From Acetobacteraceae bacterium (GTDB taxonomy: Bacteria > Pseudomonadota > Alphaproteobacteria > Acetobacterales > Acetobacteraceae): a DNA stretch of 45,281 nucleotides. How positions within the stretch are numbered: position 1 is the first letter of the stretch; every line of letters starts with the position of its first letter. Under the pieces are notes generated by a model that worked only from the letters and a program-made list of their open reading frames with translations, was not told where the DNA came from and searched no databases. The translations under genes were made by a program, and so were the position numbers. Where the stretch lies: the NCBI GenBank assembly GCA_027353465.1, contig DAIEHR010000247.1, positions 1 through 45,281 of the forward strand. The letters are read 5' to 3'. This document shows, piece after piece, positions 1 through 45,281 of the stretch.

Positions 1-2500
1 TGAGGCCCTCCAGCACAACGACGACACTCAGGACGACGGCCGACACCAGCAGAAGATCGTAGCCATGAAGGGGTCCGAAGCGAAACAGATCCCGCCCAAG
101 CGGCAACGTGAGGATTAAAGCCAGCATCGCGACGGTTGCACCCGAGATCCATATCAGGGCGCGGTTGCGCTGGCCGATAAGGTCGCGCAGCGACGCGCCA
201 AAGCTGCGGTTGACCAGCACCAGTCCCAGATCGACCAGCACCAGCGAAACGAATGTCAGCGCCCGCACATCGTCGTTCGGCATTCCGCTGCGCAGCGCGA
301 ACACGTACAATCCTGCCAGCGCCAGGAAGGCGAAACTACCCTGCAACAGGCTCCAGGCGATGAGGGCCGGTGAGAACAGCACACTCTCGGGCGGTCGCGG
401 CGGCCGGTTCATGATGTTTTCCTCCTCCTTCTCCGCCTCGAACACCATCGAGCATACCGGGTCGATCACCATCTCCAGGAACGCGATATGAACTGGCCCG
501 AAGATCAGGGGCAGCCCAGTCAGCAGGGGCAGCAACGCCAACCCGGCAATCGGAACATGCACCGCGATGATGTAAGCCATCGCTTTGCGCAGGTTGTCGT
601 AAATGCGGCGCCCGAGCCGGATGGTTCGAACGATCGAGCCGAAATCGTCATCCAGCAGCACGAGCGACGCTGCCTCGCGCGCCACATCCGTCCCGCGTCC
701 ACCCATGGCGATGCCAATATCAGCGGCTTTCAGGGAGGGTGCATCGTTGACCCCATCGCCTGTCATCGAGACCACCTGGCCACTCGCCTTCAGCGCCTGC
801 ACGATCCGTAGCTTCTGCGCCGGCACGATGCGGGCGAAGATGTCAACGCGCTGGACGGTTTGCCGCAGCTCATCGTCGCCCATCCGCGCGATGCTGGGTC
901 CATCCACCACCGAGCCCGCATCGAGGCCGGCCTGGAGGGCGATTGCACGGGCGGTCAGCGCGTAGTCCCCGGTGATCATCACCACCCTTATGCCAGCCGC
1001 CCGGCATTCGGCGATGGCAGCCGGAACAGAGCGGCGCAGAGGGTCGGCAAGCCCGGCGAGCCCGAGCAGATGGAAGGTGAACGCTCGGGGCGATTCGGGC
1101 AGCGATGCATCCGCGCTCGCCTCCGCCACGGCCAGGACGCGCATGCCCGCCTCCGCAAGCCGATCGGCGTTGCGGGCAAGTTCGGCTCGTGCCGCCGGGT
1201 CTAGCCGGCAAAGCTGCGCGATCGCCTCCGGCGCACCCTTGGCCGCGACGCGCAGCTTGCCGCCCGCGGATGAACGCCATACCTGCGTCACCGCCAGAAG
1301 ATCGGGTTGCAGGCCATAGGTCCGCTCCAGGCTCCAGCCTGCCACATCGTCCCCGCCGGTCGCGGCAACCGCCTGGAACGCCTGATCCATCGGATCATAG
1401 GCATCCGGGGCGCTTGCCAGGGCGGCCGTCGTGACCAGCCGGCGAAACCCGGGCGGGGGTGGCCGGCCATCCACGATGGGCGCCATCTCGCCCTCGGCCT
1501 GCAGCGCGGCGACCGACATGCGGTTCTCCGTAAGCGTCCCTGTCTTGTCGGTGCAGAGCACGGTCGCTTCGCCCAGCGTTTCAATGGCTGACGCCCGGCG
1601 GGTAAGCACCCGCGCCCGCGACAGACGCCAGGCACCCATGACCATGAAAACAGTCAGCACCAGAGGAAATTCCTCCGGTAGCATCGACATGCCCAACGCG
1701 ATCCCCGCCAGCAATGCATCCAGCCACGCGCCACGGAAAAGACCGTAGAGCAGGACGACCAGAAGGCAGCAGACAAGCCCGGCCGCGGCGGAGATGCGAA
1801 CAATGCGTGCGGTCTGCCGGCTCAGGTTCGCGGGTGCGGTCTCGATCTCACCGAGCGCCTGGCCAATGCGGCCAATCTCGCTTTTCGGACCGGTCGCCCG
1901 CACCTCCGCCAGCCCTTGTCCGCGCACCACCAACGTGCCGGAGAACACATAAGGCAAATCATCGCCGCCGGGGTGCATATCCGGCATTATCGCCGCTTCG
2001 GAGGCGCGCTTGCGAACCGGTACCGATTCGCCAGTCAGCAGGGATTCATCGGTCTGCAGCTCGCGCGCCTCGATCAGCACGGCATCCGCCGGGACCCGGT
2101 CGCCTTCCGACAGGACGATGAGGTCGCTGCGCACCACCTCCCGCCCCGCGATCCGCAGGCGTTCGCCATCCCGGATCACCAACGCCCGGGGGCTGGTGAG
2201 GTCCCGCAGGGCGTCGAGCACGCGCTCGCTTCTCTCCTCCTGAATGACGGCGATCGCCACCGAGAGGGAGGCGAACACGAGCAGGAGTATTGCCTCCAGC
2301 CGGTCACCGAGCAGCAGATAGATCATGCCGGCGCCCAGAAGCATCCCGAACATCGGTTCGGAGATGATGTCCCATACGATGCGGACTAGCGATCGGCGCC
2401 CGGCACGCGGCAACTCATTCGGGCCGTCGCGCAGCAATTGTTCGGCCGCTTCCCTGGCACTCAAGCCACGCGGATTGACCTGAGCGGGATGGACGCTCAC
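1..2500 (-). CDS. cation-translocating P-type ATPase (3' end missing)
   Basis: Read by hand on the minus strand; absent from the ORF track because its stop lies beyond base 1. About 833 codons are present. The order is an N-terminal cation-ATPase domain (GLSAREAAEQLLRDGPNELP), first membrane pair, actuator domain (TDESLLTGESVPV), TM4 motif PEEFP, phosphorylation site CTDKTGTLT (near base 1545), nucleotide-binding KGAPEAI, hinge TGDGVNDAPSLKAADIGIAMG, and C-terminal membrane segments with LEMVIDPVCSMVFEAE. This is the architecture of Ca2+-ATPase-like P2-type pumps that move a cation across the inner membrane at the cost of ATP. PEEFP replaces the usual PEGLP, so the ion is uncertain. I chose GTG at 2500 because homology starts soon after; no clear ribosome site is seen, and TTG at 2464 is an alternative. 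Confidence 0.93.
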   Translation of the reverse strand, partial: MSVHPAQVNPRGLSAREAAEQLLRDGPNELPRAGRRSLVRIVWDIISEPMFGMLLGAGMIYLLLGDRLEAILLLVFASLSVAIAVIQEERSERVLDALRDLTSPRALVIRDGERLRIAGREVVRSDLIVLSEGDRVPADAVLIEARELQTDESLLTGESVPVRKRASEAAIMPDMHPGGDDLPYVFSGTLVVRGQGLAEVRATGPKSEIGRIGQALGEIETAPANLSRQTARIVRISAAAGLVCCLLVVLLYGLFRGAWLDALLAGIALGMSMLPEEFPLVLTVFMVMGAWRLSRARVLTRRASAIETLGEATVLCTDKTGTLTENRMSVAALQAEGEMAPIVDGRPPPPGFRRLVTTAALASAPDAYDPMDQAFQAVAATGGDDVAGWSLERTYGLQPDLLAVTQVWRSSAGGKLRVAAKGAPEAIAQLCRLDPAARAELARNADRLAEAGMRVLAVAEASADASLPESPRAFTFHLLGLAGLADPLRRSVPAAIAECRAAGIRVVMITGDYALTARAIALQAGLDAGSVVDGPSIARMGDDELRQTVQRVDIFARIVPAQKLRIVQALKASGQVVSMTGDGVNDAPSLKAADIGIAMGGRGTDVAREAASLVLLDDDFGSIVRTIRLGRRIYDNLRKAMAYIIAVHVPIAGLALLPLLTGLPLIFGPVHIAFLEMVIDPVCSMVFEAEKEEENIMNRPPRPPESVLFSPALIAWSLLQGSFAFLALAGLYVFALRSGMPNDDVRALTFVSLVLVDLGLVLVNRSFGASLRDLIGQRNRALIWISGATVAMLALILTLPLGRDLFRFGPLHGYDLLLVSAVVLSVVVVLEGL

Positions 2501-2910
2501 CGGGAACGCGCCGCTGTTACGCTGAACGCGTGGGTACGATCTGTTCGGCGGGTCATTCAGATGCCATCCGATCCTCTAAGAAGCCTCGGCCAGAAAGTGT
2601 CGCATGGAAGTGGCTTCCCGGACGCCCCTCGCGGCTGGGCGATGGCCGGCGTGCAGCCGGATTCCTAACGGTGGACCTTGGGAGGCGCCATGACCAGGAT
2701 CAACGGGCCGGTCGCTGCCGTGCTGAAAGGGTTGAATTTTTCGGGATCAGCGAACGCGGAGCAGTCAGGAGAAGCCCACGAGCGGAAATCCTGCGCCGCC
2801 TGATCGTGAACGTCACAGGCGGTGGAGTTACACTTTGAATTACATCGCACCCGTTGCGTTTCATTTTTCCGCCTATACCTAGGTCAAGCTCACCGACCAG
2901 GAGATCGCCC
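2501..2910. other. 410-bp region between ATPase and lipoprotein genes
   Basis: Divergent intergenic region between the leftward ATPase and the rightward lipoprotein gene, so promoters for both should lie here. I could not find a well-spaced -35/-10 pair. It holds one short reading frame with a good ribosome site (2690-2803, listed separately). The longer track ORFs (2438-2668, 2530-2838, 2700-2912) show no recognisable protein features. Confidence 0.5.
2690..2803 (+). CDS. possible 37-aa small protein
   Basis: A short ATG reading frame, below the track cutoff, preceded by the strong Shine-Dalgarno sequence GGGAGG about 4 bases upstream. The product (MTRINGPVAAVLKGLNF..., ending KSCAA) is polar, has one cysteine near the end, and has no signal peptide or membrane segment. 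I do not recognise it. The ribosome site and its place ahead of the lipoprotein gene are the only support; it could equally be chance. Confidence 0.25.
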   Translation: MTRINGPVAAVLKGLNFSGSANAEQSGEAHERKSCAA

Positions 2911-3039
2911 ATGTCTCATCCGAAACGCCTGTTGAAAACCGCCTGCGCGATTGGCATGGCGCTGCTGCTGTCCGGCTGCGTGATTGTTCCGTGCTGCGGC
3001 GACGGATACTACCATCACCGGCACTATTGGGGTGACTGA
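2911..3039 (+). CDS. small lipoprotein (42 aa)
   Basis: The track starts this frame at 2854, but the ATG at 2911 follows AGGAG with 7-base spacing and begins a classic lipoprotein signal peptide: positive start (MSHPKRLLK), hydrophobic core (GMALLLSG) and lipobox LSGC. After cleavage only about 22 residues remain, with two further cysteines (PCCGDGYYHHRHYWGD) and a His/Tyr-rich tail that might bind metal (inference). Such tiny alphaproteobacterial lipoproteins have no known function. The stop is 5 bases before the TetR gene, so the two are probably co-transcribed. Confidence 0.7.
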   Translation: MSHPKRLLKTACAIGMALLLSGCVIVPCCGDGYYHHRHYWGD

Positions 3040-3044
3040 CACGC

Positions 3045-3680
3045 GTGAGTGAAACCGTACGCCGCTCCTCCGGCGGCCGGCCGACTGCCCAGGCGGCCGC
3101 CTTGCTGGAAACCATGATCCTGGACACCGCGACCGTGGCTTTCCTCGCCGACGGCTACGCCGCGACCTCGATCGAGGCCATCGCCAGGGCGTGCGGCATC
3201 GCCAAGCGCACGTTGTATGCCCGCTGGAGTGGCAAACCCGCGCTGTTCCGAGCAGTGCTGGAGCGCCTGATGGCGAAATGGCTGTCGGGCGCGGGCGATT
3301 GGTCCGCCCGCGAATCGTTGGCGGAGGCGCTGGACGAAGCCGCGGCCCGCATCCTGGAGGTTGCCCTGACGCCCGAAGCCATTGCGTTGAACCGACTGCT
3401 GATCGCCGAGAGTGCTCGGTTTCCCGAACTTCCCTTCATGATGCGCCAGGCGGGCGCCAGTCAGGGGACGGTTCGGATCGCCGCACTGCTGGAGAAGGCG
3501 ATTGCATCGCGAACCATACAGCCGTTGGACACGGCGTTCGCCGCCGAACAATTCCTGCATCTGGTTTTAGCTGGACCCCAACGCCGGGCACTGGGATTAG
3601 GGCCGGCTTTGGATGCGACGCAATTGGCGGCGTGGCGCAAATCCGCGGTAAAACTGTTCCTGTACGGCATTAAAAACTGA
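3045..3680 (+). CDS. TetR/AcrR family transcriptional regulator
   Basis: The 211-aa protein has the usual TetR length. An N-terminal helix-turn-helix region (about residues 28-65, TSIEAIARACGIAKRTLYARWSGKPALFRAVL) is followed by an all-helical ligand-binding and dimerisation domain of AefR/TetR_C type (LNRLLIAESARFPELPFMM). Members usually repress a nearby transport or stress gene until a small ligand binds. The start is GTG, 5 bases after the lipoprotein stop, which suggests the pair is one operon and possibly autoregulated. The ligand and targets cannot be told. The divergent cation ATPase and the lipoprotein are the nearest candidate targets. Confidence 0.88.
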   Translation: MSETVRRSSGGRPTAQAAALLETMILDTATVAFLADGYAATSIEAIARACGIAKRTLYARWSGKPALFRAVLERLMAKWLSGAGDWSARESLAEALDEAAARILEVALTPEAIALNRLLIAESARFPELPFMMRQAGASQGTVRIAALLEKAIASRTIQPLDTAFAAEQFLHLVLAGPQRRALGLGPALDATQLAAWRKSAVKLFLYGIKN

Positions 3681-3745
3681 CGGTTGCCGGTTACGCCGGA
3701 AAGGTGTTACCGAAAGGTCATCTAACAATAGGGATTTGCGTCTTC

Positions 3746-4822
3746 ATGAAGCTTTTGCTGACGGGTGGATGCGGATTCATCGGCTCCGCCGTGGTGCGTC
3801 ACCTGCTTCGCCATACCGACCATGTGATCATCAACGTAGATAAGATGACCTATGCCGCCTCGGAAGATGCACTCGAAGACGGTATGAAACATAATCGTCA
3901 TATCTTGATCAAGGCCGATATCGCCGATGGCGCCGCCATGCGGCAGGTTTTTGAAACCCATGACCCTGATGCGGTGATGCATCTGGCGGCCGAAAGCCAT
4001 GTGGACCGTTCCATCGACGGGCCGGCTGATTTCGTCCAGACTAACGTCGTTGGCACGTTCGTGCTGCTGGAGGCCGCGAGACGACACTACGGCACCCTGC
4101 GGGGCGACAGGAAGGCAGCGTTCCGTTTTCATCACGTTTCTACCGACGAAGTGTTCGGCGCGCTGGAACACGATGACCCGCCGTTTACTGAAACCACGCC
4201 GTACGATCCGCGCAGCCCTTACTCCGCCACCAAGGCCGCATCCGATCATCTGGTCCGTGCCTGGAGCCACACCTACAAGCTGCCGACGATCGTTTCCAAC
4301 ACCTGCAACAACTACGGCCCGTGGCAGTTTCCGGAAAAGCTGATCCCGCTGGTGACGCTGAACGCGCTGCAGGGCAAGGATCTTCCGGTGTATGGCGACG
4401 GGTCAAACATGCGCGACTGGCTGTTCGTTGAGGACCATGCCGCCGCGCTGGTGCGGGTGCTAGAAATGGGCGTTCCGGGCGAAACCTACGCAATCGGAGG
4501 CCGCCAGCCGCGCACCAACCTGCAAGTCGTGCAGGCGATCTGCGCGCATCTGGACAAACGTGTCCCCGACCCCGCCGGCCCGCGGGGGCGTTTGATTCGA
4601 TTTGTTACCGACCGGCCGGGACACGACTTCCGCTATGAAATCGATCCCTCCCGCAGCGAGGTTGCATTGGACTGGAAGGCGCCGCACGATTTCGAAACCG
4701 GACTGGCGAAGACGATCGATTGGTATCTCGATCACCGAGCCTGGTGGGAAGCGCTGCAGGCAGCGAAATACGCTGGCCAGCGTTTAGGCACCTCGACTGA
4801 AGACAAAGGAAAAGCAGCATGA
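3746..4822 (+). CDS. rfbB: dTDP-glucose 4,6-dehydratase
   Basis: Second enzyme of dTDP-L-rhamnose synthesis: it converts dTDP-glucose to dTDP-4-keto-6-deoxyglucose in the cytoplasm using bound NAD+. It is a short-chain dehydrogenase/reductase of extended type, with the Rossmann motif GGCGFIGS at the N-terminus, [15 protein letters not shown], the catalytic STDEVFG, and [11 protein letters not shown] carrying the Tyr-x3-Lys pair. [15 protein letters not shown] is also family-typical. The track begins at 3704, but the conserved sequence starts at ATG 3746 (MKLLLTGG), giving 358 aa, close to family length. The stop overlaps the rfbA start by 4 bases. Confidence 0.96.
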
Positions 4823-5694
4823 AGGGCATCTTGCTGGCCGGCGGTTCCGGCACGCGCCTGCATCCGATGACCCTGGCGGCGTCAAAGCAGCTTCTGCCGG
4901 TCTACGACAAACCGATGGTTTATTACCCGCTGTCCACCCTGATGCTAGCAGGTATCCAGGACATCATGCTGATCTCCACGCCGGAGGATCTGCCACAGTT
5001 CAAGCGCCTGCTGGGCGACGGCTCGCGGTTCGGCGTCCGGTTTGAATACGCGGTTCAACCGAAGCCCGATGGCATTGCCCAGGCGTTCCTGATCGGTCGC
5101 GACTGGCTGGGCGGCGAACCCTGTGCGCTGGCCCTCGGCGACAACCTGATCCACGCCGACCATCTGTCCACCCTGTTGCGGGCCGCGGCATCCCGGCCGG
5201 TTGGTGCCTCGGTTTTCGCCTATCAGGTCCGCGATCCCGAACGTTATGGCGTGGTATCCTTCGACGCCAAGGGCAAGGCGGTGGAAGTGGTGGAAAAGCC
5301 GACCGCGCCAATCAGCAACTGGGCCATCACCGGGTTATATTTCTACGACAAGCACGTCAGCGACATTGCGCCCCAGATCAAGCCGTCCGCGCGCGGGGAA
5401 CTGGAGATTACCGATCTGAACCGCGTGTATCTGGAAATGGGCACGCTGAACGTCGAGAAACTCTCGCGCGGCTGCGCCTGGCTGGATGCTGGCACGCCCG
5501 ACAGCCTGTTGCAGGCGGCAACCTTCGTGCAGACGATCCAATCGCGCACCGGCATGCTTGTTGGCTGCCCGGAAGAGGTCGCTTTCCGCATGGGCTTCAT
5601 CGACGCCGATCGCCTGCGGTATCACGCCACCCATTTAGGCAAGACCGATCTGGGCCGGGCGCTGCTGGAACTGGCCGAGGGGGAAGTCGAGTGA
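4819..5694 (+). CDS. rfbA: glucose-1-phosphate thymidylyltransferase
   Basis: First committed enzyme of the rhamnose pathway: it joins dTTP and glucose-1-phosphate to give dTDP-glucose and pyrophosphate. The 291-aa length is standard for RmlA. The N-terminal nucleotide-binding signature [29 protein letters not shown] is intact, and [10 protein letters not shown] and GLYFYD follow in order. The ATG overlaps the rfbB stop (ATGA) and the stop overlaps the rfbC GTG, so the operon is translationally coupled. The enzyme is commonly feedback-inhibited by dTDP-rhamnose, a family property not visible here. Confidence 0.96.
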
Positions 5695-6248
5695 ACGTCG
5701 AAGCGCTGGCCATTCCCGCCGTTAAGCTGATTACCCCTCCGCGGTTCCGCGATGCACGGGGCTTCTTCTCGGAAACCTGGAATCAGGGCCGGTTCGCGGA
5801 TGCGGGTATCCCTGGGCCGTTCATCCAGGACAACCATGCCGTTTCCAACGGCATCGGCGTTCTGCGCGGTCTGCATTGCCAGATCGGGCCGAATGCCCAG
5901 GGCAAGCTGGTCCGTTGCGTCAAGGGCGCGATCTATGACGTGGCGGTGGACGTCCGCCACGGCTCCCCGACCTTCGGTCAGTATGTTGGCGCCCAGATCA
6001 GTGCCGAGAATTGGACGCAAATCTGGGTTCCGCCGGGCTTTCTGCATGGCTACTGCACGCTGACCGAGGATACCGAGGTGATCTACAAGGTCACCGGCGC
6101 CTATGACAAAGCGGCGGAACGTGGGGCGATCTGGAACGACCCGGATATCGGCATCGCATGGCCGGTTTCAGCCGATCAGGTGATCCTGTCCGACAAGGAC
6201 AAGGTGCTGCCGCGCCTACGCGACCTGCCGGTGCTGTTCAATGTCTGA
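5691..6248 (+). CDS. rfbC: dTDP-4-dehydrorhamnose 3,5-epimerase
   Basis: Cupin-fold epimerase that inverts C3 and C5 of dTDP-4-keto-6-deoxyglucose. The 185 aa match RmlC length. Family motifs are present: [30 protein letters not shown] with the catalytic His, [21 protein letters not shown], and [13 protein letters not shown]. The position after the catalytic His is Cys where many homologues have Tyr or Phe, a mild difference. The start is GTG overlapping the rfbA TGA. The stop lies inside the rfbD start region (8-base overlap). Confidence 0.95.
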
Positions 6249-7134
6249 CGCGGGGCGCCCGATCCTGGTAACGGGCGGCTCCGGCCAGTTGGCGTCTTCG
6301 TTGGCGGGCGGCGCTTCAGTATTGCGGGTCGGGCGTCCGGCGTTCGATTTCGACCGTCCGGACACAATCGAAGCGGCGTTTCGTGCCGCCAATCCGCGGC
6401 TGGTGGTCAATGCCGCCGCCTATACCGCCGTTGACGCGGCGGAAAAGGATGTCGAGGCAGCCTATCGCGCCAACCGCGATGGCCCCGCCATCCTCGCCGC
6501 GCTTTGCGCCGCCGCGGACATCCCGTTGATCCATGTCTCCACGGACTACGTGTTCGATGGGACCAAGACTTCGCCCTATGTCGAAACCGACGCCGTCGGG
6601 CCCCAGGGCGTCTATGGCGCCAGTAAGCTGGCGGGCGAACAGGCCGTGATGGAATCGGGCGCCAAGGCGATCATTCTGCGTACCGCATGGGTCTATGCCG
6701 CGACCGGCAAGAACTTCGTCCGCACCATGCTGACGGTCGGCAAGACCCGTGACCGCCTGACCGTGGTGGGCGACCAGCACGGCTGTCCGACGACCGCCGA
6801 CGATCTGGGCGACGCGATCCGGGCGATCATCGGCCATTTGGATCAAGGCGGGTGGAACCAAGCCTACCAAGGTATTTTCCACGCCGCTGGTTCTGGTGAG
6901 ACCACATGGCACGGGCTTGCGGTCGCGACGTTTCAGGAAGCTGCTCGGCACGGCGCCAAAGTGCCCGAAGTCGCGCCGATCGCGACGGCCGATTGGCCGA
7001 CACCGGCGAAACGCCCGGCGAATTCGCGGCTGGACTGCACCCGCTTGCAGAGCGTATTCGGTATCCGGCTACCGCATTGGCGGGACAGCCTGACCCGCAC
7101 CGTGGATACGATTTTCGCGACCGCACCGCCCTGA
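6241..7134 (+). CDS. rfbD: dTDP-4-dehydrorhamnose reductase
   Basis: Last step of the pathway: NAD(P)H reduction of dTDP-4-keto-rhamnose to dTDP-L-rhamnose. It is an SDR-type protein of 297 aa, with the nucleotide-binding motif VTGGSGQLASSL, NAAAYTAVDAAE, STDYVFDGTKTSPYVETD, the YGASK catalytic Tyr-Lys pair, and LRTAWVYAATGKNFVRTML. All are RmlD hallmarks. It is the fourth and last gene of the rfbBACD set, after which the overlap chain breaks with a 117-bp gap. The rhamnose probably feeds O-antigen or exopolysaccharide, but no rhamnosyltransferase is adjacent. Confidence 0.95.
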   Translation: MSDAGRPILVTGGSGQLASSLAGGASVLRVGRPAFDFDRPDTIEAAFRAANPRLVVNAAAYTAVDAAEKDVEAAYRANRDGPAILAALCAAADIPLIHVSTDYVFDGTKTSPYVETDAVGPQGVYGASKLAGEQAVMESGAKAIILRTAWVYAATGKNFVRTMLTVGKTRDRLTVVGDQHGCPTTADDLGDAIRAIIGHLDQGGWNQAYQGIFHAAGSGETTWHGLAVATFQEAARHGAKVPEVAPIATADWPTPAKRPANSRLDCTRLQSVFGIRLPHWRDSLTRTVDTIFATAPP

Positions 7135-7142
7135 AACCAACT

Positions 7143-7171
7143 TTGCGGCGATATGCATCGTGCGATACTGT
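7143..7171 (+). promoter_or_regulatory. weak candidate sigma-70 promoter
   Basis: TTGCGG and TACTGT are separated by 17 bases in the 117-bp gap after rfbD, upstream of the small membrane protein and cca genes. The -35 is good; the -10 matches only about half the consensus. A promoter is expected here because this is the first non-overlapping junction after the rhamnose operon. Confidence 0.25.
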
Positions 7172-7251
7172 CTAAGCAGGACATCGCCCGCGCCCGACGG
7201 TTCGCGTCCGGCCCTGGCGGCGCCGCCGCCGTCACGAGGCATGGACACATA

Positions 7252-7500
7252 ATGTCGCGTATCATCGAAATTCTGTTGTTCGTGACCCCGTTCCTCGCCT
7301 TTGCCGGTTGGCGGTTGCTGTTCCCGTCGCCGCTGCCGCCGCTATGGCTGCTGCAATGCTTGGCGGCCGCGGTGGCGCTGATGCTTCTGGCCTTGCTCTG
7401 GTCACGACACCAGGATGCCGGTGATGCGAACCAGGCTTATGTGCCCGCCCGCCTGGTCGATGGTCAGATCGTACCCGCCCAACCGGCCCCGCCTCGGTGA
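7252..7500 (+). CDS. DUF6111-like small membrane protein
   Basis: The track starts at 7153, but ATG 7252 (MSRIIEILLFVTPFLAFAGWRLL) gives a better-formed 82-aa protein with two hydrophobic segments (about residues 4-22 and 28-50) and a short soluble tail ending QIVPAQPAPPR. The tail motif (YVPARLVDGQIVP) and the position directly before cca match what I recall of the DUF6111 family in alphaproteobacteria, whose function is unknown. Its stop overlaps the GTG start of cca by 4 bases, so the two are coupled. The family name is from memory, not a search. Confidence 0.7.
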   Translation: MSRIIEILLFVTPFLAFAGWRLLFPSPLPPLWLLQCLAAAVALMLLALLWSRHQDAGDANQAYVPARLVDGQIVPAQPAPPR

Positions 7501-8636
7501 CATTCGCCGATCCCGCATTAGGTCGCGTCTGGGACACGCTGCCCGATGCCCGGATCGTGGGCGGCGCGGTTCGCGATGCGTTGGCGGGGCGAGATGTCGC
7601 CGACTACGATCTGGCAACGCCCTTGCCGCCCGACGCCGTCATGGCGGCGCTGAAGAATGCCGGCATCAAGGTCGTGCCCACAGGCCTGGCACATGGCACA
7701 GTCACCGCCGTGGTGGATGGCCGGCCCTTTGAGATCACCACTTTGCGCCGCGACGTGGAAACCGACGGCCGGCATGCCGTGGTGGCGTTCACCGCGGACT
7801 GGCGGCAGGATGCCTCCCGCCGGGATTTCACCATCAACGCCATGTCGATGACCCGCGACGGGACCGTATTCGACTACTTTGGCGGGCGTGCCGATCTGGA
7901 TTCGGGGCGGATTCGGTTCGTCGGCGACCCGGCCACGCGAATCGCCGAGGATTACCTGCGCGTCCTAAGGTTTTTCCGCTTCCAAGCCCGGTATGGCCGG
8001 GTCGCTCCCGATGACGCCACACTCCGGGCCTTGCACGCCGGAATTCCCGGCCTGGGCCGCCTGTCGATGGAGCGGGTGTGGCACGAGCTGCGCCGCATTC
8101 TGGCCGCCCCCGACCCGGCCGAGGCAATCGGGTTGATGCGCACATTGGGCATCTGGCGGGCGGTGGTTCCGGAAGCCTCGGCCGACGCGGACCTGACCGC
8201 GCTGCCCGCCGATCCGGTGCTGCGGCTGGCCGCGCTGTTGAGCGGCAATCCGCTGGAACTGGCAACGCGGTTGAAACTGTCGAACGAGGACCGCGATCGC
8301 CTGGTTCGGCTGACGGCCACGCCGCCCGTGCACGGTTCCGATGCGGATCTGCGCCGGTTGCTGGCCGATCACCTGCCCCGGGATCTGATTGACCGCACAT
8401 GGCTGGACGGCGACGAACCCGCGCGCCAGCGCCTGAGCACGATGAAGCGGCCAGTTTTCCCGCTGGAGGGACGCGACGTGGTGGCCCTGGGCGTCCCACC
8501 CGGACCGTCCGTGGGGGCGTTGCTGCGCGACGTCCGGCAATGGTGGATGGACGGCGGGTGCCTCGCCAAACGCATGGCTTGCATGACCGAACTTGCGCAA
8601 AGGGCCAATCTGCCCAAGATGAACGCAAAGAGGTGA
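7497..8636 (+). CDS. cca: CCA tRNA nucleotidyltransferase
   Basis: Adds or repairs the 3'-CCA end of tRNAs. It is a class II nucleotidyltransferase of 379 aa. The N-terminal catalytic head has RIVGGAVRDALAGRDVADYDLAT (the GG motif and the metal-binding Asp pair), then RRDVETDGRHAVVAFTADWRQDASRRDFTINAM, and the neck motif FVGDPATRIAEDYLRVLRFFRF. A poly(A) polymerase of the same superfamily is the main alternative, but one such gene of this type is normal in alphaproteobacteria. The GTG start overlaps the preceding stop; the tail AGAGGTGAG contains the ribosome site for grxC. Confidence 0.93.
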   Translation: MTFADPALGRVWDTLPDARIVGGAVRDALAGRDVADYDLATPLPPDAVMAALKNAGIKVVPTGLAHGTVTAVVDGRPFEITTLRRDVETDGRHAVVAFTADWRQDASRRDFTINAMSMTRDGTVFDYFGGRADLDSGRIRFVGDPATRIAEDYLRVLRFFRFQARYGRVAPDDATLRALHAGIPGLGRLSMERVWHELRRILAAPDPAEAIGLMRTLGIWRAVVPEASADADLTALPADPVLRLAALLSGNPLELATRLKLSNEDRDRLVRLTATPPVHGSDADLRRLLADHLPRDLIDRTWLDGDEPARQRLSTMKRPVFPLEGRDVVALGVPPGPSVGALLRDVRQWWMDGGCLAKRMACMTELAQRANLPKMNAKR

Positions 8637-8641
8637 GACTG

Positions 8642-8902
8642 ATGCCAAAAATCGAAATCTATACCCAACCTTGGTGCCCCTACTGCGAGCGGGCCGTTCA
8701 TATGCTGACCACCAAAGGCGTCGAATTCACGGAAATCGACGCACCCCAAGGCTCCAAGGCTCGGATTGAGGCCCGCGAACGGTCTGGCGGGCGGACATCC
8801 GCGCCGCAGATATTCATCGACGGCCAGCATATCGGCGGCTGCGATGACCTGGTGGCATTGGACCGGGCCGGTAAACTGAACCCGCTGCTGGGCCTGGCGT
8901 GA
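8642..8902 (+). CDS. grxC: glutaredoxin 3
   Basis: An 86-aa glutathione-dependent disulfide reductase, embedded in the longer track ORF 8399-8902. The start at 8642 is set by an AGAGGTGAG ribosome site overlapping the cca stop and by the exact family N-terminus MPKIEIYTQPWCPYCERA. It has the dithiol active site CPYC, the cis-proline segment TSAPQIF and the glutathione-binding GGCDDL. Length and motifs are typical of GrxC (electron donor for ribonucleotide reductase and disulfide repair). It is followed by a stem-loop and the DUF1178 gene, a common alphaproteobacterial order. Confidence 0.95.
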   Translation: MPKIEIYTQPWCPYCERAVHMLTTKGVEFTEIDAPQGSKARIEARERSGGRTSAPQIFIDGQHIGGCDDLVALDRAGKLNPLLGLA

Positions 8903-8921
8903 TTGTCAGATGTGATTCTAC

Positions 8922-8946
8922 TGGCACTCGGTTGATACGAGTGCCA
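8922..8946 (+). other. stem-loop between grxC and DUF1178 gene
   Basis: A perfect 9-bp inverted repeat TGGCACTCG / CGAGTGCCA with a 7-base loop lies 19 bases after the grxC stop. It is followed by AATTAGG rather than a T-run, so it is not a clean intrinsic terminator. It could be a partial terminator, an RNA-stabilising hairpin, or a 25-bp operator. Confidence 0.5.
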
Positions 8947-8995
8947 AATTAGGTCATGTCATTGTCATGCGTTTAGGTCTCCGTCAGGGCCAGGA

Positions 8996-9457
8996 ATGAT
9001 CCATTACCAGTTACAATGCGGCCGGTCGCATGGGTTCGACGGCTGGTTCAAGGATAGTGCCAGCTTCGAGAAGCAGGCAAAGCGCGGCCTGATCGAGTGC
9101 CCCGATTGCGGGGGCACCGATATTGAACGTGCGCTGATGGCGCCAGCCGTGGCGAAGCGGCAATCGACGCCGGTTCCGGCCCAGGCAGAAGCACCCGCCC
9201 AGGCGGCGCCAGCGCCTGTCGCTGCCGTCCAGATGCCCGCCCGTATGATCGCGGCGTTGCAGCGCATCCGAGCAGAGGTTGAGAAGAATTGCGAGTATGT
9301 CGGGCCGGATTTCGCTGACCAGGCGCGGGCCATGCATCGCGGCGAGACGGAAGCGAAACCGATTTATGGGGAGACCTCGGACGAACAGGCCGAAAGTCTT
9401 ATCGAGGAAGGCATCGAGGTGGCACAGATTCCCTGGGTTCCGCGCGCCGACGGTTGA
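8996..9457 (+). CDS. DUF1178 family protein
   Basis: A 153-aa protein beginning MIHYQLQCGRSHGFDGWFKDSASFEKQ, the characteristic DUF1178 start. It carries a zinc-ribbon-like pattern (C8 and H12, then CPDCGG at about residues 37-42), an Ala/Pro-rich linker, and a conserved C-terminal half (YVGPDFADQARAMHRGE, IYGETSDEQAESLIEEGIEV). Function is unknown; the family is almost confined to alpha- and betaproteobacteria and often sits near grxC. Metal binding is inferred from the cysteines. AGG lies just before the ATG. The gene converges on the phosphoesterase with only 9 bases between the stops. Confidence 0.88.
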   Translation: MIHYQLQCGRSHGFDGWFKDSASFEKQAKRGLIECPDCGGTDIERALMAPAVAKRQSTPVPAQAEAPAQAAPAPVAAVQMPARMIAALQRIRAEVEKNCEYVGPDFADQARAMHRGETEAKPIYGETSDEQAESLIEEGIEVAQIPWVPRADG

Positions 9458-9466
9458 CCCGGGCAG

Positions 9467-10213
9467 CTAGTCCCAGGCAATCGGCGCCCGGACGACATCC
9501 ACCGTGCCGTTCCCCCGAAGCCGGACGACATTGACCGATTTGGCCAGGTCGGGCGAACCGGAATAATGCGCTGGCACCGTCGTCCCTGTCCCGACCTCCG
9601 CCGCTCGGTTCCAGTGTCCCAGTGCCAGATAGTCGGCCTTAGTCGCCTCGATTTCGGCATTGCTGATCAGCCAGGATGGGCGCAGCGGAATCGCGCCATC
9701 ATCCTCGTAATGACCATGCGCCAGGGTAATATGCCATCGGGCGGTGCGGGGCCGAGGTTCGCGCAAAGGGACCATGTTGCTGTAATCAACGTGAGCATGC
9801 CCCCAAATCTCCAGGTCGTGGTCGGGGAAATGGATTGTCAGAGCGTGCGTCACGCCAATGATGTGGACATTCGGCAGCTTGTTCAGGCCGCCGCGCAGCC
9901 AGACGGAATCCGGCGTTACCGGATCGTGATTGCCCGGCAGCACGACGACGGGCCGCCCGATATCGGCCAGCAGTGCGACGCACTGCGCGACGATCGCCGG
10001 GGACTGGCGATTGTTGTCGAAGATATCGCCGACCAGCAGCACGTAATCGGCGTTGTGCTCCTTCGCGGCGTTCAACACGACCCGAAGGCCGGTGGTGCCG
10101 TCTTCTCCGTAAGGGCCTTGATGCGGATCGTCATCGACGTGAAGGTCGGAACTGTGCACGAGCACGATGTCTGAAGCCAAGGTTCTGTATCCATCCAAAC
10201 TGTCATCGTCCAT
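9467..10213 (-). CDS. calcineurin-like metallophosphoesterase
   Basis: Cytoplasmic metal-dependent phosphoesterase. The five metal-ligand motifs appear in order: D-x-H in SSDLHVDDD, GD-x2-D in VGDIFDN, PGNHDP, the later His in LAHGHYEDD, and GH-x-H in WGHAHVDY. Layout resembles SbcD-type nuclease subunits and small MPP phosphodiesterases, but there is no SbcC partner, so the substrate is unknown. The track starts with TTG at 10240; ATG 10213 (MDDDSLDGY) gives 248 aa and is preferred, though the ribosome site is weak. It is transcribed divergently from the GST gene about 100 bp away. Confidence 0.88.
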   Translation of the reverse strand: MDDDSLDGYRTLASDIVLVHSSDLHVDDDPHQGPYGEDGTTGLRVVLNAAKEHNADYVLLVGDIFDNNRQSPAIVAQCVALLADIGRPVVVLPGNHDPVTPDSVWLRGGLNKLPNVHIIGVTHALTIHFPDHDLEIWGHAHVDYSNMVPLREPRPRTARWHITLAHGHYEDDGAIPLRPSWLISNAEIEATKADYLALGHWNRAAEVGTGTTVPAHYSGSPDLAKSVNVVRLRGNGTVDVVRAPIAWD

Positions 10214-10309
10214 CAGACCGGCGCAAACGGCGGTCGTCAACCGTCATTGGCCTGGTTGGCAGCCTTGCGGTAGGATTTGGCCAACGATAACCGCGAGGAA
10301 CCAGACGCC

Positions 10310-11035
10310 ATGATCGATCTGCATTACTGGCCCACGCCTAACGGCAAGAAGGTGACGATCCTGCTGGAGGAGGCCGGAATCCCATATAATATCGTCCCGG
10401 TGAATATCGGCCGCGGCGACCAGTTCTCCCCCCAGTTCCTGAAGATGAACCCCAATCACCGCATGCCGGTGATGGTGGACAACACCCCTGTCGGCGGCGG
10501 CGAGCCCATTGTGATCTTCGAGTCCGGCGCGATCATGCTGTACTTGGCGGAGAAAGTCGGGAAGTTCTACCCAAAGGACGTCCGCGGCAAATACGCGGTG
10601 ACTGAGTGGCTGATCTGGCAAATGGCCAACCAAGGCCCCAAGCTGGGCGAATGCGGCCATTTCCGCCGGCTGGGCGATAAGCAGGGCGACCAATCTTATG
10701 CCGTGCGCCGTTTTACCGATGAAGCGAACCGGTTGTACGGCGTGCTGAACAACCGGTTGTATGAGAGCAAGTATGTGGCGGGAAGCGAATATACCATCGC
10801 CGACATGATCTGCTATCCTTGGACGGTAAACTGGAAAGCCCAAGGCCAGGACATCGAGGAATTCAGCTACGTGAAGCGCTGGCAGGAGGAACTCTCCGCC
10901 CGCCCGGCAGTTCAGCGCGGCATGGCTGTTGGCGCCGATCTGTCCGAGGACGTGACGAAACTATCCCCGGCCGAACAGGAGCGGCGCGCAAAGATCATGT
11001 ACAACCAGCGCGCCCGTCCTGCTCCCGCCGCATAA
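10310..11035 (+). CDS. nu-class glutathione S-transferase (YfcG/YghU-like)
   Basis: The product begins MIDLHYWPTPNGKKVTILLEEAG. The TPNGKK segment is the hallmark of YfcG-type enzymes, which act mainly as glutathione-dependent disulfide-bond reductases. The thioredoxin-fold N-domain (to about residue 85) ends with the glutathione-binding VIFESGAIMLYLAEK. The C-domain is helical with GSEYTIADMICYPW. Length from ATG 10310 is 241 aa; the track start at 10277 adds a poor leader, and GAGGA lies 10 bases before 10310. The isomerase gene starts 23 bases after its stop, so the two thiol-chemistry enzymes are likely co-expressed. Confidence 0.9.
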   Translation: MIDLHYWPTPNGKKVTILLEEAGIPYNIVPVNIGRGDQFSPQFLKMNPNHRMPVMVDNTPVGGGEPIVIFESGAIMLYLAEKVGKFYPKDVRGKYAVTEWLIWQMANQGPKLGECGHFRRLGDKQGDQSYAVRRFTDEANRLYGVLNNRLYESKYVAGSEYTIADMICYPWTVNWKAQGQDIEEFSYVKRWQEELSARPAVQRGMAVGADLSEDVTKLSPAEQERRAKIMYNQRARPAPAA

Positions 11036-11058
11036 TACAAATAAAGGAAACCGATCCA

Positions 11059-11670
11059 GTGGCCGAACTTGAATGTTTCTTCGACTGCTCCAGCCCATGG
11101 ACGTATTTTGCGTTCGAATCCCTGTTGCGGATGCAGGATGAAATCGGCGCCACGATCCAGTGGCGCCCGTTTCTGGTAGGCGGAGTCTTCAACGCGGTGA
11201 ACCAGAGCGTCTATAACTCCCGCGACGCGCCCGTTCCGGCGAAATCCGCGTACAGCAAAAAAGACCAGCAGGATTGGGCGCGCTATCTTGGGCTACCGAT
11301 CCATTACCGCCCCACGGTGTTCCCGGTGAACAGCGTCAAGGCGATGCGTGCCTGCTTCGTTCTGGAACCGGACGGCAAGCTGGTCCCATTCGCCAGGGCT
11401 GCGTTCAAGGCCTATTGGACGGAAGACAAGGACATCTCGCAAATTCCGGTACTGACCGAGATCTGCGACAGCCTTGGCATCGATGCACCGAAGCTGTTCG
11501 CGGCCATCGACCAGCAGCCGGTCAAGGACACGCTGCGCGCTAATACGCAGGAGGCGATCGACCGGGGGGCGTTTGGGTCTCCGACAATGTTCGTCGGCGG
11601 CGGCGACATGTATTTCGGTAACGACCGGATGCCGCTGATTAAAGATGCGGTGCTGCGGCGGCGAGGGTAA
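11059..11670 (+). CDS. DsbA-fold 2-hydroxychromene-2-carboxylate isomerase family protein
   Basis: Glutathione-dependent isomerase of the kappa-GST/HCCA isomerase family, 203 aa. It starts VAELECFFDCSSPWTYFAFESL, with the conserved Ser-Pro-Trp/Phe catalytic region, then TIQWRPFLVGGVFN, the helical insertion, and the C-terminal thioredoxin half ending RGAFGSPTMFVGGGDMYFGNDRMPLI. The GTG start at 11059 is inside the longer track ORF and has AAAGGAAA upstream. In known members the enzyme acts in aromatic degradation; with no aromatic pathway here, the real substrate is open. Confidence 0.88.
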   Translation: MAELECFFDCSSPWTYFAFESLLRMQDEIGATIQWRPFLVGGVFNAVNQSVYNSRDAPVPAKSAYSKKDQQDWARYLGLPIHYRPTVFPVNSVKAMRACFVLEPDGKLVPFARAAFKAYWTEDKDISQIPVLTEICDSLGIDAPKLFAAIDQQPVKDTLRANTQEAIDRGAFGSPTMFVGGGDMYFGNDRMPLIKDAVLRRRG

Positions 11671-12018
11671 CATTTGCCCTACGAAGTCATAGGGTCGGCG
11701 GCCTGCATCCTTGATATCACATGAACGACCGCAGCCCCGGACAGGCGCACCACTGGTGGGCGCACCTATCCGGGTAGTGGTCGTTCGTCGACAATCCACC
11801 AACGGCCATCTCCGTCGAAAGCCGTCCTCTATCCATATAATTGCTTTGCGGCATTTTGACTGTCCTGGCTACGAAATTGCCGTGCCAGCGGTCGCGGGTT
11901 GATCCGCCCGGCCCTATGCTGGAATGAAGCGATTGCTGGTGTCCCTGCTCCGATCCAGGGCCGCGACTTCGGAAGGTCGCGATCCCCGGAACACTGACCA
12001 TTTTCGAAACGGGTCCGT
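11671..12018. other. 348-bp gap without a convincing gene
   Basis: Convergent intergenic region between the isomerase (+) and the hypothetical gene (-). The track ORFs here (11711-11902, 11717-12001, 11829-12080) show no family features. The region holds a large imperfect palindrome (11723-11786, listed separately) and a smaller near-palindrome around 11960-11980 (CGCGACTT ... AAGGTCGCG). It may be a terminator region or mobile-element debris. Confidence 0.5.
11723..11786. repeat. 64-bp imperfect palindrome
   Basis: Perfect 8-bp outer arms GAACGACC and GGTCGTTC enclose inner imperfectly pairing arms (CCCGGACAGG against CCTATCCGGG, then GCGCACCAC against GTGGGCGC) around a 2-base loop. Several mismatches and one-base bulges are present. 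There is no T-run on either strand, so it is not a standard terminator. It resembles a REP- or MITE-like unit, but only one copy was noticed in the window. Confidence 0.55.
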
Positions 12019-12396
12019 TCAGCGTTCGGTGACTCCGCCTGGAGGCTTGCCCACCGCTGCCTTTCGCGCTTTCGGTACACGGGATTTGCCTAGCAGACTT
12101 TTCAACGCCTCAGCGACTGAAGCATGCCGCCTGCGTCTGCCCAGGACCGGTTGGACAAATATGCCTGTCGCATCGCGCCACATGAGCACCCAGCAGCCTC
12201 GTCGTTTGGTCGAATGAAACTCGATCACCTCCTCGTATTCTTCTTCCTCGATACCATGATCCAGGCGGATGACCATGTTGAATTGGTTAAGCATCGCGAA
12301 GATCCTGGTTAGAATCAGGTCTTCGATATCGAATGCGATTCCCGCGGGAAGATTCGCGCCGGCGATGCCGCCGTCTCGCTTGATTAAATCAACCAT
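12019..12396 (-). CDS. conserved hypothetical protein (125 aa)
   Basis: The track frame begins at 12507, but ATG 12396 (MVDLIKRDGG) overlaps the stop of the upstream small ORF and is preferred. The protein has an acidic patch (DHGIEEEEYEEVIEFH), a hydrophobic strand region (CWVLMWRDATGIFVQPVLGRRRRHASVAEALKSL) and a basic C-terminus. There is no signal peptide or membrane segment. It has the look of a conserved acetobacterial cytoplasmic protein, but I do not recognise a named family. It lies about 380 bp beyond the end of the pilus locus, same strand. Function unknown. Confidence 0.6.
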   Translation of the reverse strand: MVDLIKRDGGIAGANLPAGIAFDIEDLILTRIFAMLNQFNMVIRLDHGIEEEEYEEVIEFHSTKRRGCWVLMWRDATGIFVQPVLGRRRRHASVAEALKSLLGKSRVPKARKAAVGKPPGGVTER

Positions 12397-12593
12397 AGCA
12401 CGCACCAACCGACAAGGAGTGCGATCACCAAGATCCAAGCCGACGCATAAGAGGAGCGGCTGGGATTTCGACGCCGACCTAGGTTGTTCTTTGAGATGCT
12501 GTTGCACGATCCTACGGCGGGACCACTACGCGATGTAAGGATGTCCTCCACGCTGCCGGCGTCTAAGGATCTGGTCGTAAAGGGCGTTACCAT
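12384..12593 (-). CDS. possible small single-span membrane protein (69 aa)
   Basis: The track frame runs to 12665 with a GTG start; ATG 12593 (MVTPFTTRSLDAG) is an alternative with no better ribosome site. The only clear property is a C-terminal hydrophobic segment (AWILVIALLVGWCVLWLI), preceded by a basic stretch (GRRRNPSRSS), as in tail-anchored proteins. Its stop overlaps the start of the next gene by 13 bases, which would allow coupled translation. There is no recognisable family, and it could be a chance frame. Confidence 0.35.
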   Translation of the reverse strand: MVTPFTTRSLDAGSVEDILTSRSGPAVGSCNSISKNNLGRRRNPSRSSYASAWILVIALLVGWCVLWLI

Positions 12594-12774
12594 GCGGGAT
12601 CTTTCGCTGGTTGCTCGCCCTTTTGGCGCTGGTGAACGACCGGGTTGGGTCCCGAAAGCGGGCACCGGCTCATCTGCTTGTATAATCTATTATAGCGATT
12701 TTACCGGAAAACCCCGGTTTAGTTCGATTCCGGAACGGCGGCTGTCGGGTTCGGCTATGGACGGTGCCAGCCGC

Positions 12775-14322
12775 CTATTTTGCAACCCGAGCGGGCGAAT
12801 TAAGCGCGGACGCCAACATTTGTTGCATAGCGGCATTGATGGCGGATGGATCACTTGCCTGGAAGAAATTAGCCGGCGATGACGCACAGGCCTGCAATGC
12901 AGCAAGAATCGGACTCGTGCCGCCAGGCACCGCCGGCTCGGCATATTGCTTATCGTTACTGATATACCACGGGTTCGGCAACGGCAGATACGGTGTATAC
13001 AGCACGTAAACGTTAATGCCCTTGTTTTTGAACTGCTGGCAGGTTTGCTCATTGGTCCCGCTCGTCATGGGGCCCATGACACGAGACGGTGTGTCCTGCA
13101 TACCATCGGTGACAATGAACAGGCTCTTGTGCGGTGCGGCTTGCGACGTTCCGTCACCGGCGGGAGTGACGAACGACGCCAGCCCATTGGCGGCGGTAGT
13201 AAAATTCGTGTCGCCCGTGTTTGGAACGACCGGCACCGACATAGCCTGAACGGCAGCCAGCGCCGCCGATAGATTCGTACCGGCTTCGGTTAAGCCGCCT
13301 GATGGATAGACCGCCGAGTAATTGTTTTCAAACGCATAGACGCCGGCGGAGAACTGGTTCACCGATTGCTGCAACGAGGTCATTGCACTGATGACATTTG
13401 CCGCGGCCTGTTCCACGACGTCGATCCGCAGGGTGACGCCCAGGCTTCGCGCCAGCGCATAATAATCGTTGCCGGTAGTGGAAGAATGGCAGGCGAAGGC
13501 GCAAGGTGCCTGTGGCGTGTGCATGCCGAAGGCGCCCGGACCGCCGCCCCCGTTCGTGCAACGTCCATTTGCATCGACAAGCGAACCTAGGGATTGGGGC
13601 GGGTAGAAGCATGCTCCGGGGGCCCCTGTGTAACTTGAATAGCAGGCGCCGTTGACCGCGGACTTGGGTGGAGGGTTGTTCCCGCTGGCATACCCGTAAT
13701 TCCCCGTATAATTCCAGGAATAGGCCGTCATATCCTGGCCGGCTGTCGCCGCTTGCGTGCTGCACATCGTCGCGGATTCAAGCTTAGCAATATCGGATGT
13801 CGTCGCCGCGATCGCCATTGACGACGAAGTGTCTAGCAGCATCAGAACCTCGACGTAGGAGTTCGCGATGACGGCGCTCGCATTGCCGCCTATTGGATAG
13901 GTCAGGAAGCCGAAGCCTGCGCCCATCTGACTCCGAACCGTCCCCGTGTAACTGACATTCGCGGAAAATCCGGGTGGGTTCTGTGTAAAAACGACGCTGG
14001 CGATGACATTGTTGCCGGGGACCGAGGCTTGTGTGAGCACCCCGGCCTGAGCGGAGAACCATTGCTGCGCCGCCGTCTGACCGGCCTGAATTGAAGTCGA
14101 AAGGCTGCCGCTTGTGTAGGTCCTCGCGGCGACCCGCACCGCATGCAGCGCGGCCGCGTCCGCCGCGAGATTCAACTGCGACTGGGCCTGCACGTAGAAG
14201 CCATAATCAACCGCGAGCGCCACCATCATCATGATTGGAATCAACAAGAGAGCCGACATAAACGCGATGCCGCCACGACGTTCCAGGAGCAGCGCCCGGA
14301 TCGGGTTGTTAGCGGATGTCAT
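12775..14322 (-). CDS. tadG: TadG-like pilus protein with von Willebrand A domain
   Basis: The last gene of the Tad operon, 515 aa. An N-terminal TadE/G-type membrane anchor (GGIAFMSALLLIPIMMMVALAVDYGF) leads to a large exported part with a vWA domain. The metal-site motif DTSSS is at about residues 164-168, and VTDGMQDTPSRV and the flanking strand follow. TadG proteins are thought to stabilise or anchor Flp pili; vWA forms may bind ligands. Many Gly, Ser and Cys residues lie between the MIDAS and the rest of the domain. I chose ATG 14322, which forms an ATGA overlap with the upstream tadE stop; ATG 14328 is also possible. Confidence 0.88.
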   Translation of the reverse strand: MTSANNPIRALLLERRGGIAFMSALLLIPIMMMVALAVDYGFYVQAQSQLNLAADAAALHAVRVAARTYTSGSLSTSIQAGQTAAQQWFSAQAGVLTQASVPGNNVIASVVFTQNPPGFSANVSYTGTVRSQMGAGFGFLTYPIGGNASAVIANSYVEVLMLLDTSSSMAIAATTSDIAKLESATMCSTQAATAGQDMTAYSWNYTGNYGYASGNNPPPKSAVNGACYSSYTGAPGACFYPPQSLGSLVDANGRCTNGGGGPGAFGMHTPQAPCAFACHSSTTGNDYYALARSLGVTLRIDVVEQAAANVISAMTSLQQSVNQFSAGVYAFENNYSAVYPSGGLTEAGTNLSAALAAVQAMSVPVVPNTGDTNFTTAANGLASFVTPAGDGTSQAAPHKSLFIVTDGMQDTPSRVMGPMTSGTNEQTCQQFKNKGINVYVLYTPYLPLPNPWYISNDKQYAEPAVPGGTSPILAALQACASSPANFFQASDPSAINAAMQQMLASALNSPARVAK

Positions 14323-15110
14323 GGACATTGGCCGACACCTCCGGCCGCATTGGCCAGGTCGTAGGTGGTGTATTGGTTCTGTGCGGGGGCAGACAGGCTG
14401 GCGGTACGGACCGGCCATAATCCGATCGCCCAGAAGTCGATCGGACCAGTAATAAAATTATAAAATAATGGCGTATATTGGTAATGAATGTCGGCCACAA
14501 GTATCGGATCGGGTGCGGACACGGCAGCAGTTGGCAGACTTGTCAGATCGCCAGGCGTGTATTGGGCCGGCGTTACCTGCCGTAACGGCGTGCCCGCCGC
14601 CTGACAGCGGGAAACCGACGTGAACCCAGTGCCGCTAGACAGGGGTCGTCCGGTCGGCTCCGCGTATGAAACGCTCCATTTGGCATAGGCGAGGTAGGGG
14701 CACGCGGTGGTCGATGACGCGACACATTGTGGGTCGGATTGCTGAAACGAAACGGAGGTTAACGTGGCGGAGTGGATGCCTGCCGCGGCGCCGTTTCGCA
14801 ACATCGGCATCGCGGCGTATATACCGGAAAGAACCTGCTGCACCTGTGTGACGGTCAGCGTGGTAGTGTCGTCGGGCTGAACCGCCAGAGTGCTGGCCGA
14901 CGTTGGAATCGTGTGAGCTGCATTGGAAACCTCCTGATTCAGCGTCACGGCGACTGAGATATCATACACGCCGATCATCAACATCGCGAAGATCGGCGCG
15001 ATCAGGGCGAACTCGATCGCGGCCACACCTTTGCGACTCCTTATACCGCGAAAGCACTTGACTGATCGCCCCCGCCCGGCGGCCTCCCGACAAGGACGGG
15101 ACTTTTTCAT
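14319..15110 (-). CDS. TadE-like pseudopilin
   Basis: A 263-aa protein with a short basic leader (SRKG) then the pilin-like hydrophobic segment VAAIEFALIAPIFAMLMIGVYDISV. This is the TadE processing site, with Glu at +5 after the cleaved Gly, as in prepilins cut by the CpaA peptidase. The exported C-terminal part is Thr/Ser-rich with paired cysteines. TadE proteins are minor pilus components needed for assembly. ATG 15110 overlaps the TGA of the preceding gene (TGATG), so the track start (GTG 15116) is not needed. Confidence 0.85.
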   Translation of the reverse strand: MKKSRPCREAAGRGRSVKCFRGIRSRKGVAAIEFALIAPIFAMLMIGVYDISVAVTLNQEVSNAAHTIPTSASTLAVQPDDTTTLTVTQVQQVLSGIYAAMPMLRNGAAAGIHSATLTSVSFQQSDPQCVASSTTACPYLAYAKWSVSYAEPTGRPLSSGTGFTSVSRCQAAGTPLRQVTPAQYTPGDLTSLPTAAVSAPDPILVADIHYQYTPLFYNFITGPIDFWAIGLWPVRTASLSAPAQNQYTTYDLANAAGGVGQCP

Positions 15111-15757
15111 CAACACGCCGCCGCACTGCCGGCGGCCGCGGCACTAGGGTGGAAGGCCTCACTGGCAACGCCGATTGTTGACAACGTTGCATGCACCAGT
15201 GAGCCGTTGAAATACTCCGATATGACGTTGGGCAAGAGAAAGCCAACGATCGTCGGCCCAACGTAAATTGAACTGACAAGCAATAGTTTGGCCGGTCCAG
15301 CGTTGCAGAAACTACCACTGCCGAATCCTGTCAGATCTAGGGCACCGTTGGACATTGGAAGTGTGCCGGATGTAAAGTCATAATAATCCTGGCTTGATGT
15401 TGGAGATATAACCCGGACCTGCACATAGACGTTGGATGCGGACAGCAGGCCACTTAGGTTGGGCGCCATATAATTAGCGATGAAATCATTTCCGCTCAGG
15501 GAATTCTGTGCATTCCCGGTTTGGATCTGCCGAGCCGCCAGATACAGCGCGCTGTCCATGACCTCTTGAGTAAAAAGGTCATACGATAGCTCCATCACGA
15601 ACAACGTGAGCGTTAAAAATGGGACTGCGATCAATGCGAATTCCAACGCCACGGATCCCCGGCGCGCGAGAAGCACAGATTCAGGCCACCACCGACGTAT
15701 GGCATTGACCAGACGCCGCTGGGATTGGCTAACGCCCCGCCATGGATGTGATAACAT
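15110..15757 (-). CDS. second TadE-like pseudopilin
   Basis: A 215-aa protein, related in plan to its downstream neighbour: basic leader ending LLARRG, then SVALEFALIAVPFLTLTLFVMEL with the Glu at +5, followed by an exported domain (MDSALYLAARQIQTG, YVQVRVISPTSSQDYYDF). It is probably a TadE/TadF-type minor pilin processed by CpaA. ATG 15757 has AGGTG just upstream; the track start is a GTG two codons earlier. It is separated from the lytic transglycosylase by about 40 bp. Confidence 0.83.
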   Translation of the reverse strand: MLSHPWRGVSQSQRRLVNAIRRWWPESVLLARRGSVALEFALIAVPFLTLTLFVMELSYDLFTQEVMDSALYLAARQIQTGNAQNSLSGNDFIANYMAPNLSGLLSASNVYVQVRVISPTSSQDYYDFTSGTLPMSNGALDLTGFGSGSFCNAGPAKLLLVSSIYVGPTIVGFLLPNVISEYFNGSLVHATLSTIGVASEAFHPSAAAAGSAAAC

Positions 15758-15798
15758 GCGCACCTGCGATCAATCCGGACTATATTTCGGCCAAATAA

Positions 15799-16488
15799 CT
15801 ACATCAGGCTTCGAGTGACGACGTGTGGCTGACCCGGCATCTTGCGGGGCATCGCGAATATCAGCGATTGGCTGGCAGTAATTTCGCCACCGGGTCCCCA
15901 AACGCGAATTCCCCAGCTACGCGAAGGGGGAACGGAACTGCCGACGTCAGGAGGCACGCCGCGCCAGGACGCAAGGACCCTGTCACGATACTGCGCCCCA
16001 AGGTCGGAGGTACGCGAGTGATAGGCCGCGATCGCCGATTCCCATCCGCCCAACTCGTTGCGTAGCGATACCAGGAAGCGCGCGGCCGCGAGTGCATTGG
16101 TAAGCGGGTCGAAGCCGCTGGCCAGATCAGGGAATGCCTCGGGATGGTGGACCAGATTAATCTGGAAGCAACCGATGTCGATTGATTGTATGCCGCCGGC
16201 CCGCAGTGTTTGAACGGCACGCTGCGCCTCCTCCGAGCTGTTGAAGAAGCGCCCAACCCCGGCGGCGTTTATTGTCCACGGCCATGGCGCGCGCACGCCC
16301 TCGGCGTCTATTCGACCGCTTTCTACATTCCCAATCGCCAGAAGCATTCCAGGCGGCAAGGCGGTTTGGGTTTCGGCGACCTTCGCGGCATCAATGCATG
16401 ACAAGGCGACCGCGTGGCCAGGACGGACACACGCAAGCAGAACAAGGGCGCCGACTGCCGATAGGACTCGTGCCGCGGGGTTGCTCAC
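15799..16488 (-). CDS. lytic transglycosylase (SLT domain) in the pilus operon
   Basis: A 229-aa exported protein with signal peptide (AARVLSAVGALVLLACVRPGHA). The soluble lytic transglycosylase fold follows: LPPGMLLAIGNVESGR with the catalytic Glu, IDIGCFQINLVHHP, FDPLTNALAAARFLVSLRNELG and AIAAYHS. The enzyme cuts peptidoglycan glycan strands in the periplasm, and its place inside the pilus operon suggests it opens the wall for the secretin and pilus. Start and stop are tied to tadD by an ATGA overlap at 16485-16488. The C-terminal 50 residues are family-unlike. Confidence 0.87.
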   Translation of the reverse strand: MSNPAARVLSAVGALVLLACVRPGHAVALSCIDAAKVAETQTALPPGMLLAIGNVESGRIDAEGVRAPWPWTINAAGVGRFFNSSEEAQRAVQTLRAGGIQSIDIGCFQINLVHHPEAFPDLASGFDPLTNALAAARFLVSLRNELGGWESAIAAYHSRTSDLGAQYRDRVLASWRGVPPDVGSSVPPSRSWGIRVWGPGGEITASQSLIFAMPRKMPGQPHVVTRSLM

Positions 16489-17234
16489 GGCCGGAGAGCC
16501 TCGAACCCGTCCAATGCGCCCTGCGCCTGGTCCGGGGTAAGATCACGGCCCAAAACATTCAGCGCCTCGTTCTTCCGCCCGCTCAGCGCCAGGGCAAGGG
16601 CCAGGTTCTGACGCACACGTGGCGCGGCATTGGATGCGGCAGCCAATGGTTGCAGCAGTTTTATGGCACCTGTTGCGTCCCCTGACAGAGCCAGTGACAA
16701 GCCCAAATTAACTTGCACCGCGACGGATGCCGGGGCTGCGTTCAGCGCCATGCGATAGGCTTGCTGCGCAGCCGCATGGTGCCCCTGCATGTCCCGCGCC
16801 ACACCCAGATCGCTCAGGGCGATAACGTCGTTTGGATCCCGTGTCATCGCGCGTGCAAACAGGGCTTCAGCGGCCGCCGGGTCATCCGCTAGTCGCAACC
16901 GGCCCAAACCGTCCAGCGCCCTTAGATTTTCCGGATCGGCGTCGATGGCCATGGTGAAGCTCGCTTTGGCCTCGCTGCTTCGCCCAAGGTCAGAAAGCGC
17001 CTCGCCGCGCCTGACAAGGGCCCCGGTATTCCGCGGGTCCATTGCCAGCAATTCATCGCAGACTTGAAGCGCGATCGTGGGCGCACCGCCCGCAAGCGCG
17101 GTGTCCGCCAAATGTAGATTGGGCTTCCAGCTCGCCAAAACGGTGGCCGGAGGGTCGAGCGGTACGGGACTGGCGCCTGTCCGCGCGGAGCACGACGCCA
17201 GTACCAGCAGCAGAGCAGCAGCCCAATAACGCAT
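16485..17234 (-). CDS. tadD: TadD, TPR-repeat pilus assembly lipoprotein
   Basis: A 249-aa lipoprotein (MRYWAAALLLVLASCS, lipobox LASC) followed by about five tetratricopeptide repeats: ALVRRGEALSDLGRSSEAKASFTMAIDADP, ALDGLGRL..., ALSDLGVARDMQGHHAAAQQAYRMALNAAP, VQVNLGLSLALSGDATGAIKLLQ and RQNLALALALSGRKNEAL. TadD is believed to act as a pilotin-like helper for the secretin at the outer membrane. The gene begins 32 bp after tadC, one of the few real gaps in the operon. Confidence 0.9.
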   Translation of the reverse strand: MRYWAAALLLVLASCSARTGASPVPLDPPATVLASWKPNLHLADTALAGGAPTIALQVCDELLAMDPRNTGALVRRGEALSDLGRSSEAKASFTMAIDADPENLRALDGLGRLRLADDPAAAEALFARAMTRDPNDVIALSDLGVARDMQGHHAAAQQAYRMALNAAPASVAVQVNLGLSLALSGDATGAIKLLQPLAAASNAAPRVRQNLALALALSGRKNEALNVLGRDLTPDQAQGALDGFEALRP

Positions 17235-17266
17235 GTCTCAGCCGATCCTGATTGATGAGATTTGAA

Positions 17267-18196
17267 TCAATGTTTGTAAGATTGCATCGCCTGAATGAAT
17301 GCAGGACCGCCAACGATCAGGAAAATGCAAGGTAAAATAAACAAAATCATCGGCAGCGTCAGCAATACCGGCAGCCGCGCCGCTCTTGTTTCGAAACGGA
17401 TAAGTATCTCCTGGCGCATTTCCGTGGACAAGACACGAAGCGCGTCGCCCAAGGGGGTGCCGTAGCGCATGGTCTGCACCAGCGTTGAACACACGCGCTT
17501 TACACTATCCAGCCCAGTGCGGGTGCCTAGATTCCTCAACGCGACGCTACTGTCTGCGGCGACCCGCAGTTCACTCGCGGTCAGACGAAGTTCCGTGCTG
17601 ATGGCGGGATGCGCGGCACGAATTTCGTCAGCCACACGTGCGATCGCAGCCTCCAGCGCCAGGCCGGCTTCGGCGCAGATCACCATCAGATCCAACGCAT
17701 CCGGCAAACCCAGTGAAACGTCGGAGAGATATTTCTTATGGCGATTGCTGACCCACCAGTCCGGCGCGAGCAGCCCCCCCATGGCCGCTATGGCAATCGT
17801 CATGTTGCGCGCGATCGGAGACCACCCAAGATGGGTCACCACCATCACCGCCAGAATGGGCATCGCCAGGAGCAGGAGCACCTTGGTGCCAACAAACAGG
17901 CCTAGCACGCTTGATCCGCGCATGCCTGTCGAGGCCAGCGTCTGTTCAAGCCCGCTGACGGTTTGCCGCGACAGCAAGCCGCTGCGTGCTATCAACATGC
18001 CAATGCCGCCCACCAGATCGGTGATGCCGCGATCCGCCGTCGCGTCGCGCGCGGCCGCGCTATCGAAGTAACGAACAGACAAAAGCCGTGCGTCCAACTG
18101 GGCCTGCCGCTTTAGTTGATACAATAACGCCGCTGCGCTGGCGGCCAGTACCGGCAGCAGAATTAAAATCGGCACCACAAGCGCGACCCTGTTCAT
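17267..18196 (-). CDS. tadC: TadC, type II secretion F-family inner-membrane protein
   Basis: A 309-aa polytopic protein with an N-terminal membrane segment (VALVVPILILLPVLAASAAALLY), two central ones, and C-terminal LLTLPMILFILPCIFLIVGGPAFI. The cytoplasmic GspF/T2SSF domain holds ALDLMVICAEAGLALEAAIARVADEI and GTPLGDALRVLSTEMR. With TadB it forms the membrane platform on which the TadA ATPase works. Its ATG overlaps the tadB stop by 4 bases (18193-18196). Confidence 0.93.
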   Translation of the reverse strand: MNRVALVVPILILLPVLAASAAALLYQLKRQAQLDARLLSVRYFDSAAARDATADRGITDLVGGIGMLIARSGLLSRQTVSGLEQTLASTGMRGSSVLGLFVGTKVLLLLAMPILAVMVVTHLGWSPIARNMTIAIAAMGGLLAPDWWVSNRHKKYLSDVSLGLPDALDLMVICAEAGLALEAAIARVADEIRAAHPAISTELRLTASELRVAADSSVALRNLGTRTGLDSVKRVCSTLVQTMRYGTPLGDALRVLSTEMRQEILIRFETRAARLPVLLTLPMILFILPCIFLIVGGPAFIQAMQSYKH

Positions 18197-19161
18197 GCGA
18201 GGCTCTTGCTGATCAGGAACTTCATCGTTGCGATTCCCATGGACAGCGCCATGAACGCGCCGGCCAGAATTTTCTGCCCAAGCGGGTCAACGAATAGCAG
18301 GATGATATAGGAACTGTTCATGATCCATAGCCCCACCGCGGCTAGCGGCGGCAAAGCGGCTAGAACCATGGAGCTCATTTTCGCTTCAGCGGCCAGGGCG
18401 TGCCCCTTCTCGCGCACGGCCACACGCTTGCGAATGACGTCAGCTAGCGTTTCAAGCGTCTCGCTGAGGCCACCTCCAGTTTGGTTTTGAAGCGACAACG
18501 CCGTGGCAAAGAAACGATACTCCTGAAGGCCGTTACGTTCAGCCATCACTTTCAGCGCATCTTCCAGCACCATGCCGATCGCTATTTCTTGCGACAAGCG
18601 GGTAAACTCTGAACTTGTGGGGGCTGACAGTTCGCGCCCAACGGCCCGTATTGAATCGGCGACCGGGATGCCGACGCGCACACCCCGAACGATCATTGCC
18701 AGCGCATCCGGAAACTGGTTGAACAGCTTATTGCGCCGGCGTGTCTCACACCAGTTGAAGAAACCGCGGCTCAGGACAACCCACGCCACGGGCGAAGCGA
18801 TCCAAACCGCGCTTCCCACCAGCCCGCTTAGCAGCTTTGCCAAAATGATGGTGACAATTAAAGTAGCGATCAGCGCGGCCCACCAGGACAGCACGTAATG
18901 GTCAGGTGCGCCGGGATCGAAACCAAACAACCTGGCGGCGGCGATACCTAGTCGTTGATCGGACGTTGTCAGGCCAACCCCGGAACCCACGGAAAAGGTA
19001 CCGGCAACCTGTCGCCGCTGATGCGGCCTGACGGTATTGATGATGCGCGTACGCAACTGCTCCCGGTCGGCCTGAACGCGGAGGATCACGACGGTCGCTG
19101 TGCTCATCGCCATCAATCCAACGACAAGCCCCGAGATCACCAGGACAGTGAACGCGGTCAC
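18193..19161 (-). CDS. tadB: TadB, type II secretion F-family inner-membrane protein
   Basis: A 322-aa partner of TadC. The track starts at 19191, but GTG 19161 overlaps the tadA TGA (GTGA), as elsewhere in this operon, and starts directly with a membrane segment (VTAFTVLVISGLVVGLMAMSTATVVIL). The T2SSF domain carries FPDALAMIVRGVRVGIPVADSIRAVGRELSAP and GGGLSETLETLADVIRKRVAVREKGHALAAEAKMS, which is highly typical of TadB. The C-terminus has two more membrane spans. Confidence 0.93.
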   Translation of the reverse strand: MTAFTVLVISGLVVGLMAMSTATVVILRVQADREQLRTRIINTVRPHQRRQVAGTFSVGSGVGLTTSDQRLGIAAARLFGFDPGAPDHYVLSWWAALIATLIVTIILAKLLSGLVGSAVWIASPVAWVVLSRGFFNWCETRRRNKLFNQFPDALAMIVRGVRVGIPVADSIRAVGRELSAPTSSEFTRLSQEIAIGMVLEDALKVMAERNGLQEYRFFATALSLQNQTGGGLSETLETLADVIRKRVAVREKGHALAAEAKMSSMVLAALPPLAAVGLWIMNSSYIILLFVDPLGQKILAGAFMALSMGIATMKFLISKSLA

Positions 19162-20546
19162 AGTTCGGCGTCCTCCATCGCGGACATCCATGCCCGTTCC
19201 AGTCCGAAATAGGCCAGCCGTGTCCTGAAGCCCGGCCGGGTTCTACTGACCCGGTACCGGCCACGTAGTTTGCCGTCTGGTGTTTCACCTTCATTTTCGA
19301 GTTGGAAGATGTCGTTCATAATGACCACATCACCTTCCATGCCGCACACCTCGGTCACCTGGGTGACACGTCGGCCGCCGTCACGCTGGCGCTCCACCTG
19401 AACCATCAGATGTACGGCGCCGACGATTTGGGTGCGGATAGCGCGGGAGGAGAGGCCCATCTTTCCCATTTGCACCATATTCTCGATGCGGGTCAGGGCA
19501 TCGCGGGTCGTATTGGCGTGGACAGTGGACATACTACCATCGTGGCCCGTGTTCATGGCCTGTAGCATATCGAAGGCCTCCTCGGACCGTACCTCGCCGA
19601 TGATGATGCGGTCAGGGCGCATTCGCAGGGCGTTGCGCATCAGATCGCGCTGACTGACCTCGCCCCGGCCTTCCAGGCTGGGGGGGCGGGTTTCCATCCG
19701 AACCACATGCGGCTGTTGCAATTGAAGTTCCGCGGCGTCTTCAACCGTAATGATACGTTCGCTGGGATCGATCATGCGTGACATGGCATTCAGCAGCGTC
19801 GTCTTGCCCGCCCCCGTGCCGCCTGAGATAATCACGTTCAAACGGGAGCGCCCGGCGATTTCAAGCACCCGCGCGACCGGTGATGTCATGGCGCCCAGCT
19901 CGATCAACTTGGCGAAGTCGATCGCTTTCTTGCTGAATTTGCGGATCGACAGGTAAGGCCCGTCCAATGCGAGTGGAGGGAACACGATGTTGACGCGGCT
20001 TCCGTCCTTCAGGCGCGCATCGACCATGGGGCTGCTTTCGTCGATCCGCCGTCCCACCCCGGCGGCGATGCGCTGGCATATATTTGCCAGGTGAGCGGTG
20101 TCACGGAAGCGGGCAGTGGAGGCTTCCATTCTGCCGCGACGTTCGACGAAAACGCTTGTCGGACCATTCACCATGATATCCGCGATCTGGTCGTCGGCCA
20201 GGAGCGCCTCCAGCGGTCCCAGGCCAAGCATGTCGTTCACGAGGTCGCCGGCGAGCGCACGCTGTTCGCGGGCGTTCAATTGGACATGCCGTTCCGAAGC
20301 GATATCAGAGATCAGACGTTCGACCTCGATCTGTAGTCGTTCGGGCGCGGTTGACGCTACGGCGACTGGATCGATCCGAGCCAAACAGAGTGTCCGGAGT
20401 TCCAGCAGGGCGGATGCGTGACTTTGCCCTTGGTCCACACGGACCGACGGGTTCAGGGGTCCGGTCACCCTTGAGCCCACGGACGTGGGGGGTGGCACGA
20501 CGGCTCCTGGCGTACGGCGGCCGAATGTCTGTGGCTCCATACTCAT
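19158..20546 (-). CDS. tadA: TadA/CpaF secretion ATPase
   Basis: A 462-aa hexameric ATPase of the GspE/VirB11 superfamily that powers Flp pilus extension. Motifs run in order: an N-terminal domain with LGLGPLEALLADDQIADIMVNGP, Walker A SGGTGAGKTT at about residues 241-250, DAAELQLQQPHVVRMETRPP, Asp box and Walker B RPDRIIIGEVRSEEAFDML, and His box HDGSMSTVHANT. All are intact, so it should be active. Residues 1-45 are a variable, Pro-rich leader. The start (ATG 20546) forms an ATGA overlap with cpaE. No second ATPase for retraction is visible. Confidence 0.95.
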   Translation of the reverse strand: MSMEPQTFGRRTPGAVVPPPTSVGSRVTGPLNPSVRVDQGQSHASALLELRTLCLARIDPVAVASTAPERLQIEVERLISDIASERHVQLNAREQRALAGDLVNDMLGLGPLEALLADDQIADIMVNGPTSVFVERRGRMEASTARFRDTAHLANICQRIAAGVGRRIDESSPMVDARLKDGSRVNIVFPPLALDGPYLSIRKFSKKAIDFAKLIELGAMTSPVARVLEIAGRSRLNVIISGGTGAGKTTLLNAMSRMIDPSERIITVEDAAELQLQQPHVVRMETRPPSLEGRGEVSQRDLMRNALRMRPDRIIIGEVRSEEAFDMLQAMNTGHDGSMSTVHANTTRDALTRIENMVQMGKMGLSSRAIRTQIVGAVHLMVQVERQRDGGRRVTQVTEVCGMEGDVVIMNDIFQLENEGETPDGKLRGRYRVSRTRPGFRTRLAYFGLERAWMSAMEDAEL

Positions 20547-21814
20547 TTCTTTTTCCAGAATTGCCAGATCGGCTTTCTGTCGTCTCCGCGCCTAGCGGTA
20601 ACGGCGGCCGCCGAGGTGTCCAGAAGGGGGTTGAACGCGACCAGCCGCGCCAGATCGCGAACACGAAGTTGCAAGAAACCGCGTTCCCGGACAGCGATTT
20701 CACCCATGTTGGCATCAATCGCCAACCGCTTCGGCAGGTCGGGAATGGTCATGTCCACCCGGAACTGCAACGCATCTTCGATCTGCGTAAGGGTCAAAGC
20801 ACCAGGCATGTCGAGGCGGTTTAGGACCAATACTGTCGGAGACTGGAGCTTCTGACCGTCATGCAAAGCCCGAAGCCGGAGCGTGTCGCGAACGCCGGCC
20901 AGCGTCGGTTCGAACACGATCACGCGCTGGCTTGCCATGTCCAACAGGTCCCGATACAGCGGCGCGGGTTGAAATGGCACGTCGATGACAATGAAATTAT
21001 AGCGTCGGCGCAGCGCGGCCAGCAGGCGGGGGGCCGCGTCCGGGGCGCAAACCGGCCGGTCGTCCATCGATTCCTGGCCCGCCAGCACATGCAAGCGATC
21101 TTTCAGCACCTGGGCCGCGCGTTCGACAAACAGGTCGTCGATGCGGTCTGGCATCTCCAGCGCGGCACGCAGTCCGGGTCCAGTTGGCGCATTCAGGTAC
21201 AAAGCGGCGGTGCCGGTATGAAGATCTGGATCCAGCAGCAATGTATGGCGGCTTCGTATCACCCCGAACTGCCAGGCAAGGCTTGCGGCCAAGGTAGTGG
21301 CGCCAACACCGCCACGGGCACCGGTAATCGTGATGACCCGGCCACCGCTCGGTTCCTGTATGTCGGTATGCTGCCCCAGGATGATCGGCACAAACAGCCG
21401 CATCACCATCGCTCGGGTCAGAGGCTTTGGCAGGTATTCCCGCACGCCCATGCCGCGAGTGACCTCGCGATAGAAATCGAGATTGTTGATTTCACCGATG
21501 ACCAGGACACGGACGTCCGGCTCCACCACCTGCGACAGGTCCAGCAGCGCGGTAAGGGGTTCATCCTCGCCGCTGATATCGACGATCAGGCTATAGGGCG
21601 TCGGCAGCTTGTGCAGCGCGGTGATCGCCGAACGAATACCGCCCTTGTGGATATCGAACGGCTCCGCGGTCGCTTCAGCCAGACCGTCGCGCAGCATCAG
21701 TTCGGCCTGCGCATCAGCGACGAACGCCAACAACAGAGCCCGGCCAGCACCCAGGATGGGCGTGGTCTCAAGCTCCCGTTTGCCGCCAGGCAGGCTGCCA
21801 TCCGCTGCCATCAA
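20543..21814 (-). CDS. cpaE: CpaE/TadZ, pilus localisation ATPase
   Basis: A 423-aa MinD/ParA-superfamily protein that places the Tad machine at the cell pole. Residues about 27-135 form a receiver-like domain (LIVDISGEDEPLTALLDLSQ, GVREYLPKPLTRA). The ATPase domain begins GARGGVGATTLAASLAW (about residues 165-181), where the deviant Walker A lacks the usual second Lys, as CpaE proteins often do. LLDPDLHTGTAALYL and FIVIDVPFQPAPLYRDLLDMA follow. The ATG overlaps the cpaD stop by 4 bases. Confidence 0.93.
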   Translation of the reverse strand: MMAADGSLPGGKRELETTPILGAGRALLLAFVADAQAELMLRDGLAEATAEPFDIHKGGIRSAITALHKLPTPYSLIVDISGEDEPLTALLDLSQVVEPDVRVLVIGEINNLDFYREVTRGMGVREYLPKPLTRAMVMRLFVPIILGQHTDIQEPSGGRVITITGARGGVGATTLAASLAWQFGVIRSRHTLLLDPDLHTGTAALYLNAPTGPGLRAALEMPDRIDDLFVERAAQVLKDRLHVLAGQESMDDRPVCAPDAAPRLLAALRRRYNFIVIDVPFQPAPLYRDLLDMASQRVIVFEPTLAGVRDTLRLRALHDGQKLQSPTVLVLNRLDMPGALTLTQIEDALQFRVDMTIPDLPKRLAIDANMGEIAVRERGFLQLRVRDLARLVAFNPLLDTSAAAVTARRGDDRKPIWQFWKKK

Positions 21815-22125
21815 TTGGGCCCGGAAGTAACAGCGGGGCTGGGGGCCGCGCTGCTGCTGCTGCCACTGCTGCTGCTGTCCAGGAGCGGCTTCACGCGTCC
21901 GTTGCGTAGCCGATCGATAGCCGCCGCCGCCTGATAGCCGTCCGCGGCTTCGGTACCGCGCCCATGCGCGAGGTCGGCTGGATTTGCAGCCATCGCCGCC
22001 AGATTCGATTTGTTAACCCCGGTGGCGTGCCAGGCGTCCGCGCGATCAAAAGCACCCAGATCGTCGCAGCCGGCCAATAGGGTTAGTAAGCAAGCCGCGA
22101 TTGCCATACGCGAAAGGTAGATCAT
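21811..22125 (-). CDS. cpaD: CpaD-like pilus lipoprotein, short form
   Basis: A 104-aa lipoprotein with MIYLSRMAIAACLLTLLAGC (lipobox LAGC). The conserved CpaD region NKSNLAAMAANPADLAHGRGTEAADGYQAAAAIDRLRNGR and a Ser-rich tail follow. Caulobacter-type CpaD is about twice as long; the N-terminal beta-rich half appears to be missing, leaving only the signature block. Position between cpaC and cpaE, and overlaps at both ends, support the call. It probably helps the secretin in the outer membrane. Confidence 0.82.
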   Translation of the reverse strand: MIYLSRMAIAACLLTLLAGCDDLGAFDRADAWHATGVNKSNLAAMAANPADLAHGRGTEAADGYQAAAAIDRLRNGRVKPLLDSSSSGSSSSAAPSPAVTSGPN

Positions 22126-23609
22126 TGCACGATAAATCCGGCTGCACCTGGAATGCGCGTGGCCTTCACCGGCGTCGTTCGTCCGACCTGACGCAGCAAC
22201 AGAATGCGCTCCAGATCGGTTGGAGGCGTATAGGCCTCGTCTGGCGTATGCAGCGCTGTCGGGTCGCGCACCGGACGAACAATGAAGGGGGTAACGATAA
22301 TAACAAGCTCACTTTCATTACGTTGAAAGCTGTCCGAGCGGAAAAGCGCGCCTATGATTGGCAACTCGCCAAGAAATGGAATGGCGCTGGTGCCTTGGGT
22401 TACGCTGTCCTGCAGCAGGCCGGCGATCGCAAAGCTGTCTCCGCTGCCAACCTCCACGGTCGTGTCCGCGCGCCGCACGGTCAGTGCGGGCACGCTGATA
22501 CTGTTGTTACCAGTACTAAGCTGTACAGCGCCTTGGCTTGTTAACTGGCTTACTTCGGGACGCACGTGAACGTTGATGTGCCCGTCGCTCATGACGGTGG
22601 GAACGAACGACAGATTGATACCGTATTGCTTGAAATCAACAGTGATCGCGTTGTTCTGCTGACTGATTGGGATGGGAAACTCGCCCCCCACCAGGAAGCT
22701 GGCTGGCTCACCGCTCATGGTTGTTAAATTCGGTTCGGCCAGCATATGCACGAGATTGTCTTGGGCCAGAGCGTCGATCACGCCGCTAAGATTCGTTTGG
22801 CCCCCGGCATAGGATCCTGTCAGGGCATTTGGGGACGCGCTGTTGGCGGTAAACGCATTACTGGTCGTCAGGCCGATCGCAGCATACTTTCCAAGTCCCT
22901 GAAGTGATTGCCAATTTACCCCTAGTTCGCGTGACACGCTTCGCGACATTTCCGCGATCCGAACGTGCAAGCTGATCTGGGTGGACGATGCAACGGTCAG
23001 CCGGTTATCGGCGGTCTGCTTGTCGGTCAAAAATGCCCGCGCCAAACTTATCACCCGGTCCGCGTCTGCCGGTGTAGCAACCTGACCGCTGACCGAAAGG
23101 CCGGTTGGGAGTGTCTCGACGCGGATGTTGCTGCCGGGCATTGCCCGAGCGATGGTGGCTGACGCCTCCGCGGCGCTGTAAGCCGATGGCTTTATGGTGA
23201 TCTGATACTGCGCTACGGCATGGCCGGCTTCATCCATGGCTGCCAGGGTCGTGCGTCCCGGGGTCGCCCCGAATACGAACAGCGTACTTGGGCTGGCCGG
23301 ACGTACTTCAGCGATCTTGGGGTCAGCCACAAACACGTTGGCGATGGCAGCCGGCAGGTTAAGCACACGGCCCGTTCCCGATTCCAGCACCAGTTGAACG
23401 ATGCGACCATGATCCCGCGGGTCACTGGGCATTTGGGATATGTTGATCGGCAAGGCGTTGCGATTTGTCGCCGGCGAAACGCCCTGTGCCCCGGCTATCG
23501 GCTTTGGAATCGCCAACCGCGCCAGCGGGTCCGCGTTGACCGGACCCGTTTGGGCAAAGCCAGCATGGCACGTCAGGGCCAGCATTCCCACGGTTGCAAG
23601 CAGTCGCAT
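22122..23609 (-). CDS. cpaC: CpaC/RcpA, outer-membrane secretin
   Basis: A 495-aa secretin that forms the outer-membrane gate for the pilus. The signal peptide (LLATVGMLALTCHAGFAQ) leads to an N-terminal domain (IVQLVLESGTGRVLNLPAAIANVFVADPKIAEV), a BON-like domain (LSVSGQVATPADADRVISLARAFL), and then the secretin core: SQLTSQGAVQLSTGNNSISVPALTVRRADTTVEVGSGDSFAIAGLLQ and FLGELPIIGALFRSDSFQRNESELVIIVTPFIVRPV. All are typical of CpaC. The start and stop overlap cpaB (TGATG) and cpaD. Confidence 0.95.
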   Translation of the reverse strand: MRLLATVGMLALTCHAGFAQTGPVNADPLARLAIPKPIAGAQGVSPATNRNALPINISQMPSDPRDHGRIVQLVLESGTGRVLNLPAAIANVFVADPKIAEVRPASPSTLFVFGATPGRTTLAAMDEAGHAVAQYQITIKPSAYSAAEASATIARAMPGSNIRVETLPTGLSVSGQVATPADADRVISLARAFLTDKQTADNRLTVASSTQISLHVRIAEMSRSVSRELGVNWQSLQGLGKYAAIGLTTSNAFTANSASPNALTGSYAGGQTNLSGVIDALAQDNLVHMLAEPNLTTMSGEPASFLVGGEFPIPISQQNNAITVDFKQYGINLSFVPTVMSDGHINVHVRPEVSQLTSQGAVQLSTGNNSISVPALTVRRADTTVEVGSGDSFAIAGLLQDSVTQGTSAIPFLGELPIIGALFRSDSFQRNESELVIIVTPFIVRPVRDPTALHTPDEAYTPPTDLERILLLRQVGRTTPVKATRIPGAAGFIVQ

Positions 23610-24535
23610 CAGAAATGAAACTCCTTGCTGTCCAGGCTACCTTGGAAGATATGCACCATCGGTGGCGTCTTACGGGGACCGCCGCCGCCAAGCGCGGGCG
23701 AAACGTCGCCGGCCCAGGTAACGCCACCCGTCGTCGCGGGGTTGGTGGGGAGCGGCGTGGCGTTCGCCTCGGGAGTGGCAGCGCGATCGCCCGGACCCGC
23801 CGATGCAGCCGCGGCCGCTGTATTGTCGCCGCTTCCGTCGGCGGCACGTACCGACAACGACAGCTTCCCCAAGCGCCCCGCAACCAAGACCCGCTCCGCC
23901 TGGATCGACGTCACCTCTAAGGTTGCGGTTCGATTGACTTGCGTCGCGGGCACATCGGGCGCCTGCCCTTGGGCGATTTGTTGATCTACAGCAATGACAC
24001 GAGCGTCTGACAAGACAGTTTCGGCCGCCACACGACGGCCCGCGGCTATCATTGGGTCATCCAAGGTTTGTGTCAGTATGACGTCCACACGATCGCCCGG
24101 CCAAATGAGGCCGGCGGTCCCGCTGACAGCATCAACCGCTACCGTTATCGCTCGCAGATTTGGACCCAGCACGGCAGCCAGGAACCCATGATCGCCCGGG
24201 TGGACGACGTCACCAGGCAATATCGGCTGAGCCGCAGCCATGCCGCGGCGAATCATTGCCCCAATCAGGCCGCTTCGGCCCATCGGCGTATCCAGACTTG
24301 CGCCCGATGGAACATCTGTTTGGGCCAAATCCTGTGCCACCAGATCTTCTGGCTTGACCAGGGATCCGCCTCGGAGCGCATGGGCGGCAACGAGAATTGA
24401 TACTTTCACGGGAACATTTGCGGGCATCGCCGCCACCGGGGTGGCAGCAGGCGCCGCTAATAGGATCCAGGCCACAGCGCCCCCGCCGATAACGGTGATG
24501 GCTAATATGCCGAAGAGGGCAATTTTCAAAAGCAT
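23609..24535 (-). CDS. cpaB: CpaB/RcpC, pilus assembly protein with SAF domain
   Basis: A 308-aa periplasmic protein anchored by an N-terminal membrane segment (MLLKIALFGILAITVIGGGAVAWILL). The SAF/CpaB domain follows (VSILVAAHALRGGSLVKPEDLVAQDL, GAMIRRGMAAAQPILPGDVV), then RcpC (RAITVAVDAVSGTAGLIWPGDRVDVILTQTL). The C-terminal 70 residues are Ala/Gly/Pro-rich. It probably joins secretin and inner-membrane parts. ATG 24535 with an AGGGGG ribosome site across the cpaA stop is preferred over the track start at 24559. Confidence 0.93.
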   Translation of the reverse strand: MLLKIALFGILAITVIGGGAVAWILLAAPAATPVAAMPANVPVKVSILVAAHALRGGSLVKPEDLVAQDLAQTDVPSGASLDTPMGRSGLIGAMIRRGMAAAQPILPGDVVHPGDHGFLAAVLGPNLRAITVAVDAVSGTAGLIWPGDRVDVILTQTLDDPMIAAGRRVAAETVLSDARVIAVDQQIAQGQAPDVPATQVNRTATLEVTSIQAERVLVAGRLGKLSLSVRAADGSGDNTAAAAASAGPGDRAATPEANATPLPTNPATTGGVTWAGDVSPALGGGGPRKTPPMVHIFQGSLDSKEFHF

Positions 24536-24539
24536 CGCC

Positions 24540-25100
24540 CTACCCCCTGAAGAGAACAAGCAGCGTGCCGACCACTATAGCCGAGGCATAAGGCAAGTGA
24601 CGGCCGCGCCCGATCCGATACCGCTCGGCACGCAAGATGCGTTGGAAAAACGCTTTTGGCCGGGTAGGTTTTATTGGCGGGGCTACGAACCGGTGCAGCA
24701 ACAAATAGACGATCGAAAGACCGCCCCCGGCCAGCGCAATCTTAAGCAACAGGTCCAGGGCCATGAGCGGGGGCACCAAGAGCCCGCATGCCGCGAGCAG
24801 TTTCACATCGCCCCCGCCCAGCCAGCCACGCTTCCAACAGATTGAAGCTCCGAAGAATATAATACAAAATGTAAAAATACCGCCGAGGAAAGATCCACTT
24901 AAAACTCGATTCGTGCATCCGATGACAATAATAAATGCCGCAACCCAATTGGGAATCGTTCGGAACGCAAGGTCATGCAGGGCGGCGAACAACAGAATTA
25001 CGGTCGCCAGCGCAACCGGAACCGTATTTGCCGCATTGACCGCGGTAAGCGACATCAGCTGCACCAAAGGCGCCTCTGAGAATGCGGCATGCGCGGCCAT
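24540..25100 (-). CDS. cpaA: CpaA/TadV, type IV prepilin peptidase
   Basis: A 186-aa A24-family aspartic peptidase of the inner membrane that cuts the Flp prepilin and the TadE-like pseudopilins. The two catalytic Asp regions are present: HDLAFRTIPNW (about residue 42) and GGGDVKLLAA (about residues 96-99). About five membrane segments are visible. As usual for Tad peptidases it lacks the N-methylase domain of PilD. It starts at ATG 25100, 30 bp after the pilin stop. Confidence 0.93.
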   Translation of the reverse strand: MAAHAAFSEAPLVQLMSLTAVNAANTVPVALATVILLFAALHDLAFRTIPNWVAAFIIVIGCTNRVLSGSFLGGIFTFCIIFFGASICWKRGWLGGGDVKLLAACGLLVPPLMALDLLLKIALAGGGLSIVYLLLHRFVAPPIKPTRPKAFFQRILRAERYRIGRGRHLPYASAIVVGTLLVLFRG

Positions 25101-25130
25101 AGTATACTCAGCTAGGAAGAGGCTTGCGTA

Positions 25131-25319
25131 TCACTTGCCGACCGCAGTTCCGACATGGGTGGAAATATTGGTGAACGTGGTGGCAAGATTTGTGCCCAAC
25201 GTCGTTACCGCCGTAATGATGGCCACCGCGATGAGAGCGGCGATAAGGCCGTATTCCAGCGCTGTTACCCCACGCTTGTCGCGCTTGATAGCGGTCAGGC
25301 AAACGAAAATTTTCGACAT
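25131..25319 (-). CDS. flp: Flp-family type IVb pilin
   Basis: The 62-aa major pilin subunit. The basic leader (MSKIFVCLTAIKRDKRG) is cut after Gly by CpaA; the mature part VTALEYGLIAALIAVAIITAVTTLG has Glu at +5 and Tyr at +6, the Flp hallmark. The short tail is LATTFTNISTHVGTAVGK. The track frame starts at 25439, but ATG 25319 has a perfect AGGAGG 9 bases upstream. As first gene of the Tad operon it is expected to be the most strongly expressed. There is no obvious terminator before cpaA. Confidence 0.96.
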   Translation of the reverse strand: MSKIFVCLTAIKRDKRGVTALEYGLIAALIAVAIITAVTTLGTNLATTFTNISTHVGTAVGK

Positions 25320-25328
25320 GTTGTTGAT

Positions 25329-25334
25329 CCTCCT
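25329..25334 (-). promoter_or_regulatory. strong ribosome binding site of the pilin gene
   Basis: AGGAGG, a full anti-16S match, 9 bases before ATG 25319. It decides the pilin start over the much longer track frame and is the strongest ribosome site seen in the locus, fitting high pilin output. Confidence 0.85.
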
Positions 25335-25363
25335 ATACGGGTATCCTCTTTTAGAGATAGTCA

Positions 25364-25375
25364 TTTTCGCGAAAA
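25364..25375. promoter_or_regulatory. 12-bp palindrome upstream of the pilin gene
   Basis: TTTTCGCGAAAA is a perfect palindrome 45 bp upstream of the pilin ATG. Just downstream (25343-25359) is a second imperfect palindrome TATCTCT-AAA-AGAGGATA as read on the minus strand. In this leader region they are candidate operators for a regulator of the Tad operon; the protein is unknown. Confidence 0.4.
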
Positions 25376-25534
25376 ATCCACTTCGAGATTTTTTGGGTAA
25401 GGAACGCGCCGGTTGTCTCCGACACCTCTGGGTCCGCAATATAGATCTGTGGTGGCGTTTCGCCGGCGGTACCTATTTATTTACTAGTCGGCATGGGGGC
25501 CGAATTACCAGGCAGACTACCCGCGGGATCGAAT

Positions 25535-26389
25535 ATGACCGAACACGGCACAGGCAAGGGGCTCGGGTTACCGAAGGGGGTTGGCAGGCGCGGTTTGGCT
25601 CTTGCTGGCGCTGGCGTGATCGGTTTGACAGCGGTTGCACGGTTACAACCCGCGCAGGCGACGTCGATGACGCGAGAAATAGCGGACATGACCTGGATCG
25701 AGGTCCGTGAAGCCATCAAGGGCGGCTTTCGGACAGTCATTGTCCCGAGCGGCGGCCTAGAGCAGAATGGTCCGCATATGGTCATCGGCAAGCATGACTA
25801 TATCGTTCGTTGGGCGGCACGGCGAATCGCGGCCGAACTCGGTGATGTCCTGGTCGCACCCGTTGTCTCATATGTACCGGAAGGCGATTACGACCCACCC
25901 ACTGGCAACATGCAATTTCCTGGAACACTTGGAGTGCCCCCCGCTACTTTCGCCGCGGTTCTGGAAGGAATCGCCAGAAGCCTAAAAGCCGCCGGTTTCG
26001 AAGCGATCTGCTTCATCGCCGACCATGGCTGGTCAATCGGCCCACAAGCGGATGTCGCTTCCAAGCTGAACCGGGAGTGGCACGGTAATGGCCCGCGCGT
26101 CATTGCCGTTGATTCCTATTATGCGGACGCCGCCGAAGCGGCCTACCTACGCTCGGAGGGGGAAACCGAGGCGGATATCGGCGAACACGCAACCATCGCT
26201 GACACGTCGGAGTTGATGGCGGTCCATCCAGACGGTGTGGACCTTGCGCGCCTGCGGGACTACCCGCGCGATGCGGGCGTCGTGGGCACGCCAGGCCACG
26301 CCAACGTCGCGCGCGGCGAGGCGCTGATGGCATTAAAGGTCAAAGCCGCGGTAGCCCAGATCTCCGCCGAACGGCGGCCGCGTGCATAA
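25535..26389 (+). CDS. creatininase-family amidohydrolase with Tat-like signal
   Basis: A 284-aa protein from ATG 25535; the track start 25493 only adds 14 residues. Residues about 17-43 form a twin-arginine-like signal (GRRGLALAGAGVIGLTAVARLQPAQA), so export folded to the periplasm is likely. The creatininase domain shows IVPSGGLEQNGPHMVIGKHDYI (metal-binding Glu/His/Asp), YVPEGDYDPPTGNMQFPGTLGVP, CFIADHGWSIGP and EGETEADIGEHATIADTSELMAVHPDGVD. Relatives hydrolyse creatinine or formamide-type amide bonds; the substrate is unknown here, and most are cytoplasmic, so the signal peptide is unusual. The stop lies inside the next gene (8-base overlap). Confidence 0.87.
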   Translation: MTEHGTGKGLGLPKGVGRRGLALAGAGVIGLTAVARLQPAQATSMTREIADMTWIEVREAIKGGFRTVIVPSGGLEQNGPHMVIGKHDYIVRWAARRIAAELGDVLVAPVVSYVPEGDYDPPTGNMQFPGTLGVPPATFAAVLEGIARSLKAAGFEAICFIADHGWSIGPQADVASKLNREWHGNGPRVIAVDSYYADAAEAAYLRSEGETEADIGEHATIADTSELMAVHPDGVDLARLRDYPRDAGVVGTPGHANVARGEALMALKVKAAVAQISAERRPRA

Positions 26390-27230
26390 CGTGTTCGGCA
26401 TCCTCACGCAGTGTGCGACCTCAACACTGTCGGCTCTGCGAGATACGGCAATTCTGGGAATTATATTTTTTGTGGTTGCGTGGTTCGCCTCGCCTTGCAA
26501 TCCCCAGGCGCCATGGTGGCGCAAGTCCGGGTTGATGACAGATATTTGTTTCGCGATCATTCCCCGGACGATCGTTGTTTACGGACAGGTGGTCCTGATA
26601 GCCGCAGGGATGAACATTTTCTTCGGAAACATCGGCCCGGCGGACATTGAAGCCTTCCTGAGCCAGGGACATGGCATCCTGTCGGAACTGCCGTTCTGGC
26701 AAAAGACCATCCTGTACCTTCTAGGCAATGATCTGATCATGTATCTAACGCACCGTTTATTTCACACGGTGCGATTGTGGCGTTTCCATGCCGTACATCA
26801 TTCGTCGGAATCTTTGGATTGGATTTCGGCGACCCGCTCCCATCCCGTGGATCAAATTTTCCATAGTGGCTTATCCGACGCCATTATGATTCTGATCGGC
26901 ATCCCCACGGAGGTCATTGGCTATCTGATACCATGGTCGATCGGCAGCGCTGCGCTTGTTCATGCCAATGTCAATTGGGATTTCGGCAAATTTCGTTACC
27001 TGCTCGCAAGCCCTATCTTCCACCGCTGGCATCATACAAGCTGCGAGCTTGGCGGCGGAAGCAACTTCGCAGGGACGTTCCCCATAATTGATCTTGTGTT
27101 CGGTACTTTTTATATGCCGAGAGGAGAACGACCTAGCGCCTTTGGCCTGCCGGATCGTTCCTATCCCAGGACTTTCTTGGGCCAGATAGCAGCGCCGTTT
27201 TTTATTGCCAGGACCAGGAATGGGGGTTGA
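26382..27230 (+). CDS. sterol desaturase / fatty acid hydroxylase family protein
   Basis: A 282-aa integral membrane di-iron oxygenase. The histidine boxes are all present: HRLFH (about residue 124), HAVHHSS, and HRWHHT. Membrane spans include residues about 22-38, 63-82 and 168-192. The family hydroxylates or desaturates lipids such as sterols, fatty acids or hopanoid-like substrates; the product cannot be named. The start is GTG, overlapping the creatininase stop, which implies coupled expression of an exported hydrolase and a lipid oxygenase. It converges on the chemoreceptor gene. Confidence 0.88.
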   Translation: MHNVFGILTQCATSTLSALRDTAILGIIFFVVAWFASPCNPQAPWWRKSGLMTDICFAIIPRTIVVYGQVVLIAAGMNIFFGNIGPADIEAFLSQGHGILSELPFWQKTILYLLGNDLIMYLTHRLFHTVRLWRFHAVHHSSESLDWISATRSHPVDQIFHSGLSDAIMILIGIPTEVIGYLIPWSIGSAALVHANVNWDFGKFRYLLASPIFHRWHHTSCELGGGSNFAGTFPIIDLVFGTFYMPRGERPSAFGLPDRSYPRTFLGQIAAPFFIARTRNGG

Positions 27231-27248
27231 ACTAGCTTTCGAAATCGC

Positions 27249-27273
27249 TTGATCAACGTCGCTTGCTGATCAA
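27249..27273. other. 7-bp inverted repeat between convergent genes
   Basis: TTGATCA and TGATCAA flank an 11-base loop in the 55-bp gap between the converging desaturase and chemoreceptor genes. The stem is AT-rich and there is no T-run, so it is at best a weak bidirectional terminator. Confidence 0.3.
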
Positions 27274-27285
27274 ATACCCGGTGCC

Positions 27286-29010
27286 CTACGACGCTTGCGC
27301 TTTCAAGCGGCTGGTATGGTCGCGGACGGCGTTTACCATCGCGGACTTGAGTTCAGTAACCGCCGCGCCGACGCCGCGCGCATTGTCCAAAACCTCCGTT
27401 GCGCGCGCGCCTCCCTGTTGGGCATCGCCAGACACTTCCGCATTCAGTCGCTTCATCTCCGCGATCACGGTGGCCGTCTCGCCCGCGCCGCGCGCAATTT
27501 CGGCCGTTGCGCCACTTTGCTGCTCGATGGCAGTGACGATTGCGGTGGATATCTCGCTGACTTCCTCGATCGTCGCGCCAATACGCCCGACCGCGTCGGC
27601 GACACATGTGGCGGCGCTGCAAACCTCCGCGATCTGCTGGGTAATTTCCTCTGTGGAGTTGGCTGTCTGACGGGCGAGCTGTTTAACCTCGGCAGCAACG
27701 ACAGCGAAGCCCTTTCCCGCCTCCCCGGCGCGCGCAGCCTCAATCGTTGCATTCAACGCCAAAAGATTCGTCTTCGCGGCAATGCTTGAGATAAGATTTG
27801 CCACGGCGCCAATGCGACCCACGGTGTTGGTCAGCACCTGAATGGTGCCCCCAGCTTCGCCGCGGGCCGCGACGGCGCGGGTGATAGCGTCTGTCGAGCA
27901 ACCAACCTCGCGGTTGATTTCCGCGATGGATGCGGCCAACTGCTCCGCTGCGCTAGCGATTGTCTGCGAGTTGGCTAACGCCAACGAAGCCGCGTCGTTC
28001 GCTTCTCGGGCCGAAGTTCCCGTGCGTTCCGACAGGCTTCGCATATTATCCGCCGCCGCGGTTGTACCGTCGTTTCGTGCGGCAATCTCCGCCATCGCGG
28101 CACTTGCGGTATCTTCGATCGCTTGTGCCATATTAGCGAGCGCGAGACGTTGCGCCGTCTCGGCCCGTTGTTGGTCGTCCAAACGCGCAGCGGTCATCGC
28201 CCTGTTCGCATTTGCCTGGGTCCGAAAGACCTCAAGCGAGTTCGCCATCCGTCCGATCTCATTGGTTCGGTCGGATGCGGGTATCGCTATATCCAGGTGA
28301 CCGTCAGCCACCTGTTTGATGGCAAGGGTGATGCCAGCAAGCGGGCCAGTTATGCCATAACGCACCAGAAGCGATGCCAGGAGGGTAACGACAAGGATGG
28401 AGCCGATTGTTGCGACCGGAACAACGGTTGCCATCAGCGTGTGAAAATCCGCAAGTTCCATGACAGTTCGATCGACTTCCGCGGCATTGATTTTCGCTAG
28501 CATCACCACCGCATCGTTGACCGCCTGCCGGTTTGCCCTCGCAACATCGTTGTTCCCCAACTTAGAGGCGGCGGGGGCGCCCTGGGTTTTGCCAGCTTCT
28601 ACGATCGCCACGCGTAACTTGATGAAATCTTGTACTGCCAGCGAGCAGGGATCGAACAACCGCCGTTCTGAACCAGGGACAATGGCCGCCCACTCCGACA
28701 TACGTCGGTCGATCCTTTTCAGGTTGTCCATCAATGGTTTTGAGAATTTATCTACGTCTTTAGAACTCGTGGCCGCGTAAATGCCACGCGAGTCCATAAC
28801 GACAGCGTTAATCAACCCGTTGACCTGCTCGCCCAAAATGGCGCGAGCGGACGCCGCTTGCATATTCGATACCTTGGCGTTGTAAACGTCGGTGGTATAG
28901 AGACCGATCCAGGCGATGCTCGCGGCGGTGAAGGCCATCAAGCCGACCACACCGAAGACCCTGGCCGCGATACTCGTATTCCTGAATGACCGAGTGAAAT
29001 TCATATGCAT
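27286..29010 (-). CDS. methyl-accepting chemotaxis protein
   Basis: A 574-aa chemoreceptor. It has TM1 ([21 protein letters not shown]), a helical periplasmic sensor (residues about 40-190), TM2 ([21 protein letters not shown]), a HAMP domain ([44 protein letters not shown]) and a long coiled-coil signalling domain. The signalling tip [39 protein letters not shown] binds CheA and CheW. No Che genes are nearby, so it probably feeds a distant array. The ligand is unknown. ATG 29010 or 29004 is preferred over the track GTG at 29034, which would sit at the predicted transcription start. Confidence 0.93.
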
Positions 29011-29042
29011 CAATCTGCCGTTAAAGAGGGCCACCTATGTCT

Positions 29043-29048
29043 ATTATA
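29043..29048 (-). promoter_or_regulatory. candidate -10 box of the chemoreceptor gene
   Basis: Perfect TATAAT on the minus strand; transcription would begin near 29036, leaving a 26-base leader before ATG 29010. No good -35 lies at standard spacing, so an activator may be needed. Confidence 0.45.
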
Positions 29049-29124
29049 GGCTGTATCGGGCCAATATAACCGATTCACGCAATAATTCGGGATTTTGTTA
29101 GGTTTGTGGCTCGAACATTGTCGG

Positions 29125-29183
29125 TGACCCGATTGCGCCAATGTGCGCCAGTTCCGCTCCAAGGGACCGCGCAATTCGGGTCC
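29125..29183. repeat. imperfect inverted repeat with 13-bp arms
   Basis: GACCCGATTGCGC (from about 29126) pairs with GCGCAATTCGGGTC (to about 29182), with one bulged base and about 31 bases between. A second pairing ACATTG/CAATGT overlaps the left arm, so alternative folds are possible. No T-run follows. Confidence 0.45.
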
Positions 29184-29218
29184 GAACGCCACGTTGTTGC
29201 GGTGCCGGCGCCCAACGA

Positions 29219-29262
29219 TGTCTGCCATTGGCGCTATCGAAGCTCAGCGCCAATGGCAGACA
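29219..29262. repeat. perfect 17-bp inverted repeat
   Basis: TGTCTGCCATTGGCGCT and AGCGCCAATGGCAGACA are exact reverse complements with a 10-base loop. No T-run follows on either strand. The gap lies after the purH stop on the minus strand, so this may block or stabilise the 3' end of the purH message, or be a repeat or MITE-like unit. Confidence 0.8.
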
Positions 29263-29356
29263 AACGGTGTCATACGGCTCGACACTTCCAAGCAATGGTT
29301 TTTAGATCAGCGCTTACGGGTTGATCCACTGCAATTGACTGGATCGAAACGCTCGC

Positions 29357-30931
29357 TCAGTGCCGAAAATGCCGCATCCCGGTAAACACCATCGCCAGCC
29401 CGGCCGCATCAGCCGCCGCGATCACCTCCGCATCGCGGATTGAACCGCCCGGCTGGATCACCGCCGTCGCCCCGGCCGAAACCGCAACCTCCAGGCCATC
29501 CGCGAATGGGAAGAACGCGTCGGACGCCACCACGCTGCCCTGAGTCAGCCGCTCCGGCAGCCCGGCCGTCTTCGCCGCTTCCTCGCTCTTCCAGGCCGCG
29601 ATCCGCGCCGAGTCCACCCGGTTCGGCTGTCCCCCGCCAATTCCCACCGTCGCGCCATCCTTGGCATAGACGATCGCGTTGGACTTCACATGCTTGCACA
29701 CCCGGAACGCAAACAGCAGGTCCGCCATCTCGGCATCCGAGGGCGCGCGCTTCGTAACCACCTGCAACGCGCTCGCCGCGACGCGTCCGGCGTCGCGCGT
29801 CTGCGCCAGGAACCCACCCGCAAGGCTGCGGAACGTCAGGCCGCCCGCCGCCGCATCCGGCATCCCGCCGGTCAGCAACAGCCGCAAATTCTTCTTGCGC
29901 GCCAGCACCGCCTTTGCCGCCTCATCCGCATCCGGCGCGATAATCACCTCGGTGAAAATCGCCGCGATCTTCTCCGCCGCCGCTGCATCCAGCGTCCGGT
30001 TCACCGCCACGATCCCGCCATAGGGCGACACCGGATCGCACCGGAATGCCGCGTCCCACGCATCGACCAGCCGCCCGGCCGAGGCCACGCCGCACGGCGT
30101 CGCGTGCTTAATGATCGCGATTGTCGGCGCCTCGAACTCCGCCACGCACTCGAACGCCGCATCAGTATCGTTCAGATTGTTATAGGACAGTTCCTTGCCC
30201 TGCACCTGCACCGCCGTCGCCACGCCAGGCCGGGTGCCGGACACATAGAATGCAGCCGCCTGATGCGGATTTTCGCCATACCGCAGCGTCTGGCGCAACG
30301 ACCCCGCGATGGTCAGACGCTTCGGGAAAGTCTCTTCGCGTTGCCCGGCGAACCACGCGCCGATCGCCGAATCATACGCCGCCGTCCGCGCATACGCCTC
30401 GCCCGCCAGCCGGCGGCGCAACGTCAGCGACGTGCCGCCCGACGCCTCGATCTCCTCCAGCACCGCCCCATACTGGTCCGGATCGGTCAGCACAGTCACG
30501 AAATCATGGTTCTTCGCCGCCGCGCGGATCAGCGCCGGGCCGCCGATATCGATGTTCTCGACGCAATCGTCGTACGGGGCGCCCTTGGCGACCGTTGCCT
30601 CAAACGGATACAGATTCACAGCCACCAGATCGATCGGGGCGATCCCGTGCGTCTTCATCTGCTCCATGTGTTCCGCCACGTCGCGCCGGCCCAGGATGCC
30701 GCCGTGGATCTGTGGCACCAGGGTCTTCACCCGCCCGTCCATGATCTCGGGAAACCCGGTGTGGTCGGACACCTCCTTCACCGGCACCCCCGCCTCGCGC
30801 AGCGCCTTCGCCGACCCGCCGGTGGACAGGATTTCCACCCCGCGCGCCGCCAAAGCCTTGGCAAACGGCACCAGGCCCGTCTTGTCGGAGACGGAGATCA
30901 GCGCCCGTCGGATGGAAACGATGTCGGTCAT
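29357..30931 (-). CDS. purH: bifunctional AICAR formyltransferase / IMP cyclohydrolase
   Basis: Catalyses the last two steps of purine synthesis (AICAR to FAICAR to IMP) in the cytoplasm. From ATG 30931 the protein is 524 aa, standard for PurH; the track adds a 31-residue leader. The N-terminal MGS-like cyclohydrolase domain is [32 protein letters not shown], with [16 protein letters not shown]. The transformylase domain holds [54 protein letters not shown] and [31 protein letters not shown]. All key motifs look intact. It is the last gene of a leftward group that starts at ugd. Confidence 0.97.
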
Positions 30932-30974
30932 GGCGGCGGAGTCCCGTGCTTGCTTCAAGCGCGGCGGGATAAAC

Positions 30975-32081
30975 CTACAAACCCAGCAGGTCCAGCGTCC
31001 GGGACAAGATCTTCGCCTCGTCATAGCAGTCCAGCGCCCGTTGCCGCCCTGCCCGCCCCATCCGAACCCGAAAATCGGGGTCGCGCACCAGTCGCCCGAG
31101 CGCCGAACCCAGGGCGGCGGGGTCGCCGGCAGGGACCTGGAAGCCAGTTTCGCCCTCGATCACCTGCTCAGCCGGCCCGCGCACGTTCGTGGCAACGACG
31201 GGCAAGCCGGTCAGCATCGCCTCGATCACCGACATCGGCAGCCCCTCGAACCGGCTGGGCAGCGTGAAAATGTCGGCGGCTGCCAGCAGCGCGGGAATAT
31301 CCGCCCGGTAGCCCAGCATCCGCAGGCGGTAGCCCAGCCCGGCGGAGCGCAGCAGTGCCGCCATATCCGCCCCCCGGTCGCTGTCCAGCCGTTCGCCTAC
31401 CACCCACAGTTCGGCCTCGGGCACGGCCCGCATTGCCGCCGCGAGTTCGGGGTATCCCTTGTGCCAAACCAGCCGGGACACGGCGATAATCACCACCCGG
31501 TCCCTCGGCACCCCCAGTTCCGCCCGTATCCGCTCCCGCGCCCATTGGTCGGGCCGGAACACGGCGGGGTTGCGGCCGTTGCGGATGGCCTCGGCATGCG
31601 ACGCGATGCCCAACCGCCTCGCATCGCGCGCCTCTGCCTCCGAAACGGTCATGAAAACGTCGGTGACCCGCGCCGCGCTCCACTCCAGCACGAACGACAG
31701 CCCACGCCGCGGCAGCGACGACGACGCATGGTTGAACAGGAACCCGTGGCAGGTATAGGCAACCTTCGGCACCCCGGCGATTCGCGCTGCCATGCGCGCC
31801 AGGAAACCGCTGATCGGCATGTGGGCATGTACCAGATCGGGCTTTTCGTCGCGCAGCAGCCTGACCAGCGACCAAAATGCCCGGACATGGGCCACGGGCG
31901 ACAAACGCCGCACGAACGGCACCGCGATCACCCGGAAGCCCTCCGCCCGGACATCGTCCAGCAACGGTCCCTCGGCGCATGCCCCGACAACCTCGTGGCC
32001 CCGTTCGCGAATGGCGCGCATCAGCGGCAGCAGGAAGTGCCGCAGCGAGAAATCGACATTGGTGATCTCGATGATCTTCAT
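30975..32081 (-). CDS. GT4-family glycosyltransferase
   Basis: A 368-aa GT-B fold, retaining glycosyltransferase acting at the inner face of the membrane. The N-domain has [31 protein letters not shown] and [32 protein letters not shown]; the C-domain has [14 protein letters not shown] and the donor-binding [40 protein letters not shown] (the E-x7-E motif). The sugar donor and acceptor are unknown, but UDP-glucose dehydrogenase nearby offers UDP-glucuronate and the rfb operon offers dTDP-rhamnose. The gene sits between the heparinase-like gene (16 bp) and purH (43 bp), interrupting an order I recall as rsmB-rpe-heparinase-purH. Confidence 0.92.
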
Positions 32082-32097
32082 CGCAGGCGGGACTCGT

Positions 32098-33708
32098 TCA
32101 CCCGGCCCGTTCGACCTTGCTTAGCGCCCATTTGATGTGCTGCGGGCCGTCGGCGAAGCCGGTCAACACGATCTGCTCGCCGCGCCTGGGTTCGGCGCCC
32201 CCCAGGTAAATCGTCTCTTCCAAATTCAGCCTGGCACCATCCGCGCGCAGCCGCCAGAACGTGCCTGATTTCAGTCGCAGCAGCACCGCGGCGCCGTCTT
32301 GCTGCACGCTGGCCTGCACGTCAGGATGGAGATGGAAGCGCAGCGTGAACGGCTGGCCCTCTTGCGCCTCGATCAGGTCCTCGCCACGGATGTCCTCGCC
32401 GCTTTCGGCCATATACAGCCGGCGCCTATGCACCGCATTAAACGTCTTGCGCCAGCCGTCATGCGAGACATCCAGCCAATGCGCCCCGGCGGCTTCCTGG
32501 CGGTTCACCTCCACCACCGTCGGGCGGCGCCCCAGACCTTCCGGCTTTAGCTCACTGCTATTCAAATCCCCGATCACCAGCGTCGAATGCGCCGCCGTCG
32601 CTCTTGCGGCATCGTGCCACTCCGGCGGGCCAGCCGGGAAGGCACCGCAATTGACGATCAACCGGTCGCGTCCGATCGACAACTCCATCGACAACGTCCC
32701 GGCATGCGCCAACCGATCGAGTCCCAAAGGCGCCGGCACGCCGCAATCCACGATCAGCACGCTGCGCCCTGCCTGCATACGGGTGAACCCGCCCTCGCCC
32801 AGCGCCGCAGGGCCACGCCCGCCGCGCCCCGCCTGGGTCAACACCAGATCAACCAGTGTCGCGGTTTCTTCCTTGCTGCCGTTGAACAGCGCCAAACCGC
32901 CATCACCGTGCCGCATCATCCGCAACGCGGGGGACATCCGCTCGATCGCGTGCGCCAGAACCGGCGGTGCAGGGGTCTGGGAGGTCTGAAACAGCGCTCG
33001 GATCTCCGTCAGGTCTTGCAACGCGGACAACTGGGCGGCCGGGCTACGTTCGGCGTGGCAACCATCGGGCAGGATCTGACGGGCAATCTCCTGCGGCAGG
33101 AACCGCAGCGCCCGGGTCAGGAAGCCGGCATGTTCGCGCAACGCCACGGCTGCCGCGACCAGGCCCTTCAGCGCGGTCAGTGCCCGCGCATCCAGTTCCT
33201 CGGCCGGCAGCGCCGCGGACAGGCCGCGCGCATCGGCCACCAGCCGGCTCATCAGCCGTTGCCGGAACACATCATCGGCTGTCGCGGCAAAGAAGTCGTA
33301 GTGCCCCAACCAGGCCGTGACCCGGGCGCCGACCACGTCGGGGCGATGCGCCACCGGGTCGGACGGCGGGTTCGCGATCCATTCCGCCACCAACCCCCTG
33401 GCGCGTAGCCGAGCGGCATCGGTTCCCAGTGCCCGCAGGTCGCGCAGCCAGGTAAACCCGTGCGCCCCGGACCGCCATACCGCCGAACCACCGAGTTGAT
33501 TCCAACCGCCCTGCCGCAGCGCTTGAACCGAACCGCCGATCTCCAATTCCCCTTTGATCAGCGCCGCCCCGCGCGTGGGGTCGCCCGGCCAGGGGTCGCG
33601 CACCGACAATGCGGGCGCATCTGGAACCCGGCCCATGCGCAGGCTGGGCAGGCGCGCCATCGCCCGCCGGGCGCCGCGCATGAACGACCGAGGCGTTGTC
33701 ACTGTCAC
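32098..33708 (-). CDS. heparinase II/III-like family protein
   Basis: A 536-aa protein with an N-terminal helical toroid (WLRDLRALGTDAARLRARGLVAEWIANPP, LPQEIARQILPDGCHAERSPAAQLSALQDL) and a C-terminal beta-sandwich typical of heparinase II/III-like lyases (VDCGVPAPLGLDRLAHAGTLSMELSIGRDRLIVNCGAFP, AHSTLVIGDLNSSEL, LRFHLHPDVQASVQQDG). No signal peptide is seen, unlike true heparinases. The family is conserved next to rsmB/rpe/purH in alphaproteobacteria; a role in breaking or editing an acidic polysaccharide is inferred, not shown. The start overlaps the rpe stop by 4 bases. Confidence 0.9.
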   Translation of the reverse strand: MTVTTPRSFMRGARRAMARLPSLRMGRVPDAPALSVRDPWPGDPTRGAALIKGELEIGGSVQALRQGGWNQLGGSAVWRSGAHGFTWLRDLRALGTDAARLRARGLVAEWIANPPSDPVAHRPDVVGARVTAWLGHYDFFAATADDVFRQRLMSRLVADARGLSAALPAEELDARALTALKGLVAAAVALREHAGFLTRALRFLPQEIARQILPDGCHAERSPAAQLSALQDLTEIRALFQTSQTPAPPVLAHAIERMSPALRMMRHGDGGLALFNGSKEETATLVDLVLTQAGRGGRGPAALGEGGFTRMQAGRSVLIVDCGVPAPLGLDRLAHAGTLSMELSIGRDRLIVNCGAFPAGPPEWHDAARATAAHSTLVIGDLNSSELKPEGLGRRPTVVEVNRQEAAGAHWLDVSHDGWRKTFNAVHRRRLYMAESGEDIRGEDLIEAQEGQPFTLRFHLHPDVQASVQQDGAAVLLRLKSGTFWRLRADGARLNLEETIYLGGAEPRRGEQIVLTGFADGPQHIKWALSKVERAG

Positions 33709-34376
33709 GCCCCTCCGCGCAGTTCAGCGATCGCGGCGGCATAATCGGCCGCGCGGAACACCGATGTGCCGGCGATCAACGTGTCCGCCCCCGCCGCCAG
33801 TGCCAAGGGCGCCGTGACCGCGGTGATCCCGCCATCCACCGCCAGCGCGACTGGATGGTCCGCCGCATCGATCATCCGCCGCAGTTGCGCGATCTTGGGC
33901 AATTGCGAGGTCAGAAATCCCTGCCCACCAAAACCCGGGTTCACCGACATCACCAGTACGATATCGATCAGGTCCAGGGCCCACGTGATCGACTCCGGCG
34001 CGGTGGCCGGGTTCAGCACCACGCCTGCCTTCTTCCCGGCTTTGCGGATGTGCTGCAACGACCGGTGCAAATGCGGCCCGGCTTCGGGATGCAGGCTGAT
34101 ATGGTCGGCGCCCGCATCGATGAACGCATCCAGATAGACATCCACCGGGGCGATCATCAGATGCACGTCGAACGGCAATTTTGTGTGCTTGCGCAACGCC
34201 GCCAGCACGGTTGGGCCGTAGCTGATATTCGGCACGAAATGGCCGTCCATGATGTCGAGATGCAGCCAATCGGCTCCAGCCGCCTCGATCGCGCTGACTT
34301 CTTCCCTCAGCCGCCCGAAATCGGCGGCCAGCAGGCTTGGGGCTATTGTGACGTGCCGGGACTCGCGAGCAACCAT
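33705..34376 (-). CDS. rpe: ribulose-phosphate 3-epimerase
   Basis: Interconverts ribulose-5-phosphate and xylulose-5-phosphate in the pentose-phosphate and Calvin pathways. It is a TIM barrel of 223 aa with family motifs in order: IAPSLLAADFGRLREEV, GADWLHLDIMDGHFVPNISYGP (metal-binding His and catalytic Asp), DVHLMIAPVD, GADHISLHPEAG, VLVMSVNPGFGGQGF, and VDGGI followed by GADTLIAGTSVF. ATG 34376 may be a few residues upstream of the true start, since homology begins at VTIAPSLL. It overlaps the heparinase-like gene. Confidence 0.96.
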   Translation of the reverse strand: MVARESRHVTIAPSLLAADFGRLREEVSAIEAAGADWLHLDIMDGHFVPNISYGPTVLAALRKHTKLPFDVHLMIAPVDVYLDAFIDAGADHISLHPEAGPHLHRSLQHIRKAGKKAGVVLNPATAPESITWALDLIDIVLVMSVNPGFGGQGFLTSQLPKIAQLRRMIDAADHPVALAVDGGITAVTAPLALAAGADTLIAGTSVFRAADYAAAIAELRGGA

Positions 34377-34437
34377 GTCATGTTTCTAGCCACCGGGACC
34401 GATGTCACACAAGGTGACAAAGGTCTTCTGGGTCAGA

Positions 34438-35673
34438 TCACGCCTTGATCATCCGCGCGGCGAAGAAGCCATCCATCCCGCCTTTGTCCGCCCAAAGCCC
34501 CGGATGGGTGTGCAGAAACCCTTCCGGCGTGCGTGCTTGCGGGATCGCGGCCAGTTCCTCCACCGAGAATGGATCATGCTTCAGCCCGAATGCAGCCGCG
34601 GCGGCAACCCGCGGCGCCCCTTCCTCCGGCTGCAGGGAACACACCGCATACACTAGCCGGCCACCAGGCCGCAGCATAGAAGCAGCCGATTCCAATAACT
34701 TATCCTGCGCCTGAGTCACCGCTTGCACGTCGCGCGGGCGCTTCAGCCGAACAACATCGGGATGGCGGCGGATCGTGCCGGTGGCGCTGCACGGGGCATC
34801 CAGCAGAATCGCGTCGAACAGCGCCGGCGGGGTCCAATCTGTCGCGTCCGCGTTGATCACGTCCGCGTGAAGGCCCCATCGTTTCAGGTTTGCCGTCAGC
34901 CGCTCGATTCGCGCGGCATCCCGCTCCAACGCGGTCACAACCGAACCGGCCGCCGCCAGTTGCGCGGTCTTGCCCCCTGGCGCGGCGCAAAGATCGGCAA
35001 TCCGTTCGCCAGGCCGGGGCGCGAGCAGCATTGCGGGTAGTGCCGCGGCGGCATCCTGAACCCAAACATCGCCCGCCTCGAATCCCGCGATGTCAGACAC
35101 CCGCGTGCCGGCCGGGAACCGGACCGAACCGGTGGGCAGCAGCAGGCCGCCCTCGGGCACAGAGCCACCCGGCTTCAGTGTAACGTCCAGCGGTGCCTCA
35201 TGTTGATGCGCAATGGCAATGGACCGCGCCAGCTTCCCCCACGACGTCCACAACCACGCTGGAGTATCCAGACGCGCCGCGTCCAGCTCTCCCATGGCTT
35301 CGGCGCCGGCTGTCGCGACCTTGCGCAGCACCGCGTTCACCAGCCCGGCAAACGGAGCCAATCCCCGCCGCTTGGCCAACGCGACCGCCGTCGCCACCGC
35401 CGCGTGGCTGGGCGTGTCCAGCAGCAGCAGTCCCGCCGCTCCGATCCGCAGCACGTTACGAACCGGCTCCGGCGGCTCTTTCCGCAGAAACGGTTCCAGG
35501 ACAGCGTCCAGCGTTCCCATCCGCCGCAGCACCGCAGCCGCCAGCCTATGGGCTGCCGCCCGATCGCGCGCATCCTGCGCCGGCAGCGCGCCCAGCGCGT
35601 CTTCCAACGTGCGGTGCCGTTCCAGAACCGCCGTCAGCAGATCGAACGCGGATTCTCTCGTCGGATCAGCCAT
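34438..35673 (-). CDS. rsmB: 16S rRNA (cytosine-967-C5)-methyltransferase family protein
   Basis: A 411-aa SAM-dependent RNA methyltransferase. Residues about 1-130 form an RNA-binding NusB-like helical domain (ESAFDLLTAVLERHRTLEDAL). The catalytic domain has LCAAPGGKTAQLAAAG (SAM site), VINADATDW, LLDAPCSATGTIRRHPDVVR, and YAVCSLQPEEG. The two Cys (DAPCS and VCSLQPEEG) are the catalytic pair of C5-methyltransferases. Its ATG overlaps the ugd stop (TGATG). Other NSUN-type targets are possible, but the NusB domain favours RsmB. Confidence 0.93.
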   Translation of the reverse strand: MADPTRESAFDLLTAVLERHRTLEDALGALPAQDARDRAAAHRLAAAVLRRMGTLDAVLEPFLRKEPPEPVRNVLRIGAAGLLLLDTPSHAAVATAVALAKRRGLAPFAGLVNAVLRKVATAGAEAMGELDAARLDTPAWLWTSWGKLARSIAIAHQHEAPLDVTLKPGGSVPEGGLLLPTGSVRFPAGTRVSDIAGFEAGDVWVQDAAAALPAMLLAPRPGERIADLCAAPGGKTAQLAAAGSVVTALERDAARIERLTANLKRWGLHADVINADATDWTPPALFDAILLDAPCSATGTIRRHPDVVRLKRPRDVQAVTQAQDKLLESAASMLRPGGRLVYAVCSLQPEEGAPRVAAAAAFGLKHDPFSVEELAAIPQARTPEGFLHTHPGLWADKGGMDGFFAARMIKA

Positions 35674-36992
35674 CAGACCGGCAACGCCGCTCGGCCAATA
35701 CCATAGTACTCGAAACCGGCCTCGCGCATCGCGTGCGGGTCATAGACGTTGCGCAGGTCAACCAACACCCTGCCCCGCATCGATTCTCTCAATTTCATCG
35801 GCGACATCGCTCGGAATTCATTCCATTCCGTAATCAAAACCAGCGCGTCGGCACCCGAGACGGCATCGAACGCATCGCTACAATAATGAACAGACTCCGG
35901 TAGCAATGGCCGAGCCTGCTGCATTCCTTCGGGATCGAACGCGCGAATGACGGCGCCGTCGCCCGCCAGACGGGACACGATGGACAGCGACGGCGAATCC
36001 CGCATGTCGTCGGTTTCCGGCTTGAACGTCAGTCCTAGGACGGCAATGGTTTTGCCGCGCACCGATCCGCCGCACGCCGAGATCACCCGCATCGCCATGC
36101 TGGATTTGCGGGCGTCGTTGACCGCGACGGTTGCCTCGACCAGGCGGGAGGGCGCGCCGTAGTCCTGCGCCGTCCGCACCAGCGCCAAGGTGTCCTTGGG
36201 GAAACAGGACCCGCCGTAACCCGGCCCCGGATGAAGGAATTTGCGCCCGATGCGGCCGTCCAAGCCGATGCCGCGGGCAACATCGTGGATGTCCGCCCCA
36301 ACCTTCTCGCACAAATCGGCCATCTCGTTGATGAACGTCACCTTCATGGCCAGGAAGGCGTTAGCGGCGTATTTGGTCAATTCGGCGGTTTCGATCGCGG
36401 TGAACACGATCGGCGCCTCGATAAGATACAGCGGGCGATACAGCCGGCGCATCACCTCTCTCGACCGGTCTGACTCCGCGCCGATCACCACCCGATCCGG
36501 TCGCATGAAGTCACCGATCGCATTGCCCTCGCGCAGGAACTCGGGATTAGAGGCGACATCGAAATCGAGATCCGGACGAGCAGCCCTGACGATTTCCTGA
36601 ATCCGCCGGCCAGTGCCGACCGGCACCGTCGATTTCGTCACGATCACCGCGTAGCCGGTCAGTGCCTTGGCCACCTGTTCGGCCGCCGCATAGACATATG
36701 TCAGGTCGGCATGGCCATCGCCCCGCCGCGTCGGCGTGCCGACCGCGATGAACACGGCTTCCGTCCCGTCCACAGCGGCGGCCAGGTCGCCGGTAAAGGC
36801 CAGCCGGCCGGCCTTGACGTTGTCCGCAACCAACTGTTCCAGGCCGGGTTCGTAGATTGGCATCCGGCCGGCCCGCAGCGCCGCCAGTTTGTCGGAGTCG
36901 GTTTCCACCACCGTGACTTCAGTGCCGAATTCCGCGAAACAGGCGCCGGATACCAGCCCGACATAGCCGCCGCCGATCATCGTAATACGCAC
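35673..36992 (-). CDS. ugd: UDP-glucose 6-dehydrogenase
   Basis: Oxidises UDP-glucose to UDP-glucuronate with two NAD+ for capsule, exopolysaccharide or LPS. The 439 aa match the family. Motifs include ITMIGGGYVGLVSGACFAEFG (NAD), AVFIAVGTPTRRGDGHADLTYVYAA, KSTVPVGTGRRI, NPEFLREGNAIGDFM, the catalytic Cys in GPGYGGSCFPKDT, and GLTFKPETDDMRDSPSL. The start is GTG 36992 with a GAGGAA ribosome site; an internal ATG lies four codons in. It is the first gene of the leftward group rsmB-rpe-heparinase-GT4-purH and diverges from the Gfo/Idh gene. Confidence 0.96.
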   Translation of the reverse strand: MRITMIGGGYVGLVSGACFAEFGTEVTVVETDSDKLAALRAGRMPIYEPGLEQLVADNVKAGRLAFTGDLAAAVDGTEAVFIAVGTPTRRGDGHADLTYVYAAAEQVAKALTGYAVIVTKSTVPVGTGRRIQEIVRAARPDLDFDVASNPEFLREGNAIGDFMRPDRVVIGAESDRSREVMRRLYRPLYLIEAPIVFTAIETAELTKYAANAFLAMKVTFINEMADLCEKVGADIHDVARGIGLDGRIGRKFLHPGPGYGGSCFPKDTLALVRTAQDYGAPSRLVEATVAVNDARKSSMAMRVISACGGSVRGKTIAVLGLTFKPETDDMRDSPSLSIVSRLAGDGAVIRAFDPEGMQQARPLLPESVHYCSDAFDAVSGADALVLITEWNEFRAMSPMKLRESMRGRVLVDLRNVYDPHAMREAGFEYYGIGRAALPV

Positions 36993-37170
36993 GTTCAGGT
37001 TCCTCTGCGCGAATGTATGGGGGATTCAGCACATGGCGGCGCCAGTTTCCAGCCACTAACCGAACAGGCTGGACGGAACCGCCCACGCGCGCCCTCTTGA
37101 CATTCGCAACGCGTCTTATGTCTGGCATGATTATCGTCTATGACGGTGATTTCGTGTGCCGAGGATTACC

Positions 37171-38178
37171 ATGCCGGAAACAGTGCTGCGGGTCGGAATC
37201 GCGGGGGCGGGCCATTTCGGCCGTTATCACGCCCTGAAGGCGGCCGCCGGATCGCGAACCGTGCTGACCGGCATCTATGATCCCGACCTGGAGCGGGCGA
37301 AGACCGTAGGCTGGGAAGCTGGCGCCAAGGAAATGGGATTCGATGAGTTGCTGAACGCATCGGACGCCATCATCGTCGCCGCCCCGGCCGAGGCGCACTA
37401 CGACCTGGCGGCGCGGGCGCTGCGCGCCGGCAAGCATGTGCTGGTCGAGAAACCAATTGCCGCCACGCTGGAACAGGCGGACGAGCTGGGACGGCTGGCC
37501 AAAATGCACAATCTGGTGCTGCAGGTCGGCCATCTGGAGCGATTCTCCGCCGCCTATCAAGCGATGGCCGGCAAGATCGGCGCACCTCTCTATATCGAGG
37601 CCACCCGCATCGCCCCATTCAAGCCGCGCGGCACCGATGTCTCGGTGATACTGGATCTGATGATCCACGATCTGGACCTGGTTCTGGCGCTGATCGACAG
37701 CGAGATCGAAAGCGTTGACGCCGTCGGTGCCCCTGTCGCAAGCCCGCATGAGGACATCGCCAACGCCCGTCTTCGCTTCGTCAACGGGGCGGTGGCAACC
37801 ATCACCGCCAGCCGCATTTCGCCGCGGACCGAGCGCCGTATGCGGATTTTCGCCCAGAATTCATATATGGCCGCCGATTTCGCCGCCCGCAAACTAACCG
37901 TGATCGCCCGGTCGTCCGACGCCGCGGGCGCCCTGCCGCCCGGCCAGCAACCGGTGCCCGGCGTGGCCGGCTTCGGCATCGCGGACGTGTCGTGGGAGGA
38001 TCATGATTCGCTTGCCGCCGAACACGCGGCCTTCGCGGCGTCGGTGCTGGATGGCGTTCCGGTACTGGTCGATGCAACGGTGGGCCGCCGGGCACTGGCG
38101 GCGGCCCTGGCGGTTGGCGAGGGGATGCGGGCGTCGCGGGAACGGATGGCGGCGTCTGGCTTGATTACCCAGGCGTAG
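37171..38178 (+). CDS. Gfo/Idh/MocA family oxidoreductase
   Basis: A 335-aa NAD(P)-dependent sugar dehydrogenase type. The N-terminal Rossmann motif is LRVGIAGAGHFGRYHALKAA, followed by AIIVAAPAEAHYDLAARALRAGKHVLVEKPIA (the EKP motif), VGHLERFSAAYQAM and VILDLMIHDLDLVLALI. The last segment resembles oxidoreductases acting on UDP-amino sugars (such as GnnA-type enzymes in lipid A diamino-sugar formation); that is only a suggestion. ATG 37171 has GAGG 6-7 bases upstream and is preferred over the track GTG at 37156. It is convergent with the dienelactone hydrolase gene, 9 bp apart. Confidence 0.88.
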   Translation: MPETVLRVGIAGAGHFGRYHALKAAAGSRTVLTGIYDPDLERAKTVGWEAGAKEMGFDELLNASDAIIVAAPAEAHYDLAARALRAGKHVLVEKPIAATLEQADELGRLAKMHNLVLQVGHLERFSAAYQAMAGKIGAPLYIEATRIAPFKPRGTDVSVILDLMIHDLDLVLALIDSEIESVDAVGAPVASPHEDIANARLRFVNGAVATITASRISPRTERRMRIFAQNSYMAADFAARKLTVIARSSDAAGALPPGQQPVPGVAGFGIADVSWEDHDSLAAEHAAFAASVLDGVPVLVDATVGRRALAAALAVGEGMRASRERMAASGLITQA

Positions 38179-38187
38179 CCGCCGGCG

Positions 38188-38928
38188 TCACCCCAACCGG
38201 CGCCGATACAGCGCGATCAGCCGCTCCCAATGCCGTTCGGCCGCCGGTTTGTCGTAACACCAGCGGCTGGGGAAGGCGAAGCCATGATGGACTTCGGGGT
38301 ACATTTCCAGTTCCCCATCGTTGCCGGAGGCTTCGAACAGCGCCTTCAGTTCCGCCACCATGGGCAGCGGCGCAAGCTCGTCGTGTTCCGCGCAGCCGAT
38401 GTAGAGTTCGCCCTTCGCCTTCGCGAGTGTCAGGTGAGGGCTTTCCTCGTTCTCGCTGACCAGCCAGGTGCCGTAATACGACGCGGCGGCGGCGACCCGA
38501 TCTGGAAAGCGGGCGGCAGCGGCCAGGGCATAGGGGCCGCTCATGCAATACCCGTGCGTCCCGACCACGCCCTTTTTAGCTGCCGGTTGCGTGTCCGCGA
38601 ACGCCAGCATGTCGGCGAAATCCTCCATGACCGGCGGGATCGTCATCCTGGTGCGCACCGCCCGCATGCGGGCCTGTTCGGCGCTGCCCTTCGTCGTCAC
38701 ATCGGGCCCGTATTTCGTGTCCTTACCCGCTCGGTAATACAGGTTCGGCAACAGCACGTAGTAACCCACGGTGCCGAGGCGCCGGGCCATGTCGTAGAGC
38801 TCTTCGCGGATGCCCGGCGCGTCCATCATCATGACCACGACCGGATGCGGGCCGCCCCTGTCCGGATGCACGATAAATGTCTCCATCGCGCCAGATCGGG
38901 TTTGGATGTCGCGGATATCTTCGATCAT
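38188..38928 (-). CDS. dienelactone hydrolase family protein
   Basis: A 246-aa alpha/beta hydrolase of the DLH type. The nucleophile is Cys in GTHGYCMSGPYALA, with a catalytic Asp in GCAEHDELAP and His in YPEVHHGFAFPSR. VVMMMDAPGIREELYDMARRLGTVGYYVLLPNLYYR is typical of the family. True dienelactone hydrolases open chlorocatechol lactones; most genomic homologues have unknown esterase activity. It lies 56 bp after the ribokinase gene, same strand, so it may belong to that transcript. Confidence 0.9.
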   Translation of the reverse strand: MIEDIRDIQTRSGAMETFIVHPDRGGPHPVVVMMMDAPGIREELYDMARRLGTVGYYVLLPNLYYRAGKDTKYGPDVTTKGSAEQARMRAVRTRMTIPPVMEDFADMLAFADTQPAAKKGVVGTHGYCMSGPYALAAAARFPDRVAAAASYYGTWLVSENEESPHLTLAKAKGELYIGCAEHDELAPLPMVAELKALFEASGNDGELEMYPEVHHGFAFPSRWCYDKPAAERHWERLIALYRRRLG

Positions 38929-38984
38929 TGGCGTATTCCCCGTGCTTGTCCCGATCGTTCCACGGGATCGGCATCAGGACAAGT

Positions 38985-39872
38985 TCAGGCCGCCAGGAAC
39001 GCGTCCGTTTCGGCTGCCGTTGGAATGCTGCCCTGGCTGCCCAGCCGCGTGCAGCACAGCGCCGCTGCTGCCGACGCGCGCCGCACCGCCGCCCGCAACG
39101 AAGCCCCGCGATCCAGGTGGTTGGCCAAGACGCCGACGAAACAGTCGCCCGCCGCCGTGGTGTCGGCCACGTGGATCGCCACCGCTGGTTCGTGCCAGGC
39201 CCCGTCTTGGCTGGCGATATCGGCTCCCTCCGAACCACGTGTCCGCACCACGGCTATGCCGCCCAACCGAGCGGATAACGCCGCCGCTGTGGCACCGCAG
39301 TTCAGATGCGCCGCCAGCCACATGCCCTCGGTTTCATTCACCACCAGCACATCGACCGCCCGCAACGTATCCTCGGGCAGTGCCGAGGCCGGGGCCAGGT
39401 TCAACACGATCTTACTGCCAGCCGCACGGGCACGCTTGATCAGAGTGATGTTCTCCCCGGCTGGCACTTCCATCTGCAACACCGCCGTGGTGCCAGCCCC
39501 CAGCAATCCGTCCAACACCTGCCCCGCATGCGTTGTCAGATTGGCACCGGAGCCGACCGCGATCGCATTTTCCCCGTTCGGATCAACCGAGATCGCCGCG
39601 CAACCCGTGCTGGCATCCACAGTCTGAACGCACCCCAGATCCACGCCGGCCCCGCGCAGCAGCGCCAGTGCGCCATCCGCCAGCGCATCGCGTCCCACCG
39701 ATCCAATCATGGTCACGCGGCCCCCGTCACGCGCGGCAGCGACAGCCTGGTTCGCCCCTTTGCCGCCCGGTTCTATCCGCGTGGACGGACCCAGGACCGT
39801 TTCGCCCGGCCGGGGAATGTGCGGCAGGCTGAAAATCAGATCGAGGTTGATGGAACCGAACACGACGATCAT
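38985..39872 (-). CDS. rbsK: ribokinase (PfkB family)
   Basis: ATP-dependent sugar kinase of 295 aa, with the PfkB signatures IEPGGKGANQAVAAARDGGRVTMIGSVGRDALAD near the N-terminus and VADTTAAGDCFVGVLANHLDRG near the C-terminus. FGSINLDLIFSLPHIPRPGET at the start is ribokinase-like. The anion-hole motif reads DTTAAGD, as in many ribokinases. No ribose transporter is adjacent, so the substrate may be another sugar. ATG 39872 overlaps the histidine kinase stop (ATGA), an unusual pairing. Confidence 0.91.
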   Translation of the reverse strand: MIVVFGSINLDLIFSLPHIPRPGETVLGPSTRIEPGGKGANQAVAAARDGGRVTMIGSVGRDALADGALALLRGAGVDLGCVQTVDASTGCAAISVDPNGENAIAVGSGANLTTHAGQVLDGLLGAGTTAVLQMEVPAGENITLIKRARAAGSKIVLNLAPASALPEDTLRAVDVLVVNETEGMWLAAHLNCGATAAALSARLGGIAVVRTRGSEGADIASQDGAWHEPAVAIHVADTTAAGDCFVGVLANHLDRGASLRAAVRRASAAAALCCTRLGSQGSIPTAAETDAFLAA

Positions 39873-41776
39873 CGGCTAACATCCACCCGCTCGGGTTCCC
39901 GCCGCACCACCCGCTCCGCCGGTAGATAGACGGTCGCTGTTGTACCCCGGCCCTTGGCGCTGGAGAGTTCCAGCCTGCCGCCATGCAATACCGCCAGCCT
40001 GTGGGCCAGTGGCAAACCGAGGCCGGTACCCTCGAAAGACCGCGACAAGCTGCTTTCAACCTGGCCGAACGGTTCCATAGCGATGGCGATCTCCGCCTCG
40101 GTCATGCCAATGCCGGTATCGGTCACGGAAAATACCAATCCTCCGGTTGCGGAAATCGACGCCGCCAGAACGATGCGCCCGTGGGCGGGAGTGAACTTCA
40201 CCGCATTTGACAACAGGTTGATAAGCACCTGCAACAGGCGCATCCGGTCGCCGCGCAACCGCACAGTCGTCTTGGGTAGTTCCAACGCCAACGCGATATC
40301 CCGCGCGTCCGCCTGTGACCGAACCGAAACCAGGCTGGCACGCGCCAGTTCGGCGACCGGAAACACCGTCTCGCTCAACGTAGCCGTGCCCGACTCAACT
40401 TTGGAAATATCCAGGATCGTGTTGATCAGTTCCAGCAAATGCCGCCCGGAACCCAGAATATCGCCCGCATACTCGGCGATGGGCGGCGATCCGGGCTTCA
40501 TCGGCGCCTGCTGCTGGATCAGCTCAGAGAACCCGATGATCGCGTGCAGCGGGGTCCGTAACTCGTGGCTCATATGTGCCAGGAACTGGGCCCGAGCCTG
40601 GTTGGCGGCTTCGGCGATTTCCTTGCTGGCGAGCAGTTCGCGGCTGGTTTCGGCCAGCCTGGTGCGATCCGCTTCGATCTGCGACCGCGCCGAACGCAGT
40701 TGGTCCCGGTCATAGGCGAGATCGATTTCGCGCTTGGTACGACGCCTCACCTCGCGCATCAGCAACAGCGAGAGAATGGCAATCAATCCGGTGGCACCGA
40801 CCCCAACCAGGCTGATCAGCCAGATATGGACACGGGCCGACCCCAACACATCGTCCAGGTCCAGGGCCACCAGCACCCGGAGATTGTATCGCTCCAGCCG
40901 GTGGATCGTGATCATCCGGTCAATTTTGATAATACGGCCACGGCGGTTGAACACGACGGTCTGACCGGGAGCGATCGACTCGGGGTAGACATCGCCGCGT
41001 AGATCGATGCCGATCCCAAACTTTCCCGGCTGGTCATTCAGCCCGAAGCCTGCCCGAACGACGCCGCTTTCATCCGTTATGGCGATCGCACCGCGACGGC
41101 CAAGGTCGATCTGCCGGAACAGGGTCAACAGTGAGGCGGGCTTAAGCAATAGGATCGCTTCTCCGGCAAAGTGCGCGTCAGCCGTTTCCAACCGGCGGCT
41201 AACCTGGAACAGTTGCCCCACCGAGCCGGCTGAATAAGGGGCGATCGCCATCGCCGTCGATGGATCATCGCGGTGCGCGACGAAAGATGGTTCTGATCCC
41301 GGATCGGCCGGTGCGGGATCGGGATGGAGCGTGCTGAGCAGTTGCCGACCATCGGCCCCCACAATCCGCACGTCGATAGAGCCGCCCGCGATGCCCGCGA
41401 CAACCGGCTGAAGATCGGCGGCGATTTGGTTCTGTGGCGCCGTTCGGACAGTCTGTGCGATAGCGGTCAGCGCCGCGTTGGCGGAATCAAGCTGGTTCGT
41501 CAGGTCCAGCGAGAAAGCCGCGGCGAGGTTATAGCCCTCGATTCTGCCAACAGCCTGGGCGCTGGTATATTCTGACCAAAGCGACCAGCCGACAAATGCC
41601 CACATCCCCGCGGCGAGACAAACCGCGAGCAGAACTATCTTACGAATCACCCGCGCCGACTGACGCTTTGCACGTCCTTCGAAGCGGTCGGCGCGCTCCG
41701 CGCCTGCGTCGGCTGCGTGGCGCTGCACAGGGGTTGCAGCTTGAATCATGTCAGCCGGTTTGTGATTGAACGACAC
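39869..41776 (-). CDS. membrane-bound sensor histidine kinase
   Basis: A 635-aa kinase with TM1 at about 44-65, a periplasmic sensor of about 250 residues (PDC/dCache-like; IDVRIVGADGRQLLSTL, IAITDESGVVRAGFG) and TM2 at about 316-340. A coiled coil (341-395) and HisKA with phospho-acceptor His about 404 (FLAHMSHELRTPLHAIIGFSELI) follow, then a HATPase domain with NLLSNAVKFTP, DTGIGM and GTGLGLPLAHR. It phosphorylates a response regulator; none is encoded nearby, so it is an orphan kinase. Start GTG 41776 (track); ATG 41749 is possible. Confidence 0.92.
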   Translation of the reverse strand: MSFNHKPADMIQAATPVQRHAADAGAERADRFEGRAKRQSARVIRKIVLLAVCLAAGMWAFVGWSLWSEYTSAQAVGRIEGYNLAAAFSLDLTNQLDSANAALTAIAQTVRTAPQNQIAADLQPVVAGIAGGSIDVRIVGADGRQLLSTLHPDPAPADPGSEPSFVAHRDDPSTAMAIAPYSAGSVGQLFQVSRRLETADAHFAGEAILLLKPASLLTLFRQIDLGRRGAIAITDESGVVRAGFGLNDQPGKFGIGIDLRGDVYPESIAPGQTVVFNRRGRIIKIDRMITIHRLERYNLRVLVALDLDDVLGSARVHIWLISLVGVGATGLIAILSLLLMREVRRRTKREIDLAYDRDQLRSARSQIEADRTRLAETSRELLASKEIAEAANQARAQFLAHMSHELRTPLHAIIGFSELIQQQAPMKPGSPPIAEYAGDILGSGRHLLELINTILDISKVESGTATLSETVFPVAELARASLVSVRSQADARDIALALELPKTTVRLRGDRMRLLQVLINLLSNAVKFTPAHGRIVLAASISATGGLVFSVTDTGIGMTEAEIAIAMEPFGQVESSLSRSFEGTGLGLPLAHRLAVLHGGRLELSSAKGRGTTATVYLPAERVVRREPERVDVSR

Positions 41777-41838
41777 TCGCTCTGTTCATCGTAACGAATG
41801 AGTCCGGCCAATCATACAACGGAGATTCACGCGATTGC

Positions 41839-42726
41839 CTAAACCTCCGACAGGAAGCTCCGCACGTCTCGCAGAAAGACCTCTAATTGATCATGATGAA
41901 CCCAATGCCCGGCCTTTTCCACCGCCAGCACGCGGGCATTATTGAAGTATTCCAGCCGCCCGTCCTCGGCCGGGTTTGTCGCCCAGCTTTCCGTCCCATA
42001 CACCAGCAAGGTCGGGCAGGTGATCGACGACCAGAGTTCGGCGATCGACTCCCGCGTCATGTCATAGGGCGGCCACAGCCGAACGTAATGGTCGAACTTC
42101 CAGCTATAGGTGCCGTCCTCGTTCTGGTTAACCCCGTATTGCGTCAGATGCCGGGCCTGCCGCGGCGTCAGATGCTTGTTCTCCTCCTGCATCCGGGCAT
42201 AAGCGGCCTCCATGGTGGGATATCGGCGCGGCTGCCGGCCGGAGTTCGCCCGCTGCATGTCGATCCAGTTGCGCATCCGCTGGCCGATCGGGTGGCGATC
42301 CGAGACCGCATCCTGGCGCGGACCAGGACCAAGCCCCTCGATGGCGACGATCTTGCGTACGGTCTCCGGATAGATTCCGGTGTAGCGCAACGAGATGTTG
42401 CCCCCCAGTGAGTGGGAGACGATCGTCACCGGCGCCAGTTTCTGCTGATGGATCAGTTGCGCCAGATCGTAGATGTAGTTGGCCATCGTGTATTGGCCGG
42501 AGGCTGACCACGCGGAGTCACCATGTCCGCGCAAATCCGGCGCTATGACATGGTAATCCTTCCGCAGGTCCGCCGCGACCCAGTCCCAGTTGCGGCAATG
42601 GTCGCGCCCGCCGTGCAGCAGGATCAGCGGCGGGGCGTCCGGATTGCCCCAATCGACGTAATGCAGCCGCAGCCGCTGGGAGAAATAGATCCGAGAGGTG
42701 GGGCCAGATTCAGGCAGCATGGTCAT
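41839..42726 (-). CDS. alpha/beta hydrolase
   Basis: A 295-aa hydrolase. The oxyanion-loop region LILLHGGRDHCRNWDWVAADLR and APDLRGHGDSAW precede the nucleophile Ser in IVSHSLGGNISLRY; the catalytic His is in EKAGHWVHHDQLEVFL. It resembles epoxide hydrolase/haloperoxidase-like esterases and lactonases; the substrate is unknown. It starts 9 bp after the amidase stop and so forms the third gene of that operon, suggesting consecutive hydrolysis of an amide/ester compound (inference). Confidence 0.9.
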   Translation of the reverse strand: MTMLPESGPTSRIYFSQRLRLHYVDWGNPDAPPLILLHGGRDHCRNWDWVAADLRKDYHVIAPDLRGHGDSAWSASGQYTMANYIYDLAQLIHQQKLAPVTIVSHSLGGNISLRYTGIYPETVRKIVAIEGLGPGPRQDAVSDRHPIGQRMRNWIDMQRANSGRQPRRYPTMEAAYARMQEENKHLTPRQARHLTQYGVNQNEDGTYSWKFDHYVRLWPPYDMTRESIAELWSSITCPTLLVYGTESWATNPAEDGRLEYFNNARVLAVEKAGHWVHHDQLEVFLRDVRSFLSEV

Positions 42727-42735
42727 GGTTACCGT

Positions 42736-44130
42736 TCAACCGATCGGGGGCTTCTTCTTGTGCCAGCCGGTCGCGCGTTCATATGCCGCGGCGACGCGCA
42801 GCACGGTGGCGTCGTCGAAGTAGCGCCCGACGAACTGCACCGATACGGGCAAGCCCGCCTGCGTCAGGCCCGACATCATCGCCAGCGCGGGATGCCCGGT
42901 GACATTGAACGGGGTACGTGCCTGGCGCGGATAGGTGCGCGCGGTTTCATCCGGATCGTCCATCCGGCTAGATGGGTCCATCGAGCTGGCACACAGCAGC
43001 ACGTCGTAATCCCGCAGCCGGTCTTCGACCTCGGCGATGACCTGACCCCGGCGGCGTTGCGCGCCGACATAGTCGCCCGCCGTCATGAACGCACCCGGCA
43101 ACAGCCGGCGACGGGCGAGCTGGCCGTAATCGCCTGGGCGTTCGCGCAGCCAGGGTGCGTGGATCGACCACGCCTCGCTACACAGGATCACCCGGTTGAT
43201 TCCAGCGAATTCGGTCAATGCCGGCAGGGTCACGGTGTGGACCTGCGCGCCCTCGGCTTCCAGCACACGGGCGACGTGTTCCAGCGCGGCGGCGACCTCG
43301 GGATGCGCCGGCAGGTCGCGTTCGTGGAAATGCCGGACGAAACCGATGCGCAGGTCGCGCACACCGCGGTCCAGAAACCGGCCGAAGCCTCTGGCCTGGG
43401 TGGCGGCACTGCCGGGGTCGGCGGGGTCATGGCCGGCGATCACATCCAGCAGCAGCGCGTTATCGGCGACGGTGCGGGTCAGCGGGCCGACATGGTCCAG
43501 AGTGAACGACAGCGGGAACACGCCGCGCCGCGACACCAGCCCATAGGTCGGCTTCAACCCGACGATACCGCAGGCGCTGGCCGGATTGCGAACCGACCCG
43601 CCGGTGTCGGTGCCAAGCGCCAGCGGGAACAGCCCCGCCGCCACGCCGGCCCCGGACCCGGAGGACGAACCGCCCGGATGGTGATCGGGATTCCACGGAT
43701 TGCGCGCTGGCGGAAACGGCAGATCGAAACTGGGGCCGCCAATGGCGAACTCATGCGTGGACAGCTTGCCCATGACGATCGCGCCCGCCGCACGCAGCTT
43801 CTGGATAACGGCAGCGTCCGCCTTGGCGACATTGTCCACCAGTATCTTGGAGTGGCCTGTGGTTGGCAGCCCGGCGACGTCGATAATGTCCTTGATACCA
43901 ACCGGCACGCCGTGCAGCCGTCCGCGTGACTGGCCTGCCGCGATTTCGGCTGTCGCCTGTTCGGCAGCGCGCATCGCCCCCTCGGCATCCAGCCGGATAA
44001 ACGCGTGCAGTTTCGGATCCAACTTGCCGATCCGTTCCAGCAGCGCTTTCACCAATTCGACCGGTGACAGTTCCTTCGCCGCATAGGCGCTGGCGATCTG
44101 GCTGGCCGACAGCCAGTGCGCCGCGCTCAT
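42736..44130 (-). CDS. amidase (amidase signature family)
   Basis: A 464-aa Ser-cisSer-Lys amidase. The catalytic Lys is in GVPVGIKDIIDVAGLPT, the glycine/serine signature is HHPGGSSSGSGAGVAAGLFPLALGTDTGGSVRNPASACGIVGLKPTYG with the cis-Ser and nucleophile Ser, and the C-terminal SMDPSSRMDDPDETARTYPRQARTPFNVTGHPALAM is typical. Similar enzymes include GatA-like and AtzE-like hydrolases. ATG 44130 overlaps the stop of the small upstream gene (ATGA) and replaces the longer track start at 44160. Substrate unknown. Confidence 0.93.
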   Translation of the reverse strand: MSAAHWLSASQIASAYAAKELSPVELVKALLERIGKLDPKLHAFIRLDAEGAMRAAEQATAEIAAGQSRGRLHGVPVGIKDIIDVAGLPTTGHSKILVDNVAKADAAVIQKLRAAGAIVMGKLSTHEFAIGGPSFDLPFPPARNPWNPDHHPGGSSSGSGAGVAAGLFPLALGTDTGGSVRNPASACGIVGLKPTYGLVSRRGVFPLSFTLDHVGPLTRTVADNALLLDVIAGHDPADPGSAATQARGFGRFLDRGVRDLRIGFVRHFHERDLPAHPEVAAALEHVARVLEAEGAQVHTVTLPALTEFAGINRVILCSEAWSIHAPWLRERPGDYGQLARRRLLPGAFMTAGDYVGAQRRRGQVIAEVEDRLRDYDVLLCASSMDPSSRMDDPDETARTYPRQARTPFNVTGHPALAMMSGLTQAGLPVSVQFVGRYFDDATVLRVAAAYERATGWHKKKPPIG

Positions 44131-44327
44131 AGGCCGATCCCCGCGCGCATCGGCGGCCATGGCTCCGCCGCCGGATCGGTCGGCACCTTCACCGCGCCAG
44201 CATTGTTCAACGCCTGCGCGGCGGCGGCGGCCACATCATCAGGAAATTGGACGAGCGCCTTTTCCAGGCCGGCGGCTTTCGCCAGGGCGATGACTATTGG
44301 ATCCACGGCTGCGCGCTCCACGATCAT
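44127..44327 (-). CDS. small AtzG/GatC-like protein upstream of amidase
   Basis: A 66-aa protein: a helical N-terminal half (MIVERAAVDPIVIALAKAAGLEKALVQFPDDVAAAAAQALNNAGA), then an extended tail (TDPAAEPWPPMRAGIGL). This helix-plus-extended-tail plan, and ATGA coupling directly before an amidase, match small partner subunits such as AtzG (AtzE partner) and GatC (GatA partner). Sequence identity with AtzG is not certain from reading alone. ATG 44327 has no good Shine-Dalgarno site; CGCACCGCAC precedes it. Confidence 0.6.
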   Translation of the reverse strand: MIVERAAVDPIVIALAKAAGLEKALVQFPDDVAAAAAQALNNAGAVKVPTDPAAEPWPPMRAGIGL

Positions 44328-44410
44328 TGTGCGGTGCGATCATGCGTCCGGTTAGACCGCTGGGAAAGAGGCACCGTCACCAAAGCCATCGACAGGCCAC
44401 CGTTTTGCGA

Positions 44411-44451
44411 TAAAAAAAGGGCGGTGCGACCGGGGGATGGGCCGCACCGCC
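44411..44451 (-). terminator. strong intrinsic terminator (leftward)
   Basis: Read leftward: GGCGGTGCGGCC, loop CATCCCCC, GGTCGCACCGCC, then CTTTTTTTATC. The 12-bp stem has one G-U pair and the T-run has seven T. It terminates leftward transcripts upstream of the AtzG-like gene, not at the end of a known gene, which implies an RNA starting just to its right. Confidence 0.82.
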
Positions 44452-44530
44452 TAGAGGTTGTCGCACGCTGTGTGGTGCGACTTTCGGGGAGGAAACAGGA
44501 CACCGCCATAACGGCGCCGAAACTCTATGT
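44411..44530 (-). ncRNA. candidate ~120-nt small RNA (or leader/attenuator)
   Basis: The interval between a perfect TATAAT (44542-44537) and the strong terminator has no reading frame of note. In the RNA direction it holds an unpaired CUGUUUCCUCCCCGAAAG with an anti-Shine-Dalgarno-like CCUCCCC, a hairpin GUCGCAC/GUGCGAC with 8-base loop (44481-44460), and the terminator stem with a C-rich loop (CAUCCCCC). Exposed C-rich motifs are common in alphaproteobacterial sRNAs that block ribosome sites. Alternatively it is the 5' leader of the amidase operon, ended by attenuation 84 bases before its first ATG. No Rfam family is recognised by eye. Confidence 0.55.
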
Positions 44531-44536
44531 AGTCCC

Positions 44537-44542
44537 ATTATA
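44537..44542 (-). promoter_or_regulatory. perfect -10 box for leftward transcript
   Basis: TATAAT on the minus strand; a start is expected near 44530. No good -35 is present at 16-18 bases; instead the CtrA-type box abuts it directly. Confidence 0.55.
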
Positions 44543-44557
44543 TTAACGAAGGGTTAA
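44543..44557. promoter_or_regulatory. CtrA-type binding box TTAA-N7-TTAA
   Basis: TTAACGAAGGGTTAA is a full match to the alphaproteobacterial CtrA consensus (TTAA, seven bases, TTAA). It is palindromic in its half-sites, so both strands fit. It touches the leftward -10 box and lies 67 bp upstream of the rightward CoA-transferase ATG, so it could govern either. By eye it is the only full match in the window. Confidence 0.55.
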
Positions 44558-44623
44558 CAAGGCCGTGTCCGCACCGATTTTTTTGCTCGCAAACCTGTAT
44601 TTCTCAACCATGGGTGGTGGGAA

Positions 44624-45281
44624 ATGACGAATCTTCCCCTGACTGGTCTCAAAATTCTGGAAATCGGCCATTATATCGCCGCCCCGTTCTGTACGCGCAT
44701 CCTGGCGGATCTTGGCGCCGAGGTGATCAAGCTGGAGCCGCCGGGAGGCGATCCGTTCCGTGGTTGGGGCGCGGCCAAGGACGGCAACTCTGTGTGGTTC
44801 AGCATTCATGGGCGCAACAAGCTGTCCATCGAACTGGATCTGAAGAAAGACCGCGATACCGTCCTGAAGCTCGCTGCTCGGGCGGACGTGCTGGTGGAAA
44901 ACCTGCGCGCCGGCCAGTTGGAGCGGCTGCGGCTGGGGCCGGACGAACTGCATGCGGTGAACCCAAGATTGGTGATCGCCCGCATCTCCGGCTACGGCCA
45001 GGATGGCCCGTATCGCGACAAGCCGGCGTTCGGCGCGATCGGCGAGGCGATCGGCGGGCTGCGCCACCTGACGGGTCATCCCGGCGGTACCACCGACCTG
45101 CCGCCGCCGCGCTGCGGGATTTCGATCAGCGACGATCTGGCGGGACTTTATGCGGCGATCGGGCTGCTGTCCGCCGTGTGGCAGCGCGACGGCATGGGCA
45201 CCGGCAAGGGCCGGGTGGTCGATGTCAACCTGGTGGACAGCGTGTTCAGCCTGATGGAGGGTATGCTGCCAGAATACGCGA
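44624..45281 (+). CDS. CaiB/BaiF family III CoA-transferase (3' end missing)
   Basis: Not in the ORF track because it has no stop in the window; 219 codons are present of about 400. It starts MTNLPLTGLKILEIGHYIAAPFCTRILADLGAEVIKLEPPGGDPFRGW, the classic family III opening, followed by NKLSIELDLKKDRD, LAARADVLVENLRAGQLERLRLGPDEL, ISGYGQDGPYRDKPAFGAIGEAIGGL and GISISDDLAGLYAAIGLLSAVWQRD. The Asp of ISISDDLAG lies in the region of the catalytic Asp. The enzyme moves CoA between carboxylic acids; the acid is unknown. The ribosome site GGTGGTGGG precedes ATG 44624; a 5-codon frame (ATG 44610) ends with ATGA overlap at this start. Confidence 0.93.
   Translation, partial: MTNLPLTGLKILEIGHYIAAPFCTRILADLGAEVIKLEPPGGDPFRGWGAAKDGNSVWFSIHGRNKLSIELDLKKDRDTVLKLAARADVLVENLRAGQLERLRLGPDELHAVNPRLVIARISGYGQDGPYRDKPAFGAIGEAIGGLRHLTGHPGGTTDLPPPRCGISISDDLAGLYAAIGLLSAVWQRDGMGTGKGRVVDVNLVDSVFSLMEGMLPEYA

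Follow-up and report, generated by a model that had tools for sequence, protein, structure and literature searches.

The gap between a CoA-transferase gene and an AtzG-like open reading frame (ORF) in the window, i.e., the whole stretch of 45,281 nucleotides analyzed here, very probably contains a stand-alone, conserved RNA gene of an undescribed Acetobacteraceae family. The best explanation of the whole is a trans-acting sRNA of ~109 nt, which would be transcribed from a CtrA-type promoter and whose core would block ribosome-binding sites (RBSs) of the GGGAGGAAAC type; in this complete form, the proposal is considered quite likely. Its observed basis is a conserved gene with a covarying structure, a near-invariant core, a conserved box, and independence from the neighboring genes. 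The features of the locus are as follows.

44624..45280, plus strand: CoA-transferase family III (CaiB/BaiF-type) gene (PF02515, E 4e-72), divergent, running off the window
44543..44557, minus strand: CtrA-type box TTAACCCTTCGTTAA (TTAA-N7-TTAA), at a near-fixed position in orthologues
44537..44542, minus strand: TATAAT; TTTTGG, TTATGG, TTTCTT, etc. in relatives
44526..44531, minus strand: -10-like hexamer TACATA (TAnnnT in relatives), T-A columns nearly invariant
44412..44520, minus strand: predicted sRNA gene, ~109 nt, three hairpins (fold z = -5.45, covariation, family-wide covariance-model matches)
44499..44518, minus strand: hairpin 1, 8 bp, 4-nt loop; 97.3% of cells paired
44484..44500, minus strand: near-invariant single-stranded core UCCUGUUUCCUCCCCGA; invariant columns in the 28-sequence alignment
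44460..44481, minus strand: hairpin 2, 7 bp; 99.5% of cells paired; no counterpart in αR8 RNAs
44412..44451, minus strand: intrinsic terminator, 12-bp stem plus T7, C-rich loop CAUCCCCC
44127..44327, minus strand: AtzG-like ORF, 66 aa; AtzG lies downstream in some genomes only
42736..44160, minus strand: amidase (AtzE/GatA-like) gene (PF01425, E 2.6e-110)

Fold, covariation and spread of the RNA gene

To the left of the element, the AtzG-like ORF, which has no match in Pfam or NCBIfam, the amidase gene, and an alpha/beta hydrolase gene follow on the same strand; a sensor histidine kinase gene (HisKA, HATPase_c; 39869-41776) adjoins the amidase and alpha/beta hydrolase genes. The leftward unit from TATAAT to terminator that an earlier note had placed at 44542-44411 was found, with ~85 nt and hairpins in between. 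Both its exposed CCUCCCC stretch and its stable hairpin are present: in the predicted fold, UCCUGUUUCCUCCCC is exposed between hairpins 1 and 2, and the fold of 44520-44412 is far beyond that of shuffled sequences (-50.2 kcal/mol versus -32.8 ± 3.2, z = -5.45), with none of 200 shuffles being equally stable. The same holds for the 141-nt piece (z = -4.3; 0/200 shuffles equally stable). The textbook terminator of the earlier note, with its 12-bp stem and seven T, corresponds to a stem at 44451-44420 and a T run at 44418-44412, and it is far stronger than any other of the six terminator-like sites in 26000-45281. In most close relatives, UCCCCC(GG) is conserved in the terminator loop (44444-44436), which may possibly constitute a second pairing site.

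The RNAalifold consensus yields the same three hairpins as the single-sequence fold. Paired cells amount to 96.8%, shuffles giving 87.9%; for covariation, a score of 0.348 contrasts with 0.176 ± 0.011, and none of 500 shuffles reaches any of the five structure measures; sliding the partners by 1-3 columns as a control leaves 32-53% paired. Double-sided changes with the pair kept in at least one sequence are seen at 12 of the 23 pairs. In hairpin 1, a CG/GC exchange at one pair is found in 11 of the 27 distinct sequences; hairpin 2 has double-sided changes in four of its seven pairs, with the forms GUCGCGC/GCGCGAC and GUCACGU/ACGUGAC replacing each other, and the terminator in six of nine modeled pairs. 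The conservation of the stems in relatives, by which the earlier note had proposed to judge the element, thus extends to all three hairpins, which are kept and covary. Coding in small overlapping ORFs is disfavored, because the loop lengths of the orthologues vary by numbers of bases that are not multiples of three. Orthologues share descent, and the counts for structure as well as those for the box given below do not represent independent events.

The element is single-copy in its own genome. In a DNA search of 145 genomes, most members of the genus yielded an orthologue; these are 70-90% identical and share an unaltered core. The element occurs in 28 of the 33 genus genomes examined; no copy was detected in the other five, one of them having been searched with the covariance model. 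This model, R1, was built from the 28 sequences (alignment A1). At E <= 0.01 it matches 97 of 398 Acetobacteraceae genomes, a number to be read as an upper bound, with matches below ~30 bits being in part cross-matches to RF00519 (e.g., G008:C28, G030:C79, and G035:C56); at 37 bits or more, ~37 of the family genomes in 16 genera are left. In a class-wide set of 385 genomes, which includes the own one, R1 matches 13 of the remaining 384, none above 29.2 bits; these were rejected as true members, two of 11 inspected being RF00519 and most others being devoid of a recognizable core. The Rfam scan that the earlier note had suggested was run, and no family reaches its gathering threshold within the window, CcsR1, tfoR, and suhB being sub-threshold only; the RNA is, thus, absent from Rfam. 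The 15-mer TCCTGTTTCCTCCCC did not occur in the literature searched.

Promoter region and independence from neighboring genes

The perfect TATAAT on which the earlier note had based its promoter is present, but the aligned relatives differ at this position, and it is probably not the promoter. A conserved TAnnnT is situated 11 bases downstream of it, and the most conserved upstream element is TTAACCCTTCGTTAA, which was absent from the earlier note. Since it is TAnnnT at 44531-44526, and not TATAAT, that is conserved, transcription would probably start near 44519 and give an RNA of ~109 nt. The TTAACC-N5-TTAA box starts 26 nt upstream of the conserved TAnnnT. Its match is unique in the 45-kb window, where 0.01 would be expected, and in the 64 bases around the RNA start, TTAA-N7-TTAA is matched with no or one mismatch by 31 of the 57 orthologues and candidates, compared with ~2 in shuffles. 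The box is most likely part of the RNA gene rather than of the CoA-transferase gene, the usual upstream neighbor of the element across orthologues, because loci that lack this neighbor (L066, L067, L087, L088, L090, and L101) retain the box with one or two mismatches.

TTAA-N7-TTAA is the full motif of the cell-cycle regulator CtrA in Caulobacter, where it is activating when its 5' base is at about -39 (PMC4287350). If 44531 is taken as -12, the 5' base of the box would be at about -38 here, a geometry as in CtrA-activated promoters. The genome also encodes a CtrA-like protein (G000:C236:3244-3912) with approximately 55% identity to Caulobacter CtrA; it scores 342.9 bits against NCBIfam NF045991, for which the cut-off is 350, the next family following at 157. 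Control of the RNA gene by CtrA is regarded as moderately probable.

An attenuated leader of the AtzG-amidase operon, which was the alternative raised in the earlier note, would use the same promoter, with the terminator as a conditional stop before AtzG. Such a reading would accommodate the start of AtzG on the same strand ~85-250 nt after the terminator in the window and in many relatives, as well as the recurrence of the order CoA-transferase gene, element, AtzG in distant genera (L058, L059, and L062). It is opposed by the synteny, insofar as a same-strand structural gene is not retained wherever the element is kept and unrelated, often convergent genes follow the element in many orthologues: an alpha/beta hydrolase gene (L011, L013, and L014), convergent atpC (L025 and L026), a convergent FAD-binding protein gene (L030), and genes for enolase (L050), tmk (L052), DUF815 (L055), a 3-hydroxyisobutyrate dehydrogenase-like protein (L057), or the outer-membrane efflux protein OEP (L087 and L088). 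Among the genes in opposite orientation are those for enolase, tmk, atpC, and OEP. Convergent genes a few bases past the terminator cannot be leader-controlled. In addition, conservation in the alignment of relatives drops directly after the T run, and no competing antiterminator pairing is apparent in either fold or consensus. With the element persisting in the absence of the amidase, attenuation was rejected as very unlikely. An intergenic terminator with repeat-like hairpins and no regulatory function is less probable still; terminators in intergenic gaps are common, yet this would not account for the double-sided covariation in three hairpins, for an unpaired core that hardly varies, or for a promoter box kept in position. 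The small-RNA reading of the earlier note is borne out by the covarying hairpins, the near-invariant core, the conserved promoter element, and the variety of downstream genes. Characteristics of trans-encoded sRNAs, namely an own promoter and an own terminator, as judged by sequence, as well as compensatory structure with an unpaired conserved seed, are found in the element.

Past the terminator, by ~15 nt, CTGTCGATGG is located at 44386-44395, and TGTCGAT or TCTGTCGA recurs 3' of the element in 11 loci of the closest clade, being doubled in L013 and L020. The motif could be a repeat, or it could serve the next operon as a promoter or binding element.

The core and its relation to αR8 and other RNAs

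The stretch GUUUCCUCCC(C), with GUUUCCUCCC at 44496-44487, is near-invariant and located between hairpins 1 and 2; 45 of the 57 orthologues and candidates have the nine bases UUUCCUCCC (exact TTTCCTCCC) without any change. In genus g34 (L060, L062, and L063), where the element lies between CoA-transferase and AtzG genes, the core has drifted to GGACUCCUCCCCU. With UUUCCUCCCC, the window shares nine of ten bases with the anti-Shine-Dalgarno (anti-SD) 10-mer UUUCCUCCCU of the αR8 RNAs (suhB/MmgR/SisA-D, RF00519), the exact 10-mer being altered here by one base. In Caulobacter, UUUCCUCCCU is the base-pairing seed of SisA-D; that of SisA represses many mRNAs, with Hfq helping and the sponge CrfA counteracting (PMC12559287). 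The element resembles αR8 RNAs in its intergenic location, in a length of ~75-110 nt, in the intrinsic terminator at the 3' end, and in an internal, single-stranded anti-SD 10-mer following a hairpin. It differs from them in the additional covarying 7-bp hairpin between core and terminator, where αR8 RNAs have a short linker, as well as in the flanks of the core, the conserved CtrA-type box, and the lack of an RF00519 match: none was obtained up to E 10 on 44100-44900, and none at gathering (41 bits) in the window.

RF00519 itself is represented in the genus by separate copies, often in tandem (up to three, G010:C4), with the invariant stretch CUUUCUUGGACGUUUCCUCCCUAAACU (L231-L250). They carry the same 10-mer, while the stretch around the core and the upstream DNA differ from those of the element. 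Because genuine RF00519 copies are separate in the genus, and because of the extra hairpin and the different promoter, the element is most likely not an RF00519 member, although it would work like an αR8 RNA. Descent from αR8, with a hairpin gained between seed and terminator in a diverged member, would be compatible with the proposed mechanism and is regarded as a plausible, if less favored, origin. The order of hairpin 1, GUUUCCUCCC, CU-containing linker, and GGCGG terminator is shared, and the likeness is clearest in orthologue L033, which reads GUUUCCUCCCCGAU, hairpin 2, AAACUUUGGGCGG where αR8 copies have GUUUCCUCCCUAAACUU followed by CGGCGG. On nine orthologue loci, RF00519 scores best on the same L033, at a sub-threshold 22.4 bits, and model R1 in turn cross-matches RF00519 members. 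The failure of RF00519 to match the window element up to E 10 speaks against such a descent, as do the differences of the genus's separate RF00519 copies in invariant stretch and upstream DNA; a nine-base anti-SD core could also be convergent.

Other known RNAs are more distant. CcsR1 (RF02791), with a C-rich CCUCC motif, scores best among the Rfam families on the window element (19 bits, E 0.055; cut-off 65.3), but in the model of that family CCUCCUCCC is in the 3' hairpin loop, whereas the core is between hairpins here. tfoR (RF02100) likewise has hairpins and then a terminator with a C-rich loop, and scores 26.6 bits on orthologue L027; the cut-off is 70, the family is by description a regulator of tfoX in Vibrio cholerae, and there is no common core. 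EcpR1 and GspR of Sinorhizobium are alphaproteobacterial trans-sRNAs linked to the cell-cycle circuit (PMC4414408, PMC7143759). Their targets are dnaA, gcrA, or ctrA mRNAs, in contrast to the direction from CtrA to the sRNA gene that would apply here, and EcpR1 consists of two stem-loop domains with another conserved loop.

Proposed mode of action and candidate targets

Transcription would run from ~44519 to the intrinsic terminator, the -35 region being covered by the CtrA-type TTAA-N7-TTAA box. The core UCCUGUUUCCUCCCC would be held open by hairpins 1 and 2 for pairing with Shine-Dalgarno regions of the GGGAGGAAAC type, by which translation would be blocked. Target mRNAs would probably be destabilized, as by the same 10-mer of Caulobacter SisA and other αR8 RNAs, and Hfq would probably take part. 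From the observed features we infer expression, CtrA control, use of Hfq, and repression. An anti-SD mechanism is likely, and the pairing of the C-rich stretch with ribosome sites that had been suggested in the earlier note is consistent with the near-invariant anti-SD core.

The pattern GGGAGGAAAC-N0-5-ATG is found at ~four genes per genus genome, and the reversed pattern is almost absent. Because GGGAGGAAAC is a strong RBS of a generic, common type, its occurrence alone is not target evidence. In the own genome, genes with this RBS encode an SMP-30-like protein, an MFS transporter, another CoA-transferase, and pufM; those sampled in relatives, assigned by eye except for pufM, are mostly SDR proteins, CoA-transferases, ABC substrate-binding proteins, MFS transporters, and enoyl-CoA hydratases. 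It is hypothesized that these genes, mostly of uptake and of organic-acid or acyl-CoA catabolism, may be among the targets. In two species of the genus (L135, G000:C409:18737; L265), the RBS of pufM is GGGAGGAAACAATG. Since pufM is present in these two, at least some members of the genus carry photosynthesis genes, and pufM may possibly be a target. With two mismatches allowed, the 14-mer complement occurs 36 times in the own genome versus 12 times for the reversed control, few of the sites being just before a start codon. Two other candidate groups were discarded: phasin mRNAs, considered by analogy to MmgR, have RBSs without a match, and extended-seed targets with GGAGGAAACAGG before ATG are found in five of 32 genomes versus two of 32 for the scrambled control.

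Alternatively, the RNA could act as a decoy or sponge, its core binding G/A-rich regulatory RNAs of the CrfA kind and, thus, shielding αR8 RNAs instead of acting on mRNAs. Caulobacter CrfA pairs with the αR8 10-mer (PMC12559287), for which a near-identical 10-mer could compete; such a role is nevertheless held to be unlikely, and blockage of GGGAGGAAAC-type sites is the preferred reading.

The element would give the Acetobacteraceae a new sRNA family, one that neither Rfam nor the literature searched contains; in that literature, riboregulation in this bacterial family appears to be little studied. The anti-SD seed of the αR8 RNAs is, herewith, seen in another scaffold as well, and a link from CtrA to post-transcriptional control is suggested, which can be put to the test. 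Tentatively, the Acetobacteraceae would have evolved an sRNA in which CtrA controls a new scaffold of three hairpins that carries the αR8 seed, so that one seed would act on overlapping uptake and catabolism mRNAs with two independent inputs. If the gene is driven by CtrA, cell-cycle state could tune the same pool of mRNAs in addition to the signals that act on the αR8 copies.
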